A stretch of 64,000 bases of DNA. Source: Amycolatopsis acidiphila (GTDB taxonomy: Bacteria > Actinomycetota > Actinomycetes > Mycobacteriales > Pseudonocardiaceae). The position numbers and the translations under genes were made by a program. Each line of letters starts with the position of its first letter. Position 1 is the first letter of the stretch. Under the pieces are notes generated by a model. The model was not told the origin of the DNA and made no database searches. It saw only the letters and a list, made by a program, of their open reading frames with translations. This document shows, one piece after another, positions 1-64,000 of this stretch. The stretch spans positions 6,014,001-6,078,000 of the forward strand of contig NZ_CP090063.1 of NCBI RefSeq assembly GCF_021391495.1. The letters run 5' to 3'.

Positions 1-410
1 AAGGTGTAGTCGGTCGCGGCGAGGTCGTTGTCGATCGTCTTCGGCACCCCGACCACGCCGATGCCCTCGTCGGTGAGCTTCTTGGCCACGCCGAGCGTGT
101 CCTCGCCACCGATCGCGATCAGCGCGTCGATCTTCTGCTCGGCCAGCGTCGCCCTGATCTTGTCGACGCCGCCGTCCTCCTTGTACGGGTTGGTGCGCGA
201 CGAGCCGAGGATCGTGCCACCGCGGGTGAGGATCTCCTCGACGTCGGACAGGCCGAGCGGCCTGCTGTCCCCGGTCATCGGGCCGCGCCAGCCGCTGCGG
301 AAGCCGACGACGTCCCAGTCGTGGACCTCGATCCCCTTGCGGACCACGGCCCGGATCACCGCGTTCAGCCCGGGGCAGTCGCCGCCACCGGTCAGCACCC
401 CCACTCGCAT
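1..410 (-). CDS. pfp: 6-phosphofructokinase, PPi-type active site (3' end cut by window)
   Basis: N-terminal 136 residues of a phosphofructokinase; the rest lies left of position 1. It starts MRVGVLTGGGDCPG, the phosphate-binding loop of the family. Where the E. coli ATP enzyme has GGDGS, this protein reads GGEDT (around residue 108), and where it has PGTIDND this one reads PKTIDND (around 126-132). From family knowledge, Asp at the E. coli 104 position and Lys at 124 mark pyrophosphate-dependent or group III enzymes, as described in Amycolatopsis methanolica. The enzyme would phosphorylate fructose 6-phosphate in cytoplasmic glycolysis. It is divergent from the aroF leader, with about 110 bases of shared promoter region. 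The phosphofructokinase call is sure; the PPi assignment is inferred. Confidence 0.9.
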   Translation of the reverse strand, partial: MRVGVLTGGGDCPGLNAVIRAVVRKGIEVHDWDVVGFRSGWRGPMTGDSRPLGLSDVEEILTRGGTILGSSRTNPYKEDGGVDKIRATLAEQKIDALIAIGGEDTLGVAKKLTDEGIGVVGVPKTIDNDLAATDYT

Positions 411-507
411 GAGGAATCAGCCCTTTCGAAAGTTGTTGTGCGTCACACTTCTCAGCGCCAGCGTAGCCGTGACGGGCCTTGATCGGTCAAGCGGCCGGAG
501 CCTTTGG

Positions 508-513
508 TAGGGT
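508..513 (+). promoter_or_regulatory. Putative -10 box of the leaderless aroF leader transcript
   Basis: TAGGGT fits the actinobacterial TAnnnT -10 pattern. It ends seven bases before the GTG at 521, so transcription would start at or next to that GTG, giving a leaderless mRNA. Upstream, TTGATCGGTCAA (479-490) forms a small inverted repeat where a -35 or an operator could lie. Inferred from spacing only. Confidence 0.45.
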
Positions 514-520
514 CGCGTCC

Positions 521-589
521 GTGCAGCGGTATTTCTGGTTTAGCGGGCCGGCCCTGGGTGGGCCAGCCGGCGAGATCGCCGCGCGCTGA
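521..589 (+). CDS. aroF leader peptide (ribosome-mediated attenuation)
   Basis: A 22-codon frame, GTG to TGA, reading MQRYFWFSGPALGGPAGEIAAR. Tyr-Phe-Trp-Phe at codons 4-7 puts codons for all three aromatic amino acids in one run, directly in front of the gene for the first enzyme of aromatic biosynthesis. This is the signature of a ribosome-mediated attenuator: stalling when charged aromatic tRNAs are scarce would change folding of the downstream RNA. Leader-peptide control of a DAHP synthase gene is known in Corynebacterium glutamicum (aroR). No Shine-Dalgarno is present, and a TAGGGT box ends seven bases upstream, so it is probably leaderless. A strong hairpin follows five bases after the stop. 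Function is inferred from composition and position. Confidence 0.75.
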   Translation: MQRYFWFSGPALGGPAGEIAAR

Positions 590-593
590 ACTT

Positions 594-629
594 CCACCCT
601 CGAGCCGGAACCAAGACCGGCTCGGGTGG
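594..629 (+). promoter_or_regulatory. Attenuator hairpin between leader peptide and aroF
   Basis: CGAGCCGG (601-608) and CCGGCTCG (617-624) form a perfect 8-bp stem around loop AACCAAGA. CCACC (594-598) and GGTGG (625-629) extend it to 13 bp across a 2-base bulge. It begins 4-5 bases after the leader stop codon. No T-run follows, so it is not a classic intrinsic terminator; it may pause polymerase, assist Rho, or control access to the aroF start about 40 bases downstream. Confidence 0.5.
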
Positions 630-668
630 CAGCACGACGGGCCGGTCGGACAAGGACCTGAACCCCTC

Positions 669-1754
669 ATGCAGATCGCCGCAGGCCCCGCGCAGCCACT
701 GGAGTCCCTGGACAACCAGCGCACCGTGGGCATCAGTCCGCTGCTCTCCCCCGCCCTGCTCCGCCAGGAGCATCCGATGGACGCCGCCGTCGCCAAGACC
801 GTCGCGGACGGGCGTGCCGCGGGCGTCGACATCCTCGACGGCACCGACGACCGGTTGCTCGTCGTCGTCGGCCCGTGCTCGGTGCACGACCCGGAGGCGG
901 CCGTCGACTACGCGATCCGGCTCGCCGAGAAGGCCGACGCGTTGCGTGACCGGCTGCACGTGGTCATGCGCGTGTACTTCGAGAAACCACGCACGACGCT
1001 GGGCTGGAAGGGGCTCATCAACGACCCCGCGCTGGACGGTTCGTACGCCGTCAACCAGGGCCTGCGGATGGCGCGCAAGCTGCTGCTGGACATCTCCGCC
1101 CTCGGACTGCCCGTGGGATGCGAGTTCCTGGACCCGATCACGCCGCAGTTCATCGCGGACACGGTCAGCTGGGGCTCGATCGGCGCGCGGACCGCGGCGA
1201 GCCAGGTACACCGGCAGCTGTGCAGCGCGCTGTCCATGCCGGTCGGGATCAAGAACTCGACCGAGGGCGACGTGCAGGTGGCCGTCGACGCGACCCGGGC
1301 CGCGGCGGCGAGCCACGTGTTCCCGGGCATCAACGCGGACGGGCTGGCCGCGTTGATCACCACGGCGGGCAACCCGGACTGCCACGTGATCCTGCGTGGC
1401 CACACGGGCGGGCCGAACTACGACGAGGAGACGGTGCGCGACACCCTCGCGCGGCTGCGCACGAGCGGGCTGCCCGAGCGCGTGATCATCGACGCCTCGC
1501 ACGGCAACAGCGGCAAGGACCACGTGCGCCAGGGGGTCGTGGTCGAGGAGCTGGCGGACCGCATCGGCCGCGGGGAGCGGGGCATCGTCGGGGTGATGCT
1601 GGAGAGCTTCCTCGAGGCCGGGCGGCAGGAGCTGGTGCTGGGCCGGGCCGCGGAGCTGACCTACGGCCGGTCGATCACCGACGCGTGCCTGGACTGGCCG
1701 ACGACGGCGGGACTGCTGGACCGGCTGGCGCAGGCGGTGGGCCGCCGGGGCTGA
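669..1754 (+). CDS. aroF: 3-deoxy-7-phosphoheptulonate synthase, type I (DAHP synthase)
   Basis: 361 residues, a normal length for the type I (AroF/G/H) family. It condenses phosphoenolpyruvate and erythrose 4-phosphate, the first committed step of the shikimate pathway in the cytoplasm. Visible motifs: GPCSVHD at 68-74 (metal and PEP region), KPRTTLGWKG near 102-111, the IGARTA stretch near 175-180, GIKNSTEG near 195, and DASHGNSGKDH near 275-285 with the metal-binding His. The ATG at 669 was chosen because the family N-terminus (LESLDNQRTVGISPLLSP) begins just after it and the leader peptide occupies the upstream space; AAGGAC lies about ten bases before it. Regulation is probably by aromatic amino acid attenuation through 521-629 and by feedback inhibition. 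Confidence 0.95.
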   Translation: MQIAAGPAQPLESLDNQRTVGISPLLSPALLRQEHPMDAAVAKTVADGRAAGVDILDGTDDRLLVVVGPCSVHDPEAAVDYAIRLAEKADALRDRLHVVMRVYFEKPRTTLGWKGLINDPALDGSYAVNQGLRMARKLLLDISALGLPVGCEFLDPITPQFIADTVSWGSIGARTAASQVHRQLCSALSMPVGIKNSTEGDVQVAVDATRAAAASHVFPGINADGLAALITTAGNPDCHVILRGHTGGPNYDEETVRDTLARLRTSGLPERVIIDASHGNSGKDHVRQGVVVEELADRIGRGERGIVGVMLESFLEAGRQELVLGRAAELTYGRSITDACLDWPTTAGLLDRLAQAVGRRG

Positions 1755-1756
1755 CT

Positions 1757-1805
1757 GCCGGGGCGCCTGCCCGCCGCGCCGGCGGTGGTGGGCAGGCGCC
1801 CCGGC
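1757..1805. terminator. Bidirectional terminator between aroF and the exoribonuclease gene
   Basis: A 16-bp GC-rich inverted repeat: GCCGGGGCGCCTGCCC (1757-1772) and GGGCAGGCGCCCCGGC (1790-1805). It sits between two convergent genes ending at 1754 and 1815. The loop holds a second small inverted repeat (CCGCCG/CGGCGG). There is no clear T-run, which is common in high-GC actinobacteria. Confidence 0.7.
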
Positions 1806-1814
1806 GGGGCGGAC

Positions 1815-2303
1815 TCACCGCCGGGCGCGGAGGGACTCGATCACGCGCCAGCGCTCCAGGTTGTGCCGGGCGTCGGCGAGGGCGTCGTGGGCGTCGGTGG
1901 GCGGGGCGGGCAGCTTGGGCTTGCCGACGTCCTCCCACCGCTGCCGCAGGTCACGCGTGAACCGCGGCAGCTGCCTCGGCAGCGCGGGCATCGGACCCCA
2001 CAGCTGCGCCAGCGCGACGTGGTCGTAAGCCGCGTACCAGGCCCACAGCTCGATCCCGCCCGGCGGCTTGCCGAGGAACTCCAGCAGGTCCGCGCGGATC
2101 CGCTCCCGGCTGCGCCACGCCGGATCGGCCGGCGAGGGCAGCTTCGGCAGCACGTTCTCGCGCACCCACGGCCCCGCCTTGCCCGGGTCGAAGTCCGTCG
2201 AAACCGCGTAGAACTCCCGGCCCCGCTCGTCCACGACACCGATCGACACCAGATCGATCGTCACGCCGTCCTCGATGAACTCGGTGTCGTAGAAGAATCG
2301 CAC
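1815..2303 (-). CDS. DEDDh 3'-5' exoribonuclease (Rv2179c-like)
   Basis: 162 residues. The N-terminus MRFFYDTEF carries the first DEDD motif (Asp6, Glu8); YDHVAL has Asp94; HDALADARHN has His139 and Asp144, spaced as in the DEDDh subclass. This matches the small actinobacterial exoribonuclease family of Mycobacterium tuberculosis Rv2179c (RNase AS), a two-metal exonuclease acting on RNA 3' ends, with a preference for poly(A) in that homologue. The start is the only ATG that keeps the first motif. It is convergent with aroF and 20 bases downstream of the acyltransferase gene on the same strand, so the two may be co-transcribed. Substrate preference here is by family only. Confidence 0.9.
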   Translation of the reverse strand: MRFFYDTEFIEDGVTIDLVSIGVVDERGREFYAVSTDFDPGKAGPWVRENVLPKLPSPADPAWRSRERIRADLLEFLGKPPGGIELWAWYAAYDHVALAQLWGPMPALPRQLPRFTRDLRQRWEDVGKPKLPAPPTDAHDALADARHNLERWRVIESLRARR

Positions 2304-2323
2304 CGCAGCACCCTAGGCGGCGC

Positions 2324-3082
2324 TCAGCCGGCCTTCGTCTCCGGTACCCGGTCGGTCTCGCGCGCCGACTGGGCGGGCACGGCCGGGCGCACGCCCGCGG
2401 CCTCGGCCGTCATCAGCTCCTTCGCCCGCGCCGCGTAGATGTCCACGTACTCCTGGCCCGACAGCTCCATCAGCGCGTACATGATCTCGTCGGTGATCGA
2501 CCGCTCCACGAACCGGTCGCCCTGCAGGCCCTCGTACCGCGAGAAGTCCAGCGGCTCGCCGAAGCGGATCTCCAGCCGCCGCGGCCGCCACATCTTCGAG
2601 CCGATCGGGTTGACCTTGTCGGTGCCGATCATCGCCACCGGGACCACCGGCACCCCGGCCTCCAGCGCGATGCGCGCGACGCCGGTCTTGCCCTTGTGCA
2701 GCCGCCCGTCGGGCGAGCGGGTGCCCTCGGGGTAGATGCCCAGCAGATGGCCTTCGCGCAGCAGCCGGATGGCGGTGTCCAGCGCGGCCTGCGCGGCGCT
2801 GCCGCCGGACCGGTCGATCGGGATCTGGCCGATCCCGGTGAAGAACCACTTCTTCAGCCGGCCCTTGACACCCTTCTCGGTGAAGTACTCCGACTTCGCC
2901 GGAAACGTCACCCGCCGGCGCACGCGCAGCGGCATGAAGAACGAGTCGGCGACCGCCAGGTGGTTGCTGGCGAGGATCGCGCCGCCGGTGGCGGGCACGT
3001 TCTGTGCGCCGGTGACCTTGGTCGGCCACAGCGTCTTGAGCAACGGGCCGAGCAGCACCCATTTGAGCAATCGGTACAGCAC
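2324..3082 (-). CDS. plsC: 1-acyl-glycerol-3-phosphate acyltransferase (PlsC family)
   Basis: 252 residues from a GTG at 3082 preceded by GGAGGGG about nine bases upstream; a longer open frame exists but has no such site. The catalytic NHxxxxD box reads NHLAVAD (His41, Asp46) and the glycerolipid-binding EGTR box is at 119-122. A hydrophobic N-terminal segment (residues 2-18) suggests membrane association. The enzyme would transfer an acyl group from acyl-CoA to lysophosphatidic acid or a related acceptor in membrane lipid synthesis. It lies just upstream of the exoribonuclease gene and divergent from the hydrolase at 3263. The exact acceptor cannot be told from sequence. Confidence 0.9.
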   Translation of the reverse strand: MLYRLLKWVLLGPLLKTLWPTKVTGAQNVPATGGAILASNHLAVADSFFMPLRVRRRVTFPAKSEYFTEKGVKGRLKKWFFTGIGQIPIDRSGGSAAQAALDTAIRLLREGHLLGIYPEGTRSPDGRLHKGKTGVARIALEAGVPVVPVAMIGTDKVNPIGSKMWRPRRLEIRFGEPLDFSRYEGLQGDRFVERSITDEIMYALMELSGQEYVDIYAARAKELMTAEAAGVRPAVPAQSARETDRVPETKAG

Positions 3083-3262
3083 AGCGATCCGCCCCTCCAA
3101 CCCGCCCGACCAGCCTGCCTGACAGGGTACGAACAGTGACCGCCCGAGCACAACGTCCCTCCTGCCGGGTGCGCGCGATCTCACAGGCCCGCCGGGCATG
3201 TCCTGATCCCCGCGCGCGTGCGACGATGGGTCGGGTCAGGTCGAAGAGAAGGGGCGGCCGAG

Positions 3263-4018
3263 ATGCCCGTACTCGCCGGGGCGGAACCGTTCTCGCACAC
3301 CGGATCGGTCGAAGCCGGGGTGCTGCTCTGCCATGGCTTCACCAGCACGCCGCAGAGCATGCGGCCGTGGGGCGAGTACCTGGCCGAGCGCGACTTCACC
3401 GTCCGCTGCCCCCGGCTGCCCGGCCACGGCACCACCTGGCCGGAGCTCAACCGCACGAGCTGGCCCGATTGGTACGGCTGCGTCCGCACCGAGCTGCTCG
3501 CGCTGCGGGAGAAGTGCGAATCGGTTTTCGTGTTCGGCCTGTCCATGGGCGGCACGCTCGCGCTGCGGCTGGCACAGGACTTCGGCGAGCAGATCGCGGG
3601 CCTGGTGCTGGTCAACCCGTCGGTGACGACGCTGCGGCGGGACGCGAAGCTGCTGCCCCTGCTCGCGCGGGTGCTGCCATCGGTGCCCGCGATCGCGAAC
3701 GACATCGCCAAGCCCGGCTCGACCGAGCTGGCCTACCCGCGCACCCCCGTGCGGGCGACCGCGAGCCTGGCGCAGCTGTGGCGCCTGGTGCGCGCCGACC
3801 TGGCGAAGGTGACCCAGCCGCTGCTGCTGTTCCGGTCCCGGACCGACCACGTGGTGGAACCCGTCAACGCCCGGCTCGTCCTTGCAGGTGTGCGCAGCGA
3901 AAACGTCACCGAGGTGGTGCTGGAGAACAGCTTCCACGTGGCTACGCTCGACCATGACGCTCCGCTGATCTTCGAGCGCAGCGTGCAGTTCGCACAGGAG
4001 CAGGTGGGATCCCGATGA
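3263..4018 (+). CDS. Alpha/beta hydrolase (carboxylesterase / monoacylglycerol lipase type)
   Basis: 251 residues. Lid-less alpha/beta hydrolase with LLCHGFTSTP (21-30) as oxyanion region, GLSMGG with nucleophile Ser94, Asp195 in FRSRTDHVVEP and His225 in NSFHVATLD, a complete catalytic triad. This arrangement resembles thermophilic carboxylesterase Est30 and bacterial monoacylglycerol lipases. GAAGGGG lies upstream of the chosen ATG. It heads a run of + genes (hydrolase, membrane protein, GCS2-type ligase, glycerate kinase) and overlaps the next gene by 4 bases (ATGA). Role near an acyltransferase gene could be lipid turnover, but the substrate is unknown. Confidence 0.85.
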   Translation: MPVLAGAEPFSHTGSVEAGVLLCHGFTSTPQSMRPWGEYLAERDFTVRCPRLPGHGTTWPELNRTSWPDWYGCVRTELLALREKCESVFVFGLSMGGTLALRLAQDFGEQIAGLVLVNPSVTTLRRDAKLLPLLARVLPSVPAIANDIAKPGSTELAYPRTPVRATASLAQLWRLVRADLAKVTQPLLLFRSRTDHVVEPVNARLVLAGVRSENVTEVVLENSFHVATLDHDAPLIFERSVQFAQEQVGSR

Positions 4019-4485
4019 GCTCGCACGGCACCGACCCGGAGGACGTGGACGCGACTTTCGCGGCCATCGTCGCCGACCTGCGCGCGGAGGGGGTCGGCGA
4101 GTTCGTCGACGAACCGGTGGAGCCCCAGCCCCGCCCCGAGAAGACACCGCCCGCCGAACCCGAGCAGCCCGAGCCGTCGTGGCGCGTCGGCGGTACGACG
4201 TGGGACGACACGGTGCTCGGGGACGATCCGGCCGACGACGAGGAGCACTACGTCCCGCCCGAGCCGCCGCCGCTGCCCCGCCCCGGCAAGGGCGCGTTCG
4301 TGGTGCTGCTGTTCTTCGTGGTGGGCCTGTTCCTGCTGATCGCGCCCGGCCTGATCGGGGTCACCCAGTCACTCGGCACCCCGCTGGGCATCCTCGCGCT
4401 CGCCACGGCGATCGCATTGCTGCTGTTGCGCGTCAAGCAGGGGCCGCCCGACGGGGCCGACCCCACGAACGGCGCGCAGGTCTGA
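4015..4485 (+). CDS. Conserved membrane protein with acidic-proline N-terminal tail
   Basis: 156 residues of unrecognised function. Residues 1-90 are acidic and proline-rich (PEQPEP, PPEPPPLPRP) and look disordered and cytoplasmic; two hydrophobic helices follow at about 94-118 and 122-140, then a short charged tail. The ATG overlaps the preceding stop as ATGA, so it is translationally coupled to the hydrolase; the next gene begins on the base after its stop codon. Tight coupling suggests these three genes form one transcript. No enzymatic motif is visible. Confidence 0.75.
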   Translation: MSSHGTDPEDVDATFAAIVADLRAEGVGEFVDEPVEPQPRPEKTPPAEPEQPEPSWRVGGTTWDDTVLGDDPADDEEHYVPPEPPPLPRPGKGAFVVLLFFVVGLFLLIAPGLIGVTQSLGTPLGILALATAIALLLLRVKQGPPDGADPTNGAQV

Positions 4486-5631
4486 ATGCGGATCGACTTC
4501 TCCCCGTCGCGACGTTCGACGGTGGGGGCGGAGTGGGAGCTCGCGCTGGTCGACCGCCGCAGCGGGGAGCTCTCGTCGGTGGCCGAGCGCATCCTGGAGG
4601 CGGTGCGCCCGGACGGCCGGGAGGAACACCCCAAGATCAAGCAGGAGCTGCTGCTCAACACCATCGAGGTCATCACGGGCGTGTGCGACACCGTCGGCGA
4701 GGTGGCCGCTGACCTGGCGGAGTCCCTCGAGACGGTGCACTCGGTGATCGACCCGCTGGGCGTCGAGCTGTTCTGTGCGGGGACGCATCCGTTCTCGCCG
4801 TGGTACCAGCAGAAGGTCACCGACAAGGCCCGCTACCAGAAGCTCATCGACCGGACCCAGTGGTGGGGACGGCAGATGCTGATCTACGGCGTCCACGTGC
4901 ACGTCGGGCTCGACTCGCGGGAGAAGGCGCTCCCGGTGCTGGACGCGCTGCTGAACTACGCACCGCACCTGCAGGCGCTCTCGGCGTCGTCGCCGTACTG
5001 GGGCGCGGAGGACACCGGCTACGCCTCGAACCGGGCGCTGATGTTCCAGCAGCTGCCGACGGCCGGGCTGCCCTTCCAGTTCCGCAAGTGGTCGGAGCTG
5101 GAGCACTACGTCGACGACATGTTCAAGACCGGCGTGATCGACCACTTCTCCGAGATCCGCTGGGACATCCGGCCGGCGCCGCACTTCGGCACGGTCGAGA
5201 TGCGGGTGTGCGACGGGCTGCCGACGCTGGAGGAGGTGTCCGCGATCGCGGCGCTGACCCAGTGCCTGGTGGACGACTTCAGCGAACGGCTCGACAACGG
5301 CGAGGAGCTGCCTTCGCTGCCGCCGTGGCACGTGCAGGAGAACAAGTGGCGCGCGGCGCGCTACGGCCTGGACGCGATCATCATCCTCAACTCGGGCGGG
5401 GACGAGCGGCTGGTCACCGAGGACATCTGGGACGTGCTCGACCGCCTGGAGCCGGTCGCCCGCCGGCTGCGCTGCGTGGACGAGCTGCGCGGGGTCGAGA
5501 CGATCCTGCGCCACGGCGCGAGCTACCAGCGGCAACGGGCCGTGGCACGCGAGCACAACGGCAGCCTGAAGGCCGTCGTCGCCTCGCTGATCGCCGAGAT
5601 GCGTGAGGGGATTCCGAAGAGTTCCGGTTAA
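4486..5631 (+). CDS. Carboxylate-amine ligase, glutamate-cysteine ligase family 2 (YbdK-like)
   Basis: 381 residues. GCS2-family signature: TVGAEWELALVD near the N-terminus (the metal-binding GxExE-type motif), NTIEVITG with conserved glutamate, VHVHVGLD with metal-binding His residues, ALSASSPYWGAEDTGYASNR, and RWDIRPAPHFGTVEMRVCD. The enzyme would form an amide bond between a carboxylate (classically glutamate) and an amine, using ATP. Actinomycetes usually make mycothiol rather than glutathione, so the true substrate is open. It is fused head to tail with the preceding gene without spacing and followed by glycerate kinase after nine bases. A second, divergent member of this family lies at 14.2-15.4 kb. 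Confidence 0.88.
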   Translation: MRIDFSPSRRSTVGAEWELALVDRRSGELSSVAERILEAVRPDGREEHPKIKQELLLNTIEVITGVCDTVGEVAADLAESLETVHSVIDPLGVELFCAGTHPFSPWYQQKVTDKARYQKLIDRTQWWGRQMLIYGVHVHVGLDSREKALPVLDALLNYAPHLQALSASSPYWGAEDTGYASNRALMFQQLPTAGLPFQFRKWSELEHYVDDMFKTGVIDHFSEIRWDIRPAPHFGTVEMRVCDGLPTLEEVSAIAALTQCLVDDFSERLDNGEELPSLPPWHVQENKWRAARYGLDAIIILNSGGDERLVTEDIWDVLDRLEPVARRLRCVDELRGVETILRHGASYQRQRAVAREHNGSLKAVVASLIAEMREGIPKSSG

Positions 5632-5640
5632 CCTGCTCGC

Positions 5641-6723
5641 ATGCCCAAGGTCGTCATCGCGCCGGACAAGTTCAAGGGAACCCTCCCCGCGAAGGAGGTC
5701 GCCGACGCGATCGCGGCGGGCCTGCGCCGCGCGGTGCCGGACGTCGAGACGCTGGAGTGCCCGATCGCCGACGGCGGGGACGGGACGGTCGCGGCCGCCG
5801 TCGCGGCCGGGTTCGAGTACGTCCCGGCGGAGGCCACCGGGCCCACCGGCGAGCGGGTGCGAACCGGCTACGCCCGCAGGGACGGCACGGCGGTGGTCGA
5901 GCTGGCGGCGGTGTCGGGGCTGACCATGATGCCGGAGCTCGCGCCGCTGACCTCGAACACGCTGGGCGTCGGCGAGCTGATCGCACACGCGCTCGACGGC
6001 GGGTGCACGAAGATCGTGCTGGGGCTCGGCGGCAGCGCGAGCACCGACGGCGGCGCCGGGCTCGTGCGGGGGCTGGGCGCGCGGCTGCTCGACGCCGAGG
6101 GCAACGAGATCCCCTTGGGCGGCAGGGCTTTGCTCGACCTCGCGAGCATCGACCTGACCGGCCTGCGCCGCGCGGAGATCGTGGTCGCCAGCGACGTGGA
6201 CAACCCGCTCCTCGGCGAGTACGGCGCCGCCGCGGTCTACGGCCCGCAGAAGGGTGCGACCCCGGCGGACGTCGCGCTGCTCGACAGCGCCTTGAAGCAC
6301 TTCGCGGACATCGTCGGCACCGAACTCGTCGACGCGCCGGGCGCCGGGGCCGCTGGTGGGACGGGGTTCGCCGCGCTGGCGGTCCTCGGCGCGACCTTCC
6401 GGCCCGGCATCGACGTGATCCTGGAGATGACCGGGTTCGCGGACAAGCTGCCCGGCGCGGACCTGGTGATCACCGGCGAGGGCTCGTTCGACGAGCAGAC
6501 GCTGCACGGCAAGGGCCCGGCGGGGATAGCCCAGCAGGCGCGCGGGATTCCGGTGGTCGCGATGGCCGGGCGGATCGCGCTGAGCCGGGAAACCCTCGTG
6601 GAGAACGGGTTCTCCGCGGGCTACGGGCTCACCGACATCGAGTCCGATGTGGAGCGTTGCATGACCGACACGGCGGTGTTGCTGGAGCAGCTGGCCGCGA
6701 AGGTCGCGGCCGACTGGCTCTAG
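5641..6723 (+). CDS. glxK: Glycerate kinase
   Basis: 360 residues, typical for the GlxK/GarK family. N-terminal VVIAPDKFKGTLPAKEVADAI and PIADGGDGT are family hallmarks; LGLGGSASTDGGAG is the conserved glycine-rich nucleotide region, and VITGEGSFDEQTLHGKGP lies near residue 285. It phosphorylates D-glycerate (to 2-phosphoglycerate in this family), feeding lower glycolysis. It follows the GCS2-type ligase by nine bases and is convergent with the MBL hydrolase, the stop codons overlapping (TAG on + at 6721-6723; TAG on - at 6720-6722). Start ATG has no competing upstream start. Confidence 0.93.
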   Translation: MPKVVIAPDKFKGTLPAKEVADAIAAGLRRAVPDVETLECPIADGGDGTVAAAVAAGFEYVPAEATGPTGERVRTGYARRDGTAVVELAAVSGLTMMPELAPLTSNTLGVGELIAHALDGGCTKIVLGLGGSASTDGGAGLVRGLGARLLDAEGNEIPLGGRALLDLASIDLTGLRRAEIVVASDVDNPLLGEYGAAAVYGPQKGATPADVALLDSALKHFADIVGTELVDAPGAGAAGGTGFAALAVLGATFRPGIDVILEMTGFADKLPGADLVITGEGSFDEQTLHGKGPAGIAQQARGIPVVAMAGRIALSRETLVENGFSAGYGLTDIESDVERCMTDTAVLLEQLAAKVAADWL

Positions 6724-7427
6724 GCGAACATGGTCTTCCACTCGTCCAGCGACTTCGGCCGGTAGACGAAGTTGTTCTCCCGCACGGAGGACAGCGGCGC
6801 CGAGGGTGCGGCGGAGTACTGGTGCCCCGGGAACACCACGGGGTCACCGGGAAGCTCGGCCAGCGCGCGCAGGCTGTGGTACATCGCCTCCGCGTCGCCG
6901 CCCGGGAAGTCGGTGCGGCCACAGCCTTCGAGGAACAGCGTGTCCCCCGCGACGAGCCGGTCGCCGAGCAGGAAGCACTGGCTGCCGGGCGTGTGGCCCG
7001 GGGTGTGCAGGAGCCGGACCGGGATCTCGCCGACGTGCACGACGTCGTCGTGGTCGTGACGGGTGAGGTCGGTCGCGGACAGGCCGGTGACGCGCTGCAC
7101 CCACTCGGCCTCGGCGCGGTTGACGTGCACCGGGACGGGCTCGCGGGCGAGCAGCTCCGCGAGCCCGGCGAGGGTGAAGCCCATCATGCTGCCGCCGACG
7201 TGGTCGGGGTGGTGGTGCGTGGCCAGCACCCCGGTCAGCCGCATGTCGTCCGCCGCGAGCACGTCGAGCAGGTCGCCAACCGCGTACGCCGGGTCGACCA
7301 GCACCGCCTCTCGCGTCTCGCGATCGCCGATCAGGTAGGCGAAGTTCACCATCTGGGTGGCGATCGGGTCGCCGACCGCGAAGTCGCGGCCGGACAGCAG
7401 CTGGCGGAAGTACAGGCGGTCGGACAT
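6720..7427 (-). CDS. MBL-fold metallo-hydrolase (glyoxalase II / persulfide dioxygenase type)
   Basis: 235 residues. The metal site reads THHHPDH (70-76), with further ligands in HTPGHTPGS (near 140), AGDTLF (near 159) and PGHQYS (near 200). The pattern is that of hydroxyacylglutathione hydrolase and ETHE1-like persulfide dioxygenases, thioester or sulfane-sulfur enzymes. GCGRTDFPGGD after the metal Asp is closer to the persulfide-dioxygenase side, though this cannot be settled by eye. It is convergent with glycerate kinase and 19 bases downstream of the DUF427 gene on the same strand, which may share its transcript. Confidence 0.85.
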   Translation of the reverse strand: MSDRLYFRQLLSGRDFAVGDPIATQMVNFAYLIGDRETREAVLVDPAYAVGDLLDVLAADDMRLTGVLATHHHPDHVGGSMMGFTLAGLAELLAREPVPVHVNRAEAEWVQRVTGLSATDLTRHDHDDVVHVGEIPVRLLHTPGHTPGSQCFLLGDRLVAGDTLFLEGCGRTDFPGGDAEAMYHSLRALAELPGDPVVFPGHQYSAAPSAPLSSVRENNFVYRPKSLDEWKTMFA

Positions 7428-7446
7428 GCTCCTGAGACTAGGACAC

Positions 7447-8202
7447 TCAGGCGAACTTGGTCTTCGGGCGCTCCTGCTTCACGTCGTCCACGAAGACGTC
7501 CACCTTCTCGTCGTAGAAGCAGACCAGGCCCTGCACCTTCTGGCTCTCCGGCAACGGCGTCCGGTAGTACCACACGATGTCGCGGTGCAGCTCGTCCCCG
7601 ACGCGAACCGAGTAGTACTCCGCCGAACCCTTGTACGGGCAGTGCGTGACGGTGTCGCTCGGCTCGAGCAGGTCCAGCCGGATGTCGGTCTTGGGCAGGT
7701 AGTACCGCGTCGGCAGGCCGGTCTCGAACAGCAGCCGCGGGCTGTGCGTGTCGGCGACGGTCACGCCGTCGATCTCGATGCGCACGTGCCGGGAGCTGGC
7801 GAGGATGTCGACGCGGGTGTGCGGGTCACGGGGGTGGACGAAGATCTCCTCGTCCTCCTCGAACCAGCTGTCCATCGCCTCGAAGTCCAGCCGGATGTGG
7901 CCGTGCAGCTCCTCGATCGGCGAGTCCTCGTACTCCAGCGCCGCGTCCACCGCCTCGCGCTCGTCGACCCGGACCGTCGAGAGCTTGCCGTCGCCGCGGC
8001 TCGGGGAGTGGTAGGTGTTCGCGGACGGGACGAGCGCGTCCGGGACGAAGTCCTCACGTGGGATGTAGTAGGCGGGGTAGTAGGGGATCTCCCACACCAG
8101 CAGCGGCCGGATGGTGTCGGCGACGACCTTGCCGCCGAAGACCACCCGCACCCGCTTGGCACCGTGTTCGACCCGCACCCGGCCTCGGCCGTCGTTGCTC
8201 AT
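7447..8202 (-). CDS. Tandem DUF427 domain protein
   Basis: 251 residues holding two copies of the DUF427 fold. Repeat signatures are the paired stretches RVRVVFGGKVVADT...LLVWEIPYYPAYYIP (N-terminal half) and HVRIEIDGVTVADT...LLFETGLPTRYYLP (C-terminal half), followed by THCPYKGSAEYYSVRV. DUF427 proteins are small beta-rich proteins of unknown biochemical role. The ATG at 8202 begins just before the first repeat; a longer open frame upstream overlaps the PadR gene and lacks similarity. The gene lies 28 bases downstream of the PadR regulator gene on the same strand and could be co-transcribed with it. Confidence 0.85.
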   Translation of the reverse strand: MSNDGRGRVRVEHGAKRVRVVFGGKVVADTIRPLLVWEIPYYPAYYIPREDFVPDALVPSANTYHSPSRGDGKLSTVRVDEREAVDAALEYEDSPIEELHGHIRLDFEAMDSWFEEDEEIFVHPRDPHTRVDILASSRHVRIEIDGVTVADTHSPRLLFETGLPTRYYLPKTDIRLDLLEPSDTVTHCPYKGSAEYYSVRVGDELHRDIVWYYRTPLPESQKVQGLVCFYDEKVDVFVDDVKQERPKTKFA

Positions 8203-8230
8203 GCTGGCTGCAACCACGGCCGCCGCGGGG

Positions 8231-8746
8231 TTATTTCTCCGGCAGCTGCTCGCGTGCCCAGTCCGCCCACTCCCGGTGCATCGCGGTGAAGCGCAGGCCC
8301 CATTCCAGAGCCAGCCTGCCGTACACCGCCAACGCGTTGTCGCCCCACTCGAGCTGCTCGTCCAGCTTGCGCAGCGACTCGTGGTGCTCGGTCGCGACCC
8401 CGGCGGTGGTGGCGAGGAAGGCCCTGGCCTCGTCGGGTTCGAGCGCGTTGAGGAAGAACACCCGCAACAACAGGTCGTCACGACGGGTGCGCGGGCGGGT
8501 CTCGAGCAGCCAGTGCCGCAGCTCGGCCCGACCCTCGTCGGTGATCGCGTAGACCTTGCGGCCCCGCGGCCCCTCCTCCACGACGGTGATCAGGCCCGAG
8601 TCCGCGAGCTTGGCCAGCTCGCCGTAGAGCTGGCTCTGGGTCGCCGGCCAGACGTTGCTCAGCGAGACCTCGAACTTCTGCATCAGGTCCCAGCCACTGC
8701 CGGGCTCCTCGGACAGCAGGCCGAGCACAGCGTGTCGAAGACTCAT
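8231..8746 (-). CDS. PadR family transcriptional repressor
   Basis: 171 residues. N-terminal winged helix typical of PadR: MSLRHAVLGLLSEEPGSGWDLMQKFE, then WPATQSQLYGELAKLADSGLITV (recognition helix) and a wing at GPRGRKVYAITDEGRAEL. The C-terminal half is the helical dimerisation region of the PadR_C type. It is divergent from a membrane protein/carotenoid oxygenase pair with an 18-bp inverted repeat between them, so it most likely represses that pair and itself. The inducer is unknown; PadR proteins generally respond to small aromatic or amphipathic compounds. Confidence 0.92.
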   Translation of the reverse strand: MSLRHAVLGLLSEEPGSGWDLMQKFEVSLSNVWPATQSQLYGELAKLADSGLITVVEEGPRGRKVYAITDEGRAELRHWLLETRPRTRRDDLLLRVFFLNALEPDEARAFLATTAGVATEHHESLRKLDEQLEWGDNALAVYGRLALEWGLRFTAMHREWADWAREQLPEK

Positions 8747-8760
8747 GCACGCAGCATACC

Positions 8761-8817
8761 TTCCAGTCTTGACATGTCTAGTTCTGACCCTCTAGTTTCG
8801 ACATGTCAAGACTGGAA
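8761..8817. promoter_or_regulatory. PadR operator with divergent promoters (18-bp perfect inverted repeat)
   Basis: TTCCAGTCTTGACATGTC (8761-8778) and GACATGTCAAGACTGGAA (8800-8817) are perfect inverted copies separated by 21 bases. Each arm contains TTGACA, a consensus -35, facing outward across the spacer: on +, TTGACA 8769-8774 and TAGTTT 8793-8798 are 18 bases apart. Each arm also contains the palindrome GACATGTC. A PadR dimer on each arm would block RNA polymerase on both strands. Confidence 0.75.
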
Positions 8818-8833
8818 TGTCGAGGAGCGGACG

Positions 8834-9397
8834 ATGAACTACCTGCGGAGTTTCGCCCCCTGGATCGTCTACGCGGCGGTGGCGACCCAGCTCGACTGGC
8901 GCTACAGCGCGCTGGTCGGGTTACTGCTCTCGGCAGGACTGGTGGTGTGGGAACGCCGGGAGCGCAGGCCGTGGGACTCGATGGTCATCGAGCTGAGCGC
9001 CGCGGTCTTCTTCGGGTTGCTGGCGGTGTTCGCGTTCGCCGATCCGGGCTCGGCCGCGAGCGACCAGGTGGTCACCATGTCCTCCGCCTGGCTCGCGCTC
9101 ACCGCCTGGGGCTCGCTGGTGATCGGGCGGCCGTTCACGCTCGGCATCGCGCGGCAGATGGTGCAGCCGCAGCTGTGGCGGAACCCGCTCTTCCGGCGGA
9201 CCAACGTCGTCATCACCGCGGTGTGGGCAAGCGCTTTCACGATCGAGGCGCTCGCACTGGGCTTCCTGCTGGCGTTCGCGCCGCACGCCACCGCCGCCGT
9301 CGTCACCTTCAAGGTCGCCGGCTTCGCCGTCCCCGTCCTGTTCACCATCCGCTACCCGCGGATCGTCCGCGCCCGCGCGCTGAAGGAGCCCGCATGA
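8834..9397 (+). CDS. Multi-pass membrane protein paired with carotenoid oxygenase
   Basis: 187 residues with about five hydrophobic helices (roughly 8-22, 27-40, 53-72, 85-100, 122-175 in two spans). No known enzymatic motif seen; the overall look is like the small integral membrane proteins related to septation protein A. GAGGAG lies six bases before the ATG. It is the first gene behind the PadR operator and overlaps the carotenoid oxygenase gene by 4 bases (ATGA), so the two are made together. A role in presenting or exporting the lipophilic substrate or product is a guess. Confidence 0.75.
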   Translation: MNYLRSFAPWIVYAAVATQLDWRYSALVGLLLSAGLVVWERRERRPWDSMVIELSAAVFFGLLAVFAFADPGSAASDQVVTMSSAWLALTAWGSLVIGRPFTLGIARQMVQPQLWRNPLFRRTNVVITAVWASAFTIEALALGFLLAFAPHATAAVVTFKVAGFAVPVLFTIRYPRIVRARALKEPA

Positions 9398-10659
9398 CCC
9401 GCACGAGCTTCCACCTCAAGGGCAACTACGCCCCCGTCGCCGACGAGCTGACGGCGTTCGACCTGCCCGTCACCGGTGCCATCCCGCCCGAGCTGACCGG
9501 CTGGTACCTGCGCAACGGGCCCAACCCGCGCGACGAGTCGGCGCACTGGTTCACCGGGGACGGGATGATCCACGGCGTGCGGCTGGAGAACGGGCGCGCC
9601 GCCTGGTACCGCAACCGCTGGGTCCGCACCCGCAGTTTCGAGGACCCGTCGATGCGGCTGCGGGGGCCGGACGGCAGCCGCGACCTCACCGCGTCGCTGG
9701 CGAACACCCATGTCGTGAACCACGCCGGGCGGACGCTCGCGCTCGTGGAGTCGTCGCTGCCCTACGAGGTGACGCACGAGCTGGAAACCGTGGGCCCGTA
9801 CGACTTCCACGGCAAGCTGCACACCGCGATGACCGCGCATCCCAAGATCTGCCCCGAGACCGGGGAGCTGCACTTCTTCGGGTACGACGTGCGCGAGCCC
9901 TACGTGACCTACCACCGGGCGGACGCCGCCGGCGAGCTGCAGCTGTCCCGGCCGATCGACGTGCCGGGGCCGACGATGATGCACGACTTCACCCTCACCA
10001 GCAGGCACGTGGTGTTCCTCGACCTGCCGGTGGTGTTCGACGGCGCCCGCGACGGGATGCCCTATCACTGGGACGCCGGTTACGGGGCGCGGATCGGGGT
10101 GCTGTCGCGGGAGGACCCGCACGGCGAGGTCCGCTGGTTCACCGTCGACCCGTGCTACGTCTTCCACACGCTGAACGCGCACGAGGCGGGCGAGACGATC
10201 GTGCTGCACGTGGTGCGGTACGCGCACCTGTGGTGGCCGGGGCACGAGGACGCGCCCTCGACCCTGTGGCGGTGGACGATCGACCTGCGGGCCGGCACCG
10301 TCCGCGAGGAGCAGCTGGACGACCGGCCGTGCGAGTTCCCGCGGATCGACGACCGGCTGGCCGGTCTGGACGTCCGCTACGGCCACGTCACCGCCGGCGA
10401 CGCGCTCGTGCGGTACGACCTGCACGCCGGCGGGTCGGCGGCGCACACCTTCACCGAGGGCCGCACCCCGGGGGAGGCGGTGTTCGCGCCGCCGAACTGG
10501 CTGATCACGTACGTGTACGACCGGGCAAGGGACAGCAGCGACCTGGTGATCCTGGACGCGACGGACCTGCGCGCGCCGGTCGCCACCGTGGCGCTGCCCA
10601 GCCGCGTCCCGGCGGGGTTCCACGGCAACTGGATCGCGGACGGGCATCCCGGCGCCTGA
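9394..10659 (+). CDS. Carotenoid cleavage oxygenase (RPE65 family)
   Basis: 421 residues. The four iron-binding histidines of the family are all present: His149 (TAHPKIC), His197 (MMHDF), His258 (FHTLNAHE) and His410 (GFHGNW). WYLRNGPNP and WFTGDGMIHGV near the N-terminus are typical. The non-haem iron enzyme cleaves a carbon-carbon double bond with O2, in carotenoids, stilbenoids or lignin-type phenylpropenes. PadR control, which is often phenolic-responsive, leaves open a stilbene or phenylpropene substrate rather than a carotenoid. The start overlaps the membrane protein stop (ATGA). The last residues GFHGNWIADGHPGA end at the usual place for the family. Confidence 0.92.
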   Translation: MTRTSFHLKGNYAPVADELTAFDLPVTGAIPPELTGWYLRNGPNPRDESAHWFTGDGMIHGVRLENGRAAWYRNRWVRTRSFEDPSMRLRGPDGSRDLTASLANTHVVNHAGRTLALVESSLPYEVTHELETVGPYDFHGKLHTAMTAHPKICPETGELHFFGYDVREPYVTYHRADAAGELQLSRPIDVPGPTMMHDFTLTSRHVVFLDLPVVFDGARDGMPYHWDAGYGARIGVLSREDPHGEVRWFTVDPCYVFHTLNAHEAGETIVLHVVRYAHLWWPGHEDAPSTLWRWTIDLRAGTVREEQLDDRPCEFPRIDDRLAGLDVRYGHVTAGDALVRYDLHAGGSAAHTFTEGRTPGEAVFAPPNWLITYVYDRARDSSDLVILDATDLRAPVATVALPSRVPAGFHGNWIADGHPGA

Positions 10660-10747
10660 TCGGGCGATGGGCGGCGGCGGGTCCTGGACACGTTCTCCCC
10701 GGACTGCTAAGACAGACCAGTCTCCCTCATCGAGGGGAGGAGGACGC

Positions 10748-11068
10748 ATGCTCGAAGGACTCGAGTTCTCGCGCCGCTCCGAGCGCGGCGCCACCACCGT
10801 GGTGGTCGCCGGTGAGCTGGACGCCTTCACCGCCCCCTCGCTCGCGAACGAGCTGGACACCCAGCTGGCCCGTGCCGAACGGGACGTGGTGGTCGACGTC
10901 AGCGAGGTGACCTTCATGTCCGGCGCCGGGCTGGAGGTCCTGATGACCGCCGCCGCCGAGGCGGCGGGCACCGGGATCAGGATGCGGGTGCGCACCACCG
11001 GTTCCCGTGCCGTCGAGCGCGTACTGGAGGCCGCCGGCGGCGAGCACCTGCTCCCTCGCGCCGACTGA
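10748..11068 (+). CDS. STAS-domain protein (anti-sigma factor antagonist-like)
   Basis: 106 residues, one STAS domain. VVVAGELDAFTAPSL is the first conserved strand and helix, and VVVDVSEVTFMSGAGLEVL the second. In SpoIIAA/RsbV proteins the second motif has Asp-Ser-Ser-Gly with the phosphorylated serine first; here the aligned residues are Ser-Gly-Ala-Gly, so the usual phospho-acceptor is not in place. GAGGGGAGGAGG precedes the ATG. No anti-sigma kinase gene is next door. It may be a non-phosphorylated or differently regulated antagonist. Confidence 0.8.
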   Translation: MLEGLEFSRRSERGATTVVVAGELDAFTAPSLANELDTQLARAERDVVVDVSEVTFMSGAGLEVLMTAAAEAAGTGIRMRVRTTGSRAVERVLEAAGGEHLLPRAD

Positions 11069-11106
11069 CCCGGTTTGCCCGCCCGGCCCTGGGGTATCTC
11101 CGGGAC

Positions 11107-11301
11107 ATGACCTTGCCCGAGGAGGACCGGCTCCGCACCCTGCTGTCCGAAGTGGACTATCCGTGCGACCGCGCCGAACTGCTCCGCCAGGCCGCCGCCC
11201 ACGGCGCCGACGACGGCACCCTCGGCCATCTCGGCTGCCTGCCCGAACGCAGCTATGCCGGGTTCGACGCGGTCAACAGCGCGCTGACCGAGACCGGATG
11301 A
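11107..11301 (+). CDS. DUF2795 small protein
   Basis: 64 residues, matching the DUF2795 pattern: hydrophobic helix starts (RLRTLLSEVDYPCDRAELL) followed by DDGTLGHLGCLPERSYAGFDAV. These are small helical actinobacterial proteins of unknown role. It lies between the STAS gene and topoisomerase IB on the same strand with short gaps (38 and 18 bases) and could be in one transcript with the latter. Confidence 0.75.
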   Translation: MTLPEEDRLRTLLSEVDYPCDRAELLRQAAAHGADDGTLGHLGCLPERSYAGFDAVNSALTETG

Positions 11302-11319
11302 GACCCCCACGGAGCCGGG

Positions 11320-12339
11320 ATGCGGCTGGCCAGGAGTGATCTGTCGGCGCCAGGGATCCGGCGCCGGAAAAGCGGTAAGGGCTTTCGCTACTTCACGCCT
11401 GAAGGCGAGCCGCTGCGCGACGCGGAGACGCTCGAGCGCGTGCAGGACCTGGTGATCCCGCCCGCGTGGCGCAAGGTGTGGATCTCACCGCGCCCGAACG
11501 GGCACATCCAGGCCGTCGGCGTCGATGACGCGGGCCGCAAGCAGTACCTCTACCACGAGCAGTGGCGCCGCGAACGGGACGAGCAGAAGCACGACCGCGT
11601 GCTGCGGCTGGCCAAATGCCTGCCGAAGTGGCGCGAGCAGGTCGCGGCCGACCTGCACGAGCGCGGGCTGACGAAGACCAGGGTGCTGGGGGCGGCGCTG
11701 CGGATGCTCGACCGCGGCGTGTTCCGCACCGGCAGCGAGGAGTACGCCGAGGCCAACGGCACCCGTGGCGCGGCGACCCTGCTCAAGGACGACGTGCGGG
11801 TGCGCGGCAACGAGATCACCTTCTGCTACAACGCCAAGGGCAGCATCGAACGGACGCACAGCATCACCGACGAGGAGCTCGCCAAGGTCATCAAGGCCCT
11901 CCTGCGCGCCGATTCCGGTTCGGACCGGTTGCTGGTCTATCGCGACTCGGCGGGCTGGCACGAGGTGCACGCCGACCAGATCAACGAGCGGTTCAAGGAG
12001 ATCTCCGGCGACGAGTTCACCGGCAAGGACCTGCGGACCTGGCACGCGACGGTGCTCGCCGCGGCGGCGTTCGCGGCCGCCGGGCCCGTCAAGTCCAAGC
12101 GCGGTCTGCAGCGCACCCAGGCGGCGGTGATGCGCGAGGTGGCGGAAAGCCTGGGCAACACCCCGGCCGTCGCCAAGCGCTCCTATGTGGATCCGCGGGT
12201 GGTGCACGCCTACGAGGAAGGGTCCACGGTGGAGTCCGCGCTGCGGCGCCTCGGCGCCAAGGGCGTCCGCGGCGACCAGGAGCGTCAGGTGCTCGAACGG
12301 GCCGTGATCCGCTTGCTGTCGAAGCGATCTCATGTTTGA
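11320..12339 (+). CDS. DNA topoisomerase IB (poxvirus/bacterial type)
   Basis: 339 residues. The N-terminal domain has GKGFRYFTPEGEPL and VIPPAWRKVWISPRPNGHIQAVGVDDAGRKQYLYH; the catalytic domain has VLGAALRMLDRGVFRTGSEEY, the ITFCYNAKGS strand, GKDLRTWHATV and the nucleophile tyrosine in AKRSYVDPRVV. Active-site Arg, Lys, Arg and His positions look intact. The enzyme relaxes supercoils by a transient 3'-phosphotyrosyl link and needs no ATP. It follows DUF2795 and precedes the methyltransferase gene. Start ATG is preceded by GGAGCCGGG. Confidence 0.93.
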   Translation: MRLARSDLSAPGIRRRKSGKGFRYFTPEGEPLRDAETLERVQDLVIPPAWRKVWISPRPNGHIQAVGVDDAGRKQYLYHEQWRRERDEQKHDRVLRLAKCLPKWREQVAADLHERGLTKTRVLGAALRMLDRGVFRTGSEEYAEANGTRGAATLLKDDVRVRGNEITFCYNAKGSIERTHSITDEELAKVIKALLRADSGSDRLLVYRDSAGWHEVHADQINERFKEISGDEFTGKDLRTWHATVLAAAAFAAAGPVKSKRGLQRTQAAVMREVAESLGNTPAVAKRSYVDPRVVHAYEEGSTVESALRRLGAKGVRGDQERQVLERAVIRLLSKRSHV

Positions 12340-12367
12340 GCTGCCCCGGTAGAGGTACCAGGACCGG

Positions 12368-13018
12368 GTGTGGTTGCTGAGACTGCCCGGTGTCTACCGC
12401 CCGCAGGCGGACACCCGGCTGCTGCTGAGTGCGTTGCGGGACGCGGGGCTGGGTCGTTCGGCCCGCGCTTTGGATCTGTGCACCGGATCCGGTGTCGCGG
12501 CGATCGCCGCGGCCCGGGGCGGCGCCCGGCAGGTGACCGCGGTGGACCGGTACCTGCCCGCGGTGTTCAGCGCGCGCTTCAACGCCCGGGTGCGCGGGTT
12601 GCCGGTCAGGGTGCTGCACGGCGGTCTCACGGCCGTGCACGGGCAGTTCGACCTGATCACCGCGAATCCGCCTTACGTGCCTTCCCCGTCGGTCGAGCCC
12701 GCACAGGGCGCGGCGATGGCGTGGGACGCCGGGCTGGACGGACGGCGTTGCCTGGACGAGCTGTGCGAACGGGCGGCCGACCTGCTCGCGCCCGACGGCA
12801 CGATGCTCATCGTCCATTCCGCACTGTGCGGTATCGAGGCGACCCTGGAATCCTTACGGGACAAGGGGTTGAAGTCCTCGGTCGTCGCACGCGCGACGGA
12901 ACCGTTCGGGCCCGTGATGCGCTCGCGCATCGAGTACCTGGAGGACGCCGGCCTCATCGAGCCCGGCGAGCGGACCGAGGAGCTGGTGGTGATCCGTGCC
13001 GACCGCATCGAACGCTGA
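12368..13018 (+). CDS. HemK/PrmC-like SAM-dependent methyltransferase
   Basis: 216 residues from a GTG. Rossmann-type motif I is ALDLCTGSGVAAIAAA, and motif IV is the NPPY box (ITANPPYVPSP) of N5-glutamine and N6-adenine methyltransferases. It resembles the short HemK2/Mtq2-like actinobacterial enzymes that lack the N-terminal release-factor-binding domain of PrmC, so protein glutamine methylation is possible but the target is unknown. Its 3' end overlaps the CDGSH gene by 23 bases, so the two are coupled; convergent beyond the terminator is a diiron-oxidase-like gene. Confidence 0.85.
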   Translation: MWLLRLPGVYRPQADTRLLLSALRDAGLGRSARALDLCTGSGVAAIAAARGGARQVTAVDRYLPAVFSARFNARVRGLPVRVLHGGLTAVHGQFDLITANPPYVPSPSVEPAQGAAMAWDAGLDGRRCLDELCERAADLLAPDGTMLIVHSALCGIEATLESLRDKGLKSSVVARATEPFGPVMRSRIEYLEDAGLIEPGERTEELVVIRADRIER

Positions 13019-13199
13019 ACCACGCCGGGTGACCATCGAGCCGGGCGGGCCGGTGCTCGTCGAGGGCCCGGTCGAGCTGGAGCTGCCCGACGGCACCACG
13101 GTGTCCTCGGACCGTTTCGTGGTCGCGGTCTGCGCCTGCCGCCGCAGCCGCCGTTATCCCTTCTGCGACACCAGTCATCGCAAGAAGGTCCGTCGCTGA
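12996..13199 (+). CDS. CDGSH iron-sulfur domain protein
   Basis: 67 residues. C-terminal motif CACRRSRRYPFCDTSH gives ligands Cys46, Cys48, Cys57 and His61, the 3-Cys/1-His set of a CDGSH (mitoNEET-type) 2Fe-2S cluster. Such clusters are redox- and pH-labile and are transferred or used as electron carriers. The GTG start lies inside the methyltransferase gene (23-base overlap). A strong terminator follows immediately, and the convergent neighbour encodes a heme-oxygenase-like diiron enzyme, which could be its redox partner. Confidence 0.88.
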   Translation: MPTASNAEPRRVTIEPGGPVLVEGPVELELPDGTTVSSDRFVVAVCACRRSRRYPFCDTSHRKKVRR

Positions 13200-13207
13200 A
13201 ATGGATG

Positions 13208-13235
13208 AGAAGGGGCCTCCGCGGAGGCCCCTTCT
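13208..13235. terminator. Bidirectional terminator (28-bp perfect palindrome)
   Basis: AGAAGGGGCCTCCG followed at once by its exact reverse complement CGGAGGCCCCTTCT. It lies between the CDGSH gene (+, ends 13199) and the diiron enzyme gene (-, stop codon starts 13236) and can serve both strands. Confidence 0.8.
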
Positions 13236-14219
13236 TCATGCCCGCAGTGAGGATCGGCCCGAGTGCCAGGCCGACAGGACGTGCGTCGCGAAGCGGGCCT
13301 CGAGCAGGTTCGTCGCCTGGATGCCGAAAACGACGTCCGCCGCCAGCTCCGGTTCGTCGGCCAGCAGCCCGCCGATCACCTCGTGCCGCATGACCTGCTC
13401 GTGCACCGCGTCGGCCTCGATGTGCTCGGTGAAGAACACCTTGCAGGCGTCGGGCGCGTCGAGCCGGTTCAGCGCGCGCTCCATCCGCATCGCGCTCGGC
13501 GCCGTGGTGATCTCGGCCGCCGCGAAATGCCCCACGAGCGCACCGCGCAGCCGCCGGTGCAGCCCGAACAACGACATCAGGTTGACCACGGCCAGCATGC
13601 ACCCCGGCACGTCGTCCAGGTAGTGCAGGTAACCCGGGTCCAGCCCGGCCGCGTCCATCAGGTCCGCGTACAGCTTCGCGTGCACCCGGTCGGCGCGGCC
13701 GCCGCCGAACTCGTCGAACTCGACCGCGACCAGCGCCGCCTTCGCGCGCCCGCGCAGGCGCGGGATGACCCACGCGTGCGGGTCGGCCTCCTTGAGGTGG
13801 TAGATCGAGCGGTGCGTGAGGTACTCGCACATCTGCCACCACTCGCCCGTGTCGGCGAGGTAGTGGCTGATCCCGGTGCCGTCGATCGGTTCGACGAGCA
13901 GCTCGTCGAGCTCGCCCTGGACGTCGTCGCCGCCCGCGGTGGCCGCGCGCAGCCCGGCGAGGAACACCCGTTCCATCGAGGCACGCAGGCGCAGCAGCTC
14001 GGGGTCCCACTCCCAGTCCGGGTCCACGCCCGGAAAACCCTGGTAGTGCAGCTCGTAGCACAGGTACAGGGCGAGCTGCACGTCCTCGCCGAAGGGGTCG
14101 GCGTCGGCCACCGCGCGCAGCTCGGGGAAGTCACCCCGCTCGTCGCGGCGCAACGACTCGATGACCGCCTCGGACAACGGTCCCCGGGCACCAGGCAATA
14201 CCGCAACAGCACTCGTCAT
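13236..14219 (-). CDS. Iron-containing redox enzyme, heme-oxygenase-like diiron fold
   Basis: 327 residues. The stretches LYLCYELHYQGFPG, LVEPIDGTGISHYLADTG, EYLTHRSIYHLKEADPHAW and FTEHIEADAVHEQV carry the Glu/His ligands seen in heme-oxygenase-like diiron oxidases and oxygenases (HDO family); VEFDEFGGGRADRVHAKLY is a family hallmark. These enzymes oxidise or cleave small amino- or fatty-acid-like substrates with O2, but the substrate here cannot be told. The gene is upstream of nothing else on its strand, ends against the palindromic terminator, and lies 29 bases downstream of the GCS2-type ligase, suggesting they act in one pathway. Confidence 0.85.
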   Translation of the reverse strand: MTSAVAVLPGARGPLSEAVIESLRRDERGDFPELRAVADADPFGEDVQLALYLCYELHYQGFPGVDPDWEWDPELLRLRASMERVFLAGLRAATAGGDDVQGELDELLVEPIDGTGISHYLADTGEWWQMCEYLTHRSIYHLKEADPHAWVIPRLRGRAKAALVAVEFDEFGGGRADRVHAKLYADLMDAAGLDPGYLHYLDDVPGCMLAVVNLMSLFGLHRRLRGALVGHFAAAEITTAPSAMRMERALNRLDAPDACKVFFTEHIEADAVHEQVMRHEVIGGLLADEPELAADVVFGIQATNLLEARFATHVLSAWHSGRSSLRA

Positions 14220-14248
14220 GGCAGCTGAATACCCGTCCGGGTGTGCTG

Positions 14249-15400
14249 CTACGCGTGTCCGGTCAGCATTGTGATGAGCGCGGGCAACCCGGCCGCGACG
14301 GCGCGGCGCTGCCGCTGCGCGCCGGTGCCCTCGCTGAGCAGCCGCCGCACCTGCTCGCGCACGAAGTCCAGGTCCCCGGCCTCCTCCAGCGCCGGCCGCA
14401 CGTGCTCCAGCAGATTCACGACGACCCGTTCGGCCGGCATCTGCTGGGCCAGGCCGGGATGCACGCCGCTGCCCTCGAGACCGTCCCGTGCGGCGGTCCA
14501 CAGCGCCGCCGCGGCCACCTGCCCGGACAGCCGCGGCGCCGCCACGCCGCGGTCGAGGTCGGCCAGCGCGCGGCGCACGAGCGCGCGGCCGAGCAACGCC
14601 TGCAGCAGCGCCTCGTCGACGGTCAGCGCGGTGTCCGCGACCCGGAACTCGATGGTGGGCAAGCGTTTCGACGGGCGGGCGAGCCAGAACGACATCGACG
14701 CGTCGACCAGCGCACCGCAGTCGACCAGCCGGTCCACCTCGTCGTCGTAGGCGGCCAAATCGGGGAAGAACGGCGGGACCCCGGCGCCGGGGAACCGGGA
14801 CTGCTGCACGATCCGCCAGCTGCCGTAGCCGGTGTCGCGGCCGTGGTCGAACGGCGAGTTCACCGACAGCGCCAGCAGCGCGGGCAGCCACGGCCGCAGG
14901 TGGTTGACCACGGCGACGGCCGTCTCCCGGTCGGGCACGCCGACGTGGACGTGACAGCCGCAGGCCTCGTAGTCCGCGACCATGCCGCGGTAGAGGTCGT
15001 CGATCCGGCCGAACCGGCCGTCGTTGTCGCCGAGCGTCGCCGGTCCGGAGAGGACGGACGTGCCGGCCGCGGCGATCACCGTGTCGTGCAGCACCGCGGC
15101 CTCGTGCAGCAGGTGCCTGCCGCGCACGAGCTGCGTGCGAAGTCCTTGTGCGTCAAGGCAGATCCCGCTCGCGGCCTCGACCTGGGTGGCCCGCAGCTCG
15201 CGGTGCAGGGCGGCGCCGTCGGGCAGCGGGCGATGGCCGTCGAGCACGCGGGACGCGCGGGGAACGGTCGCGCCCGTGGCCGGGTCGAGCAGGAGGAACT
15301 CCTCCTCGACGCCGATGGTCAGTCCGGCACCGGGGGCAGCGCCTTGGTCGCCGGGCCCTGGATCACCGAGCCGTCCGTGCCGAACCGCGAACCGTGACAT
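14249..15400 (-). CDS. Carboxylate-amine ligase, glutamate-cysteine ligase family 2 (second copy)
   Basis: Up to 383 residues. GVEEEFLLLDP is the conserved GCS2 metal motif, with QVEAASGICLD, GCHVHVGVPD, LLALSVNSPFDHGRDTGYGSWR and PTIEFRVADTALTVDEA following in order. It would ligate a glutamate-like carboxylate to an amine with ATP. The start is uncertain: the family N-terminus begins LTIGVEEEF, where the in-frame codon is CTG at 15322 (overlapping the upstream stop as CTGA), while the nearest ATG is at 15400 and would overlap the upstream gene by 82 bases. It is only distantly like the copy at 4.5 kb and is flanked by a Rieske-flavoprotein and a diiron enzyme. Confidence 0.85.
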   Translation of the reverse strand: MSRFAVRHGRLGDPGPGDQGAAPGAGLTIGVEEEFLLLDPATGATVPRASRVLDGHRPLPDGAALHRELRATQVEAASGICLDAQGLRTQLVRGRHLLHEAAVLHDTVIAAAGTSVLSGPATLGDNDGRFGRIDDLYRGMVADYEACGCHVHVGVPDRETAVAVVNHLRPWLPALLALSVNSPFDHGRDTGYGSWRIVQQSRFPGAGVPPFFPDLAAYDDEVDRLVDCGALVDASMSFWLARPSKRLPTIEFRVADTALTVDEALLQALLGRALVRRALADLDRGVAAPRLSGQVAAAALWTAARDGLEGSGVHPGLAQQMPAERVVVNLLEHVRPALEEAGDLDFVREQVRRLLSEGTGAQRQRRAVAAGLPALITMLTGHA

Positions 15401-16797
15401 GGGCAGTCCCAGGTTTTCTCGGCGTTGTTGAAGGCGACCAGACAGCCCAGGTGGGTGCAGCGGGCGCTGACGCTGCGCAGGTTGCCGTCAGCGGCGCGGT
15501 AGGAGGCGACGAGCTGGGTGCCGCGCCGGGTGACCTTGCCCTCGCCGACGCTCGGCACGTCGCCCGGCGCCACCGCCGCCCGCAGGTGGTCGCCCACCAG
15601 GTGCAGGGTCACCTGGCTGTTGTTCTCGGCCAGCTTCAGCGAGGACCGCAGGTCGAACCGGTTCGGGTCGTACAGCCCGGCGTACGGGCTGCCCTCGCCC
15701 CGGATCTCCTTGTCCAGCAACAGGCCCGCCGCGGTGCCGCCGGTCATCCCCCACTGCCCGAACCCCGTGGCGACCCACAGGTGCCGGGTACCGGGGTGGT
15801 AGCGGCCGACGTACGGCACGGAGTCCAAAGTGGACATGTCGTGTGCGGACCAGCGATGGGTCACCTTGGTGACCCCGAAGTCGGCCGCGCCGGCCGCGAG
15901 CTTGCGGTAACGGGCCTCGACGTCGACGTGCTCACCGGTGCGGTAGTGCTCGCCACCGACGATCACCAGCCCGTCGTGGCCACGCACCGAGCGGTGGGTG
16001 TCCGCGTCCAGGTACATCCCGGGCGGCGCCTTGCCCTCGCCTGCCACCACGAGATCGCGCGTCGGTTCGAGCCGCGCGAAGAAGAGGCCGCGGTCGAGGA
16101 CCGGGTAGTGCGTGGCGATCACGACGTCGGCGGCCCTGACCGTGCCGCCCCGCACGTGCACCGTCGGTGTCGGCCGCTCGTCGACGCGCTCCACCCCGGC
16201 CTGCTCGATGATGACGCCGCCGAGCCCTTCGAACGCCGCCGCCAGGCCCAGCAACCACTTGCGAGGGTGGAACTGCGCCTGCCCGGTGACCCGGACGGCC
16301 CCCTCGACGGGGAACGGCAGCTCGACGTCCTGCACGAAGCTCGCGGGCAGGCCGGCTTCCGCCGCCGCGTCGGCTTCGCTCTTCAGCTTGCCGAACTGGC
16401 CGCTCCTGGTCGTGTAGACGAAGCTGTCCTGCCGGGAGAAGTCGCAGTCGAGGTGCAGCCGCGCGGAGGTGCCCGCGATCCATTCGAGCGCTTCGAGCTG
16501 GCTCTGCGCGTACTGGCGGGCGGCGTCGGCGCCCTTGCGCGACTGGAGGGTGTCGTACTTGAGCGCGTGCTGGGCGCTGATCTTCGCGGTCGTGTGTCCC
16601 GAAACCCCGCTCGCGACCTCGGCAGCCTCGACCACGAGCACCGAGCGGCCCGCGTCGGCGAGCGCGTAGGCGCTCGTCAGGCCCGCGATCCCGGCGCCGA
16701 CGACCACGACGTCGACGTCGGCGGGCAACGGCCGGTTGGCCCGCTCGGGCGCCGGTGCGGTGTCCACCCAGAGGGACAAGGGTGCGGGCAGCTGCAT
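15319..16797 (-). CDS. FAD-dependent oxidoreductase with C-terminal Rieske domain
   Basis: 492 residues. Residues 25-60 hold the dinucleotide-binding VVVVGAGIAGLTSAYALADAGRSVLVVEA; the DAO-type oxidase domain continues to about 390 with GVSGHTTAK and GFGQWGMTGGTAAG. The C-terminal 100 residues are a Rieske domain: CTHLGC and CPCHGSRF give the Cys-His and Cys-His ligands of a 2Fe-2S cluster. Flavin and Rieske on one chain suggest internal electron transfer, as in the YhfW-like family. Its 3' end overlaps the GCS2-type ligase gene. Start ATG (MQLPAPLSLW) was chosen just before the FAD domain. Confidence 0.9.
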   Translation of the reverse strand: MQLPAPLSLWVDTAPAPERANRPLPADVDVVVVGAGIAGLTSAYALADAGRSVLVVEAAEVASGVSGHTTAKISAQHALKYDTLQSRKGADAARQYAQSQLEALEWIAGTSARLHLDCDFSRQDSFVYTTRSGQFGKLKSEADAAAEAGLPASFVQDVELPFPVEGAVRVTGQAQFHPRKWLLGLAAAFEGLGGVIIEQAGVERVDERPTPTVHVRGGTVRAADVVIATHYPVLDRGLFFARLEPTRDLVVAGEGKAPPGMYLDADTHRSVRGHDGLVIVGGEHYRTGEHVDVEARYRKLAAGAADFGVTKVTHRWSAHDMSTLDSVPYVGRYHPGTRHLWVATGFGQWGMTGGTAAGLLLDKEIRGEGSPYAGLYDPNRFDLRSSLKLAENNSQVTLHLVGDHLRAAVAPGDVPSVGEGKVTRRGTQLVASYRAADGNLRSVSARCTHLGCLVAFNNAEKTWDCPCHGSRFGTDGSVIQGPATKALPPVPD

Positions 16798-16831
16798 GGC
16801 ACGGGAGTGCCCGTCCCAGGCCGGCCGAAAC

Positions 16832-17914
16832 CTAGCGCCGGCTACCGGTGATGACGAGCCACGCGTCGCTGCGGCGGCCCGGTTCGTACACCGAGTCCAG
16901 CCGTTTCGCGGTGATGCCGGTGAGGCCGTTGTCGAGGGCCGCGGCCAGCACGTCGGCACCGCCGCCCGTGTAGTGCTGCGGCACCCGCCAGCTCTCCCCC
17001 TCCAGCCCGAGCTTGCGCAGCCGACGGCGACGGCGCGTGTACGGCTGGTCGAGCTGCGACCTGCCGTCCAGGTGCAGGACGTCGAACGGCAGGTACAGCA
17101 CCGGGGTTCCGGCCAGCAGCCGCTTGACCTGCCTGGGCTCGGCCTGCGCCCGCCGCCGCAGCGCCGCCTGGCTCGGCTTGCCGCCCTCCAGCGCGATCAG
17201 CTCGCCGTCGAGCAGGACCTCGGTCGAGCCGAGCTGCTCGCCGAGCCCCCTCAGCTCCGGGTACAGCGGGGTGATCTCGTCGCCGTCGCCATCGCGGATG
17301 TCGACGCGGCCACCCTCCACCCGCACCTGCGCGCGTTCCCCCGCCCAGCGGAACTCGTAGCCCCAAACGTCGTCATCCTCGGGGAGATTTCCCTTACGGG
17401 GCAACATCGGCTGCACGAACCGGGGCAGCTCGGCGAAATCCTTGCGCTGCGGCGGGTCGAGCCGCCGCACGATCCAGTCCCGCTTCTCCTGCTCGGAACG
17501 GCGGTTCACGAACAGGTACCGGCCCCGCACGCGTGAGCCGTGCAACACGACCTCGACCTTGTGCTCACCCCAGTGCAGCGTCTCGTAGCGGCCACGGTCC
17601 CAGATCTTCATCAGCCCGCCGCCGTACTCACCGGCCGGGATCTCCCCCTCGAAAGTGGCGTACTCCAGCGGGTGGTCCTCCGTGTGCACGGCGAGCCTGG
17701 TGGTGTCCGGCAGCGGCGGCAATCCCTTCGGGACGGCCCAGGACACGAGCACGCCCGCACGCTCGAAACGCACGTCCCAGTGCAGGCGGCGGGCGTGGTG
17801 CTCCTGGATGACGAACGCGTCGTCGTCACCGCGCGGGAGCACGTCCTCGGCGGGCACCGGCTCCGGGGTCCGCTTCGGATCCCGCTTCCGCCGGTACTCG
17901 CTCAGATCGGCCAC
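16832..17914 (-). CDS. LigD-like protein: 3'-phosphoesterase domain plus inactive ligase-like domain
   Basis: 360 residues. Residues 25-160 form a LigD 3'-phosphoesterase domain: FVIQEHHARRLHWDVRFE, SWAVPKGLP, HTEDHPLEYATFEGEIPAGEYGGG. The rest is laid out like an ATP-dependent DNA ligase adenylation domain but the catalytic KxDG box reads RWAG (in EFRWAGERA), motif IV has TG for EG, and the last WLK-type lysine is lost (AWLVI). It therefore cannot be a normal ligase; it may trim 3' ends in repair or act as a scaffold. GTG 17914 is preferred because TAGGGT ends seven bases upstream, fitting leaderless transcription; the earlier GTG at 17923 overlaps that box. Confidence 0.82.
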   Translation of the reverse strand: MADLSEYRRKRDPKRTPEPVPAEDVLPRGDDDAFVIQEHHARRLHWDVRFERAGVLVSWAVPKGLPPLPDTTRLAVHTEDHPLEYATFEGEIPAGEYGGGLMKIWDRGRYETLHWGEHKVEVVLHGSRVRGRYLFVNRRSEQEKRDWIVRRLDPPQRKDFAELPRFVQPMLPRKGNLPEDDDVWGYEFRWAGERAQVRVEGGRVDIRDGDGDEITPLYPELRGLGEQLGSTEVLLDGELIALEGGKPSQAALRRRAQAEPRQVKRLLAGTPVLYLPFDVLHLDGRSQLDQPYTRRRRRLRKLGLEGESWRVPQHYTGGGADVLAAALDNGLTGITAKRLDSVYEPGRRSDAWLVITGSRR

Positions 17915-17999
17915 GAGAAGCACCCTACCGAAAACGCGAAGTGTTTATCTCTTCCGCGTCCAGGGGACCTGAAGGGGCGTGAGTGCAGAGGAGTATGCG

Positions 18000-19283
18000 G
18001 TGGAGACAAAGGACATTTTCGTCCTGGGGCTGGACGAAGCGAACCTGAGAACGTTGCGGCGGGTACCGGGAGCCGAGGGATATCGGTTCCACCCGCTGCT
18101 CACGGTCGCCGATATCCAGGAAGGAGAGATCCCGATCGCCGACCTGATCGAGAAGGCCAAGCGCGAGCTCGAAGACTTCGGCGGCGAGATCGACGCGATC
18201 GTCGGTTACTGGGACTTCCCGGTCACCTCGATGGTGCCGGTCCTGTGCCGCCGCTACGGCCTGCCGAGCCCGAACCTCGAGGGCGTGATCAAGGCCGAGC
18301 ACAAGTACTGGAGCAGGCTGGAGCAGGCGAAGGTCATCGACAACTACCCGAAGTTCGCCCTCGTCGACCTCGACGGCGAGGCGGAGCCGCCGGCCGGGAT
18401 GAACTTCCCGATGTGGCTCAAGCCGGTGAAGTCGTTCTCCTCGGAGCTGGCCTACCAGGCGAAGAACGAGCAGGAGTTCGCCGAGGCCGTGGCCAAGATC
18501 CGCGACGGCATCGGCCGGGTCGGCAAGCCGTTCCAGTACGTGCTCGACCACGCGCCGGAGCTGGACATGCCGCCCGAGGTGGCGGACGCGGGCGCGCTGG
18601 CGTGCCTCGCCGAGGAGTCGCTGACCGGGGAACAGGCCGCGACGGAGGGCTTCGTGTACGACGGCGAGGTCACCGTGAACGGGGTGCTGGACTCGATCAA
18701 CTACCCGGACAGCTCGTCGTTCCTGCGGCACCAGCTTCCTTCGCAGCTGCCGGAACCGGTGGTGCGGAAGATGGTCGACGTGTCGAAGAAGGTCATCGAG
18801 CGGCTGGGCCTCGACAACTCCACGTTCTCCATCGAGTTCTTCGCCCGCCCGGACACCGGCGAGGTGAACGTGCTGGAGATCAACGCGCGGCACTCGCAGT
18901 CGCACGCGGAGATGTTCGAGTACGTCGACGGCGTCCCGAACCACCACTGCATGGTGCAGCTGGGCCTTGGCAAGAGGCCGGAGATGCCGCACGGGCAGGG
19001 CAAGTACAAGATCGGCTCGAAGTGGTACCACCGCCGGTTCACCGACGGCATCGTGCGGCGGCTGCCGACCGAGGCCGAGATCGACCAGCTGCAGCGCGAG
19101 ATCCCCGGCGTTACGGTTGATCTCGTGCCCGCCGAGGGCCAGCGACTGTCCGAGATGGACGCGCAGGACAGCTACAGTTACGAGCTCGCCTTCGTCTACG
19201 TCGGCGCCGACAGCGAAGAGGAGATGAAGGAGAAGTACCAGCGCACCATCGACGCGCTGCACTTCGAGTTCGACGAGGTTTGA
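18000..19283 (+). CDS. ATP-grasp domain protein
   Basis: 427 residues from GTG 18000, which has AGAGGAG six bases upstream; an earlier GTG (17979) has poorer spacing. The central third is ATP-grasp: FPMWLKPVKSFSSELAY (phosphate-binding lysines), TEGFVYDGEVTVNGVLDS, and the metal-binding FSIEFFARPDTGEVNVLEINARHSQSH. The N-terminal region (VGYWDFPVTSMVPVLCRRYG) is a preATP-grasp fold. ATP-grasp enzymes join a carboxylate, via acyl-phosphate, to an amine or thiol. The next gene is a CocE-type peptidase/esterase on the same strand after 85 bases. Substrates are not known; a biosynthetic amide-forming role is inferred. Confidence 0.85.
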   Translation: METKDIFVLGLDEANLRTLRRVPGAEGYRFHPLLTVADIQEGEIPIADLIEKAKRELEDFGGEIDAIVGYWDFPVTSMVPVLCRRYGLPSPNLEGVIKAEHKYWSRLEQAKVIDNYPKFALVDLDGEAEPPAGMNFPMWLKPVKSFSSELAYQAKNEQEFAEAVAKIRDGIGRVGKPFQYVLDHAPELDMPPEVADAGALACLAEESLTGEQAATEGFVYDGEVTVNGVLDSINYPDSSSFLRHQLPSQLPEPVVRKMVDVSKKVIERLGLDNSTFSIEFFARPDTGEVNVLEINARHSQSHAEMFEYVDGVPNHHCMVQLGLGKRPEMPHGQGKYKIGSKWYHRRFTDGIVRRLPTEAEIDQLQREIPGVTVDLVPAEGQRLSEMDAQDSYSYELAFVYVGADSEEEMKEKYQRTIDALHFEFDEV

Positions 19284-19368
19284 AGGTGACGTGGTTTGCG
19301 TGGTGGTGCGGGTAGCGGTGCAACCTGCGTGAATCCGCCGCTTCGAGACTACGAAGGAGGAATGGCCT

Positions 19369-21393
19369 ATGCGCGCGGTCAGCTCCCTGCCGTACGAGAT
19401 CACCGAGGACGAGCACGTCTGGATCACGGTCTCCGACGGCACCCGGCTCTCCGCGCGGATCTGGCGACCGCTCTGTTCCGACGACCAGCCGGTCCCCGGG
19501 ATCCTCGAGTACATCCCCTACCGCAAGCGCGACCTGACCGCGGGCCGCGACTCGATCCACCACCCCTACCTCGCCGGGCACGGCTACGCCTGCGTCCGGG
19601 TCGACATCCGGGGCACCGGCGAGTCGGAGGGCGTGCTGGTCGACGAGTACCTGGAACAGGAGCAGCGTGACGCCGAGGACGTGCTGGAGTGGATCGCGGA
19701 CCAGCCGTGGTGCGACGGCAAGACCGGGATGATGGGCATCTCCTGGGGCGGGTTCAACTCGCTGCAGGTCGCCGCGCGCAAGCCGCCGAGCCTGCGTGCG
19801 ATCGTCATCTCCTCGTTCACCGACGACCGGTACTCCGACGACTTCCACTACATGGGCGGCTGCATGCTGTCGGACAACCTCGGCGAGGCGGGCACGATGT
19901 TCGCCTACAGCACGCTCCCGCCCGACCCGGCGCTCGTCGGCGACCGGTGGCGCGACATGTGGCAGGAGCGGATCGAGGCGTCCGGGCCGTGGGTCGACGA
20001 GTGGCTGCGCCACCAGCGCCGGGACGACTACTGGCGGCACGCGTCGGTGTGTGAGAACTACCACGACGTCCGGGTCCCGGTGCTCGCCTCCAGCGGCTGG
20101 GCGGACGGCTACTCCAACGCCGTCATGCGGCTGCTGGGCGGCCTGGACGTGCCGCGCAAGGGGCTGATCGGGCCGTGGTCGCACAAGTACCCGCACCTGG
20201 GCGAGCCGGGCCCGGCGATCGGCTACCTGCAGGAGGTCGTGCGCTGGTGGGACCACTGGCTCAAGGACGCCGACAACGACGTCATGGCCGGGCCGATGCT
20301 GCTGACCTGGATGCAGGACAGCGTGCCGCCGTCCACCTCGTACGAGGACCGGCCCGGCCGGTGGGTCGGCGAGCCGGCCTGGCCGTCGCCGCACGTCAAG
20401 CCGTCCACGCACTGCCTGGCCCCGCACCGGATCGCCCGGCCCGGCGAGGAGATCCCGAACGAAGGGCTCAGCGTCGAGTCACCGCTGTCGGTCGGCCAGT
20501 TCGCCGGGAAGTGGGCCTCCTACAACGCCCCGCCGGACCTGCCCTACGACCAGCGTGAGGAGGACGGCGGCTCGCTGGTGTTCGACACCGACGAGCTCAC
20601 CGAGACGTGCGAGATCCTGGGCGCGCCCGTGGTGCGGCTGGAGGTGTGCGCGGACAAGCCGGTCGCGATGGTCGCCGCGCGGCTGTCGGACGTCGCGCCG
20701 GACGGGCGCGCGACCCGGGTGACCTATGGCCTGCTCAACCTCACCCACCGCGACGGCCACGACAACCCGCAGCCGCTGGAACCGGGGAAGCGGTACCAGG
20801 TCGAGCTCACCCTCAACGGGGTCGCGCAGTCGTTCCCGCCCGGGCACCGGATCCGGCTGTCGCTGTCGACCTCGTACTGGCCACTGGCCTGGCCGCCGCC
20901 GGAGGCCGCGCGGCTGACCGTGTTCACCGGCGCCAGCACACTGACCCTGCCGGTCCGGCCGGTCGGCGAGGCGGACGAGGTGGGCCCGCACGTGTTCGGC
21001 GAGCCCGAGGGGTCGCCGCCCATCTCGACCACCCAGGTGCAGCCGGGGGCGCAGCGCTGGCAGGTGACGCGTGACCTGGTCTCCTACGAGCAGTCGCTGG
21101 AGATCCTCAAGGACTCCGGCACCGAACGGTTCGACGACATCGACCTGGAGGTGTCGCGGCGGGCTTACGAGTGCTACACCTCGGTGGCCGACGACTTCGC
21201 GTCCCCGGCGGGCAAGACCGACTGGTCACTGACGTTCCGCCGAGGGGACTGGGAGGCGCGCACGGACACGCGGATCCTGCTGACGTGCACGGCGAAGGAG
21301 TTCGTGCTGCACGCGCAGCTGGACGCCTACGAGGGGCCGCACCGGGCGTTTTCGCGGAACTGGCGGCACACCTTCCCCCGTGACCAGGTGTGA
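19369..21393 (+). CDS. CocE/NonD family hydrolase (X-Pro dipeptidyl-peptidase type)
   Basis: 674 residues. Alpha/beta hydrolase with nucleophile in GISWGGFNSLQ (near 125), VDIRGTGESEG upstream, and a C-terminal jelly-roll domain (DGRATRVTYGLLNLTHR... PPGHRIRLSLSTSYWPL), the CocE/X-prolyl dipeptidyl peptidase layout; residues beyond 560 form an extra C-terminal domain. Members cleave esters or N-terminal X-Pro amides. AAGGAGG sits eight bases before the ATG. It sits between the ATP-grasp enzyme and an HSL esterase. No signal peptide is visible, so it is probably cytoplasmic. Confidence 0.88.
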   Translation: MRAVSSLPYEITEDEHVWITVSDGTRLSARIWRPLCSDDQPVPGILEYIPYRKRDLTAGRDSIHHPYLAGHGYACVRVDIRGTGESEGVLVDEYLEQEQRDAEDVLEWIADQPWCDGKTGMMGISWGGFNSLQVAARKPPSLRAIVISSFTDDRYSDDFHYMGGCMLSDNLGEAGTMFAYSTLPPDPALVGDRWRDMWQERIEASGPWVDEWLRHQRRDDYWRHASVCENYHDVRVPVLASSGWADGYSNAVMRLLGGLDVPRKGLIGPWSHKYPHLGEPGPAIGYLQEVVRWWDHWLKDADNDVMAGPMLLTWMQDSVPPSTSYEDRPGRWVGEPAWPSPHVKPSTHCLAPHRIARPGEEIPNEGLSVESPLSVGQFAGKWASYNAPPDLPYDQREEDGGSLVFDTDELTETCEILGAPVVRLEVCADKPVAMVAARLSDVAPDGRATRVTYGLLNLTHRDGHDNPQPLEPGKRYQVELTLNGVAQSFPPGHRIRLSLSTSYWPLAWPPPEAARLTVFTGASTLTLPVRPVGEADEVGPHVFGEPEGSPPISTTQVQPGAQRWQVTRDLVSYEQSLEILKDSGTERFDDIDLEVSRRAYECYTSVADDFASPAGKTDWSLTFRRGDWEARTDTRILLTCTAKEFVLHAQLDAYEGPHRAFSRNWRHTFPRDQV

Positions 21394-21423
21394 TCCCGGA
21401 GCAGTCCGGGTAGCCCTGCGAGC

Positions 21424-22332
21424 GTGAAGCCGAGCCTGCATGCCAGGACCATGATCGCCGCGATGCGCGTGACGCGGCGCAAGCAGACGTTCGCCGACGT
21501 CGCGAAGCTGCACTGGAGTCTCGAACCGAGGCAGCAGCCCGCGGACGCGGAGCCACCCGACTCGGTCCGGGAACAGGTGCTGGTCACCAAGCAGGAGATC
21601 GGCGATCGGCCGGTGTACACGCTGCGGCCGCGGCGGGGGTACTCGTCGCGGCACGTGCTGTACTTCCACGGCGGCGCCTACGTGCACCAGATCCAGAAGG
21701 ACCACTGGTCCTTCCTGGCGCGGCTGGTCACGGAGACGGGCTGCACCGCGACCGCGCCCCTGTACCCGCTCGCGCCCACCAACCGCTATGACGACACCAT
21801 CGCCGTGGTCAAGGCCGTCTACAAGGAGAAGCTCAGCGGCCTGCACAGCGACGACCAGATCCTGATGGGCGACTCCGCCGGCGGCGGGCTCGCGCTGGTG
21901 CTCGCGCAGTCGCTACGGGACGAGGGCAGCCCGCAACCGAAGGAGATCGTGCTGCTCTCGCCGTGGCTCGACATCACCATGAGCGACCCGGCGCAGCACG
22001 AGTACGACAAGCACGACCCGTACCTGGGCATTCCCGGCCTGCTGGAGGCGGGGCGGCTGTACGCGGGGGCGCTGGACCCGGCCGATCCCCTGGTCAGCCC
22101 GCTCACCGGTGATCTCACCGGGCTCGGGTCGCTGAGCGTGTTTATCGGCACCCGTGACGTCCTGCTGTCCGACGCCCGGCGCTTCCGGGCGAAGGCGGCC
22201 GCAGCGGGCGTTCCGGTGGAGTACTGGGAGTACGAGGACATGTTCCACGCCTGGATGATCGCGAGCCTCCCGGAGGCGAAGAAGGCTTCGGCGCGAATCG
22301 CGGACCTGATCGTCCGGGGAGGACGCAGGTGA
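21424..22332 (+). CDS. Alpha/beta hydrolase, hormone-sensitive lipase family
   Basis: 302 residues. HSL signature: YFHGGAYVH (oxyanion HGG), GDSAGGGLALVLAQ with the nucleophile Ser, and C-terminal DVLLSDARRF (Asp) and DMFHAWMI (His). These enzymes hydrolyse esters of short to medium chains. The start used is the GTG at 21424; ATG codons at 21450 and 21463 are alternatives without losing the domain. The stop overlaps the P450 start (GTGA), so they are co-translated. Confidence 0.87.
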   Translation: MKPSLHARTMIAAMRVTRRKQTFADVAKLHWSLEPRQQPADAEPPDSVREQVLVTKQEIGDRPVYTLRPRRGYSSRHVLYFHGGAYVHQIQKDHWSFLARLVTETGCTATAPLYPLAPTNRYDDTIAVVKAVYKEKLSGLHSDDQILMGDSAGGGLALVLAQSLRDEGSPQPKEIVLLSPWLDITMSDPAQHEYDKHDPYLGIPGLLEAGRLYAGALDPADPLVSPLTGDLTGLGSLSVFIGTRDVLLSDARRFRAKAAAAGVPVEYWEYEDMFHAWMIASLPEAKKASARIADLIVRGGRR

Positions 22333-23609
22333 CTGTACCCACCGCTTCCCGGCTCGACACCCTGAAGGTCGCCGCGACCGTGCTGGGCCCGACGCTCGCG
22401 GGTGGCGTCATCAAGCGCCGTCCGAAGATGATGGGGCTGCTGGAGAAGATGCAGGCCGACACGAATGCCGTGCGGCTGATGCAGGACCTGCGGTCGCGTT
22501 ACCGGGCGCCGCTGGTGGAACTGGCGGTGCCAGGGCGGTCGTTCGCGCTGGTGCTCTCGGCCGACGAGGTCGGGCGCGTGCTGGCGGAGTCGCCGGAGCC
22601 GTTCAGCCCGGCGAACCTGGAGAAGCGGGCGGCGCTGGAGAAGTTCCAGCCACACGGCGTGCTGATCTCGAAGGGGGGCGAGCGGGCGCGGCGCCGGGCG
22701 TTCAACGAAAAGGCGCTGGAGACGCCCCAGCCGCTGCACCACCTGACGCCGGTGGTGCAGGCGAAGATCCAGGAGGAGGTGGCCGCGCTGCCGGCCGCCG
22801 GGACACTGGACTGGGAGCAGTTCGCGGCGGTGTGGTGGCGCATCGTGCGGCGCGTGGTACTGGGCGACGGCGCGCGTGACGACAACACGACGACCGAGCT
22901 GCTGGACCGGTTGCGGCGGTCGTCGAACTGGGCTTACCTCACGCCGCGGCACAGCGGACTGCAGGAGCGGGTGCTGGCCCGGTTGCGGGGGCACCTGACG
23001 CGGGCCGAGGCGGGCAGCCTGGCCGAGGTGATCGCGCAGACGCCGCAGAGCGACGACGATGATCCGGCGAGCCAGGTGGGACACTGGCTGTTCGCCTTCG
23101 ATGCGGCGGCCATGGTGAGCTTCCGGGCGCTGGCACTGCTGGCCACACATCCGCAGGCGCGGGAGCAGGCGCTCGCGGAGACGCCGCCGGACCTGCCCCA
23201 CCTGCGGGCGAGCGTCCTCGACACGGTGCGCCTGTGGCCGACGACCCCGGCGATCCTGCGTGATATCACGAAGGAGATCGACGACCTGCCTGCCGGCACC
23301 GGGCTGCTGGTGTACACCCCCTTCTTCCATCGCGACGACCAGAACCTGCCATACGCGCACAGTTTCGTGCCGGAGATCTGGCTTGACGGGCGGGCACAGC
23401 AGAACCCGGCGCTGGTCCCGTTCAGCGCCGGCCCGGGCGAGTGCCCGGCACGGAACCTGGTGCTGATGGTGACGAGCGTGTTGCTGGCGGCGCTGCTGGA
23501 GAAGCGCGACTTCCTGTTGACCTCGGGGCAGAAGCTCGGGCCGGCGCACGCACTGCCGTCTACTTTGGACAACTTCGGCCTGACCTTCTCGGTACGACCA
23601 CGCCGTTAG
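22329..23609 (+). CDS. Cytochrome P450-like protein with unusual signature residues
   Basis: 426 residues. The haem loop reads FSAGPGECPARN: the thiolate Cys is present, but the usual CxG glycine is Ala. The K-helix ExxR is DxxR (VLDTVRLWP). The I-helix lacks the (A/G)Gx(D/E)T oxygen-activation motif (FDAAAMVSFRALALL). Overall length, PxxF region (PEIWLDGR) and N-terminus fit P450. It may be a peroxygenase-like or non-monooxygenase P450 rather than a standard hydroxylase. It is coupled by a 4-base overlap to the HSL esterase and followed by a dispersed repeat and no further + gene. Confidence 0.8.
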   Translation: MTVPTASRLDTLKVAATVLGPTLAGGVIKRRPKMMGLLEKMQADTNAVRLMQDLRSRYRAPLVELAVPGRSFALVLSADEVGRVLAESPEPFSPANLEKRAALEKFQPHGVLISKGGERARRRAFNEKALETPQPLHHLTPVVQAKIQEEVAALPAAGTLDWEQFAAVWWRIVRRVVLGDGARDDNTTTELLDRLRRSSNWAYLTPRHSGLQERVLARLRGHLTRAEAGSLAEVIAQTPQSDDDDPASQVGHWLFAFDAAAMVSFRALALLATHPQAREQALAETPPDLPHLRASVLDTVRLWPTTPAILRDITKEIDDLPAGTGLLVYTPFFHRDDQNLPYAHSFVPEIWLDGRAQQNPALVPFSAGPGECPARNLVLMVTSVLLAALLEKRDFLLTSGQKLGPAHALPSTLDNFGLTFSVRPRR

Positions 23610-23623
23610 GCGCAGCCACCACC

Positions 23624-23717
23624 CGCCCATGGCGACCCGGCAACGGCCAGCCCCCCGCGAAGGCGAACCCGGCAACGGCAGCCAGGACTGGCCGCGCCCG
23701 GCCGCCCCCTCACGCCG
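23624..23717. repeat. Dispersed intergenic repeat, copy A
   Basis: Contains CCCGGCAACGGCCAGCC followed 30 bases on by CCCGGCAACGGCAGCC, with CGCGAAGGCGAA between. About 50 bases match copy B (30059-30149) with a single indel; the right part has drifted. It fills the gap between the convergent P450 and amidohydrolase genes. Confidence 0.75.
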
Positions 23718-24620
23718 CTACTCCCCCCACCACAACCGCAGGGCGTTCTCGCTCGCCACTGCCTCCCGCACCGACGGAGGCAAACCGCCGAGGAGGCGCT
23801 CCAGCGGTTTCATCCGCTGCGCCCAGTTCTCCGGCCGCCCGACCAGATCCGTGCCCAGCACGAAGCGGTCCGGGTGGCGGGTGATCAGTTCCGTCCACTC
23901 CGGCCGGGGCGAACCGTCGCCGCTGAGGACGAGGTCCAGCAGCTGCCACGACACGTCCGCGTGCAGCCGCGGGTGGCGCTCCAGCAGGTCGGCCAGCACC
24001 TCGTGCTGCCGCCGCGGCTCAACCCGCCGGGAAACGCCAGCGTGGCACCAGACGACCGTCGTCCCGGAGTGCCGCGAAAGCATCCGGTCGAGCTGCCCGA
24101 CGTACTCGTGCTCGCCCGGCCGGCCGGGGGAGCTGCTGTCGTGGTGCACCGCGATCGGGCACTCCTGCCCGGCGGCGAACTCGAACACCGAGTCCAGCGC
24201 GGGATGCGCCGCCGACGGGTTCTCGCCGTGCGTGAGGTTCGTGAGGTCGTCGTGCCGCAGCATGACCTCGCCGATGCCGCGCCAGCAGTCGTGCCGCGAC
24301 CAGACCAGCTCGATCTGGTCCATCGCCACTTGGTCGGTCGGGTCGAACCCGCACAGGGTCGCCGCGAACCGGCCCGCGGGCAGCTGGGCTGCCAGGCTCG
24401 CGACCAGCTCGTCGGTCAGCGAGAAGTAGTAGCACGGCGAGTTGCCGTCGAGGTAGTAGTGCGGCCGCCGCGGCTCGTTCGAGGGCCACTTCTTCTTCAT
24501 GGGCAGCCCGAAGATCACCGCCCGGTCGACCCCGGCCGCCGTCATCCCGCGGACCAGCCCATCCGCGTCGGCCGGCTGCTGCAGGAAGTCGACCACGTGC
24601 ACATGCGTATCGACGAACAC
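23718..24620 (-). CDS. Amidohydrolase family protein (metal-dependent, TIM barrel)
   Basis: 300 residues. DTHVHV at 4-9 gives the first metal histidines, GIGEVML holds the conserved Glu, AVHHD and VVWCHAG the further histidines, and GTDLVGRP the catalytic Asp near 255. This is the amidohydrolase_2 layout (decarboxylases and lactonases such as ACMS decarboxylase-like enzymes). Substrate unknown. It sits three bases downstream of the UdgX gene on the same strand. Confidence 0.87.
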   Translation of the reverse strand: MFVDTHVHVVDFLQQPADADGLVRGMTAAGVDRAVIFGLPMKKKWPSNEPRRPHYYLDGNSPCYYFSLTDELVASLAAQLPAGRFAATLCGFDPTDQVAMDQIELVWSRHDCWRGIGEVMLRHDDLTNLTHGENPSAAHPALDSVFEFAAGQECPIAVHHDSSSPGRPGEHEYVGQLDRMLSRHSGTTVVWCHAGVSRRVEPRRQHEVLADLLERHPRLHADVSWQLLDLVLSGDGSPRPEWTELITRHPDRFVLGTDLVGRPENWAQRMKPLERLLGGLPPSVREAVASENALRLWWGE

Positions 24621-24623
24621 AAG

Positions 24624-25268
24624 TCACAGCATGGCAGGCGCGGCCTTCAGATCGGCGACCAACGCGGCATACGCACTGTCGCGATCGGGCGCGCGCAGCA
24701 CCGAGGACGGGTGCACCGTGGACAGTATCTGCTCCGGATGCCCGCCGAACTCCTCGGGGGCCTCGACCAAAGTGCCCCGGTGCTCGGTGACCTTGAACGA
24801 GGGCCCCATGAGCGCCGAGGCCGCGGTCGCCCCCAGCAGCACCACCAGCCGGGGCCGCACGGCGTTCAGCTCGGCCACGAGCCATGGACGGCACGCCACG
24901 ATCTCGCCACGCGAGGGCTTCTTGTGGATGCGCTGCTTGCCGCGCTCGGAGCGGGTGAACTTGAAGTGCTTGACGGCGTTGGTCACGTAGACCTCGCCGC
25001 GGTCGATACCCGCCTCCACGAGCGCCCGGTCGAGCAGTTTGCCCGCCGGCCCGACGAAGGGCTCGCCCTCGCGGTCCTCGCGGTCGCCCGGCTGCTCCCC
25101 CAGCATCAGTACCTTGGCCCGCTTCGGCCCACCGCCGAACACGGTCTGCGTCGCGTCCTGGTAGAGGTCGCAGCCGCGGCACGAGCGGGACGCCTCCCGC
25201 AGCCGGGACAGCTCGGTGCTGTCCGGCACGAACTCGGAGGCGTCCCGCTTGACCCTTGTCCCCGCCAT
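24624..25268 (-). CDS. udgX: Uracil-DNA glycosylase, UdgX type
   Basis: 214 residues. The N-terminal CRGCDLY (Cys30, Cys33) belongs to the 4Fe-4S cluster of family 4-like enzymes; GEQPGDREDREGEPFVGPAG (58-77) is the UdgX motif I, and the diagnostic basic loop reads KQRIH (111-115) with His115, where the described UdgX has KRRIH and its His forms a covalent bond to the deoxyribose. VHPSSVLRAP is the C-terminal motif. It removes uracil from DNA or traps it covalently; in this class the product stays bound. The ATG at 25268 was chosen over an upstream start that would run into the SRPBCC gene. The loop change KRRIH to KQRIH is noted. Confidence 0.9.
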   Translation of the reverse strand: MAGTRVKRDASEFVPDSTELSRLREASRSCRGCDLYQDATQTVFGGGPKRAKVLMLGEQPGDREDREGEPFVGPAGKLLDRALVEAGIDRGEVYVTNAVKHFKFTRSERGKQRIHKKPSRGEIVACRPWLVAELNAVRPRLVVLLGATAASALMGPSFKVTEHRGTLVEAPEEFGGHPEQILSTVHPSSVLRAPDRDSAYAALVADLKAAPAML

Positions 25269-25272
25269 GACG

Positions 25273-25731
25273 TCAGCTCGGCCGCTGGACGTCACCACGC
25301 CACGAGCCGGTCTCGCCGCCTCGGTGCTCGATGAACTCCTTGAACCGGCGCATGTCGTTCTTGACCCGGCGGTCGAGCACGCCCAGCTTGTCGCCGACGT
25401 TCTCGGCGAAGCCCTCGGGGTCTATGTCCATCTGCGCGGTCACCCGCGTGGTCGAGTCGTTCAGCCGGTGGAAGGTGATGACACCGGCGTGGTTCGGCCC
25501 GCTGTCCGAGCGCCAGGCGACCCGCTCGTCGGGGTGCTGCTCGGTGATGGTCGCGTCGAACTCGCGGGTGGCGCCACCTACCTTGGTGACCCAGTGCAGG
25601 TGGGTGTCGTCGAGCTGGCGGATCTGCTCGACGCCCTCCATGAACTGCGGGAACGACTCGAACTGGGTCCACTGGTTGTACGCGGTGGTCACCGGGACGT
25701 CGACGTCGACGGTTTCGGTGATCGTGCTCAT
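25273..25731 (-). CDS. SRPBCC family protein (polyketide cyclase/dehydrase-like)
   Basis: 152 residues of one START/Bet v 1-like domain: VDVDVPVTTAYNQWTQFESFPQFM at the N-terminus, EHPDERVAWRS-type central strands and a C-terminal helix (VLDRRVKNDMRRFKEFIEHRG). This pattern (short ligand-binding barrel, formerly 'cyclase/dehydrase') occurs in stress-linked actinobacterial proteins of unknown ligand. It lies four bases upstream of udgX on the same strand. Confidence 0.82.
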   Translation of the reverse strand: MSTITETVDVDVPVTTAYNQWTQFESFPQFMEGVEQIRQLDDTHLHWVTKVGGATREFDATITEQHPDERVAWRSDSGPNHAGVITFHRLNDSTTRVTAQMDIDPEGFAENVGDKLGVLDRRVKNDMRRFKEFIEHRGGETGSWRGDVQRPS

Positions 25732-25781
25732 GTGCTGGCTCCCTTCTCGACTCCCCTTTCGGGTACCTCGTCGGGGCGCGT

Positions 25782-26456
25782 CTACACGTCGCCGGCGGGT
25801 CTGGCGAGTCTCGCGAGCATGGCGTCCAGGTGGGCGCGGGCGCGTTCGGGCTGGTCGTCGGGGTTCTGGACGACCGCGACGAGCCGGTCGGCGAGCTCGC
25901 GCAGCTTGATGTTGGCCCGCTGCGAGGTGTTGATGAGCAGGTCGAACGCCGCCGCCGAGCCGCAGCCGTAGGCGAACATGATCATGCCCTTCGCCTGCTC
26001 GATCGTGGCGCGGGACGCCATCGCCCGCTGCAGGCCCGCCGCCTCCCCCGCCAGCTCGGAGAGGTGCTCGGCCTCGCGCAGCCGGGCACTGGTGAGGTCG
26101 ACGTAGTAGCCGTGGACGGCGGTCGGCACTTCGTTCTCGGTGTCGGCGTTTCCGACCACGACCACCGCGCGGGTGCCCTCGTCGGCGGCCGCGATCCGCT
26201 GCTGGCTGCCGAACGCCTCACCGCTGCGGCGGACCGCCTCGAAGAGCTCGACCAGGGCCGGGTGGTCCTTGGGGTGCCCGTGCTTGGCCAGCAGCTCCAG
26301 GCTCGGGGTGACCGAGCCTGGCTGATAGCCGTACATGAGGTAGATCTCCGAGGACCAGGACCAGGTGTCGGTGCGGAGGTCCCAGTGGTACATCCCGACC
26401 TGGTCGGCGCTCTGGCCTCCGGGCAGCGCGGACAGCGGATCCGGCTTGGTGGGCAT
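25782..26456 (-). CDS. PAS-ANTAR response protein (RNA-binding antiterminator type)
   Basis: 224 residues. Residues 18-110 are a PAS-like sensor (WDLRTDTWSWSSEIYLMYGY), and the C-terminal third is ANTAR (RATIEQAKGMIMFAYGCGSAAAFDLLINTSQRANIKLRELADRLV). ANTAR proteins bind paired RNA hairpins to prevent termination; no such hairpin pair was seen next to this gene. AGGAG lies eleven bases before the ATG at 26456; an upstream TTG is an alternative. It has no kinase partner nearby. Confidence 0.85.
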   Translation of the reverse strand: MPTKPDPLSALPGGQSADQVGMYHWDLRTDTWSWSSEIYLMYGYQPGSVTPSLELLAKHGHPKDHPALVELFEAVRRSGEAFGSQQRIAAADEGTRAVVVVGNADTENEVPTAVHGYYVDLTSARLREAEHLSELAGEAAGLQRAMASRATIEQAKGMIMFAYGCGSAAAFDLLINTSQRANIKLRELADRLVAVVQNPDDQPERARAHLDAMLARLARPAGDV

Positions 26457-26592
26457 GGGGAAGCGGCTCCTGTGCAAAAGCTCTGACTACACGGGTGCCA
26501 CGCTGCTGGACAGTCCCAGGAAGCCAGATCATAGCCGGGAGATCGTCAGGCCCTGCCGCCCGTTCACCGGAAATCCACCCGTCCGCGCCGCG

Positions 26593-27783
26593 TCACGCCG
26601 AAGGCTGCAGCAGCACCTTGATCACGCCGTCCCGCTTCTGCTGGAACATCCGGTAGGCCTCGGGCGCGTCCTCGAGCGGCAGCCGGTGCGTGGCGAGGTC
26701 CTGCACGCCGAGCGGGTCGGCCTCGTCGCTGACCAGCGGCAGCACGTCGTCGAGCCAGTGCCGGACGTTCGCCTGGCCCATCCGCAGCTGGATCTGCTTG
26801 TCGAACAGGTCCATCATCGGCAGCGGGTCGATCATGCCGCCGTAGACGCCGGACAGCGAGATCGTGCCGCCGCGGCGGACCGTACGAATGGCCTGGTAGA
26901 GGACGCTGAGGCGGTCCAGACCAGCGGTCTCGGTCACCTTCGCCGCCAGCGGCTGGGGCAGCAGGTTCACCATCTGGTGCGCGAGCTTGCCGACGGGGGC
27001 GCCGTGCGCCTCCATCCCGACGGCGTCGATCACGGAGTCGGCGCCGCGCCCGGAGGTCAGCTCGGCGACCGCGCCGGAGATGTCCTTGTGCTCGCGCAGG
27101 TCGAAGGTCGTGACGCCGTAGCGCGCGGCCAGCGTCAGCCGCTCCGGCACCAGGTCGACGCCGATCACCTGGCCGGCGCCGCGCTGCCGGGCGATCCGGC
27201 AGGACATCTGCCCGATCGGGCCGAGCCCGAACACCACGACGCTCCCGCCGGGCGGGATCGCCGCGTACTCGACGGCCTGCCACGCGGTCGGCACCACGTC
27301 GGAGAGGTAGACGAACCGCTCGTCCGGCGCCCCCTCGGGCACCTTGATCGGGCCGTACTGGGCCTGCGGGACGCGCAGGTACTCGGCCTGGCCGCCCGGG
27401 ACCTGGCCGTAGAGCTTGGTGTAGCCGAACAGCGCGCCGCCCTTGCCGTGCTCGGTGACCTGGGTGGTCTCGCACTGCGACTGCAGCCCCGAGGTGCACA
27501 TGTAGCAGTGGCCGCAGGAGATGTTGAACGGCACGACCACGCGGTCGCCGGGCTTGAGGTCGCCCGCCTCGGGGCCGACCTCCTCGACGATGCCCATCGG
27601 CTCGTGCCCGAGGATGTCGCCCTCGTCGAGAAAGGCGCCGAGTACCTCGTACAAGTGCAGGTCCGAGCCGCAAATGCCGGTGGAGGTGACACGCACGATC
27701 GCATCGGTGGGCTCTTCGATCTTCGGATCGGGCACTGTGTCCACGCGGACATCTCGTTTCCCGTGCCAGGCAACCGCCTTCAT
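26593..27783 (-). CDS. Zinc-dependent alcohol dehydrogenase (formaldehyde-dehydrogenase-like)
   Basis: 396 residues. Medium-chain dehydrogenase: catalytic Zn ligands in GICGSDLH and GHEPMGIVEEVG, structural Zn cysteines in CGHCYMCTSGLQSQC, and the nucleotide-binding VVVFGLGPIGQMSCR. The extra length and GLQSQCETTQ/GGQAEYLRVP resemble the glutathione-independent formaldehyde dehydrogenase group. Likely oxidises an alcohol or aldehyde with NAD. The RBS AAGGGACAAGGG precedes the ATG. It is unlinked in strand spacing to the mycofactocin genes 6 kb away and is not of the NDMA type. Confidence 0.88.
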   Translation of the reverse strand: MKAVAWHGKRDVRVDTVPDPKIEEPTDAIVRVTSTGICGSDLHLYEVLGAFLDEGDILGHEPMGIVEEVGPEAGDLKPGDRVVVPFNISCGHCYMCTSGLQSQCETTQVTEHGKGGALFGYTKLYGQVPGGQAEYLRVPQAQYGPIKVPEGAPDERFVYLSDVVPTAWQAVEYAAIPPGGSVVVFGLGPIGQMSCRIARQRGAGQVIGVDLVPERLTLAARYGVTTFDLREHKDISGAVAELTSGRGADSVIDAVGMEAHGAPVGKLAHQMVNLLPQPLAAKVTETAGLDRLSVLYQAIRTVRRGGTISLSGVYGGMIDPLPMMDLFDKQIQLRMGQANVRHWLDDVLPLVSDEADPLGVQDLATHRLPLEDAPEAYRMFQQKRDGVIKVLLQPSA

Positions 27784-27848
27784 CCCTTGTCCCTTCCCGT
27801 GTCGCGCTGCGTCACGGGAGGGGGTAACCGGGGCCGGGCCGGGCAAAC

Positions 27849-28220
27849 CTACTCGTCGAGCCAGCCGTGCTCGTGGACCAGCTCGAGGACCGTCTTGCGC
27901 ACGCGCAGCACCTGCTCGGCGGTGAGCGTCGGGGCGCCGGTCAGCAGGGCTTCGGTGAGCTCCTCGCGGAAGTCCAGGCCGGACGGCAGGTAGTCCTCGT
28001 CGATGGCGGGTCTGGCGTCGCGCACGATCCGCACGTTGGACGCCTTGGGCCCGCGCTCCCCATCCTCCACTGTGAACTCGACGATCGCGCCCGGCGCGAT
28101 CAGCCGCTTGTCCACGTCGAGGTCGTTGACGTGCACGAAGACGTCTTCGCCACCGCTTTCCGGAGCCACGAAACCGTAGCCGCGCATCTCGTCGAACCGG
28201 ACGACCTTACCCGTGACCAC
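27849..28220 (-). CDS. Cold-shock domain protein with C-terminal extension
   Basis: 123 residues. Residues 1-68 are a cold-shock domain: GKVVRFDEMRGYGFVAP (RNP1) and EDVFVHVNDL (RNP2). The extension (residues 75-123) is a helix-rich conserved actinobacterial tail (DFREELTEALLTGAPTLTAEQVLRVRKTVLELVHEHGW), absent from small CspA proteins. Role: RNA or single-stranded DNA binding. The start is GTG 28220, just before the first strand. Confidence 0.85.
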   Translation of the reverse strand: MVTGKVVRFDEMRGYGFVAPESGGEDVFVHVNDLDVDKRLIAPGAIVEFTVEDGERGPKASNVRIVRDARPAIDEDYLPSGLDFREELTEALLTGAPTLTAEQVLRVRKTVLELVHEHGWLDE

Positions 28221-28344
28221 CAGTACTCCGCATCGAATCGAGGGCCGGGAACCGGCCCCACGCGATATCGCGCCAACGTACCGCTTTCCCCGCTCCGGGC
28301 ACAACGGCGGTGTGAAGCGGTGGTCGCGCGGGTACGCCGGAAGC

Positions 28345-28605
28345 ATGAAGCTGCTCTACAAGCCACTGAGCCTGATCATCAGCGCGCTCGGCGGGGTGCT
28401 CGCCGGCGCCGTGTTCAAGCAGTCGTGGAAGGCCATCAGCGGTGACGACGAGGCGCCGAAGGCGACCGCGACCGACCGGAAGATCCGCGACGTGCTGCTC
28501 GCGGCGGCCTTGCAGGGGGCCATTTTCGGCCTGGTGAAGGCGGCGGTGGACCGCGGCAGCGCGCAGGCGTTCGAGAAGGCGACGGGCGAGAAGCTCGAGG
28601 ACTGA
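28345..28605 (+). CDS. DUF4235 membrane protein
   Basis: 86 residues matching DUF4235: an N-terminal helix MKLLYKPLSLIISALGGVLAGAVF, the motif WKAISGDDEAPKA and a second helix (RDVLLAAALQGAIFGLVKAAVDRG). Two hydrophobic segments suggest a small membrane protein of unknown function, common in actinomycetes. It is divergent from the cold-shock gene and convergent with the PucR gene. Confidence 0.85.
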   Translation: MKLLYKPLSLIISALGGVLAGAVFKQSWKAISGDDEAPKATATDRKIRDVLLAAALQGAIFGLVKAAVDRGSAQAFEKATGEKLED

Positions 28606-28611
28606 CGCGGG

Positions 28612-29820
28612 CTACGGCACCGGTGGCAGGTGCGCGGCGTCGGGGAACATGGTCAGCGCCCGCAGGGCGGTGCCGAGTTCCGCGATGTCCGCCGGATCGG
28701 TGAGCGAACGGCCCAGCTCGTCGGTGATCCGCTTCAGCCGGTGCCGCACCGTGTTGGGATGGCAGTAGACGCGCTCGGCGATGAGCTTCGTCGAGCCGCG
28801 GCAGTCGAACCACGCGCGCAAGGTCATCAGCAGCACGTTGCGGTCCTCGCCCGGCAGCTCGAGGACCGGCCGCAGCACCTGATGAGCCAGCTGCGCGGCC
28901 GCCTCCGGGTCACTGGCGACGAGCCCGGCCAGCGGCGACTCGGTGAACTGGACGATGCCCGAGGTGCCCGGCATGAGACTCGACAGCGCCACCCGGGCGA
29001 GGTGCAGGGCGCGGGCGGTGTTGCCCAGCCCGGTGAACACCGGGCTCACCCCGATGCGCCCGGTGGCGTTTTCCTTCAGCAGCCCCATGACCGCGTCGGC
29101 CGCGTTACGCTCGCGCAGTGACACGACGCCGACCCGCAGCTCCGGGGTGAGCCGCCACGCGGAGGCGTACAGTCGCTCGCGGAGCAGGTTCTCCATACCC
29201 GGCAACGGTTCCTGACCCAGGCCCGGCGTCTCCGCGGCGACCACAAGGTAGGTTCCGTCGAGCGACAGGTCGAGCATCCGGGCGATGTCCCACAGGGTGC
29301 CCTCGGTCGCGGTGCCGCCGGCGAAGAGGGCTTCCACGAGCGCGAGCCGCTTCTCGTGCCGGGTGCGGGTGATCTCCGCGAGCGTCGTGCGATAGGCCTC
29401 GGTCAGAGTCTCGGTGTAGTCGTCGATGAGTGTCCACAGCGCACGGGTCGCCGCGATCAGCCCGGCGGTGTCGTCGTCGGACCCGGTCAGCTCGACGAAC
29501 TGTTGCCACACCTCCGTGAAGCCGATGCGGAACGCGCGCAGCAACTCCGGCAGCGGTGCGCCCTGGTGGGCCCGCTCCTGCCCGGTGGCCGCGGCCTGTG
29601 AGAGGTCGGGCGTGCCGGGTTCCTCCAAGGCACGCAACAGGAAGCGGAGGTTCGCGTCGCAGGAGGACCACAGCTTCTCGTGCGACACGAAGCGCGCGTC
29701 CGCGTAGACCGGCATCTCCGCGATGATGTGCGCGAAGGTGTCCTCCGTCATCTCCGGCAGTCTCGCCCGCGCGGCTGCCGCAAGCCGGGCGACCGCCGGC
29801 TCCGCACCCGTGTATCGCAT
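28612..29820 (-). CDS. PucR family transcriptional regulator (CdaR-like HTH)
   Basis: 402 residues. The C-terminal HTH_30 domain reads LRAWFDCRGSTKLIAERVYCHPNTVRHRLKRITDELG. The middle holds a GGDEF-like CdaR domain fold (residues 160-290) and the N-terminus is a helical sensor (MTEDTFAHIIAEMPVYADARF). Such regulators often control catabolic operons for purines, amino acids or aromatics. The nearest minus-strand operon is the molybdopterin hydroxylase pair beyond the gene-free gap, a plausible but unproven target. Start ATG at 29820 lacks a clear RBS. Confidence 0.88.
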   Translation of the reverse strand: MRYTGAEPAVARLAAAARARLPEMTEDTFAHIIAEMPVYADARFVSHEKLWSSCDANLRFLLRALEEPGTPDLSQAAATGQERAHQGAPLPELLRAFRIGFTEVWQQFVELTGSDDDTAGLIAATRALWTLIDDYTETLTEAYRTTLAEITRTRHEKRLALVEALFAGGTATEGTLWDIARMLDLSLDGTYLVVAAETPGLGQEPLPGMENLLRERLYASAWRLTPELRVGVVSLRERNAADAVMGLLKENATGRIGVSPVFTGLGNTARALHLARVALSSLMPGTSGIVQFTESPLAGLVASDPEAAAQLAHQVLRPVLELPGEDRNVLLMTLRAWFDCRGSTKLIAERVYCHPNTVRHRLKRITDELGRSLTDPADIAELGTALRALTMFPDAAHLPPVP

Positions 29821-29948
29821 GCGTCATCCCGTTCGCTTCCGGGCCTCCCCGTCGAGCCCCTCGGAGGAGGAATCTAACCCGAAAACGCAGGTGTTGGCGC
29901 ACTCACCACGAAGGCCTCCGCAACCGCGGAGGGACGTGGAAAGTTTCG

Positions 29949-29974
29949 CCGCAGATGCTGCGGTTTTGGTTTTT
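29949..29974 (+). terminator. Intrinsic-terminator-like hairpin on + with no gene upstream
   Basis: CCGCAG-ATG-CTGCGG (29949-29963) followed by TTTTGGTTTTT. It is preceded by a second hairpin, CCTCCGC-AACC-GCGGAGG (29914-29931). The nearest + gene (DUF4235) ends 1.3 kb upstream behind an opposing gene, so these may end a small non-coding transcript. Inferred. Confidence 0.45.
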
Positions 29975-30058
29975 GGTCAGGAGCAGGCGACGTTCGGTGA
30001 CCGAGGCCCCACCACCCACCCACGCCGAACCCACAACGCCCAGCCACCCACCACGGCG

Positions 30059-30149
30059 CCCCGGCAACGGCCAGCCACCCCGCGAAGGCGAACCCGGCAA
30101 CGGCAGCCGAGAATGCCCGCGCCCAGCCCGCTCCCTAACCCCGATCCCC
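30059..30149. repeat. Dispersed intergenic repeat, copy B (full form)
   Basis: Has both 17-base units (CCCGGCAACGGCCAGCC, then CCCGGCAACGGCAGCC) and the tail ending CCCTAACCCCGATCCCC. Positions 30092-30149 match copy C (47731-47788) at 57 of 58 bases; the left half matches copy A with one indel. Confidence 0.85.
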
Positions 30150-30160
30150 GCGTCCTTCAG

Positions 30161-30326
30161 CGGTCGGCACGCCGGGTCAAGGCATCTTTCCCGCCTTGAC
30201 GCGGTGGGCAGACCGTTGAACACTCCGCGATCGGGGTGGGACGGGCGTTCACCAAACGTCCGGCGCGCAGCGCAGCCTTAAAGATCAAGAGAGTCCTCGC
30301 CGGACGGGCAGGCTCAAAGATGAGCC
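30161..30326. other. Highly structured intergenic element (three nested or adjacent inverted repeats)
   Basis: CGGTC (30161-30165)/GACCG (30211-30215) enclose GTCAAGGC (30176-30183)/GCCTTGAC (30193-30200). Then CGTCCGGCG (30257-30265) pairs perfectly with CGCCGGACG (30298-30306). Then GGCTCA-AAGA-TGAGCC (30311-30326). Such density is unusual for spacer DNA. It could be a structured RNA, a 5' or 3' untranslated region or a remnant mobile element. Confidence 0.4.
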
Positions 30327-30385
30327 AGGAAAAGCCCCCTACGTCACCTTCTCGACGTGGTCGAGTGGGATGACCACCCATCTCT

Positions 30386-30406
30386 GGGGTTGGGCAAGCC
30401 CACCCC
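30386..30406 (-). terminator. Terminator after the hydroxylase operon
   Basis: GGGG-T-TGGGC-AA-GCCCA-CCCC hairpin, seven bases beyond the stop codon of the 2Fe-2S subunit gene on the minus strand. Confidence 0.6.
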
Positions 30407-30412
30407 CGCCTG

Positions 30413-30889
30413 CTACATCTTCGCTTCCGCCGTCTTGATCGCCTCACGGATCCGGAAGTAGGTTCCGCAGCGGCAGATGTTGCGGATGTCGTCGAAGTCG
30501 GCGTCGGTCAGTTCCCTGCCCTCCGCCTTGGCCGCCTTGACCTTCGCGACCGCCGCCATGATCTGACCCGGCTGACAGTAACCGCACTGGGCGACGTCGT
30601 GGTCGAGCCACGCCTCCTGCATCGGGTGCAGGGTACCGGTCTGCTCGTCGGCCAGACCCTCGATCGTCGTGATCTCGTCGGTGGCCTTGATGTCCGACAC
30701 AGGCACCGAGCACGGGTTGAACGCCTTGCCGTTGATGTGGCTCGTGCAGGCCTTGCACACGTTGAGACCACAACCGTACTTCGGCCCGGTCACGCCGAGC
30801 AGGTCCCGCAGCACCCACAGCAGCCGGACGTTGTCCTCGGTGTCGACGGTGACCTGTTTGCCGTTGAGCTGAAAACTGTGTTGAGGCAC
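30413..30889 (-). CDS. (2Fe-2S)-binding subunit of molybdenum hydroxylase
   Basis: 158 residues. Plant-type ferredoxin cluster (CGLNVCKACTSHINGKAFNPC) followed by the helical second cluster (CGYCQPGQIMAAV and ICRCGTYFRIREAI), the layout of the small subunit of the xanthine dehydrogenase family, especially isoquinoline 1-oxidoreductase-like enzymes. It passes electrons from the molybdenum centre of the large subunit encoded just upstream (nine bases). There is no FAD subunit gene nearby, as in two-subunit aldehyde or isoquinoline oxidoreductases whose electrons go to a cytochrome. Confidence 0.92.
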   Translation of the reverse strand: MPQHSFQLNGKQVTVDTEDNVRLLWVLRDLLGVTGPKYGCGLNVCKACTSHINGKAFNPCSVPVSDIKATDEITTIEGLADEQTGTLHPMQEAWLDHDVAQCGYCQPGQIMAAVAKVKAAKAEGRELTDADFDDIRNICRCGTYFRIREAIKTAEAKM

Positions 30890-30898
30890 GGGGGTTCC

Positions 30899-33205
30899 TT
30901 AGGAGACGTAGGAAAGGCCGTCGACGGGCGAGTCCGGAATGGACGGAACACGCGGCAGTGGCTCGAAGCTCAGCGTGCCGTGGTTGATCGGGAAGCTGGT
31001 CGGCATCTTCCCGACCGCCCGGCCGTAGGCGCAGGCGACGGCGGCCAGCGACGCCGCCACGCCCAGCTCGCCCGCGCCACCCGGGTCGCCGTTCGCGGGC
31101 ATCACGAACACCTGGGTGTCCGGCGGGGTGTTCCACTGTCGCGTGTAGAAGAAGTTGTCCCAGCTGCCTTCCAGCGGCAAACCCTTGTCGATGTGCAGGC
31201 TCTCGGTCAGCGCGAGGCCGATGCCGTCGTTGAGGCAGCCCAGCATCTGCGCCTCGAGCCCGCGCGGGTTGATCGGCAGCCCGGCGTCCACCGCCGCTAC
31301 CGCCTTCGTCACGCGCGGCCCGGTGACGCCGTCGCGCACCTTGCGGTTGACGGTCGACGGCCGGCAGTCGATCTCGACCAGCACCGCACAGCAGCTCTTG
31401 TACTCGGCGTGGAAACCGATGCCCTGCGCCATGCCCGCGGGCATCTTGCGGCCCCACTGCCCGGCCTGCGCGACCTTGTCCAGCACCGCCCGGTAACGGT
31501 CGTTCTTGAAGAAGGAACGCCGGAACGCCAGCGGATCCTGCCCCATCTTCGCGGCCAGCTGGTCGACGATCAGCTCGCGCGCGCACACCACGTTCGGCGA
31601 GTAGACGTTGCGCATGCTGCCGGTGTGGAACTTGAGCGGCACCTCGTTGAGCAGCTGCGTGGTGACGCCGAAGTCGTAGGGCATCGCCTGGGACAGCTCG
31701 AACACCGTCTGCGAGAAGCCGATGTCGCCGACCGGCAGCTTCGCCGCCACAGCGGTGAGGATCTCGCCGAGACCGTGCCCGAAGTCGGTGGTGACACTGG
31801 TGTGCCGCTGCTCGTAGCTGACGACGTTGCCCAGCGCGTAGTTCACCCGCACCCGCGACAACGACATCGGGTGCGCGCGGCCGTGGCGGAAGTCGTCGGT
31901 GCGGTGCCACATGAGCTTGACCGGCTTGCCGATCTTCTTCGAGAACTCGGCGGCCTCCAGCGCCGCGTCGCCGAAGAGCTTGCGGCCGAACGAACCGCCG
32001 CCCTGCATCACGTGCACCTTGACCGCGGTGACCGGCATGCCGAGCATGGTCGCGATCTGTTCCTGGGTGGTGATCGGCGACTTGAGCCCGGCCCAGACCT
32101 CCGCACTGCCGGGCCGCACGTCGGCGACCGCGCAGTTGGTCTCCAGCGCGCTGTTCGAGGCGAAGGCGAAGGTGAACTCCGCGTCGACCGAGCTGGTCAG
32201 CACCGGCGGCACGGCCATCGGCAGCGTCGCGGCCTTCAGCTTCTTCAGCACGGTCGCGTCCGACTCCCCGTCGACACTGCCCGCGCCCCAGGCGACCTCG
32301 AGCGCGCGCACGGCGTCCATGCAGTGCGTCATGGTCTTCCCGCGCACCGCCACGCCGCTGGAGATCACGGCGACGTCGGTGATCCCGGGCATGGCCTTGA
32401 CCTGGGCGAGGTTCTGCACCGACTTGACCGTGCCGTTGATCGTCGGCGGCCGGCACACCATGGCGGGCAGCGCGTTCGGGATCTGCAGGTCCATCGTGAA
32501 CTGCTTCTTGCCGGTGACGGCGTCGTGCGCGTCGATCCGGTTCTGCGGGGTGCCGACGATCTTGAACGAGCCCGCGGCCTTCGGCTCCGCGGTGACCTGC
32601 TCGGTGCGGCTGCTCGCGGCGGCCTCGGCGAGCGAGCCGTACGAGGCGGTCTTGCCGGTCTTCGAGCTGATGACCCCGTCGCGGACGCTCAGGCTCGACG
32701 CGGACACCCCCCACTGGGCGGCCGCGGTGGCCAGCAGCCGGGCCCGCGCGATCGCCGAGGCGGTGCGCACCGGGTGGTACATCGAGCGCACCGAGTTCGA
32801 GCCACCGGTGAGCTGGTTGAACACCAGCTCCGGCCGGGCGTCGGCGAGGCTCACGTGGACCTTGCTCAACGGCATGTCCAGCTCCTCGGCGATCAGCATC
32901 GCGATCGTCGTGGTGATGCCCTGGCCCACCTCCGCACGCGGCAGCGCGAAGGACACCGTGTCGTCGCGGTTGAGCTGCAGCGCGATCAGGTTCGAGGTGG
33001 GCGAGGCGGCCAGCGTCAGCGCGTCGCCGAGGTCGAGCAGGTCGGCGGGCTCGGGCAGCGACGGGATGGCGGCGGACGCGGTCTCCGGGCTCGCCAGGTC
33101 CATCCCGATCCGCGCGGCCACCGCGAGGGTCGGGGCGGCCAGGAGGTAACCGAGGAACTTACGACGTTCGAGACCGGGTAGCGGCGATCGGCGTTGATCT
33201 GCCAT
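30899..33205 (-). CDS. Molybdopterin-binding subunit of xanthine dehydrogenase family (Tat-exported)
   Basis: 768 residues. N-terminal twin-arginine signal (RRKFLGYLLAAPTLAVAA at about 15-33) suggests export with its small subunit. Motifs of the IorB/aldehyde oxidase group: EVGQGITTTIAMLIAEELDMP, QGGGSFGRKLFGD, and a final GELGVA-type glutamate region (GDPGGAGELGVAA) at the Mo site. The substrate is an aldehyde or N-heterocycle; it cannot be fixed from sequence. GAGAGGAC precedes the ATG at 33205. The gene opens the two-gene operon and is separated from the NDMA-type dehydrogenase by a terminator, so it is not part of the mycofactocin transcript. Confidence 0.9.
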   Translation of the reverse strand: MADQRRSPLPGLERRKFLGYLLAAPTLAVAARIGMDLASPETASAAIPSLPEPADLLDLGDALTLAASPTSNLIALQLNRDDTVSFALPRAEVGQGITTTIAMLIAEELDMPLSKVHVSLADARPELVFNQLTGGSNSVRSMYHPVRTASAIARARLLATAAAQWGVSASSLSVRDGVISSKTGKTASYGSLAEAAASSRTEQVTAEPKAAGSFKIVGTPQNRIDAHDAVTGKKQFTMDLQIPNALPAMVCRPPTINGTVKSVQNLAQVKAMPGITDVAVISSGVAVRGKTMTHCMDAVRALEVAWGAGSVDGESDATVLKKLKAATLPMAVPPVLTSSVDAEFTFAFASNSALETNCAVADVRPGSAEVWAGLKSPITTQEQIATMLGMPVTAVKVHVMQGGGSFGRKLFGDAALEAAEFSKKIGKPVKLMWHRTDDFRHGRAHPMSLSRVRVNYALGNVVSYEQRHTSVTTDFGHGLGEILTAVAAKLPVGDIGFSQTVFELSQAMPYDFGVTTQLLNEVPLKFHTGSMRNVYSPNVVCARELIVDQLAAKMGQDPLAFRRSFFKNDRYRAVLDKVAQAGQWGRKMPAGMAQGIGFHAEYKSCCAVLVEIDCRPSTVNRKVRDGVTGPRVTKAVAAVDAGLPINPRGLEAQMLGCLNDGIGLALTESLHIDKGLPLEGSWDNFFYTRQWNTPPDTQVFVMPANGDPGGAGELGVAASLAAVACAYGRAVGKMPTSFPINHGTLSFEPLPRVPSIPDSPVDGLSYVS

Positions 33206-33437
33206 CGACTGTCCTCTCGACAGAGGTGGGACCGGGTGGAGGCCGGCCGAGAGCACGCACGGTCACCGCGCGTCCTCGGGCTATGACCGCCGTCACGATA
33301 GAAACAGCTTGCCCGAGGGGTCAACGGCGCGTAGCCGCTCGGGTGAAGTTCTGTGACGAGATGACAGTGACGTGCCACAAAACTGTTACGCCGACACACC
33401 CGAACGTTGTACAAAGCTACGCCGATCGGCCCACGAA

Positions 33438-33466
33438 AAGGGCCCGGCGCGATGCGCCGGGCCCTT
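33438..33466 (-). terminator. Strong intrinsic terminator of the mycofactocin transcript
   Basis: AAGGGCCCGGCGC-ATC-GCGCCGGGCCCTT, a perfect 13-bp stem read on the minus strand, followed by TTTTCGTGGG. It begins 11 bases beyond the stop of the NDMA-type alcohol dehydrogenase gene. Confidence 0.85.
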
Positions 33467-33477
33467 CCGAACGGGAG

Positions 33478-34593
33478 TCAGCTCGCGCCGTGCATGAGCA
33501 CGCCGCGGATGTTCTTGCCGTCGCGCAGGTCCTGGTAGCCCTCGTTCACCTGCTCCAGCGTGTAACGACGGGTGACCAGCTCGTCGAGCTTGATCGCGCC
33601 CGCCTGGTACAGCCGCAGCAGCCGCACGATGTCGTACTGCGGGTTGGCCGAGCCGAACAGGGTGCCCTTGATGGTCTTCTCGAACAGCGTCATGACGCCG
33701 CCGGAGACGTGCACGGTGAGCTTCTCGGGGTTGGCCAGCCCGGTGATGACGACGGTGCCGCCCTTGCCGATCGTGTTGAAGGCCGAGGTCACGACCTCCT
33801 CCTCGACCGTGCCGACCGTGATCAGCGCCTGGTCGGCCATCTGGCCCCAGGTCAGCTCGCTGATCTTGGCCATCGCCTCGTCGGCGGTGGCGAACGCGTG
33901 CGTGGCACCGAGCTTCAGCGCCGTCTCGCGCTTGAACTCCACGGGGTCCACCACGACGACGTTGAGCGCGCCCGCGTGCGCCGCGCCCTGGACGGCGTTG
34001 ATGCCGATCCCGCCGATGCCATAGACGACCACGGTGTCACCGGCACGCACGCCGCCGGCGTAGTTGGCTGTGCCCCAGCCGGTGGGCACGCCGCAGCCGA
34101 CGAGCACGGCGGTCTCCAGCGGCAGCCATTCGTCGACCTTGACGACCGAGTGCTGGGAGATCGTGGCGCGCTCGGAGAACGTGCCGAGCATGCACATGCC
34201 GCCGTAGTCGGTGCCGCCGCGGTGGAAGCGGAACGTGCCGTCGGGCAGGCCGCCGTCGAGGATGGTGGCGCCCATGTCGCACAGGTTGGAGCGGCCGGTC
34301 GCGCAGTAGCGGCAGGTCCCGCAGTTGGGGATGAAGCTGCAGACCACGTGGTCGCCGGGCTTGACCTTGGTGACGCCGGGGCCGACGTCCTCGATCACGC
34401 CGGCGCCCTCGTGGCCGCCGACGATGGGGAACCTCGGCACCAGGTCGTTGTCGATCAGGTGCAGGTCCGAGTGGCACAGCCCGGCGGCCGTGTACTTGAT
34501 CAGGACCTCACCCTCGCGAGGGCCGTCGAGCTCGAGCTCCTCGATCTCGAACGGCTTGTGCGGATCGTGCAGGACAGCGGCTTTCGTCTTCAC
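33478..34593 (-). CDS. NDMA-dependent (mycofactocin-associated) alcohol dehydrogenase
   Basis: 371 residues. Medium-chain Zn alcohol dehydrogenase: GLCHSDLHL and GHEGAGVIEDVG (catalytic Zn), CGTCRYCATGRSNLC (structural Zn), VVVYGIGGIGINAVQGA (nucleotide site). KTKAAVLHDPHKPFEIEELELDGPREGEVLI and GTDYGGMCMLGTF are typical of the nicotinoprotein ADHs whose tightly bound NAD is re-oxidised by mycofactocin (or by the dye NDMA in assays). It is the last gene of the cluster. Start: GTG 34593 has AGAGGTGA eight bases upstream; GTG 34605 would overlap the mftE stop as GTGA and is an alternative. Likely substrates are alcohols such as methanol or ethanol. Confidence 0.88.
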   Translation of the reverse strand: MKTKAAVLHDPHKPFEIEELELDGPREGEVLIKYTAAGLCHSDLHLIDNDLVPRFPIVGGHEGAGVIEDVGPGVTKVKPGDHVVCSFIPNCGTCRYCATGRSNLCDMGATILDGGLPDGTFRFHRGGTDYGGMCMLGTFSERATISQHSVVKVDEWLPLETAVLVGCGVPTGWGTANYAGGVRAGDTVVVYGIGGIGINAVQGAAHAGALNVVVVDPVEFKRETALKLGATHAFATADEAMAKISELTWGQMADQALITVGTVEEEVVTSAFNTIGKGGTVVITGLANPEKLTVHVSGGVMTLFEKTIKGTLFGSANPQYDIVRLLRLYQAGAIKLDELVTRRYTLEQVNEGYQDLRDGKNIRGVLMHGAS

Positions 34594-34601
34594 GACGCGT
34601 T

Positions 34602-35306
34602 TCACCTCTTTGTGACGTGGGTCGCAGGCGCGGACGGCTTCATCATGACATCCGAGGCAAGCGTCCCGACAGCGTTAAGTAGACTTCCAACCCAGCGGAG
34701 CAAGGTTTCCCGGCCTTCCTCCGCGCTCGCGCCGGCCGGATCGCCGAGCACGCCGTTGGGGCTGACCGCGCGCACACCTCCTTCCCGTAGCGGGCCGATC
34801 AGTTCCGGCAAGGGCGTGGTGTTCCCGGCTTGGAGCCGGTCGAGCCGCACCGCGGCGGGCCGCAGGGCGAGCATCACGGACGTCTCGGTCCGCCCGGCGT
34901 GGCTGTCGTCGCTCGGCCCGCCGGGGCACCAGGCGCACACGTTCCTTCCCTCGTAACGAAGTTTCGCCACCGCACGGCGCAACGGCCCGGCGTTCCCGCC
35001 GTGTGCGCAGACGAGAACCACCCCGGCGAAACCATCAGCCGAGCGCACCAGCTCGACGAGGACCTGTTCCGTCGCTTCCTGCCCGATCGAGAGCGTGCCG
35101 GGAAAACCGGCGTGCTCACCGCTGGACCCGTAGGGCAGGGCGGGTGCGACCAGGACGTCCTCCCGCTGCCGCGCGAGCCGTTCGCACAGCGCCACCGCGA
35201 TCTCGGTGTCGACGGTGAACGGCAGGTGGGGGCCGTGCTGCTCGGTGGCGCCCAGCGGCACCGCGAGCAGTCGCGGGGCGAGCTCGGTCCAGGTCGTGTC
35301 CTTCAT
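34602..35306 (-). CDS. mftE: Mycofactocin precursor peptidase MftE (creatininase family)
   Basis: 234 residues. Creatininase-fold metal site: GATEQHGPHLPF (Glu, His) and HGGNAG, DSHAGRTETS with further ligands. In the known pathway MftE cuts the MftC-modified precursor to release the valine-tyrosine-derived core (AHDP). Its ATG overlaps the mftF stop (ATGA). The location between mftF and an NDMA-type dehydrogenase supports the call. Confidence 0.93.
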   Translation of the reverse strand: MKDTTWTELAPRLLAVPLGATEQHGPHLPFTVDTEIAVALCERLARQREDVLVAPALPYGSSGEHAGFPGTLSIGQEATEQVLVELVRSADGFAGVVLVCAHGGNAGPLRRAVAKLRYEGRNVCAWCPGGPSDDSHAGRTETSVMLALRPAAVRLDRLQAGNTTPLPELIGPLREGGVRAVSPNGVLGDPAGASAEEGRETLLRWVGSLLNAVGTLASDVMMKPSAPATHVTKR

Positions 35307-36616
35307 TTTTTCCCTGGCCAGTTCGACAGATCCGGCACCAATGGCGCGACAGTACGTTCCTTCGCGCAGCCACGCCAGACCCCGGCGCCGTAGCTAAGAT
35401 CGTCCGCGGTTCGGGCGAGCAACCACCGCACCGGGTCGAGCCCGGGCCGCACCCGCGCCCACTCCCGGAGGTGCCGCGACAACGCGAGCACGAGGACCAG
35501 CCGTCCGCGGCGGGTGGTGGCCAGCAAGGGCAACGCCACCGGCCCCCAGGTTCGGGTGAGCGCGTCCGCGAAGTACCGCCCGGCCCCGAGATGGCCCCGC
35601 ACCGCGATCGCCAGGGCGTCCTTCGCCGGGACGCCCAGCGGTGCGAGCTTGCGCGGCAGCAACGCGGCCGTGCCGAGTGCGACAGCCACGCCGAGACCCG
35701 GCCGCCGCGCGGCCGCGAGCCCCCATGCCAGGGCCGTCCAGCCCGAGACCCGAAGGGGCGCCATCACCTTGCGCCCGTGCCTGCGGGCCAGCGGCGCGGC
35801 TGACGAGCCGTAGTCGAACCGTTGTCTCGCCCAGGCACGCCATGTCTTCCGGGGGGCGTGCAGCACTTCCGAATTCGGCTCGTACCGGACGCGGCCACGC
35901 AGCCGCCACACGAAGTCGACGTCCTCGCCGAAGCGCAGCGTCTCGTCGAAGCCGCCGGCGTCGCGTGCCGCCGCGGTGCGGACGACCAGTGCGGCGGTCG
36001 GCACATAGGTCACGCGCCCGTCCTGGCGGACCTGCGCCGGGGCATCGCCGAGGTCCAGCGCGGAACGGGCCCGCTCGTACACCTCGAGTGCGGAACGGCC
36101 TGGCACGCTGTGGATCCGCGGCGCGACGGCCACCGTCGACGGGTCCTCGAAATGCGGCAGGAGCGCGTCGAGCCAGCCCGGCTGGGGTTCGGTGTCCGCG
36201 TCGAGGAACGCGGTCAGTTCCGTGCTGACGTGCCGGAGCCCGGTGTTGCGTGCGGCGGCGGGGCCACGGGCGACCGGATGTCGTTCCGCGGCACCGGAAA
36301 CCGGCCTGCGGGAGCCGTCGTCGATCACGATGTCGCATCGCGGCAGGGCTTGCGGGTCCCGCGCGGGCACGACGACGGTCACGTCCGCGCGTGTCAGACC
36401 GGCCTGCCCGTACCGGGGATGCGCGATACCCGCGTCGACGAGCTTGTCCGCGAGCGCGCGGTGCGCGGGCGTGTCCGCGACCTCCGCACCGTCGCGCCAC
36501 TCCAGCACCAGGCGCGCACCGGTCTTCGACAGCCGCAGGACCCGCAGTGGCGCGCCGCCGATCAGCACCTGGCCGAGGACGCGCGTCCCCGGGTCGATGC
36601 CGAGCCACAGCTTCAC
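35303..36616 (-). CDS. mftF: Mycofactocin glycosyltransferase MftF
   Basis: 437 residues from GTG 36616, whose GTGA overlaps the SDR stop. GT2 fold: VTVVVPARD, the VIDDGSRRP donor-binding Asp, FLDADTEPQPGWLDALL (DxD-like) and GFDETLRFGEDVDFVWRL. An N-terminal 80-residue extension and a C-terminal set of hydrophobic segments are typical of MftF. It is known to attach beta-1,4-linked glucose units to premycofactocin. The TAAGAT-like C-terminal region and 3' end overlap mftE by 4 bases. Confidence 0.92.
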   Translation of the reverse strand: MKLWLGIDPGTRVLGQVLIGGAPLRVLRLSKTGARLVLEWRDGAEVADTPAHRALADKLVDAGIAHPRYGQAGLTRADVTVVVPARDPQALPRCDIVIDDGSRRPVSGAAERHPVARGPAAARNTGLRHVSTELTAFLDADTEPQPGWLDALLPHFEDPSTVAVAPRIHSVPGRSALEVYERARSALDLGDAPAQVRQDGRVTYVPTAALVVRTAAARDAGGFDETLRFGEDVDFVWRLRGRVRYEPNSEVLHAPRKTWRAWARQRFDYGSSAAPLARRHGRKVMAPLRVSGWTALAWGLAAARRPGLGVAVALGTAALLPRKLAPLGVPAKDALAIAVRGHLGAGRYFADALTRTWGPVALPLLATTRRGRLVLVLALSRHLREWARVRPGLDPVRWLLARTADDLSYGAGVWRGCAKERTVAPLVPDLSNWPGKK

Positions 36617-37395
36617 GCGGTGAACCCTCCGTCGGCGTGCACCACCGTGCCGGTGATGGCGGAGGACTGCTCGCCGCACAGCCAGCAGACCGCGGCGGCC
36701 ACCTCCTCGGGCTCCAGGAGCCGTTCGGCGAGCTGGTGCTGCGAGAACTCCTCGACGTCGCCGAGGCCGTAGAGGTCCGCGGTGGCGTCGAGCATCGCCG
36801 TGCGCGTCGAGCCCGGTGAGACGGCCGTGGCGGTCACCCCGGTGCCCCGCAGGTCGGTTGCCAGGCCCCGGATCAGGCCGACGACCGAGTGCTTCGCCGC
36901 GTTGTAGCCCGCGAGATGCCACAGCCCCTTGTGCCCGGCGGCGGAAGCGAGCGCGACGAACCGGCCAGAGCGTGGCTCCGGCCGCCGCAGCAACGCGGGC
37001 ACTGCGGCGCGGGCGAGGTTGAAGACCCCGCGCACGCCGATGTCGAACAACGCGTCCCACTCGGCGTTCGTGGTCTCCCACAACGGCTTCCCGCCCGCCA
37101 TCACCGCGGCGGCGGCGACCACCGCGTCCAGGCCGCCGAACTCGCTTTCCGCCCGCGCCACGGCCTCGGTCAGCGCCTCCTGCTCGCGGACATCGCCGAC
37201 GACGCCGAGCACGCGGCCGGGCCACCGGTTCGCCAGGGCGGACAGTTCTTCCTTGCTTCCCAACGGGTAGCACAGACCTGGCAGGTCCGCGCAGAGGTCG
37301 ACGGCGACGACCTGCCAGCCCTCGCCCGCGAGCTGGTCCACCACGGCCGCCCCGATCCCGCGGGCGGCCCCGGTCACCAGCGCCACGCGGCTCAT
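36613..37395 (-). CDS. Mycofactocin-coupled SDR family oxidoreductase
   Basis: 260 residues. TGAARGIGAAVV is the dinucleotide site and YNAAKHSVVG the catalytic Tyr-Lys pair. After the second strand there is an insertion (VDLCADLPGLCYPLGSKEEL) seen in mycofactocin-dependent SDRs, thought to hold NAD in place so that mycofactocin must re-oxidise it. It would oxidise an alcohol or reduce a carbonyl. It overlaps both neighbours by 4 bases. Confidence 0.9.
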   Translation of the reverse strand: MSRVALVTGAARGIGAAVVDQLAGEGWQVVAVDLCADLPGLCYPLGSKEELSALANRWPGRVLGVVGDVREQEALTEAVARAESEFGGLDAVVAAAAVMAGGKPLWETTNAEWDALFDIGVRGVFNLARAAVPALLRRPEPRSGRFVALASAAGHKGLWHLAGYNAAKHSVVGLIRGLATDLRGTGVTATAVSPGSTRTAMLDATADLYGLGDVEEFSQHQLAERLLEPEEVAAAVCWLCGEQSSAITGTVVHADGGFTA

Positions 37396-38219
37396 GGCGC
37401 GTACCCGTGCCGGCGCAGGTAGTCGAGCAGCTCGCGCGCGGCATCCTCGGGCGTCGCCGGCCGCAGGACCTTCGGCGGGGTGCGCTCCACCAGCGCACCC
37501 GTGAGGGCGAGCATCCGCTGATGTGGCTCGGACCCGGGCGGCGGCGGCAGCGCCCGCGCCCGCGGCCGGTAGGGCTTGGCCGTCCCCGCCCGCAGGTAAC
37601 GCATCGAACCGGCACGGGCGACCGGGATCTCGGCGGTTCGCGCGGCGATGGTCGCGGGCAGCGGCGCCCGCCGCAGCACGGTGTCGGCCGGCTCGACCGA
37701 GCACACCGCAGGCAGCCCGAAGGTCAGCCGTTCCCGGCGCCCGCCGTCGAGGCGGCGCACCGCGTGCAGCGCGCCGTCGGCGGCGGTCAGCTCGATGAGG
37801 CCGAGCGCCTGGCACGCGCCGAGGCGCTGGGCCAGGAAGGCCGGGGTGCTGCCGGTCCCGCGGTCGGCGGAGTGGTCCCCGCACACGACGACGTCCGGCC
37901 GGTCCTGCAGGCCGTCCAGCAGCAGCCGTGCGGTCTCGCTGCCGTCCTCGGCGACCGTCGCGGCCGGGCCCTCGACGCGCAGCGCGTCGTGCGCGCCGGC
38001 CGCGAGCGCCTCCCGCAGCATCTCGCCGGCTTCCGCGGGCCCCACGGTCACGGCCAGGCACCGCCCGCCGAAGGCCTCCGCGATGCGCAGTGCGTGCTCG
38101 AGCGCCGCGCGGTCGGCGGCGCCCGCCCCGCTGGTTCGCGCGTCCGAGTGCACCTCGCCGGTGAGCGGGTCCACGGTGGCACGCTGATCGCTCCAGCGCA
38201 GTGCGGCCACGACCAGCAT
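37392..38219 (-). CDS. etfB: Electron transfer flavoprotein beta subunit (FixA-like), mycofactocin-linked
   Basis: 275 residues starting MLVVAALRW. ETF-beta features include LEHALRIAEAFGGRCLAVTVGPAEAGEMLREALAAGAHDALRV, then DVVVCGDHSADRGTGSTPAFLAQRLGACQALGLIEL (nucleotide-binding region). Partner of the EtfA product encoded 1.6 kb upstream; between them lie FixC- and FixX-like genes. It would carry electrons from a flavin dehydrogenase, or from mycofactocinol-linked enzymes, to the FixC quinone reductase. The C-terminal tail (LLDYLRRHGYAP) is typical of this subgroup. It overlaps the SDR gene by 4 bases. Confidence 0.85.
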   Translation of the reverse strand: MLVVAALRWSDQRATVDPLTGEVHSDARTSGAGAADRAALEHALRIAEAFGGRCLAVTVGPAEAGEMLREALAAGAHDALRVEGPAATVAEDGSETARLLLDGLQDRPDVVVCGDHSADRGTGSTPAFLAQRLGACQALGLIELTAADGALHAVRRLDGGRRERLTFGLPAVCSVEPADTVLRRAPLPATIAARTAEIPVARAGSMRYLRAGTAKPYRPRARALPPPPGSEPHQRMLALTGALVERTPPKVLRPATPEDAARELLDYLRRHGYAP

Positions 38220-38221
38220 CG

Positions 38222-38521
38222 CTATCCCCTCTTGAACACGACGCCGGCCCCACCGTCGGGGTAGCTCCAGCTGATCGCGCCCTCGCCGTCGCACACCTGG
38301 TAGCAGGTGCCGCATTCGAAGCACTGCTCGTAGTTGAACAGGATGCCGCCCTCGCTGGTGGGCACGAACAGGTCGGCCGGGCAGGCGTGCACGCACGCCT
38401 TGGTCGTGCACGAGCGGCAGACGTCGGTGTCGACGGTGATGTGCGGGCGCGGTGACACCCGGAACTCCACGGTCGACATGACGTCCTCGAACGCCGCCTC
38501 CTGGTAACGCCGATCGGTCAT
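38222..38521 (-). CDS. fixX: FixX-like ferredoxin
   Basis: 99 residues. CRSCTTKACVHACPADLF and CFECGTCYQVC carry the cysteines of a FixX-type 4Fe-4S protein. It is the natural redox partner of FixC. ATG at 38521 overlaps the fixC stop as ATGA; the etfB start follows two bases after its stop. Confidence 0.88.
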   Translation of the reverse strand: MTDRRYQEAAFEDVMSTVEFRVSPRPHITVDTDVCRSCTTKACVHACPADLFVPTSEGGILFNYEQCFECGTCYQVCDGEGAISWSYPDGGAGVVFKRG

Positions 38522-39870
38522 CGCAGACCTCGCATCCCTGTCCAGCCGTCGCGCACCAGATCCCGCCAGCGCACGCCGTTGTCCTTCGCACTGCGCCGCA
38601 GCAGCGTGCGCAGACCGGGCTTCGGCAGCGGATTGTCCACCTGGAAGAGCCCCTGCACCAGGTCGCACACCATGCCCGGGTAGTTCTGCTGCATCCGGTC
38701 CGAGAGCACCAGGCCCGGCAGGTCGCGCAGCTTGCGGTGGTCGGCCAGCACGAACGACCGCTCCAGCATCGTGCGGTACCCGGCGAGGCCCTGGCCGGAC
38801 ACGTCGCCTGCCTTCAGCGCCGCGGCGGCCGCCCGGCCCGCGTACATCCCGGCGCCGAGGGCGAAGTTCACGCCCTCCAGCCAGATCCCGGCCGCCAGGC
38901 ACATCGCCGCCGCGTCCCCCGCGACCAGCATCCCGTCGCCGATCAGCTCGGGCATCGCGCGGTAGCCGCCCTCGGGGATCAGGTGCGCGGAGTACTCGAT
39001 CTGCTCGCCGCCCTTGATCAGCGGCGCGATCGCGGGATGGCGCTTCAGCTCCGCGATCAGCTCCTCCGGCCTGGTCTTCGCCTTGCTCACCCCGGTCAGC
39101 CCGAGGACGACGCCGATGCTGACCGAGTCCAGGTTCGTGTAGAGGAAGCCGCCACCCGGGATGCCGCGGGTGCAGCCCAGCATCTCGATGTCCACACCGT
39201 CGCGGCCGCTCACGGCGAACCGCTCCTCGATCGCCTCGCGGGGCAGCGCGAGAGTCTGCTTGACGCCCAGGGTCAGGTGCTCGGCCTCGTGCCCGGTCCG
39301 GTACATCCCGGCTTCCTTGGCCAGGAACGAGTTCACCCCGTCACACGCGATGACGACACCGGCGGTCAGGTCGCCGTCCGGTCGGTCGGTGCGCACGCCG
39401 ACGACCGCGCCGGCGTGGTCGCGCAGCAGGCCGGTGACCACAGTGGACGGTACAAGCACCGCTCCTGCCTCGACCGCCAGCTCGGCGAGCCACGAGTCGA
39501 GGTCGGCGCGATGCGCGGTGGCGCCGTTGTACGGCGGCTTGCCCCAGTCCTGGGTGCGGAAGTCGAGGGTGAGTGCCTGCGTCGGGGTCATCACCATGGT
39601 GGCGCGGCGGGTGACCCAGCGCTGCACGGGCATCCGCTCCCACCACCGCGGCACGAGCTCGTCGAGGATGCGGCCGTAGACCACGCCGCCGTAGACGTTC
39701 TTCGCCCCGGGGAACGGCCCGCGCTCGACCAGCGCGACCGAGTACCCGGCCCGCGCGACCTCCAGCGCGGCGGCCGAGCCCGCCGGGCCCGCGCCCACGA
39801 CGACGACGTCGAAGGTCTTCGTCGTCTCATCGACCACAGTGGACACCGAGTCCGGGCCGGCGTGGGTCAT
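38518..39870 (-). CDS. fixC: FixC-like electron transfer flavoprotein-quinone oxidoreductase
   Basis: 450 residues. DVVVVGAGPAGSAAALEVARAGYSVALVERG is the FAD-binding site; GGVVYGRILDELVPRWWERMPVQR and PGGGFLYTNLDSVSIGVVLG and GLMLAGDAAA-like GDGMLVAGDAAAMCLAAG (near 315) are FixC/ETF-QO motifs. It has no own 4Fe-4S domain; that function is on the adjacent FixX. It would pass electrons from the ETF to the membrane quinone pool. Overlaps both neighbours by 4 bases. Confidence 0.9.
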   Translation of the reverse strand: MTHAGPDSVSTVVDETTKTFDVVVVGAGPAGSAAALEVARAGYSVALVERGPFPGAKNVYGGVVYGRILDELVPRWWERMPVQRWVTRRATMVMTPTQALTLDFRTQDWGKPPYNGATAHRADLDSWLAELAVEAGAVLVPSTVVTGLLRDHAGAVVGVRTDRPDGDLTAGVVIACDGVNSFLAKEAGMYRTGHEAEHLTLGVKQTLALPREAIEERFAVSGRDGVDIEMLGCTRGIPGGGFLYTNLDSVSIGVVLGLTGVSKAKTRPEELIAELKRHPAIAPLIKGGEQIEYSAHLIPEGGYRAMPELIGDGMLVAGDAAAMCLAAGIWLEGVNFALGAGMYAGRAAAAALKAGDVSGQGLAGYRTMLERSFVLADHRKLRDLPGLVLSDRMQQNYPGMVCDLVQGLFQVDNPLPKPGLRTLLRRSAKDNGVRWRDLVRDGWTGMRGLR

Positions 39871-40757
39871 CGCACCTCCAGCATTCGGGCCAGCTCGGCG
39901 AGCACGGCCTGCGCGTCGGCGACGATTCCCAGATCGGCCATCGCGGTCATGGGACAGGACGGATCGGTGTTGACGCTCACGACGTGCGCGGGATCGCCGA
40001 GACCACCGAGGTGTTGCGCGGCACCGGAAACGCCGAACGCGACGTACAGCTCGGGATGCACCACGACGCCCGTGGTGCCGATCTGCCGCTGGTAGCCGGT
40101 CCAGCCCGCGTCGGTCACCACGCGGGTCGCACCGAGGGAAGCCTCCATCGCGTTCGCGACCTTCTCCAGCAACCCGACCGCCGGGGCGCCGCCGAGCCCG
40201 GCGCCCGCGCCGAAGATCCTGGGCGCCTCGGCGAGATCGACGGTACCCGGCTCCGGGTCGAGCACCTCGACGACGGTCACGTCGGGAGCATCGGCCACCG
40301 GCAGTTCGAGTTCGTGCAGCGTCACCGACTCAGCGGGGTGACCGCCCCGGACGCCTGGTTGCAGCGTCGCGACGAACGGCCCGTCGGCGACGAGGTCGAG
40401 GCACACCCGGCCGTCCCAGCGCGCGACCTCCGCGCCCCGGTCGGTCACCCGGATCGCCCCGGCCAGCAGCGGCCGCCCCAGCTCCGCCGCCAGGCGTGGC
40501 GCGAGATCGCGGCCGTCGGGCGAGGCAGGCAGCAGGATCTGCTCCGCGTCGAGGACTTTCGCGAGCTGGCGAGCCCAGCGGCCGGGCGCGAACACGCCGT
40601 TCTCGCTCAGCCGGCCGGTGCTCAGCGACGGCAGCTCGCCCGCCGCCTCCTTGACACCGGTGCCGACGAGCACCGCGGCTCCGCCGGCCTCGGCGACGGT
40701 CTCGTCCGCCCCCAGCGGGAGCACCCCGTCGCGGACGACGATGACGGCGAGCTTCAC
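39867..40757 (-). CDS. etfA: Electron transfer flavoprotein alpha subunit (FixB-like)
   Basis: 296 residues. The C-terminal FAD domain has RIFGAGAGLGGAPAVGLLEKVANAMEASLGATR, DAGWTGYQRQIGTTGVVVHPELYVAFGVSGAAQHLGG and VVSVNTDPSCPMTAMADLGIVADAQAVL, all hallmark ETF-alpha positions. Pairs with EtfB. It overlaps the OYE_2-like gene by 4 bases, showing that the ETF module belongs to the mycofactocin transcript. Confidence 0.9.
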   Translation of the reverse strand: MKLAVIVVRDGVLPLGADETVAEAGGAAVLVGTGVKEAAGELPSLSTGRLSENGVFAPGRWARQLAKVLDAEQILLPASPDGRDLAPRLAAELGRPLLAGAIRVTDRGAEVARWDGRVCLDLVADGPFVATLQPGVRGGHPAESVTLHELELPVADAPDVTVVEVLDPEPGTVDLAEAPRIFGAGAGLGGAPAVGLLEKVANAMEASLGATRVVTDAGWTGYQRQIGTTGVVVHPELYVAFGVSGAAQHLGGLGDPAHVVSVNTDPSCPMTAMADLGIVADAQAVLAELARMLEVR

Positions 40758-42712
40758 AGCGCCACCCCCGCCCGATGGCCCTCGATGACGGCGGCGTGCG
40801 CCCGGCGCGGGGTCACGCAGTCACCGGCGCGGTGCACCGGGAAAGGCACGCCCTTGAGCTGCTGCCACAGCTCGTCCTCCGGCGCCTGGTGCGTCGCGCA
40901 CACCACCCAGTCGCAGCGGACCTCGGTGGTGACGCCGGTGGTGTGCGTGAGCACCTGCAGCACGACACGACCGTCCTCTTCGGACGCGGCGAGCACGACC
41001 TCGTCGGTGTGCTGCCGGATGCCCTTGGCGTGCGCCCGGACGTTGAACGTCTCCATGTCGAGTGTCACGCCGAGGTCCTGGCCGACGACCATGCCCGAGG
41101 TGGACAGCCGCACGGCGCAGCCGCGGTCGGCGAGCAGTTCGGCGACCGACGTCGCCTGGTGGAAGCCGAGGTCGTCGAGCACGAACACCTCACCGTCGGG
41201 CACCGCCCGGCCCTCCAGCACGTCCCGCACGTCCACGACTCGTTCGAGCCCGCCCGCCCAGTACGGCGCCTGCGGCCTCGCACCGGTCGCGAGCACGACG
41301 GCGTCCGGCGACTCCGACCGCAGCAGCTCCGCGGTGGCCTCGGCGCCGGTCTTGATGTCCACGCCGTAGCGCTGGCATTCGGCGAGCAGGTTCCGTACGA
41401 CGTCGAGGAACTCCGCGCGGCTCGGCACGCTCGCGGCCAGCGAAACCTGGCCGCCGGTGGTTTCGTTGCGCTCGAACAGCGTGACGTGGTGCCCGCGCTG
41501 CGCGGCTGTCGACGCGGCCTGCAGCCCGGCCGGGCCGCCGCCGACGACCAGCACCCGCTTCGGTCGCGGGCCCGGCATCGGCAGTGGGACGCTCTCCTTG
41601 CCCGTGCGCGGGTTCTCGATGCAGCCGAGCCACCGGTTGAGGCCCATCCGCCCGACGCACTCCTGGTTGCACGACAGGCAGGTCCGGATCTCCGTGGCGT
41701 GCCCGGCGCGGGCCTTCGCGACGAAGTCGGCGTCCGCGATCTGCCCGCGCACCACGCCGACGAGGTCGCAGTGGCCTTCGGCGAGCGCCCGCTCGGCCTG
41801 CACGGGGTCCTTGATCCGCCCCACCCCGATCACCGGCAGCCGGACGGCGTCGCGGATCGCGTTCGCGATGAACAGCGCGTATCCCGGCGGGATCGCCATC
41901 GACGCCTCGATCATGAACAGCGTCGAGGTGGCGACGCCGATCGAGGTGTTGATGTAGTCGACCTTTCCGGTCGCCTCGACGAGCTTCGCGACCTCGACCG
42001 CCTCGTCGATCGTCGTGCCGCCCTCGATCAGCTCGTCCCCGCACAGCCGAACGCCCAGCGCGCGCTCCGGGCCGATGGCCTCCCGGACCGCGCCGACGAT
42101 CTCCAGCAGGAGCCGCGCCCGGTTCTCCAGCGAGCCGCCGTAGGCGTCGGTGCGCTTGTTGGTCGCGGGCGAGAGGAACCCGCGCACGATCGACGAGTGC
42201 GAGCACTGCAGCTCGACTCCGTCGAACCCGCCCTCGGCACAGTGCCCGGCGACCACGCCGTACCCGGCGACGACCTCGCCGATCTCGTGCTGGTCGATCG
42301 CCTTGGGCACCTCGCGGAACATGGGGTCGGGCACCGGCGACGGCGCCCACACCGGTAGCCGCGAGTACATCGACGACGCCTGGCCGCCGTTGTGGTTGAG
42401 CTGCGCGAGGATCGGCGTGCCGTGCGCGTGCACCGCGTCGGTGATGCGCCGGTAGCCGGGGATCACCGACCGCGAGAAGCCGTGGATGAGCTTCTCGTAC
42501 GGCCAGTCCGTCCGGTGCGTCGAGTGTTCCTCGGTGATGATCAGGCCCGCGCCGCCGGCCGCGCGCGCCGCGTAGTACTCGGCGTGCTGCTCGCTCGGCA
42601 GCCCGTCCTGGGCGTAGTTCGTCAGGTGCGCGGAGAACACGATCCGGTTGCGCACCACGAGCGGCCCGACCCGCAGGGGCGAGAACAGGTACCGGTACCG
42701 TCCGCCGCTCAT
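40754..42712 (-). CDS. Mycofactocin-associated FadH/OYE family oxidoreductase (type 2)
   Basis: 652 residues, organised like 2,4-dienoyl-CoA reductase FadH. Residues 1-335 form an old yellow enzyme FMN barrel (FSPLRVGPLVVRNRIVFSAH, GGFDGVELQCSHSSIVRGFLSP). The cysteine set Cys345, Cys348, Cys352 and Cys364 binds a 4Fe-4S cluster. Residues 380-650 hold an FAD/NAD domain (VLVVGGGPAGLQAASTAAQRGH). The substrate in mycofactocin metabolism is not established; it could be an enzyme using or regenerating mycofactocin. Coupled on both sides by 4-base overlaps. Confidence 0.88.
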   Translation of the reverse strand: MSGGRYRYLFSPLRVGPLVVRNRIVFSAHLTNYAQDGLPSEQHAEYYAARAAGGAGLIITEEHSTHRTDWPYEKLIHGFSRSVIPGYRRITDAVHAHGTPILAQLNHNGGQASSMYSRLPVWAPSPVPDPMFREVPKAIDQHEIGEVVAGYGVVAGHCAEGGFDGVELQCSHSSIVRGFLSPATNKRTDAYGGSLENRARLLLEIVGAVREAIGPERALGVRLCGDELIEGGTTIDEAVEVAKLVEATGKVDYINTSIGVATSTLFMIEASMAIPPGYALFIANAIRDAVRLPVIGVGRIKDPVQAERALAEGHCDLVGVVRGQIADADFVAKARAGHATEIRTCLSCNQECVGRMGLNRWLGCIENPRTGKESVPLPMPGPRPKRVLVVGGGPAGLQAASTAAQRGHHVTLFERNETTGGQVSLAASVPSRAEFLDVVRNLLAECQRYGVDIKTGAEATAELLRSESPDAVVLATGARPQAPYWAGGLERVVDVRDVLEGRAVPDGEVFVLDDLGFHQATSVAELLADRGCAVRLSTSGMVVGQDLGVTLDMETFNVRAHAKGIRQHTDEVVLAASEEDGRVVLQVLTHTTGVTTEVRCDWVVCATHQAPEDELWQQLKGVPFPVHRAGDCVTPRRAHAAVIEGHRAGVAL

Positions 42713-44595
42713 ACCAGCGCCCTTTCCCGCACGACCGCCAGCGCCGCGCGCCGGCCGTCGAGGATCGCCTCGTGCACGGTCCGCGGCGCCACACAGTCCC
42801 CGGCCCGCACTGCGCCGGGCAGCGTGTCGGGCAGCCGGTGTCCACAGTGGACGAGGACCGCGCACGGCAGCTCGCGGCGCTCGGCGGTGAACACGTCCTC
42901 CAGCACCACGTGACCGGCGTGCACCTCGCGCAGGAGCGACCGTTTCGCCAGCGTCACGCCCGCCTGTTGCAGCCGGGTGTTCGCGTCGGCGAGGTCTCCG
43001 GTGAGCGCGAGCTGGGTGCCGATCACCTGGTCCTGGCTGATGATCGCGGTGGGCTTTCCTCCCGCCGCCAGCAGTTCCGCGACGCCTACGCCGACGAAGT
43101 CACCCACCGGGTCGGCCACCACGACCGGCCCGTCCGGGAGCTCGACCCCGTTCAGCAGGTCGACGACGTCCACCACAGTGCCACCGTGCACGGCGTAGTT
43201 CCTCGGCCCGGCAACGGATCCCGTCGCGACGATCGCACCGCCGGGCACGTCGGTGACCTCGGTGCCCGTCGAGACGTGCACGCCGAGCCGCCGGACTTCG
43301 CCCTCCAGCCAGTCGGCGAGCTTCGCCAGCCGCGCCCGGCCACCGACCTCGGCCGCGACCCGCAGCATGCCCCCGAGTCGCTCCGACCGTTCGCGCAGCT
43401 CGACGCGGTGCCCGCGCATCGCGAGCACGCGCGCGGCCTCCAGCCCGGCCGGGCCGCCGCCGATCACCAGCACCTCGCGTGGCTCGTCGGCGCCGTCCAG
43501 CGCCGGGTCTTCGGTCTCGTGCCCGCTGCGCGGTTCACCGATGCAGGCGACGATCGGGTTGCGGTTGTCCCGCACGCGGCACTTCTGGTTGGACAGCACG
43601 CACGGCCGCGGCGCGGCGCCCGCGCGGACCTTCGCGACCAGGTCCGGGTCGGCGATCTGCGCGCGGGTCATCTCGACCAGGCTCGCGACCCCGTCGTCGA
43701 GGGCCTGCTGCGCCTGCGCCGGGTCGACCACACTGCCCTGCAGCACGGTCAGCGTCCGGCCCTCGACGGCTTCGGTGATGCGGCGGCAGAGATCGAGGTT
43801 GAAGCCGGGCTCGGTGTGCAGGTCCGGGCGGGTGGCCGACCCGCTCATCGCGGAGCCGCGCACCGGCACGAGGTAGTCCACCGAGGCGGCGAGGTCGCCG
43901 GCGAGCACTGCCGCCTGTTCGGGGGTGAGCCCGGCCCACGGCGCCAGCTCGTCACACGACAGGCGCAGCCCGATGATCCGGTCGCCGACAGCCTCGCGCA
44001 CGGCGCCCAGGACCTCGCGCAGCAGCATCGACTTGTCGCCACCGTAGGTGTCACCGCGCTGGTTCGTCAGTGCCGAGGCGAACTGCCGCAACAGGGAGTA
44101 TTGACCTGCGTCGAGTTCCACACCATCCATTCCGGACTCGGCGGCCAGCTTCGCGGACTCGCGAAAACCCTCGACGAGGGCATGGATCTCGGCGTCCTCC
44201 AGCTCCATCGGCAGCTCACGGCTGGCCACGTCCGGCACGCGGGAAGGCGCCCAGAGCGCGGACTGGCCGAACGCCGACGAGCCCTGCGAACCGGCATGCC
44301 CGAGCCCGGCGAGTACCAGCGTGCCGTGCGGCCGGCATGAGTCCGCAATGGATGACCACCCCGGCCCGCACAGCGCTGCCAGCGGCGCCCGCTCGTACGG
44401 CCAGTCCGAATCGTGCACGCTCGCCGTCTCCGTGACGACGATGCCTGCCCCACCCGCGGCGCGGGCGGCGTAGTAGGCGACGTGCCGGTCCGAGAGCATC
44501 CGGCCGCGGCCGAGGTTCGTCTCGTGCGGTCCGAACAGCACCCGGCTCGGCGTGGTCCGGCCCGCGATCTCCGCCGGACCGGTCAGCGCACTCAT
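42709..44595 (-). CDS. Mycofactocin-associated FadH/OYE family oxidoreductase (type 1)
   Basis: 628 residues, FadH layout: OYE barrel (SRVLFGPHETNLGRGRMLSDRH, GMDGVELDAGQYSLLRQFAS) then cysteine region and an FAD domain (VLVIGGGPAGLEAARVLAMRGHRVELRERS). The cysteine motif reads CVLSNQKC...C: the second cluster Cys seen in FadH and in the type 2 neighbour is Ser here. The enzyme may have a modified or no 4Fe-4S cluster. It overlaps mftC and the type 2 gene by 4 bases, so the pair is made together and may be a heteromer. Substrate unknown. Confidence 0.88.
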   Translation of the reverse strand: MSALTGPAEIAGRTTPSRVLFGPHETNLGRGRMLSDRHVAYYAARAAGGAGIVVTETASVHDSDWPYERAPLAALCGPGWSSIADSCRPHGTLVLAGLGHAGSQGSSAFGQSALWAPSRVPDVASRELPMELEDAEIHALVEGFRESAKLAAESGMDGVELDAGQYSLLRQFASALTNQRGDTYGGDKSMLLREVLGAVREAVGDRIIGLRLSCDELAPWAGLTPEQAAVLAGDLAASVDYLVPVRGSAMSGSATRPDLHTEPGFNLDLCRRITEAVEGRTLTVLQGSVVDPAQAQQALDDGVASLVEMTRAQIADPDLVAKVRAGAAPRPCVLSNQKCRVRDNRNPIVACIGEPRSGHETEDPALDGADEPREVLVIGGGPAGLEAARVLAMRGHRVELRERSERLGGMLRVAAEVGGRARLAKLADWLEGEVRRLGVHVSTGTEVTDVPGGAIVATGSVAGPRNYAVHGGTVVDVVDLLNGVELPDGPVVVADPVGDFVGVGVAELLAAGGKPTAIISQDQVIGTQLALTGDLADANTRLQQAGVTLAKRSLLREVHAGHVVLEDVFTAERRELPCAVLVHCGHRLPDTLPGAVRAGDCVAPRTVHEAILDGRRAALAVVRERALV

Positions 44596-45779
44596 CGCAG
44601 TCCGGCGAGTGGACTGGTGTCGCACGCGCGGTCCGGGCGGACGCCCTCGGGCGGTCCGAAGCCGATGCTCACCGGCACCTTGCGGCTCTTGCGGGTGGTC
44701 CGGTGCGAGTGGTCCACATCGGACCGCGGTGCGGCGCCGACCGTCTCCAGCGCGTGCTCGCCGTGGCCCTTGACGCACTCCGGGTCCGGGCCGTCGAGCG
44801 GCAGGCCGGTGAAGAACTTGGCCGCCATGCAGCCGCCCTGGCAGGAGTCGTAGGCCGAGCACGACGTGCACGCGCCCCCGGTCTGCGGGCCGCGCAGGCG
44901 CGTGAACAGCTCCGAGTCCGTCCAGACCTTCGCGAAACCACCCTCGTCACGGACGTTGCCGCCCAGGAACTCCTGGTGGATCGCGAACGGGCAGGCGTAG
45001 ACGTCGCCCACCGGGTCGATCAGGCACACCACCCGCCCGGCTCCGCACAGGTTCAGACCCGGCAGCGGGTCCGAGCCGAGGGCGTTGAGGTGGAAGAACG
45101 AGTCGCCGGTGAGCACCTTCTCGCCGCGCGCGACGAGCCAGTCGTACAGCTGCAGCTGCTGCTCGGCGGTCGGGTGCAGCTCGTCCCACACGTCGGCGCC
45201 GCGTCCCGAGGGGCGCAGGCGGGTGATCCGCAGCTGCGCGCCGTAGGTGTCGGCGATCTCCGCGAACTGGTCCAGCTGCCCGACGTTCTGCCGGGTCATC
45301 ACGACGCTGAGCTTGAAGTCGCGGAACCCGGCGTCACGCAGGTTCGTCATGGCGCGGATCGCCGTGTCGTACGAGCCCGGCCCGCGCACGGCGTCGTTGA
45401 CCTCCGCGGTGGCCCCGTCGAGCGAGATCTGCACGTCCACGTAGTCGGTCGCGGCGAGCCAGCGGGCCCGCTCCGGCGTCAGCTTCACGCCGTTGGTGGA
45501 GAACTTCACCCCCACCTGGTGCGCGACCGCGTACTCGACCAGCTCCCAGAAGTCCGGCCGCACCGTGGGCTCGCCGCCGCCGATGTTCACGTAGAACACC
45601 TGCATGCGCTGCAGCTCGTCGATGACCGCCTTGCACTCCGCGGTGCTCAGCTCGCGCGGGTCACGGCGCCCGGAGGACGACAGGCAGTGCACGCACGAGA
45701 GGTTGCAGGCGTAGGTCAGTTCCCAGGTCAGGCAGATGGGCGAGTTGAGCCCTTCCTTGAAATGCTCGACGAGCTTCAT
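44592..45779 (-). CDS. mftC: Mycofactocin radical SAM maturase MftC
   Basis: 395 residues. CNLSCVHC (Cys25, Cys29, Cys32) is the radical SAM cluster motif; NIGGGEPTVRPDF follows. The C-terminal SPASM region has CGAGRVVCLIDPVGDVYACPFAI and CTSCSAYDSCQGGC for auxiliary clusters. In the known pathway it removes the carboxylate of the terminal Tyr of MftA and forms a Val-Tyr link. The start (MKLVEHFKEGLNSPICLTWELTYACNLSC) has GAAAGGCG upstream and lies ten bases after mftB. Confidence 0.95.
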   Translation of the reverse strand: MKLVEHFKEGLNSPICLTWELTYACNLSCVHCLSSSGRRDPRELSTAECKAVIDELQRMQVFYVNIGGGEPTVRPDFWELVEYAVAHQVGVKFSTNGVKLTPERARWLAATDYVDVQISLDGATAEVNDAVRGPGSYDTAIRAMTNLRDAGFRDFKLSVVMTRQNVGQLDQFAEIADTYGAQLRITRLRPSGRGADVWDELHPTAEQQLQLYDWLVARGEKVLTGDSFFHLNALGSDPLPGLNLCGAGRVVCLIDPVGDVYACPFAIHQEFLGGNVRDEGGFAKVWTDSELFTRLRGPQTGGACTSCSAYDSCQGGCMAAKFFTGLPLDGPDPECVKGHGEHALETVGAAPRSDVDHSHRTTRKSRKVPVSIGFGPPEGVRPDRACDTSPLAGLR

Positions 45780-45789
45780 CGCACGCCTT

Positions 45790-46056
45790 TCAGTCGCGTC
45801 GCTCGATGGTTCCGTTCCGCGCCAGCCCTTCGAGGGCTTTCAGGTAGGAGGGGCGCTGGTCGTCCGGCACGCCGGCCGCGACGAGGGTGCTGTGCACGTC
45901 GGGCTGCACCTCGAGCGCGCGCACCACCTCGACCAGCAGCTTCGTCTTCAGGAACGACAGCCTGCGGGTGCCGAAGTCGTAGGCCAGCGCACCGAAGGGC
46001 TCCGGCCGGAGCGCGACCCGCGGCGAGCACCGGTAGGCCTGGTCTGGCTCGAACAC
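45790..46056 (-). CDS. mftB: Mycofactocin precursor-binding protein MftB
   Basis: 88 residues from a GTG at 46056, inferred from the family N-terminus (FEPDQAYRCSPRVALRPEPFGALAYDFGTRRLSFLKTK). It is the RiPP recognition element-type chaperone that holds the MftA leader for MftC. The mftA stop lies about six bases upstream, so it depends on translational coupling; no separate RBS is visible. ALRPEPFGAL and RRLSFLK are the hallmark segments. Confidence 0.9.
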   Translation of the reverse strand: MFEPDQAYRCSPRVALRPEPFGALAYDFGTRRLSFLKTKLLVEVVRALEVQPDVHSTLVAAGVPDDQRPSYLKALEGLARNGTIERRD

Positions 46057-46061
46057 GAGCG

Positions 46062-46166
46062 TCAGTACACGCCGCACATGCCGTCGATGGAGACCTCTTC
46101 GACGAGCAGCTCTTCCTCCACCAGGGCCTCGTCGCGCGTCTGCGAAACCTGCTGAGCCTCGGACAT
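46062..46166 (-). CDS. mftA: Mycofactocin precursor peptide MftA
   Basis: 34 residues, leader MSEAQQVSQTRDEALVEEEL and C-terminal IDGMCGVY; the last two residues Val33-Tyr34 become the redox core. AAGGGAGC precedes the ATG at 46166. It heads the biosynthetic transcript and faces mftR across an 82-base spacer. Small acidic leader and terminal GVY are diagnostic. Confidence 0.95.
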   Translation of the reverse strand: MSEAQQVSQTRDEALVEEELLVEEVSIDGMCGVY

Positions 46167-46221
46167 GGGATGCTCCCTTCGTGACGGCCGCCTCGCTGCG
46201 GCCCGCATCACGGACAATAAT

Positions 46222-46234
46222 GGCACCGAGTGCC
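46222..46234. promoter_or_regulatory. Candidate MftR operator in the mftA-mftR spacer
   Basis: GGCAC-CGA-GTGCC, an imperfect-spaced 5-bp inverted repeat. On the minus strand it abuts a TATTGT (-10-like, 46219-46214), so it sits between the -35 and -10 of mftA. A TetR dimer here would shut off the cluster. Inferred. Confidence 0.45.
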
Positions 46235-46248
46235 GAATGGAAGAGTTC

Positions 46249-46839
46249 ATGACCGATCAGGGGAGCCCGCGCGCCGGGCGCAGGCCGATCACCTCGCGTT
46301 CCGAGGTGGAGCACGCCGCGTTCGAGCTGTTCGCCCGCCAGGGCTTCGAGCGCACCACGGTCGAGGACATAGCGCAGGCCGCGGGCATCGGGCGCCGCAC
46401 GTTCTTCCGCTACTTCCCCTCGAAGAACGACATCGCGTGGGGCGACTTCGACGGCGAGCTGCGCCGGATGCGCAAGCAGCTGGCCGAGTACCCGCCGGAG
46501 GTGCCGCTGATCGAGGCGATCCGCGAGGCGCTGGTCGACTTCAACCGGGTCGACCCGGACGAGGCGCCGTGGCACCGCCGCCGGATGGAGCTGATCCTGA
46601 CCACCCCGGCCTTGCAGGCACACTCGACGCTGCGGTACGCCGCGTGGCGTCAGGTGCTCGCCGAGTTCGTCGCCGTGCGGCTCGATGTGACACCGGACTC
46701 CCTTGCGCCGCAAGCGATTGCGTACGCGACGCTGGGCGTGGCGCTGGCCGCGTACGAGCAGTGGCTGCGCAGCCCGCAGACCGAGCTGCACGACCTGCTC
46801 GCCGCGGGCGTGCGGGAGCTGAGCGCGGCCGTCGGCTGA
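46249..46839 (+). CDS. mftR: Mycofactocin system TetR-family regulator MftR
   Basis: 196 residues. N-terminal HTH: RSEVEHAAFELFARQGFERTTVEDIAQAAGIGRRTFFRYFPSKNDIAWGDF, the MftR hallmark. Homologues repress mft genes and respond to acyl-CoA. ATG 46249 has GGAAGAG just upstream; ATG 46237 is an alternative. It is divergent from mftA and followed within nine bases by a methyltransferase gene, which may share its transcript. Confidence 0.9.
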   Translation: MTDQGSPRAGRRPITSRSEVEHAAFELFARQGFERTTVEDIAQAAGIGRRTFFRYFPSKNDIAWGDFDGELRRMRKQLAEYPPEVPLIEAIREALVDFNRVDPDEAPWHRRRMELILTTPALQAHSTLRYAAWRQVLAEFVAVRLDVTPDSLAPQAIAYATLGVALAAYEQWLRSPQTELHDLLAAGVRELSAAVG

Positions 46840-46847
46840 GCCGCCCC

Positions 46848-47696
46848 ATGGCGCGTGGCGTCGGCACTCTCTACGATCCCGGTGTGCTGCTCCCGCGTGG
46901 TTCCGAGGCCATCAGCCCGACCGGCCACTACACCGGGTACGTCTGGGTGCGCAACGGGCTGGCGCCGCAGGAGCTGGCGACCCCGGAAGGTCGGTTGTTC
47001 TTCCACGCGCTCGAACCGGTGATGCGGGTCAGCCGGCTGCTGGGGCGCCCCACCTTCGAGGGCATGCTGGTCGCCCGGCACCGGATGCTCGACCTGCTGC
47101 TCGCGGGCGCGATCGAGCGCGGCGAGATCGGGCAGGTGATCGAGATCGCGGCCGGCTTGTCCGCCCGCGGCTGGCGGTTCGTCCAGCGGTACGACGGCGT
47201 GACCTATGTGGAGGCCGATCTACCCCGAATGGCGGCTCGCAAGCAGCGGCTGCTGCAACGCCTCAGCGGTCCCGGCCCCCGCGTCACCACGATCGACGCC
47301 CTCGCTGACGACGGTCCCGACAGCATCGCCGCCGTCGCCGACACCCTCGACCCGGAGGTCGGCACCGCGATCGTGACCGAAGGGCTGCTGAACTACTTCG
47401 ACCTAGAGGCGGTCACCGGCATGTGGCACCGCTTCGCCGAGGTGCTGCGCCGGTTCCCGACGGGCGCCTACTTCGCGGACGTCGTGCTGAGGCCGCAGGC
47501 GAATTCCATGGTCGAGAAGCTCGGCGCGGGCCTGCTGGCGGCCACCGTCCGAGGCCGGGTGCACCTGCATTTCGACACCGAGGCGGAGGTCGCCGCAGCC
47601 CTCGCCGAGGCAGCCTTCCCGGCGGCGGACGTCGTCCCGGCAGGCACGGACAACCCCGGGGCAAGGCTTGTGCACGTGATCGACGCCTGGACATAG
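46848..47696 (+). CDS. SAM-dependent methyltransferase, leucine carboxyl methyltransferase-like
   Basis: 282 residues. LCM/PPM-type layout: HYTGYVWVRNGLAPQELATPEGRLFFHAL, VIEIAAGLSARGWRF (SAM site), then YVEADLPRMAARKQRLL and VTEGLLNYFD. Such enzymes methylate carboxylates of proteins or small molecules. It follows mftR by eight bases, so a link to mycofactocin is possible, but it does not look like MftM, the mycofactocin glycan methyltransferase. No clear RBS is present at the ATG. Confidence 0.8.
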   Translation: MARGVGTLYDPGVLLPRGSEAISPTGHYTGYVWVRNGLAPQELATPEGRLFFHALEPVMRVSRLLGRPTFEGMLVARHRMLDLLLAGAIERGEIGQVIEIAAGLSARGWRFVQRYDGVTYVEADLPRMAARKQRLLQRLSGPGPRVTTIDALADDGPDSIAAVADTLDPEVGTAIVTEGLLNYFDLEAVTGMWHRFAEVLRRFPTGAYFADVVLRPQANSMVEKLGAGLLAATVRGRVHLHFDTEAEVAAALAEAAFPAADVVPAGTDNPGARLVHVIDAWT

Positions 47697-47730
47697 GTCT
47701 GTAGCGCAGAGACACGGCCCACCCACGGCG

Positions 47731-47789
47731 ACCCGGCAACGGCAGCCAAGAATGCCCGCGCCCAGCCCGCTCCCTAACCCCGATCCCCC
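47731..47789. repeat. Dispersed intergenic repeat, copy C
   Basis: 57 of 58 bases identical to the right part of copy B. It lacks the first 17-base unit. It lies between convergent genes; the NUDIX stop codon begins two bases beyond its end. Confidence 0.85.
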
Positions 47790-47790
47790 G

Positions 47791-48657
47791 CTACTCGCCC
47801 TTCATCGCCGCGAGCAGTGTGCCCGGGCCCAGGTACCCCGCGCCCTCCGCGGCCACCCTGCCGCGCAGCTCACGGTCCGCCGTCACCACCGTCACGTGGT
47901 CCTCCGGACGGTCCGCCCGCAGACCACGCACCGTGTCCACGATCGCCGAGTCACCGTCCCTCGCCGCGGACACCACCTCGACGTCCGCCACCGGCTCGAC
48001 GCCCCTCGCCTGGCCTTCGACCACCAGCACGATCCGGGGCCACCACGACCACTCCGGCCCGCCGGAAACCTCGAAGTCCGCGCCTCGCACGCCCTGGTGC
48101 ACGAGACCCGCCAGCTGGTCCCGCAACCGGCCCGCGGCTCCGGCCCGGTCACGCCACCAGCCGTCCGGGCGCGAGCCGACGACGTTCGCGCCGTCGACGA
48201 CCAGGACCAGCTCGCGCCCCAGCTCCGGATGCAGCACCGGCCAGGCCGACTCGAAGTCCCGGTGCAGCTCGTAGCCTGCCACCTCGCCCGGCGGCACCCA
48301 GCGCAGCTCGTCGCTCTCGGCGTTCATCACCTGCGCCTGCACCGGCCGCAGCGTCTGGGCGAGCACGGTCGTATACGTCCAGCCACCGTGGTCGACCGTC
48401 CACGACGACAACGGCCGCACGGAGTCACCGGGGATGCCGGCCTCCTCCTCGGCCTCCCGCGTCGCGGCCTGCCAAGCGTTCTCGTCGCTGTTCAGCGCTC
48501 CGCCCGGCAACGCCCACGTGCTGCCGTGGTGCGTCCACCAGGCCCGGCGCTGCAGCAGCACACCCCGCCCGGGATCGCTCAGCAACAGCCCGGCAGCACC
48601 GAAACGGCCCCAGTGCCGGTGCCCGCCAAGGCACTCGACGAACCCGTCACCGTCCAT
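47791..48657 (-). CDS. NUDIX hydrolase fused to NYN/PIN-like domain
   Basis: 288 residues. Residues 1-150 carry a canonical NUDIX box GGALNSDENAWQAATREAEEEAGI (G-x5-E-x7-REUxEExGU). Residues about 150-288 start LVLVVDGANVVGSRPDGWWRDR and include GDSAIVDTVRGLRADRPEDHVTVVTADRELRGRV, matching a NYN-type RNA-nuclease-like domain with its acidic residues. The fusion could hydrolyse a nucleotide and act on RNA, but the combined role is unknown. It is the start of a minus-strand group with glucokinase. Confidence 0.85.
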   Translation of the reverse strand: MDGDGFVECLGGHRHWGRFGAAGLLLSDPGRGVLLQRRAWWTHHGSTWALPGGALNSDENAWQAATREAEEEAGIPGDSVRPLSSWTVDHGGWTYTTVLAQTLRPVQAQVMNAESDELRWVPPGEVAGYELHRDFESAWPVLHPELGRELVLVVDGANVVGSRPDGWWRDRAGAAGRLRDQLAGLVHQGVRGADFEVSGGPEWSWWPRIVLVVEGQARGVEPVADVEVVSAARDGDSAIVDTVRGLRADRPEDHVTVVTADRELRGRVAAEGAGYLGPGTLLAAMKGE

Positions 48658-48678
48658 GGGTCCAGCTTGTCACACCGC

Positions 48679-49626
48679 TCAGCACGAAGCTTCGAGCGCG
48701 AGCGCGGCGGCACCCACCATCGCCGCGTCGTCCCCGAGGTGCGCGGTGCGGATGCGTGCCAGCGGCCGGTGCCTAGCACCGGTGATGGCGGCGGTGTAGT
48801 GCTCACGGGCCTCGTCCAGGAACAACGGCGCCGAGCCCGACACCCCGCCCGCGATCACCACGATCTCGGGGTCGAACACGTCCGCGACCAGCGCGAGCCC
48901 CTCCCCGAGCCACTTCGCCAGCTCCGCCAGCGCACGCTGCGCGATCGGGTCGCCGTCCCGCGCCGCGCCCGCCACCCGGCGGCCGGTGATCGAGCCGGGA
49001 TCGTCGGACATCTCCCGCGCCAGCACGGTCGACTGCCCCGGATACCGCGCCAGCAGCTCGACGGCCGTCGCGGCCAGCGCCGTGCCGCTGCAGTACCGCT
49101 CCCAGCAGCCGTACTTCCCGCACGGGCAGGCCCGCCCGCCCGGCACGACCGTCAGGTGCCCAAGCTCCGGCGCCACACCGTAGGCACCGCGGTAGATCTC
49201 CCCGTCCAGCAGCAGCCCGGCACCGATCCCGGTGCCGATCGCGACCAGCGCGGCCACCCGCGCGCCGCGCGCCGCGCCGAACCGGTGCTCGCCCAGCGCC
49301 GCCGCGTTCGCGTCGTGCTCCAGGGTCACCGGCAGGTCGACCCGCTTCGCGATCCGGTCCGCGACCGGCGCCGCCCGCCACGCCAGATGCGGCGCGAACA
49401 TCACCGTGCGCCGGTCGTTCGCGACGAACCCGGCGACCGCGAGCCCCACCGCGCTCACGTCGTCGTGCCGGTTGCGCAGCTCGTCGATCACCCCGGAGAT
49501 GGCGTCCTCGAGGGCGTTCTCGTCAATCGGGGTGCCGACCCTGTCGGTGTCCAAAATGGACCCCTGCTCGTCCACCACCGCCGCGCGGACACTCGTGCCC
49601 CCGACGTCCAGCCCGATCGCGCGCAC
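48679..49626 (-). CDS. glkA: ROK family glucokinase
   Basis: 315 residues from GTG. GLDVGGTSVRAAVVD (ATP phosphate site), EHDANAAALGE, GHLTVVPGGRACPCGKYGCWERYCSG with the ROK Cys/His zinc motif, and a C-terminal GGVSGS. It phosphorylates glucose with ATP. Followed by the CxxC protein on the next base. ROK glucokinases of this type mediate carbon repression in Streptomyces. Confidence 0.9.
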   Translation of the reverse strand: MRAIGLDVGGTSVRAAVVDEQGSILDTDRVGTPIDENALEDAISGVIDELRNRHDDVSAVGLAVAGFVANDRRTVMFAPHLAWRAAPVADRIAKRVDLPVTLEHDANAAALGEHRFGAARGARVAALVAIGTGIGAGLLLDGEIYRGAYGVAPELGHLTVVPGGRACPCGKYGCWERYCSGTALAATAVELLARYPGQSTVLAREMSDDPGSITGRRVAGAARDGDPIAQRALAELAKWLGEGLALVADVFDPEIVVIAGGVSGSAPLFLDEAREHYTAAITGARHRPLARIRTAHLGDDAAMVGAAALALEASC

Positions 49627-50001
49627 TCAGGACTCCTCGCCGCGCCACTGCACGGGAATGTGCTGCACCCTGGTGGAAGCGGGCTCGGGCTTCGGGTCCG
49701 GGGAGAACCCGGGCATGTGGAAGCCGTGCTCGGGATCCCAGCGGTCGGCCAGCACCGCCCGCAGCAGCGCGACGAGCTGGCCCAGCTGCTCGACCAGCCG
49801 CGCCGCGAACTCCGGGCGCTCCCCGCGGGCCACGGCGACGACCGCGCAGAGCGGGCACCAGCCGCAGTCGGCTGCCTCCCGCTCCGGCACGCCGTGCCCA
49901 TTGGCCACTACCCCTTCGAGCCACGGCGCGGCCCGCTCGACGACCATCTCGACCAGCAGCCGGATCTCCTCGGCCAGGCTGGTGGCGTCGGCGTCCGTCA
50001 T
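49627..50001 (-). CDS. Conserved actinobacterial protein with CxxC motif (DUF5304-like)
   Basis: 124 residues, no clear enzymatic fold. Contains CGWCPLCAVVAVARGERPEF, a CxxC pair that may bind metal, in a helical protein, then a tail ending in RVQHIPVQWRGEES. It directly abuts the glucokinase gene and overlaps the ATPase gene by one base (TGATG), so all are co-translated. Resembles a family found next to the same neighbours in Streptomyces; assignment to DUF5304 is from memory. Confidence 0.65.
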   Translation of the reverse strand: MTDADATSLAEEIRLLVEMVVERAAPWLEGVVANGHGVPEREAADCGWCPLCAVVAVARGERPEFAARLVEQLGQLVALLRAVLADRWDPEHGFHMPGFSPDPKPEPASTRVQHIPVQWRGEES

Positions 50002-51143
50002 CAGTGCCTCCCGGCGTGGGTCAGCGACACGACCAGTCCGCGCGCGTCCGACGCGGCACCGGTGATGTGGCAGGGCCGCAGCACCTCCGGCAACGCGACG
50101 AGCCTGCGGAAGCCGTCGATGGTGATCGCCAGGTCGTCGTCCACCCTGGCGAGGTCCACCACGGCAGCCGGCCCGAGCGGCAGGGCGACCCGCAGCTCAA
50201 AGCCTTCGTCCACTTCGGACACCTGCAACAGCGGCGTGCGAGTGCTTTCGTCGGGCGACAACGGATCCGCGTCGCCGTAGAGCTCGCGCGAGATCTCCAG
50301 CAGAGCCGGCAGCCCGACCGGCTCGGTGGCCCGGTGCTCCACCTGGGCGAAGCCGGAGAGGCCGGAGCCCGCCAGCTCCGCGAGCACTTCGTCCTGCTGG
50401 CGCCGCCGCGTCCGCAACCACGACGCGGCCGCACCCCGCCAGACCCCGGGCGCGGGCATCAACCGGTTCACGATCACCCCGTCGACCCGGATTCCGCGCA
50501 GAGCAAGGGAACTGAGCGTCCGGCGGGCCTCGGCGACGACGACCCGTTCCGGGGTCAGCACCAGCCGCACCCCGGTCGCGGCGGGATCGGTGAGCAACGC
50601 GCGCAACGACTCCAGGTGCGCGGCGAGGCGCCGCACGGCCTCGACGGTGCCCCGTGGGCCCGCGAGCTTCACCTGCCACATCCTGTTGAGGTACCCCGAA
50701 ACAGCCTCGGGAAGCGCGAGCAGCCGCAGCGTTTCCGCGGTCGGCCCGCAGTCGACGACGACGGTGTCCCAGCGGCCGGACTCGGCGAGCCGCTGCACCT
50801 CGGTGAGCGCGAGCAGCTCGTCCACGCCCGGTAGCACGGTCAGTTCCTCCGCGTCCAGGGCGTCGATTCCCGCCCCGGCGAGCGCGGACCTCAGCTTGCC
50901 GCGCAGCTCCTGCCACACGCCGTCGACCAGGCCACGCGAGTCGACCTGCGCGGCATGCAGGCAATGGTCCACTTCGGCCGGCTCACCGGTCAGCCGCTGG
51001 GCGAACGCGTCCCCGAGCGAGTGCGCGGGGTCGGTCGAGACCACCAGCGTCTTGTGGCTGCGTGCCGCCAGCCCGGCCGCGGTCGCCGCGGCGAGGGTCG
51101 TCTTCCCGACGCCCCCCTTGCCGGTGAACAGCAGCAGCCGCAT
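50001..51143 (-). CDS. ArsA/GET3 family ATPase
   Basis: 380 residues. Deviant Walker A LLLFTGKGGVGKTTLAAATA at 3-22, DPAHSLGDAF as switch I, VVVDCGPTAETLRLLALP as switch II. The C-terminal beta-rich domain (LPALLEISRELYGDADPLS...) follows the ArsA-like HSP20 fold. No arsenite cysteines are visible, so a role as protein-targeting or unknown ATPase is more likely. ATG 51143 begins at the P-loop strand; an upstream in-frame start is less likely. Confidence 0.87.
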   Translation of the reverse strand: MRLLLFTGKGGVGKTTLAAATAAGLAARSHKTLVVSTDPAHSLGDAFAQRLTGEPAEVDHCLHAAQVDSRGLVDGVWQELRGKLRSALAGAGIDALDAEELTVLPGVDELLALTEVQRLAESGRWDTVVVDCGPTAETLRLLALPEAVSGYLNRMWQVKLAGPRGTVEAVRRLAAHLESLRALLTDPAATGVRLVLTPERVVVAEARRTLSSLALRGIRVDGVIVNRLMPAPGVWRGAAASWLRTRRRQQDEVLAELAGSGLSGFAQVEHRATEPVGLPALLEISRELYGDADPLSPDESTRTPLLQVSEVDEGFELRVALPLGPAAVVDLARVDDDLAITIDGFRRLVALPEVLRPCHITGAASDARGLVVSLTHAGRH

Positions 51144-51144
51144 G

Positions 51145-51612
51145 TCAGCCAGGGCCTCCGGCAGTGTTCTCCGCACTGCCCTCGACGCGTCGTTTCAGCT
51201 CCTTGAGCGCGGTGTCCATCACCATCTTCTCGGCCTTGCGGCGCAGCAGGCCGATCATCGGCAGCACCAGCTCGACCGACAGCGTGTACGTCACCTTCGT
51301 GCCGCCGGACGCGGTGGGCTCCAGCTGGTAGCGGCCGTCCTGGGCCTTCTGCATCTGGCCCTTCAGCAGGTGCCAGCTCACCGAGCGACCGTCGGGCGCC
51401 CAGTCGTACTCGAGGGTGTAGACGTCCTTGATCGGGCCGGCGTCGAGGGTCAGCCGGACCTGCTTGGGTTTGCCGTCGTCGTCGGTGGCGAGCACCTCGG
51501 TCTCCCGGACCTGCTTCGCCCACTCCGGATACGACCCGAAGTCCGCGATCACCGCCATGACCCGCTCGGGCGGCGCGTCGACCTCGATGGACTGCGTGGA
51601 CTGGTCGGCCAT
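51145..51612 (-). CDS. SRPBCC family protein (cyclase/dehydrase-like)
   Basis: 155 residues, one Bet v 1-like domain: IEVDAPPERVMAVIADFGSYPEWAKQVRETEVL and a C-terminal helix MVMDTALKELKRRVEG. Lipid- or polyketide-like ligand binding is typical. It precedes the ArsA-like ATPase by one base and is likely co-expressed with it. Confidence 0.85.
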   Translation of the reverse strand: MADQSTQSIEVDAPPERVMAVIADFGSYPEWAKQVRETEVLATDDDGKPKQVRLTLDAGPIKDVYTLEYDWAPDGRSVSWHLLKGQMQKAQDGRYQLEPTASGGTKVTYTLSVELVLPMIGLLRRKAEKMVMDTALKELKRRVEGSAENTAGGPG

Positions 51613-51632
51613 GCGGAGAGGTTACCGGGAGG

Positions 51633-52424
51633 TCAGAACCGCAGCACGTACGGACGTTCGGTGACCTTGAAGTGCCCGACGTTGCGGCACTCGGTCCGGC
51701 CGGTCCGCAGCCGCGCCGACAGCGGCTGGTGCACGTGGCCGAACAGCGACCACCGCGGCTGCTGCGCGGCGATCAGCTCGGTCAGCGCGGCCGAGCCCAT
51801 CTCGTGTCTGCGGGCGACCACGTCATAGGTGAGCTCGGGGAACGCGGGCGGCACGTGGGTGCACAGGACCTCGACGTCGGTCAGCTTGCCGACGGCCGCG
51901 TCGAACTCCTCGCGGGTGCGCAGGTAGGGCCGCCACACCGGGTTGGTCCGGCGCACGGTCGCGCCTTCGGGGAGGACGACGCCGCCGACGAAACCGAACC
52001 GCAACCCGCCGATCTCGGTGACCTCGCCGTCCACGACCGTCACACCGTTGCCGGCGAACTCCGACCACAGGTGCGGCGAGTCGACGTTGCCCGGGGTCGC
52101 GTAGGTCGGCGCGCTCATCGCGGCGAACAGCTCGGCGTACTGCGTGCGGATGGCCTCCTCGACCGCCGCGCCGGGGTCGTCGAGGGTGGCCCAGAGGGAC
52201 CGGGAGAAGGCGACGGTCTCGTCCCGGGTGCCCTCACGGCGCAGCCGGGCGAAGGTCGAGACGTTGTCCGGGCCGAACAGCGTGCCGAGGATGCCCCTGT
52301 CGTGCTGGTGGTAGTCGACGAAGTCGAGAAGGTCACCCAGCACGACCAGCGCGTCGGCACCCTCACCCGCACGGGCGAGCGCCTCGGCGTTGCCATGCAC
52401 GTCGGAGACGACATGAACCCGCAT
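51633..52424 (-). CDS. Metallophosphoesterase
   Basis: 263 residues. Calcineurin-like metal motif: SDVHGN (7-12), GDLLDFVDY, GNVDS, and C-terminal HVPPAFPE and GHVHQPL histidines. It hydrolyses a phosphoester, protein or nucleotide; substrate unknown. It lies 20 bases upstream of the SRPBCC gene on the same strand. Confidence 0.87.
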   Translation of the reverse strand: MRVHVVSDVHGNAEALARAGEGADALVVLGDLLDFVDYHQHDRGILGTLFGPDNVSTFARLRREGTRDETVAFSRSLWATLDDPGAAVEEAIRTQYAELFAAMSAPTYATPGNVDSPHLWSEFAGNGVTVVDGEVTEIGGLRFGFVGGVVLPEGATVRRTNPVWRPYLRTREEFDAAVGKLTDVEVLCTHVPPAFPELTYDVVARRHEMGSAALTELIAAQQPRWSLFGHVHQPLSARLRTGRTECRNVGHFKVTERPYVLRF

Positions 52425-52457
52425 GATCCGAGGTTACTGCGGCGCACAGCGTGTCGA

Positions 52458-52883
52458 TCAGGGGCGGTGGCCGGGCGACGGGTGCGCCTGTGGCGGGAGA
52501 CCCGGCTCGCGTCCGTCCTCCAGGATCTCCTTCAGCTCCAGCGCGATCGCCTTCGCCGCGCGGGCCCGGCGGTCGAATTCGCGACGCAGATCACGCGGAC
52601 GCAGCGTCCCCGTCGTGGGGGTCGCGCGGAGGAAGTAGTGCAGCACGGTGCCGTCGAGCATCGGCTCGAGCCACACCTCCATGGTGCCCACGAGCGCGCC
52701 CTTGACCGTCCACCGCAACCCCTCGTCGCCGCGGTCGGTGTAGACCTCCAGCTGCAGGTCAGGCCAGTATCGGCGCCAGGCGGCGGGGTCGGCGAAGGCG
52801 GCCTTGACGGTGCTCGGCGGCACTGCGAGAAAGGTCTCGTCGACCACGTCGAGGGCGGGCGGGGCGCCGTTCAGCGTGCTCAC
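52458..52883 (-). CDS. Polyketide cyclase/SRPBCC-like protein
   Basis: 141 residues from GTG 52883. DVVDETFLAVPPSTVKAAFADPAAWRRYWPDLQLEVY and TVKGALVGTMEVWLEPMLDGTVLHYFLRA fit an SRPBCC fold. It shares a 95-base divergent region with the FadD gene. Third such protein in this window; ligand unknown. Confidence 0.8.
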   Translation of the reverse strand: MSTLNGAPPALDVVDETFLAVPPSTVKAAFADPAAWRRYWPDLQLEVYTDRGDEGLRWTVKGALVGTMEVWLEPMLDGTVLHYFLRATPTTGTLRPRDLRREFDRRARAAKAIALELKEILEDGREPGLPPQAHPSPGHRP

Positions 52884-52978
52884 GGGGTCCAGAATGTCAT
52901 GGTCGGCCGGCCTTGGTCGTAAGGTGGTACCGACGCTAAGTTGACTGGCGAGTAACACCCATGAGGCGGAGGTCCCCC

Positions 52979-54781
52979 GTGCGCGAGTACAGCGCCCCGG
53001 CAGCGAAGCCGGTAGCCGATGACGAGAACCTGGGCGACATCCTGTGGGCGAACGCCGAACGCTTCCCCGAGGCGGTCAGCTTCCGGCGCCAGGTCGACGG
53101 GTCGTGGCTGGACGTCACCGCCCGTGAGTTCGCCACGCAGGTGCTCGCCGTGGCCAAGGGCCTGATCGAGGCCGGCATCGAGCGTGGCGATCGGGTCGGG
53201 CTGATGTCCAAGACCCGGTACGAATGGACCCTGATCGACTTCGCGATCTGGGCGGCCGGCGGCGTCACCGTCCCCATCTACGACACCTCCTCCCCCGAGC
53301 AGGTGCACTGGATCCTGTCCGACTCGAGCGCCAAGGGCGTCTTCGTCGAGACCGACCAGCACCTCGCGGCGGTCGACGCGGTCCGCGACCGGCTCGGCGA
53401 CCTGCAGTTCGTCTGGCAGATCGAGGGCACGCACGCGGGTGGCGCCGTCGCCGAGCTGACCACGTTGGGCGCGAAGGTCGCCGACGACGTGGTGCACGAG
53501 CGCCGCCGCGCGGTGAGCGCGAACGAGCTGGCCACGATCGTGTACACCTCCGGCACCACGGGCCGGCCCAAGGGCGTCGAGCTGAGCCACCGCAACCTGC
53601 TCGCCGAGATCCGCGCCGACATCGACGCGTTCCCGCAGCTGATGGAGCAGGGCAACTCCCTGCTGTGCTTCCTGCCGCTGGCGCACGTGCTGGCCCGCGC
53701 GATCGCCGTGACCGCGATCGCCGCCCGGGTCACCCTCGGCCACACGCCGGACGTGAAGAACCTGGTCGCCGACCTCGGCACGTTCCGCCCGACGTTCGTG
53801 GTGGCCGTGCCGCGCGTGTTCGAGAAGGTCTACAACTCGGCGAAGCAGAAGGCGCACGGCGACGGCAAGGGCAAGATCTTCGACCTCGCCGAGTCGGTCG
53901 CCGTGGAGTACAGCGAGGCACATGACCGCGGCCGCGCGAGCCTCGGCCTCAAGGCGAAGCACTTCGCGTTCGACAAGCTCGTCTACTCGAAGCTGCGTGC
54001 CGCGCTGGGCGGCCGCTGCATCGCGGCGGTCTCCGGTGGCGCGCCGCTGGGTGCGCGGCTGGCGCACTTCTTCCGCGGCATCGGGGTGCCGGTGTTCGAG
54101 GGCTACGGCCTCACCGAGACCTCCGCGGCGGCCAACGTGAACACGCAGTCGGCGTTCCGGGTGGGCACCGTGGGGCGGCCGGTCGCGGGCACCTCGGTCC
54201 GCATCGCCGACGACGGCGAGGTCCTGCTCAAGGGCGACGTGGTGTTCGACGCGTACTTCAACAACGAGGCCGCGACGAAGGAGTCGCTGGAGGAGGGCTG
54301 GTTCCACACCGGCGACCTCGGCGAACTCGACGAGGACGGGTTCCTCAAGATCACCGGGCGCAAGAAGGAGATCATCGTGACCGCGGGCGGCAAGAACGTC
54401 GCGCCGTCCGGGCTCGAGGACACGCTGCGCGCGAACCCGCTGATCAGCCAGGCGATGGTCGTCGGCGACCGGCGGCCGTTCATCGGCGTGCTGGTCACGA
54501 TCGACGAGGAGTTCTTCCCGGCGTGGAAGTCCCAGCACGGCAAGCCCGCCTCGGCGACGGTGTCCGACCTCGCCGGCGACGCGGACCTGCGGGCCGAGAT
54601 CCAGGCCGCGGTCGACGAGGCGAACAAGCAGGTCTCCCACGCGGAGGCGATCAAGAAGTTCGTCATCCTGGAGCAGGACTTCAGCGAGGCGACGGGCGAG
54701 ATCACGCCGAGCCTCAAGCTCAAGCGCAACGTGGTGAGCAAGAACTACGCCACCACGATCGACGCCCTCTACCAGCGCTGA
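52979..54781 (+). CDS. fadD: Long-chain fatty acid-CoA ligase (FadD type)
   Basis: 600 residues from GTG 52979, which has GGAGG six bases upstream; an ATG at 52961 is weaker. AMP-binding enzyme motifs: IVYTSGTTGRPKGVELSHRN, FEGYGLTETSAAANV, GWFHTGDLGELDEDGFLKITGRKKEII. It activates fatty acids with ATP to acyl-CoA. It lies just before the Mce region (on the opposite strand) and could supply activated imported lipids; this is inference. Confidence 0.92.
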   Translation: MREYSAPAAKPVADDENLGDILWANAERFPEAVSFRRQVDGSWLDVTAREFATQVLAVAKGLIEAGIERGDRVGLMSKTRYEWTLIDFAIWAAGGVTVPIYDTSSPEQVHWILSDSSAKGVFVETDQHLAAVDAVRDRLGDLQFVWQIEGTHAGGAVAELTTLGAKVADDVVHERRRAVSANELATIVYTSGTTGRPKGVELSHRNLLAEIRADIDAFPQLMEQGNSLLCFLPLAHVLARAIAVTAIAARVTLGHTPDVKNLVADLGTFRPTFVVAVPRVFEKVYNSAKQKAHGDGKGKIFDLAESVAVEYSEAHDRGRASLGLKAKHFAFDKLVYSKLRAALGGRCIAAVSGGAPLGARLAHFFRGIGVPVFEGYGLTETSAAANVNTQSAFRVGTVGRPVAGTSVRIADDGEVLLKGDVVFDAYFNNEAATKESLEEGWFHTGDLGELDEDGFLKITGRKKEIIVTAGGKNVAPSGLEDTLRANPLISQAMVVGDRRPFIGVLVTIDEEFFPAWKSQHGKPASATVSDLAGDADLRAEIQAAVDEANKQVSHAEAIKKFVILEQDFSEATGEITPSLKLKRNVVSKNYATTIDALYQR

Positions 54782-54785
54782 CGCC

Positions 54786-54818
54786 GGGTCGCCCAGCCCT
54801 TCGCGGGGCCGGGCGACC
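54786..54818. terminator. Bidirectional terminator between fadD and the Mce region
   Basis: GGTCGCCC (54787-54794) pairs with GGGCGACC (54811-54818), with an inner AGCCC...GGGGC stem around TTCGC. It lies five bases beyond the fadD stop and five bases before the convergent gene end. Confidence 0.7.
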
Positions 54819-54823
54819 ATCGC

Positions 54824-55492
54824 TCACAACGCCGTCATGCTCGCGATTTTCCAGGCGCCGTCGACCTTGCGGGCGGTGACCGACAGGGCCGAGGACGCCG
54901 ACGACTGCTGGTTCGACGTCGTGGTCAGGGTCTGCTGGTCGACGAACACCAGCAGGTGCGCGGTGTCGCCACGCAGGTCCGCCACGCCGATGGAACTGAT
55001 CGACGTGGTGCGCACCAGCTTCTGCTCCGTCGCCTGCTGCTCGGCCGCCGCGTAGCCGGTCCGGTACTGGGCCACCGCCTCGTCGACGAGCACGCTCGCG
55101 GCCGCGCGTTCGGTGCGCGCCAGGTTGCCGTAGTCGTAGGAGAAGATCGCCTTCACGCCGGCGCCCACCTGGTCCGCGACCTCGGCCGTCGCGGCCTGAT
55201 CGGCCACCGCCCGGTTCCCGCCGTGCACCGCGTCCGCGCGCAGGGCCGAGACCACCGCGAACCCCGCCGCCAGCACCACGACCGCCGTCAGCACGGCCAG
55301 CAGCGTGGCCTGCCGCCCGATGAGCGCACGCAGCCCGCCCGCCGCGCGAACCAGACCGGACTGGGCGGGAGGCTCGTCGCGAGGCCGGGGTGACGGCCGC
55401 GGTGCAGGACGGGGCGACGGGCTGGGCCGGGGCACCGGGCTGGGCCGGACCGCCGAGCCGCGTCCCGCCACCGTGCGCCGCCGCCCGGTCAT
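54824..55492 (-). CDS. Mce-associated membrane protein (distal)
   Basis: 222 residues. A Pro/Arg-rich N-terminal cytoplasmic tail (residues 1-55), one TM helix (around 62-82, LLAVLTAVVVLAAGFAVVSALRAD), then an extracytoplasmic domain of the Mce-associated type (FSYDYGNLARTERAAASVLVDEAV..., ending WKIASMTAL). It would support the MceA-F complex. It is cut off from the mce operon by an IS110 insertion of about 1.4 kb upstream, so its expression may be reduced or taken over by an IS promoter. Confidence 0.82.
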   Translation of the reverse strand: MTGRRRTVAGRGSAVRPSPVPRPSPSPRPAPRPSPRPRDEPPAQSGLVRAAGGLRALIGRQATLLAVLTAVVVLAAGFAVVSALRADAVHGGNRAVADQAATAEVADQVGAGVKAIFSYDYGNLARTERAAASVLVDEAVAQYRTGYAAAEQQATEQKLVRTTSISSIGVADLRGDTAHLLVFVDQQTLTTTSNQQSSASSALSVTARKVDGAWKIASMTAL

Positions 55493-55539
55493 GACGCCCT
55501 ACCTTCTGTGGTGGGTGAGGTAGTCCGTTCGTAGGGTCG

Positions 55540-55716
55540 GTTCACCCAGGGGTGTCGGGTATGGCTTTCATGACGCTGCCCTCGATGGTTCAGGTGGCTT
55601 GGCCGCCTGGCACCCCACGACGACCCGGCCGCTGATTGGGATGTGCGAGTAGATCGCTGTGTAGGGCCATGCCGGCGAGGTCGTCTCCGGGAGGAAAATC
55701 CATCGAGTGTGCGGAG
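55540..55716 (+). ncRNA. Putative bridge RNA region of the IS110 element
   Basis: IS110-group elements encode a structured bridge RNA in the non-coding left end, pairing with target and donor DNA. Here the region contains hairpin CAGGTGG/CCGCCTG (55591-55609) and lies in the right place and size. Presence of the RNA is inferred, not shown. Confidence 0.35.
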
Positions 55717-55722
55717 GTGACC

Positions 55723-56916
55723 GTGCCCCAGGTCTGGGCCGGTGTGGATGCCGGGAAAACTCATCACCACTGCGTGGTGATCGACACTGAAGGACAGCGG
55801 TTGATGTCGCGTCGGGTCCTCAACGACGAGACCGAGTTGCTGCGCCTGATCGCCGATGTCATCGCGCTTGGCACCGACAACGCGGTGACCTGGGCGGTGG
55901 ACCTGGCCGACGGCGGGGCCGCTTTGCTGATCGGGCTGCTGGCAGCCCATGACCAGTGGCTGCTCTACATCCCCGGCCGCGCGGTCAACCGCGCAGCCAG
56001 TGGCTACCGGGGTGAGGGCAAGACCGACGCCCGCGACGCCGCGATCATCGCAGACCAGGCCCGGATGCGCCGCGACCTGCACCCGATCCGTCCTGGTGAC
56101 GAGATCACCACCGAACTGAAGCTGCTCACCGGCCGCCGCACCGACCTCGTCCACGACCGCACCCGCACTATCAGCCGCCTGCGGGAACTGCTCACCAGCA
56201 TCTTCCCCGGCCTGGAACGCGTCCTGGATGTCACCAACACCGGACCACTGGTCCTGCTCACCGGCTACCAGACCCCCGCCGCGCTGCGCCGGACCGGCCA
56301 GGCCCGGCTGGAGAGCTGGTTGGGCCACCGCAAGGTCCGAGGCGCCGCCGAACTGGCCGCCAAAGCAATCCAGGCCGCCCAAGGACAGCACACCACGTTG
56401 CCCGCCGAAGCGTTGACCGCTCAGCTCATCGCCACGCTGGCCGGGGAGGTGATGGCCCTCAACGAGCAGATCCGCGACACCGACAAGCTCATCGAGGGCC
56501 GGTTTCGCCGCCACCGCCACGCCGAGCTGATCACCAGCCTGCCCGGCATCGGCACCTTGCTCGGCGCGGAGTTCCTGGCCGCCACCGGCGGCGACCTGAG
56601 CGCCTTCACCAGCGCCGACCACCTGGCCGGCTTCGCCGGCCTGGCACCCGCACCCCGCGACTCCGGCCGCGTCCGCGGCAACCTGCACCGGCCCCAGCGC
56701 TATCACCGTGGCCTGCAACGGGTCTTCTACACCTCCGCGCTGATCAGCATCCAGTTCAGCCCCGAATCGCGTCGCTTCTACGACCGAAAACGCGCCGAAG
56801 GCAAACATCACACCCAAGCCGTCCTCGCGTTGGCCAGACGACGAGTCAACGTGCTGTGGGCACTCCTGCGCGACGGGCGCTACTACCAACCCGTACCGGT
56901 CACCGCCACCGCTTGA
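55723..56916 (+). CDS. IS110 family transposase (DEDD/serine recombinase)
   Basis: 397 residues from GTG 55723 with GGAGG five bases upstream. The N-terminal DEDD RuvC-like domain has VWAGVDAGKTHHH and GEGKTDARDAAIIADQARMRRDL; the acidic second position reads VDLADGG. The C-terminal Tnp20 domain has LPGIGTLLGAEFLAATGG and the catalytic serine region APRDSGRVRGN. It appears intact with no frameshift, so the element may be active. Confidence 0.92.
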   Translation: MPQVWAGVDAGKTHHHCVVIDTEGQRLMSRRVLNDETELLRLIADVIALGTDNAVTWAVDLADGGAALLIGLLAAHDQWLLYIPGRAVNRAASGYRGEGKTDARDAAIIADQARMRRDLHPIRPGDEITTELKLLTGRRTDLVHDRTRTISRLRELLTSIFPGLERVLDVTNTGPLVLLTGYQTPAALRRTGQARLESWLGHRKVRGAAELAAKAIQAAQGQHTTLPAEALTAQLIATLAGEVMALNEQIRDTDKLIEGRFRRHRHAELITSLPGIGTLLGAEFLAATGGDLSAFTSADHLAGFAGLAPAPRDSGRVRGNLHRPQRYHRGLQRVFYTSALISIQFSPESRRFYDRKRAEGKHHTQAVLALARRRVNVLWALLRDGRYYQPVPVTATA

Positions 56917-56924
56917 CATCAGCA

Positions 56925-57419
56925 TTAGGAAGCCGCCTGCACGGAGTCGACCTTCCAGCCCGAGTCGGTGCGGGTCAGCGAGGCGTTGAGCCGCGCACGC
57001 GAAGGCGCCGACGGCGAGCCGTTGGTGCTCAGCTGCACGTCCAGCACCACGAGCACCCGCGCTGTCCCGGCGTCCGGGTTCAGCTCCGCCACCGCGGCCT
57101 GGTTGACCCGCGCGCTCGCGACCGTCTTGCTCGCGGTCGCGCGGTCGAGCTGCAGTTGCCGGTCACCGCTGATCGTCTTGCCCAGCTGCCCCGTCGTGAC
57201 CTGGATCCACCGGTCCACCGCGGGCCCGGGATCGTGGTAGTCGACGGTGTTGAGCGCCGTCAGCGCATCGCCCGCCGCGGCCAGCACGGTGTCACGATCC
57301 TGCCCGCGCGTCGCGGCGTCGTCGTGGGCGGCGCTCCACCACGACCAGCCGCACCACGCCGCGACCAGCACAGACACGGCGGCCAGCGCGCCCATGGCCA
57401 CCATTCCCGGAGACTTCAT
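56925..57419 (-). CDS. Mce-associated membrane protein (proximal)
   Basis: 164 residues. TM helix near residues 5-25 (MVAMGALAAVSVLVAAWCGWSWW), then an extracytoplasmic domain ending RTDSGWKVDSVQAAS. The ATG overlaps the mceF stop by one base (TGATG), so it is part of the mce operon. Its stop codon lies nine bases from the IS110 transposase stop, so the C-terminus may have been shaped by the insertion. Confidence 0.82.
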   Translation of the reverse strand: MKSPGMVAMGALAAVSVLVAAWCGWSWWSAAHDDAATRGQDRDTVLAAAGDALTALNTVDYHDPGPAVDRWIQVTTGQLGKTISGDRQLQLDRATASKTVASARVNQAAVAELNPDAGTARVLVVLDVQLSTNGSPSAPSRARLNASLTRTDSGWKVDSVQAAS

Positions 57420-58660
57420 CACGGCAATCCCAGCAGCTGCCCGATTCCCGTCGCACCCGGCCCCTGCACCAGGCCCAGCAGACCGGGCAACTGCGACTGC
57501 TGGGCGGGCTGCGCGGACTGGGCTGGCTGCTGTGACTGGACGGGCGTGACGGGCATGCCCGCGTACGGCGCGTTCTGCGCACCCCGGACGTCCGTGGGGC
57601 TGCCGGCCGGTTCGGCGCAGTAGGCCTGCGTGTTCGCCGGCGCGTCGCTGGTGTCGTTCGCCGGGCGTTGCTTCGTCGTCTCGTAGCCCTTGGTGCAGGA
57701 GTGCGGGTCGAAGAAGTTGAGCACCAGCCCCAGATGCCCTTCGCCGTTCGACGCGACCGACCGGGAGAACGCCGAAATGACCGGCAGGGCGACCAGCTGC
57801 TCCTCGATCGCGTCGGTACGCACCGCGGTGATCTGGACCGTCGTCAGCAGGTTCGCGATCAGCACCCCGAGATCCGTGCCGGACACCGACAGGATGTTGT
57901 CGACGTCGTCCGCCAGCTGCGGCGTCTCGTCGATGATCTTGCGCAGGTCCGGGTCGGACGTCTTGAGCTGGGTGGCGATCCGACGCAGCCCCGTCGCGAG
58001 CGAGGTGATGTTCTGCGCCTGGCGCTCCTGCGTGGCCAGCACGGTGCGCCCGTCGGAGAGCAGCTGCGTGGTCTGCGGCAGGTTCTCGGTCGCGGTCGAG
58101 GTGAACGACCCGGCGGTGTCCAGCAGCTGCTGCAGGTCCGGGCCGCTGCCGGCGAACGCGTCGTAGGTCTCGTTCACCACGGTCTGCAGTGACGACGGGT
58201 CCACACTGGACACGAACTTGTCCAGATTGGTCAGCACGGTGTCCGGCGACACGGGCAGCGCGGTCCTGTCGCGCTGGATGACCGACCCGTCGTGCAGGTA
58301 CGGCCCGGTCTCGTGGCTCGGGCGCAGGTCGACGTACTGCTCGCCGACGGCGGAGCGGTCGGCGACGACGGCCTGGGTGTCGGCCGGGATGGACGGCGAG
58401 CCCGAATCGATGTCCAGGTCCACCGCGACGCCCTGGTCGTCCAGCCGCATCCCCACGACCCTGCCGACGGACACGCCGCGGTAGGTGACCTCGGCGTTGA
58501 CGAAGATGCCGCCGGAGTCGGCCAGCTGCGCGGTCACGACATAGCCGCGCGGGCCGAACAACCGGTCCAGCCCCGCGTACTTGCCGCCCGCGTAGCCGAC
58601 GGAGAGCACCGCGATGAGCCCGAACGCGAGCAGCTTCACCCAGTGCCGCCGGGTGAACAT
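57419..58660 (-). CDS. mceF: MCE family protein MceF
   Basis: 413 residues. N-terminal TM helix (residues 9-27), MlaD/MCE domain about 38-130 (GYVVTAQLADSGGIFVNAEVTYRGVSVGRVVGM), a long helical needle region, then a Pro/Gln-rich tail (QSQQPAQSAQPAQQSQ). Part of a lipid importer tube. Overlaps mceE stop by one base. Confidence 0.9.
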   Translation of the reverse strand: MFTRRHWVKLLAFGLIAVLSVGYAGGKYAGLDRLFGPRGYVVTAQLADSGGIFVNAEVTYRGVSVGRVVGMRLDDQGVAVDLDIDSGSPSIPADTQAVVADRSAVGEQYVDLRPSHETGPYLHDGSVIQRDRTALPVSPDTVLTNLDKFVSSVDPSSLQTVVNETYDAFAGSGPDLQQLLDTAGSFTSTATENLPQTTQLLSDGRTVLATQERQAQNITSLATGLRRIATQLKTSDPDLRKIIDETPQLADDVDNILSVSGTDLGVLIANLLTTVQITAVRTDAIEEQLVALPVISAFSRSVASNGEGHLGLVLNFFDPHSCTKGYETTKQRPANDTSDAPANTQAYCAEPAGSPTDVRGAQNAPYAGMPVTPVQSQQPAQSAQPAQQSQLPGLLGLVQGPGATGIGQLLGLP

Positions 58661-59829
58661 CAGTGCCCACCTCCCAGCAACGTGCCCAGCAGGTTCCCCA
58701 GCACGCCCCCATCCGACGGCGTGGCCGGCGTCGACGTCTGCGGCTGCTGCTGGGACAACGGCAGCGGCGGCGCGGAGCCGCCGCCGAGCTGGATGCCGCC
58801 GGCGGGCGTGGAGATCTGCACCCGTCCGGCGTTCTCGACGTTCTGCAGGATCCCGCTCAGGTCCAGGTCCAGCCGCGCCCGCACGTTCGCGTAGTCGCCC
58901 TTGACCACGTCGCCCGCGACGTCCGGCAACGGGTAGGTGGGCAGGATCTTCAGCGCTGTCGGCAGGTTCTGCCCCGCCTCGGCGAGCTTCTGCAGGGTGG
59001 GCGTGAGCGCCTTGAGGTTGTCGATCAGCTGGTCCTTGCTCTTGTCGACCGTGTCGACGGCGACCCCGGACAGGGTGTCCAGCGACTGCAGCATCCCCAC
59101 CAGCTGGTCCCGCTGCTGGGTCACCACCTGCAGCCCGGGCGCGAGGTTGTCCAGCGCGTTGGTCAGGTTCGTGGTCTGCCCGGCGAGCGTGCTGGACAAC
59201 CGGTTCAGCCCGTCGATCGCGCGAGTGATCTCGCCCTTCTGGCCGTCCAGCTCCGTGGCCAGCTGGTCCACTCTGGACAGCAGGGCGCGGATCTCGGCCT
59301 CGTTGCCGGTCAGCGCCTTGTTCAGCTCGCGGGTGATGTCGGCCAGCTGGTTCACGCCGCCGCCGTTGAGCAGCAACGACAAGGCGCCGAGGACCTCTTC
59401 GACCTCGGGGTTGCGGTTGGTGCGCGACAACGGGATCACCGCGTTGTCGCTCAGCGTGCCGGTGGCGTCCTGGCCGGTCGGCTCGCGCAGTTCGACGAAC
59501 TTCTCCCCCAGCAGGCTCGACTGGCGCAGGTCGGCATAGGAGTTTGCGGGCAGCTTCACGTCGCCGTTGACGCGCATGCTCACCAGCGCCGACCGCGTGT
59601 CCGGGGCAAGCTCGATCTTGTCGACCCGGCCGACGGCGACGTCGTTGACCTTCACGCTCGCCTGCGGCACGAGGTCCAGCACATCCGCGAACTGGGCGGT
59701 GACGCGGTAGGGATGGTCGCCGAGGTCGGGGCCACCGGGCAGCGGCGTGCTGTAGAGCCCGGAGAACCCGCCGGTCCCGCAGCCGCCCAGCAACAGCGCC
59801 ACGACCAGGATGCCCAAGAGCCGCTTCAT
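58660..59829 (-). CDS. mceE: MCE family lipoprotein MceE
   Basis: 389 residues. Signal peptide with lipobox LLGGC (near 14-17) as in LprK-type MceE. MCE domain GDHPYRVTAQFADVLDLVPQASVKVNDVAVGRV, then long helices. Anchored by lipid to the outer face of the membrane. Starts with ATG overlapping mceD stop by 4 bases. Confidence 0.9.
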   Translation of the reverse strand: MKRLLGILVVALLLGGCGTGGFSGLYSTPLPGGPDLGDHPYRVTAQFADVLDLVPQASVKVNDVAVGRVDKIELAPDTRSALVSMRVNGDVKLPANSYADLRQSSLLGEKFVELREPTGQDATGTLSDNAVIPLSRTNRNPEVEEVLGALSLLLNGGGVNQLADITRELNKALTGNEAEIRALLSRVDQLATELDGQKGEITRAIDGLNRLSSTLAGQTTNLTNALDNLAPGLQVVTQQRDQLVGMLQSLDTLSGVAVDTVDKSKDQLIDNLKALTPTLQKLAEAGQNLPTALKILPTYPLPDVAGDVVKGDYANVRARLDLDLSGILQNVENAGRVQISTPAGGIQLGGGSAPPLPLSQQQPQTSTPATPSDGGVLGNLLGTLLGGGH

Positions 59830-61013
59830 GAGCCGTCCCCCGGAATGGAGACGAGCGGCAGCAACGGCAGCGGCGGGACCTTGCCGCTGGACATGTCCGC
59901 CATCAGCTGCGGGATCGACGGGAGCTTCGCGACACCGTCGACGACGGGCTGGATCGCCTGGCACAGGTTGGACACCACGTCCGGCAGCCCCACCGGGGTG
60001 GACGCCTCGAGCACCCGGCACAGCGTGGTCACCAGCGGGTTGGTGAACTCGTTGGCGTTGTAGCGGATCGCGATGCTGCCCGAGGCCGCGTCGTAGGAGT
60101 TGATGAAGTTCGTCATGCCCGTCGGCGCCACGTCCAGCACCTCGGCCAGTGCCGAGCGCTGGTCCACGAGCACCTTGCTCACGCTCGCCAGCTTGTCCAC
60201 ATTGGACGTCAGCAGGTCGCGGTTCTCCTCGACGAACTGCTGGACGTCACCGAGCGAGTTCGCGAGCGACGACAGTGCCCGGCCGACGTCGTCGGAGTCG
60301 TCGGCCAGAAAGCCCGTCACGTCGGCCACCCGCGAGTAGAACTGGTTGAGCTGGTTGTCGCTGTCGGCCAGTGTCGTGGTGAACGACTGCAGGTTCCGCA
60401 CCGTCGCGAACAGGTCGCCCTTCGAGTCGTCCAGGGTCCTGGAGAGGTTGGCCAGCTCGGTGACGGTGTCGTTGATGTTCTTGCCGTTGCCGTCGAGGTT
60501 CTTGGCCGCGGTGTCCAGCAGGTTCGACAGCGCGCCGCCCGCGTTGGCGCCGTTCGGGCCGAGGCTCGTGGAGAGCTTGTCGAGGCTGCCGTACAGGTCG
60601 TCGATCTCCATCGGCGTGGCGGTGTGGTCCTTCGGGATCACCCTGCCCGACGCCAGCACCGGGCCGCTGTCGTAGGCGGGGGTCAGCTGCACGTACCGGT
60701 CGCTCACCAGCGACGGCGCGACGACGACCGCGCCGGCGTCCGACGGGATCTGCACCCCCGGATCGACCCGCATGTCCACGCGCACGACGTCGCCCTGCGG
60801 CGTCACGTCGGTGATCTCGCCCACCTTCACGCCCAGCACCCGCACCGACGAGCCCGAGTACAGCCCGACGGTCTTGTCGAACAACGCCGACACCCGGGTG
60901 CCGCCGGAGTCGCGGAACGCCAGCCACAGCCCGGCGGTGACGACCAGCGCGAGCACGCACGCGGCCGCGACCCAGCGGTAGACCTGCTGTCCGGTTCTGC
61001 TGTCGATGCTCAT
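59826..61013 (-). CDS. mceD: MCE family protein MceD
   Basis: 395 residues. TM helix about 12-30, MCE domain (TRVSALFDKTVGLYSGSSVRVLGVKVGEI), helical needle region with repeated LANLSRTLDDSK-type heptads and Asn/Ser-rich linkers. Overlaps mceC by 4 bases. Confidence 0.9.
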   Translation of the reverse strand: MSIDSRTGQQVYRWVAAACVLALVVTAGLWLAFRDSGGTRVSALFDKTVGLYSGSSVRVLGVKVGEITDVTPQGDVVRVDMRVDPGVQIPSDAGAVVVAPSLVSDRYVQLTPAYDSGPVLASGRVIPKDHTATPMEIDDLYGSLDKLSTSLGPNGANAGGALSNLLDTAAKNLDGNGKNINDTVTELANLSRTLDDSKGDLFATVRNLQSFTTTLADSDNQLNQFYSRVADVTGFLADDSDDVGRALSSLANSLGDVQQFVEENRDLLTSNVDKLASVSKVLVDQRSALAEVLDVAPTGMTNFINSYDAASGSIAIRYNANEFTNPLVTTLCRVLEASTPVGLPDVVSNLCQAIQPVVDGVAKLPSIPQLMADMSSGKVPPLPLLPLVSIPGDGS

Positions 61014-62041
61014 CGGCCGCCCACCCCCTGGTCCGGCGCGGAGATCGGCGGGGTGCAGCCCTCCGGGTTCACCGACACCGCACCCGCCTTGATCACCGGC
61101 GGGAACAGGCCGCAGATGTAGCCCTCGAACCAGCGCCCGTTGCCGGTCGCGTTGGCCCCCACCCGGGAGAACGGCGCGAGCAGCGCGAGGCTGCGGCCGA
61201 GGTTGTCCTGGTTGCGCTGCAGGATGTCGGTGACGTCGCCGAGCTTCTCCAGCGTCGGCCGCAGCTGCGCCCGGTTGTCGGCGACGAGACCGCTCAGCTG
61301 CGCCGAGAGGTCCTGGGTGCCCTTGAGCAGCGCGCTGATCGCGTCCCGGCGTTGCTGCAGCATGGTCAGCAGCAGGTTGCCGTCGTCGATGACCTGCTGC
61401 AGCTGCGCATCGCGGTCGGCGAGCGTCTTCGAGACCTGACTGGTGTTGCTCAGCAGGTTCGCCAGCTCCTGGTCCCGTGACGACACCGTCTTCGACAGCG
61501 CGGAAAGGCCGTTGAGGGTGTCCTGCAACGGTTTCGGGGTGTCCTTGAGCGCGGCCGCCACGGCGTCGAAGCTCTGCGCGAGCTGCTGGGTGTTGATGTC
61601 CCCGACCGTGTTCGACAGCTGCTGGAACGCGTCCTGCAGCTGGAACGGCGTGGTCGTGCGCTCGACCGGGATCGGCTCGTCCGGGTCCTGCGCCTGACCG
61701 CCCTTCGGCACCAGCGCGAGGTACTTGTCGCCCAGCAGCGTCTTGATCTCGATCGAGGCGGTGGTGGCGTTGCCCACCTTCGTGCCGGAGACCTTGAACT
61801 TCACGAGCACCTTCTTGCCCGCCAGCGCCACCGAGCTGACCTGGCCGACCTTGACGCCCGCGACCTGGACCTCGTTGTCGGGCACCAGCCCGCCGGACTC
61901 GGCGAAGTAGGCCTCGTACGTCGTCCCGGAGCTGAGCAGCGGCAGCTCGTCGGAGAAGTAGGCGACCACGCTGACGAGCACGATGAGCACGAGGGCCACC
62001 GCGCCGACGCCGGCCTGGTTGCGATCGCGGAGACGTTTCAC
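61010..62041 (-). CDS. mceC: MCE family protein MceC
   Basis: 343 residues from GTG 62041 with GTGA overlapping the mceB stop; an in-frame GTG 12 bases upstream is a poorer alternative. TM helix about 12-30, MCE domain (YEAYFAESGGLVPDNEVQVAGVKVGQVSSV). Long heptad needle region follows. Typical MceC length. Confidence 0.9.
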   Translation of the reverse strand: MKRLRDRNQAGVGAVALVLIVLVSVVAYFSDELPLLSSGTTYEAYFAESGGLVPDNEVQVAGVKVGQVSSVALAGKKVLVKFKVSGTKVGNATTASIEIKTLLGDKYLALVPKGGQAQDPDEPIPVERTTTPFQLQDAFQQLSNTVGDINTQQLAQSFDAVAAALKDTPKPLQDTLNGLSALSKTVSSRDQELANLLSNTSQVSKTLADRDAQLQQVIDDGNLLLTMLQQRRDAISALLKGTQDLSAQLSGLVADNRAQLRPTLEKLGDVTDILQRNQDNLGRSLALLAPFSRVGANATGNGRWFEGYICGLFPPVIKAGAVSVNPEGCTPPISAPDQGVGGR

Positions 62042-63090
62042 GACGGCTTGCACCTCTCCGGCGTCTCGGTGTCCGGGATGGGCAGGAACGGCAGGGTGAT
62101 GTCCAGCGAGGAGATGCCGATGGTGCCGGACAGGCCGCAGAGGTAGTAGTTGTACCAGCCGCCGTAGCTCAGGGTCCGGGTGAACTTGTCGAGGTTGCCC
62201 GGCATCTTCTGCAGCAGTTCGTCCAGCAGCTGCCCGGAGTCCGACAGGGTGTTCGAGAGCACGCCGAGGTTCGCGATGTCGTCCTTGACCGCGGGGCGCG
62301 CGTCGCGCAGCAGCCCGGCGGTGACGTCGGTCAGGTCCCCGAGCGCGGACACCGCGTCGCCGATCGGCTGGCGCTGCTGGGCCAGGCCGGTGACCAGCTG
62401 CTGGGTCTGGTCGATCAGGTTCGACAGCTGCGGCCCGTGCTGGTTCACCGTGGCGAGCACGGTGTCGAGGTTGTCGATGACCTGCCCGATCACCTTGTCC
62501 TTGTCGGCGATCGCGGAGGTCACCGACGCGGTGTGCGTCAGCAGGCTCTCGATCGTGCCGCCCTCGCCCTGGAACACCTGGATGATCTCGTAGGACAGCT
62601 GGTTGACCTGCTGTGGGTCCAGCGCCTGGAACAGCGGTTTGAACCCGTTGAACAGCACCGTCAGGTTGAGTGCGGGCTGGGTCCGCTCGGGCGGGATCAG
62701 CCCGCCCACCGACAGCTGGCCGCCACCGTCCACTGTGGTCCCGAGCGAGAGGTAGCGCTGGCCGACGAGGTTGCGGTACTTGACGGTGGCGGTGACCGCG
62801 GCGGGCAGGTGGTAGGCCGAGGAGATCGAGAAGTGCACGTCGGCGAGGAAGTTCGAGCTGCCGTCGCCCTCGCTCACCACGTTGATCTTGTCGACCTGCC
62901 CGACCTTGACGCCGACGATGCGCACGTCGTCGCCCTCGTGCAGACCGGACGCGTCGGTGAAGCGCGCGGTGTAGTCGGAGGTGACGCCGAAGTTCGTGTT
63001 CGCGATGGTGGCGCCGAGGATCCCGGTGAGCACGACGGTGACCACGGCGAAGACCGAGATCTTGATCAGCGGCGCGAGCAGGCCTCTCAC
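62038..63090 (-). CDS. mceB: MCE family protein MceB
   Basis: 350 residues. TM helix about 6-26, MCE domain (SDYTARFTDASGLHEGDDVRIVGVKVGQV). Start GTG overlaps the mceA stop (GTGA). Substrate of the system (steroids or fatty acids) cannot be told from these subunits. Confidence 0.9.
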   Translation of the reverse strand: MRGLLAPLIKISVFAVVTVVLTGILGATIANTNFGVTSDYTARFTDASGLHEGDDVRIVGVKVGQVDKINVVSEGDGSSNFLADVHFSISSAYHLPAAVTATVKYRNLVGQRYLSLGTTVDGGGQLSVGGLIPPERTQPALNLTVLFNGFKPLFQALDPQQVNQLSYEIIQVFQGEGGTIESLLTHTASVTSAIADKDKVIGQVIDNLDTVLATVNQHGPQLSNLIDQTQQLVTGLAQQRQPIGDAVSALGDLTDVTAGLLRDARPAVKDDIANLGVLSNTLSDSGQLLDELLQKMPGNLDKFTRTLSYGGWYNYYLCGLSGTIGISSLDITLPFLPIPDTETPERCKPS

Positions 63091-64000
63091 TGGACGTCCA
63101 CCTCCGCCCCGCGGTAGAGCGGCCCGACGAGCAGGCTCGCCCAGTCCGGCACCTGCTCGGGCGTGGTGTCCAGCTCCGGCGCCAGCAGCGTGCCGATCAG
63201 CTGCTGCTCGGCCGGGGAGTTCGCGACCGAGCCCGTGGTGCCGGAGCCACCCTGGATGATCCCGTTGCTCGGCAGCGGCGTGTTCTCCCCCGGCGGCACG
63301 GCGGGATGGCTCGACCCGTCCTGCAGCGGGCCGCCCGGCGGGTACTGCGGCCACCGTCCCGGCGGCACCACCTGCGGGTAGCAGCGCGGCCCGCGCTTGT
63401 CGGTGTACTTCGGCTCGTCCACGCCCGGCAGGTACTTGGTGCGGTCGGCGATGAACCGGATGGTCACGTGGTTCATCTGGTCGGTGCCGTAGCCGAACGC
63501 CTCGTACGCGCGCGGGACCGAATCGGCGAACTGCTGGAGCATGCAGGGGTACTCGGGCGCGTACTTCGCCAGGACGTCCAAGGTGGACTGCGCGGTGGTG
63601 GTCAGCCGGATGATGTTGTTCTCGTTGACCTCCAGGAAGCTCGTCAGGTCCCCGGACACGTTGCTCACCGACTGGAACACCTGCGAGAGCTGCTGTTGCT
63701 TGTCCACCAGCGTCTTGCTGGTCGTGGTGAGGTCCGACAGCGCCTGCAGGAAGTCCGGTGCGGCCTGGTTGTAGACGTCGGTCACGTTCGCGAAGCTGGA
63801 GATGTCGGCCTTGATGTCGGGCAGCGAGGGGTTCAGCCTGCCGAGGTAGTCCGACAGCTGGTCCAGCGTCTGCCCCAGCTGCTGCCCGCGGCCCTGCAAG
63901 GCCGTGGACACCGCGCTCAGGGTCGCCGAAAGCTTCTGCGGCTGCACCGCCTGCAGCAGCGGCATCACGTCGTCGAGCACCTGCTCCAGCTCGATCGCCG
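63087..64000 (-). CDS. mceA: MCE family protein MceA (5' end outside window)
   Basis: At least 304 residues visible, ending at 63087; the N-terminal TM helix and MCE domain lie to the right of position 64000. The visible part is the helical needle region (AVQPQKLSATLSAVSTALQGRGQQLG, LEVNENNIIRLTTTAQSTLDVL) and the usual MceA C-terminal region with Pro/Gly-rich stretches and NSPAEQQLIGTLLAPELDTTP near the end. First visible gene of the operon. Genes for the YrbE permeases are expected further right. Confidence 0.9.
   Translation of the reverse strand, partial: AIELEQVLDDVMPLLQAVQPQKLSATLSAVSTALQGRGQQLGQTLDQLSDYLGRLNPSLPDIKADISSFANVTDVYNQAAPDFLQALSDLTTTSKTLVDKQQQLSQVFQSVSNVSGDLTSFLEVNENNIIRLTTTAQSTLDVLAKYAPEYPCMLQQFADSVPRAYEAFGYGTDQMNHVTIRFIADRTKYLPGVDEPKYTDKRGPRCYPQVVPPGRWPQYPPGGPLQDGSSHPAVPPGENTPLPSNGIIQGGSGTTGSVANSPAEQQLIGTLLAPELDTTPEQVPDWASLLVGPLYRGAEVDVQ

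Follow-up and report, generated by a model that had tools for sequence, protein, structure and literature searches.

A mycofactocin operon of Amycolatopsis acidiphila in which an OYE2-ETF-FixCX module probably carries out the MftD step

The mycofactocin (mft) operon of Amycolatopsis acidiphila, located in the window analyzed here (the whole stretch of 64,000 nucleotides), raises the question of how mycofactocin can be completed in a genome with no mftD gene over the cut-off. MftD, which uses O2, is taken to be the creator of the mycofactocin redox center, and mining rules rely on mftD. Deletion of mftD in M. smegmatis led to the loss of mycofactocins and the build-up of AHDP (PMC7491314), so that an mft operon without this gene should require a substitute. 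The absence of MftD in some mft-carrying species has been on record since 2011 (PMC3023750), and the section of PMC11162802 on Saccharopolyspora lists 17 mycofactocin-like clusters that lack mftD and include TIGR03997 “with unknown function”; the section is silent on ETF and FixCX, tests no replacement, and leaves the step open. According to the same paper, the antiSMASH 6.1.1 rule classed mftD-less clusters as ranthipeptides. The part of PMC8406134 covered here names no electron acceptor for MftD. Literature searches found no paper that covers both mycofactocin and ETF (electron transfer flavoprotein) and none on the biochemistry of the module described below; PMC7371122 contains no mention of mycofactocin.

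The preliminary description of positions 34602 to 45779 had placed two FadH/OYE flavoproteins, ETF alpha, FixC, FixX, ETF beta, and an SDR between mftC and mftF/mftE. NCBIfam profile searches and ORF reading found all of these genes (Table 1), with the entire operon from mftA to the alcohol dehydrogenase (ADH) on the minus strand and the MftB, NDMA-ADH, and MftR genes just beyond that range. The near-universal 4-base overlaps were also recovered: with starts picked among candidates, the stretch between mftA and ADH has 12 junctions, of which 9 are such overlaps and three are gaps of 5 (mftA/mftB), 10 (mftB/mftC), and 2 bases (fixX/etfB).

Table 1. Genes of the mft locus in the window, with profile matches and cut-offs
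Feature	Coordinates	Strand	Evidence
mftR, TetR-type regulator	46249..46839	+	TIGR03968 281.4 bits, cut-off 224.9; divergent from operon
mftA precursor peptide, 34 aa, end IDGMCGVY, Val-Tyr core	46062..46166	-	sequence and ORF list
mftB chaperone	45790..46056	-	TIGR03967 103.7 bits, cut-off 33; start chosen by reading
mftC radical SAM maturase	44592..45779	-	TIGR03962 656.3 bits, cut-off 265
OYE1, FadH/OYE family 1	42709..44595	-	TIGR03996 848.4 bits, cut-off 627.9
OYE2, proposed AHDP dehydrogenase	40754..42712	-	TIGR03997 996.2 bits, cut-off 793.15
mft_etfA, ETF alpha subunit	39867..40757	-	NF038209 437.8 bits, cut-off 240; PF00766
FixC-like ETF:quinone oxidoreductase	38518..39870	-	PF21162 28.4 bits, cut-off 27.7; 7koe_C FixC 265 bits
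FixX-like ferredoxin	38222..38521	-	PRK15449 47.2 bits, below cut-off 166; Fer4 domains
mft_etfB, ETF beta subunit	37392..38219	-	TIGR04503 347.2 bits, cut-off 200
Mycofactocin-coupled SDR	36613..37395	-	TIGR04504 403.5 bits, cut-off 250
mftF glycosyltransferase	35303..36616	-	TIGR03965 386.9 bits, cut-off 280
mftE peptidase	34602..35306	-	TIGR03964 281.8 bits, cut-off 172
NDMA-dependent alcohol dehydrogenase, mycofactocin client	33478..34605	-	TIGR03989 566 bits, cut-off 440

MftA with its Val-Tyr core, MftB, MftC, MftE, and MftF are all encoded, and the locus shares these, along with mftR, nicotinoprotein clients, and a precursor ending in GVY, with the Mycobacterium-type system that includes MftD. 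In contrast to that system, neither mftD nor mftG reaches the cut-offs here, and OYE1-OYE2-etfA-fixC-fixX-etfB-SDR lies between mftC and mftF. OYE1, OYE2, and the two ETF subunits belong to already named NCBIfam families, TIGR03996, TIGR03997, NF038209 (mft_etfA), and TIGR04503 (mft_etfB), all over the cut-offs; the family descriptions state no reaction. The FixC-like protein, whose match to the ETF-QO ubiquinone-binding domain (PF21162) is barely above the cut-off, also matches PRK10015 and PRK10157 below their cut-offs and has matches to 7koe_C and 2gmh_A; it is accompanied by the FixX ferredoxin, as expected of an ETF:quinone oxidoreductase (ETF:QO). The same EtfA, EtfB, FixC, and FixX set makes up FixABCX/EtfABCX, where the electron donor is NADH, whereas here it is presumed to be OYE2. 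As anatomy, the electron route through ETF and FixC/FixX to quinone is well supported, and this part of the preliminary description stands.

Its statement that mftD and mftG are missing was borne out by profile searches of the whole, complete genome. The best match to the MftD model (TIGR03966) has 255.5 bits and the second one 223.7 bits, both below the cut-off of 470.85. For mftG, judged from two models, the best matches are 321.2 bits for TIGR03970 (cut-off 387.45) and 140.6 bits for TIGR04542 (cut-off 400). The two sub-cut-off MftD-model matches could point to a lactate dehydrogenase-like MftD paralogue elsewhere in the genome that performs the deamination, with the OYE-ETF genes doing something unrelated, e.g., in client metabolism. 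We regard this as very unlikely, given that, in the Actinomycetota survey described below, 9 of the 16 genomes without mftD show no MftD-model match even at an E value of 1e-40 and that matches of 200 to 315 bits are also common in genomes with a true mftD.

A survey of mft clusters for the OYE-ETF module, suggested in the preliminary description, revealed a recurrent exchange. Among 396 genomes of Actinomycetota, 73 encode mftC; 57 of these have mftD and no OYE2 over the cut-off, 16 have OYE2 and ETF and no mftD, and none of the 73 has neither (Fisher p = 2e-16, not corrected for phylogeny). Two of the 16 OYE2 scores fall under the cut-off of 793.15 (787.4 for a fragment in genome G378 and 763.9 in G326), and four etfA matches adjoining mftC are weak (118 to 134 bits versus a cut-off of 240). 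An mftC tree of 72 of the 73 rows (G253, whose mftC lies outside the piece used, was left out) has 10 label changes, 5 of them forced by starred (supported) branches, with some long branches flagged. In all 5 independent starred pairs, the presence of the module goes with loss of mftD (sign test p = 0.0625); mftG differs on average in 0.4 of the 5 pairs. Other genera, and also Acidimicrobiales, carry the OYE2-ETF-FixCX set next to mftB/mftC, and because of this recurrence the grouping is more than chance. Three divergent genomes (mftC 39 to 42% identical) share the order mftC-OYE2-etfA-fixC-fixX-etfB and have no OYE1 match in the locus. An ORF ending in GxCGxY was found in 71 of the 72 loci read; 14 of these loci are OYE2-type, and there the ending is CGVY, so that the same AHDP is expected.

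Strict exclusion of mftD by the module, which holds in the phylum sample, fails as a rule in Pseudonocardiaceae, the family of A. acidiphila, where 10 of 22 mft_etfA genomes also have mftD. The 40 regions read in this family comprise 20 from these 10 genomes, 11 from the 12 mft_etfA genomes without mftD (the twelfth being the window genome), and 9 from the 44 genomes with mftD only. One family member, G471, which is probably A. sacchari, carries the module as well as an unlinked mftD. Another, G457, which is probably S. erythraea, has mftD within its mft cluster and no mft_etfA. The production argument in PMC11162802 is built on S. erythraea. Among named OYE2 loci (the best 80 of 543 candidates), 50 genomes were tested for mftD and mftG, and 42 of them lack mftD; OYE2-type species without mftD over the cut-off include Amycolatopsis bartoniae and Saccharopolyspora spinosa. 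In one of the 42 (L137), whose locus ends at a contig end, no ETF is seen, ETF presence being read from the 20-kb loci.

OYE2 is predicted to consist of an FMN barrel, a segment with 4Fe-4S cysteines, and a nucleotide-binding domain; confidence is low in parts of the model, including residues 259-277 and 349-358 close to the cluster cysteines. This three-domain fold matches NCR, FadH, trimethylamine dehydrogenase (TMADH), and histamine dehydrogenase (HADH), each at full length, and was therefore dropped as a discriminator between reductases and amine dehydrogenases. In overall similarity, NCR and FadH, both reductases, come closest to OYE2, with TMADH and HADH slightly behind. The individual residues were examined in 356 OYE2 rows (346 distinct strings; 240 rows are two best-120 lists from larger sets). 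Position 172 is His in 345 rows and aligns with the His of the histamine dehydrogenases 3k30 and 6de6 and of the 6-HPON amine oxidase 6l6j. His at this position is presumably catalytic in TMADH, and we propose from the alignment that H172 has a catalytic role in OYE2. FadH and NCR have no His here, and both have a Tyr, which we take to be the proton donor, opposite S174 of OYE2, a residue found in 356 of 356 rows. Similarly, the GCGG stretch of FadH, presumably involved in NAD(P)H binding, lies opposite a DxxGxH motif that is invariant in OYE2 (213 of 213 rows) and opposite DDDHYY in histamine dehydrogenases. Of the 4Fe-4S cysteines that follow the barrel, C345, C352, and C364 are present in all 356 rows and C348 in 337. 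OYE2 thus shares with the TMADH/HADH group the cluster cysteines and the ETF and ETF:QO partner genes, and with HADH the active-site His, but lacks the cysteine for 6-S-cysteinyl-FMN: opposite the HADH Cys that presumably carries the FMN, OYE2 has Leu30 in 213 of 213 rows.

The overall proximity of OYE2 to reductases, together with the fact that FixC is nearest to 7koe_C and EtfB to 4kpu, both presumably from bifurcating systems, would also fit a module that runs reductively, with OYE-type reductases or MftC receiving low-potential electrons from FixABCX-type bifurcation and the mftD exchange being a historical accident. We give this scenario hardly any credence: OYE2 has neither the Tyr of FadH and NCR nor the GCGG stretch of FadH, and both the repeated mftD swap and the change at H172 where ETF is missing would be left unexplained.

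That change is seen in the 11 OYE2 rows with Gln at position 172, which form a single clade (two of its entries, L133 and P0224, are one protein); all named rows are from Amycolatopsis, and mftD is present, unlinked, in all 4 members whose genomes were checked. In two of them, A. acididurans and A. deserti, etfA, fixC, fixX, and etfB are missing from the cluster as read; genome searches found no mft_etfA in two further members. A. acididurans and A. deserti have mftD, no mftG over the cut-off, and retain nicotinoprotein genes.

The preliminary description had suggested that ETF and FixCX replace MftG in re-oxidizing mycofactocinol. In such a scheme, OYE1 and OYE2 would be mycofactocinol dehydrogenases passing electrons through ETF and FixCX to quinone, and another enzyme would deaminate AHDP. 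Consistent with this, TIGR03970 finds mftG over the cut-off in none of the 16 OYE2 genomes, compared with 18 of the 57 mftD genomes (Fisher p = 0.008), and in none of 50 further OYE2 genomes, which may overlap the 16. In addition, PMC11778925 leaves open what replaces MftG in ~25% of mftC genomes and states in its discussion that menaquinone reduction by mycofactocinol would be favorable. However, 39 of the 57 mftD genomes have neither mft_etfA nor mftG over the cut-off, as judged for mftG by TIGR03970 only; mftD is what swaps with the module, mftG being nearly constant over the independent pairs; A. acididurans and A. deserti lack both the cluster ETF genes and mftG, yet have mftD; and the essential deamination stays unexplained. 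MftG replacement as the sole role of the module is therefore unlikely and was set aside. MftD, not MftG, appears to be replaced, and the better half of the earlier suggestion is that some other enzyme takes over the deamination by MftD, the best candidate being the OYE2-ETF module itself.

A second role of the module in mycofactocinol re-oxidation may exist. If OYE2-ETF-FixCX both deaminated AHDP and, with OYE1 or through the same active site, re-oxidized mycofactocinol, it would cover the functions of MftD and MftG, in line with the presence of two OYE paralogues next to one ETF and the lack of mftG over the cut-off in the OYE2 genomes tested. We find this rather doubtful, as OYE1 is the variable member of the module: it has no match in the loci of the three divergent genomes, mostly has Gln where OYE2 has H172, and lacks the second cluster cysteine in 30 of 102 rows, while A. 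acididurans and A. deserti have nicotinoprotein genes without cluster ETF genes or mftG.

We consider it probable that, in this mycofactocin system, the OYE2-ETF-FixCX module, which is quinone-coupled and not homologous to MftD, performs the MftD step. Alongside the observed gene content, absence of mftD and mftG over the cut-offs, recurrent swap, and residue pattern, we infer the reaction catalyzed by OYE2 and the route and direction of electron flow as follows. MftA, MftB, MftC, and MftE would produce the amino-lactam AHDP, as in the usual pathway; the FMN of OYE2, with H172 in the active site, would oxidize the C-N bond of AHDP, either free or glycosylated; and hydrolysis of the imine would yield the alpha-keto-amide (premycofactocin) and ammonia. 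Electrons would pass from the 4Fe-4S cluster of OYE2 to mft_etfAB and then through FixC/FixX to menaquinone, as in the TMADH-ETF-ETF:QO chain; OYE1 may serve as a partner subunit. The 4Fe-4S cluster of TMADH hands electrons to ETF (PMC8097209), and a nicotine gene cluster contains pno together with genes for EtfAB and ETF:QO (PMC5500553). Counting against OYE2 as the AHDP dehydrogenase are the mftD genes in ETF genomes of its own family and its overall closeness to reductases.

If this reading is true, mycofactocin biosynthesis has two unrelated solutions for the redox-center step, one of them coupled to the quinone pool instead of O2, a considerable fraction of the genomes with mftC (16 of the 73 in this sample) needs to be reinterpreted, and the OYE1, OYE2, and mft_etfAB families acquire a purpose. 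The module also bears on, without settling, the published question of how MftG-less genomes manage. More speculatively, OYE2-ETF-FixCX could be a dedicated oxygen-independent, quinone-coupled redox-center installer of a peptide-derived cofactor, and maybe the older route, by which syntrophs and other anaerobes could make mycofactocin. MftD would then be a more recent shortcut of aerobes that repeatedly displaced the module, which might also drain mycofactocinol electrons to quinone; we put this forward only tentatively.

Oxygen lifestyle as a driver of the exchange was considered and showed no clean link. COX1 (PF00115) had no match at an E value of 1e-20 in 10 of the 73 mftC genomes (6 with mftD, 4 with OYE2) and was found in 12 of the 16 OYE2 genomes. 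Judging by annotation names, the OYE2 relatives among the matches listed include proteins from Syntrophorhabdaceae, Deltaproteobacteria, and Gaiellales.

The genome carrying the window (8.18 Mb, a single contig) encodes, on the minus strand, one densely packed operon in the order mftA-mftB-mftC-OYE1-OYE2-etfA-fixC-fixX-etfB-SDR-mftF-mftE-NDMA-type alcohol dehydrogenase, with mftR transcribed divergently from it. OYE1 and OYE2 are the mycofactocin flavoproteins TIGR03996 and TIGR03997. Profile searches of the whole genome found no mftD (TIGR03966) above its curated cut-off and no mftG above the cut-offs of the two mftG models used; with all its genes located, the OYE-ETF-FixCX operon lacking mftD and mftG, as noted in the preliminary description, is borne out. 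Judged by OYE2 among the matches listed, Amycolatopsis sp. GM8 (95%) and A. bartoniae (94%) are the closest relatives with a name. MftC has 395 residues versus the 339 positions of its model, including ~50 additional residues at the C terminus.

Features of the window discussed in the text
Feature	Position	Strand	Remarks
Two-subunit molybdenum hydroxylase	30413-33256	minus	2Fe-2S subunit, and large subunit whose molybdopterin domains are in permuted order
OYE1	42709-44595	minus	TIGR03996
MftC	44592-45779	minus	
Leucine-carboxyl-methyltransferase-type methyltransferase	46845-47696	plus	PF04072; downstream of mftR

Of 396 genomes of the phylum searched for mftC, 73 were above the cut-off and were then searched for mftD, mft_etfA, mftG, and OYE2. 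mftD was above cut-off in 57 of these. All 16 mftD-less genomes encode OYE2 (14 above the cut-off of 793.15 bits and 2 below it, namely a fragment with 787.4 bits and another protein with 763.9) and an ETF alpha (12 above cut-off and 4 weaker ones, adjoining mftC, at 118 to 134 bits), neither OYE2 nor mft_etfA was above cut-off in any of the 57 mftD genomes, and none of the 73 lacked both mftD and OYE2-ETF. mftG (TIGR03970) was above cut-off in 18 of the 73, every one an mftD genome; with TIGR03970 as the one mftG model applied to these genomes, 39 of the 57 mftD genomes had none above cut-off. Thus, the module (OYE2, EtfAB, and FixCX) is present where mftD is absent, while mftG is patchy, and it is the absence of mftD that the module tracks. 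The preliminary description had picked out the right module, but the job that it assigned to it, replacing MftG-type re-oxidation, is less likely.

The mftC tree (72 rows, with some long branches flagged) contains 10 label changes, of which strongly supported branches force 5. The module and mftD changed in opposite directions in all 5 independent supported pairs (at n = 5, the sign test has a floor of 0.06), and mftG differed in a mean of 0.4 of the 5. The exchange of mftD and the module is real and recurrent. Gene order agrees with this: one type often has mftD after mftC, where the other has OYE1-OYE2 or OYE2. The order is mftC-OYE2-etfA-fixC-fixX-etfB, with no OYE1 match, in three divergent genomes, and in some genomes the module parts are scattered over separate contigs, yet all were located. 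Six mftD-type genomes of one surveyed family, f20 (G041, G011, G095, G051, G073, and G208), had no COX1 match at an E value of 1e-20.

Within Pseudonocardiaceae (150 genomes), mftD was found in 54, the mycofactocin ETF in 22, and both in 10, an overlap not below chance. The exclusion is therefore strong in the phylum sample but absent within this family, whose 10 genomes having both rule out strict exclusion as a rule. Complementarity survives, with at least one of mftD and the module in every mftC genome of the phylum sample. In the 10 family genomes, mftD lies in a second mft cluster (3), as a lone gene (6), or as a divergent 48% copy (1). Among 50 named-collection genomes, picked for carrying OYE2 out of the best 80 of 543 candidate loci, 8 had mftD above cut-off, and etfA and fixC were visible at the locus in 41 of the 42 others. 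At loci L176, L177, L179, L180, L182, L184, L185, L187, L188, and L190, some of which are one genome counted twice, mftD stands alone, without an mft cluster in the surrounding ~10 kb; the carriers are family members, among them Saccharopolyspora and A. sacchari, that have the OYE2-ETF operon as well. The lone mftD genes of the family occupy at least three separate places on the MftD tree.

The clusters of A. acididurans and A. deserti read mftB-mftC-OYE1-OYE2-SDR-mftF-mftE-ADH, with all four ETF/Fix genes missing; in A. acididurans, the OYE2 stop overlaps the SDR start. Both have a lone mftD on a different contig from the mft cluster, and neither has mftG above cut-off. Identity to the window is 76% and 72%, respectively, for OYE2 and 91 to 92% for MftC. 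Of 286 conserved OYE2 sites, 19 are altered in A. acididurans and 25 in A. deserti (0 to 14 in 13 controls), as are 5 and 8, respectively, of 146 otherwise invariant positions, with the proposed catalytic H172 (Gln in both) and D302 common to the two. Across a broader collection of 356 OYE2 rows, drawn in part from the best 120 of larger lists, 345 have His and 11 have Gln at residue 172; the 11 form a single clade whose every named row is Amycolatopsis. Two further Gln172 members, matched to genomes G557 and G536, have mftD, and mft_etfA was not found there. H172 is intact in all 21 family loci retaining ETF, 10 of them in genomes also having mftD. The absence of ETF therefore goes with the presence of mftD and an altered OYE2 active site, not with MftG, and ETF loss with H172Q in Amycolatopsis is one evolutionary event. 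Elsewhere, C348, the second 4Fe-4S cluster cysteine, is Asp in 19 of 356 OYE2 rows (e.g., locus L027 and protein P0105), a divergent group including a protein named Syntrophorhabdaceae. In OYE1 (the window and 101 rows of other loci), the H172 position is Gln in 78 of 102 rows and the second cluster cysteine is missing in 30; judged by sequence, OYE1 is a possible pseudo-enzyme partner of OYE2.

In Mycobacterium smegmatis mftD mutants, AHDP, the amino-lactam intermediate preceding premycofactocin, builds up and no mycofactocin is made (PMC7491314). MftA ends in CGVY in 14 of 15 OYE2-type loci read (the 15th piece does not cover this part) and likewise in the window, so AHDP is expected as an intermediate in these systems as well. 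Electrons could then pass from AHDP to OYE2, EtfAB, FixCX, and menaquinone, the reaction and its direction being our proposal. In the trimethylamine dehydrogenase (TMADH) arrangement, an amine dehydrogenase passes electrons via a 4Fe-4S cluster to ETF and then ETF:quinone oxidoreductase (PMC8097209); a nicotine gene cluster that contains pno shows the arrangement too (PMC5500553). The likeness here lies in a putative amine dehydrogenase (OYE2) encoded with ETF and ETF:quinone oxidoreductase. OYE2-ETF-FixCX probably provides mycofactocin biosynthesis with a second route through the redox-centre step.

The OYE and ETF families have names in NCBIfam, but no reaction is stated in their descriptions. 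TIGR03966 was already reported in 2011 as non-universal among mycofactocin species (PMC3023750). A 2024 Saccharopolyspora study listed 17 clusters without mftD and with TIGR03997 of “unknown function”; ETF goes unmentioned in its section on mftD-less clusters, where the deamination step is left open, and its experimental support is mycofactocin from S. erythraea (PMC11162802). Genome G457 has mftD within its mft cluster, and mft_etfA was not found in it; taking G457 as S. erythraea, that evidence probably concerns an mftD-type genome. How the ~25% of mftC genomes that lack mftG cope is left open in the MftG paper (PMC11778925). We found no literature combining mycofactocin with ETF, subscription papers being mostly outside the scope of the search.

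Next to the mycofactocin alcohol dehydrogenase lie the genes of the molybdenum hydroxylase, which we take to be isoquinoline-oxidoreductase-like. Its large subunit is also encoded in six other Amycolatopsis loci (L093, L094, L097, L099, L133, and L152) and its small subunit in four of the six; the enzyme possibly catalyzes the step following alcohol oxidation. The PF04072 methyltransferase is likewise present in six Amycolatopsis loci.
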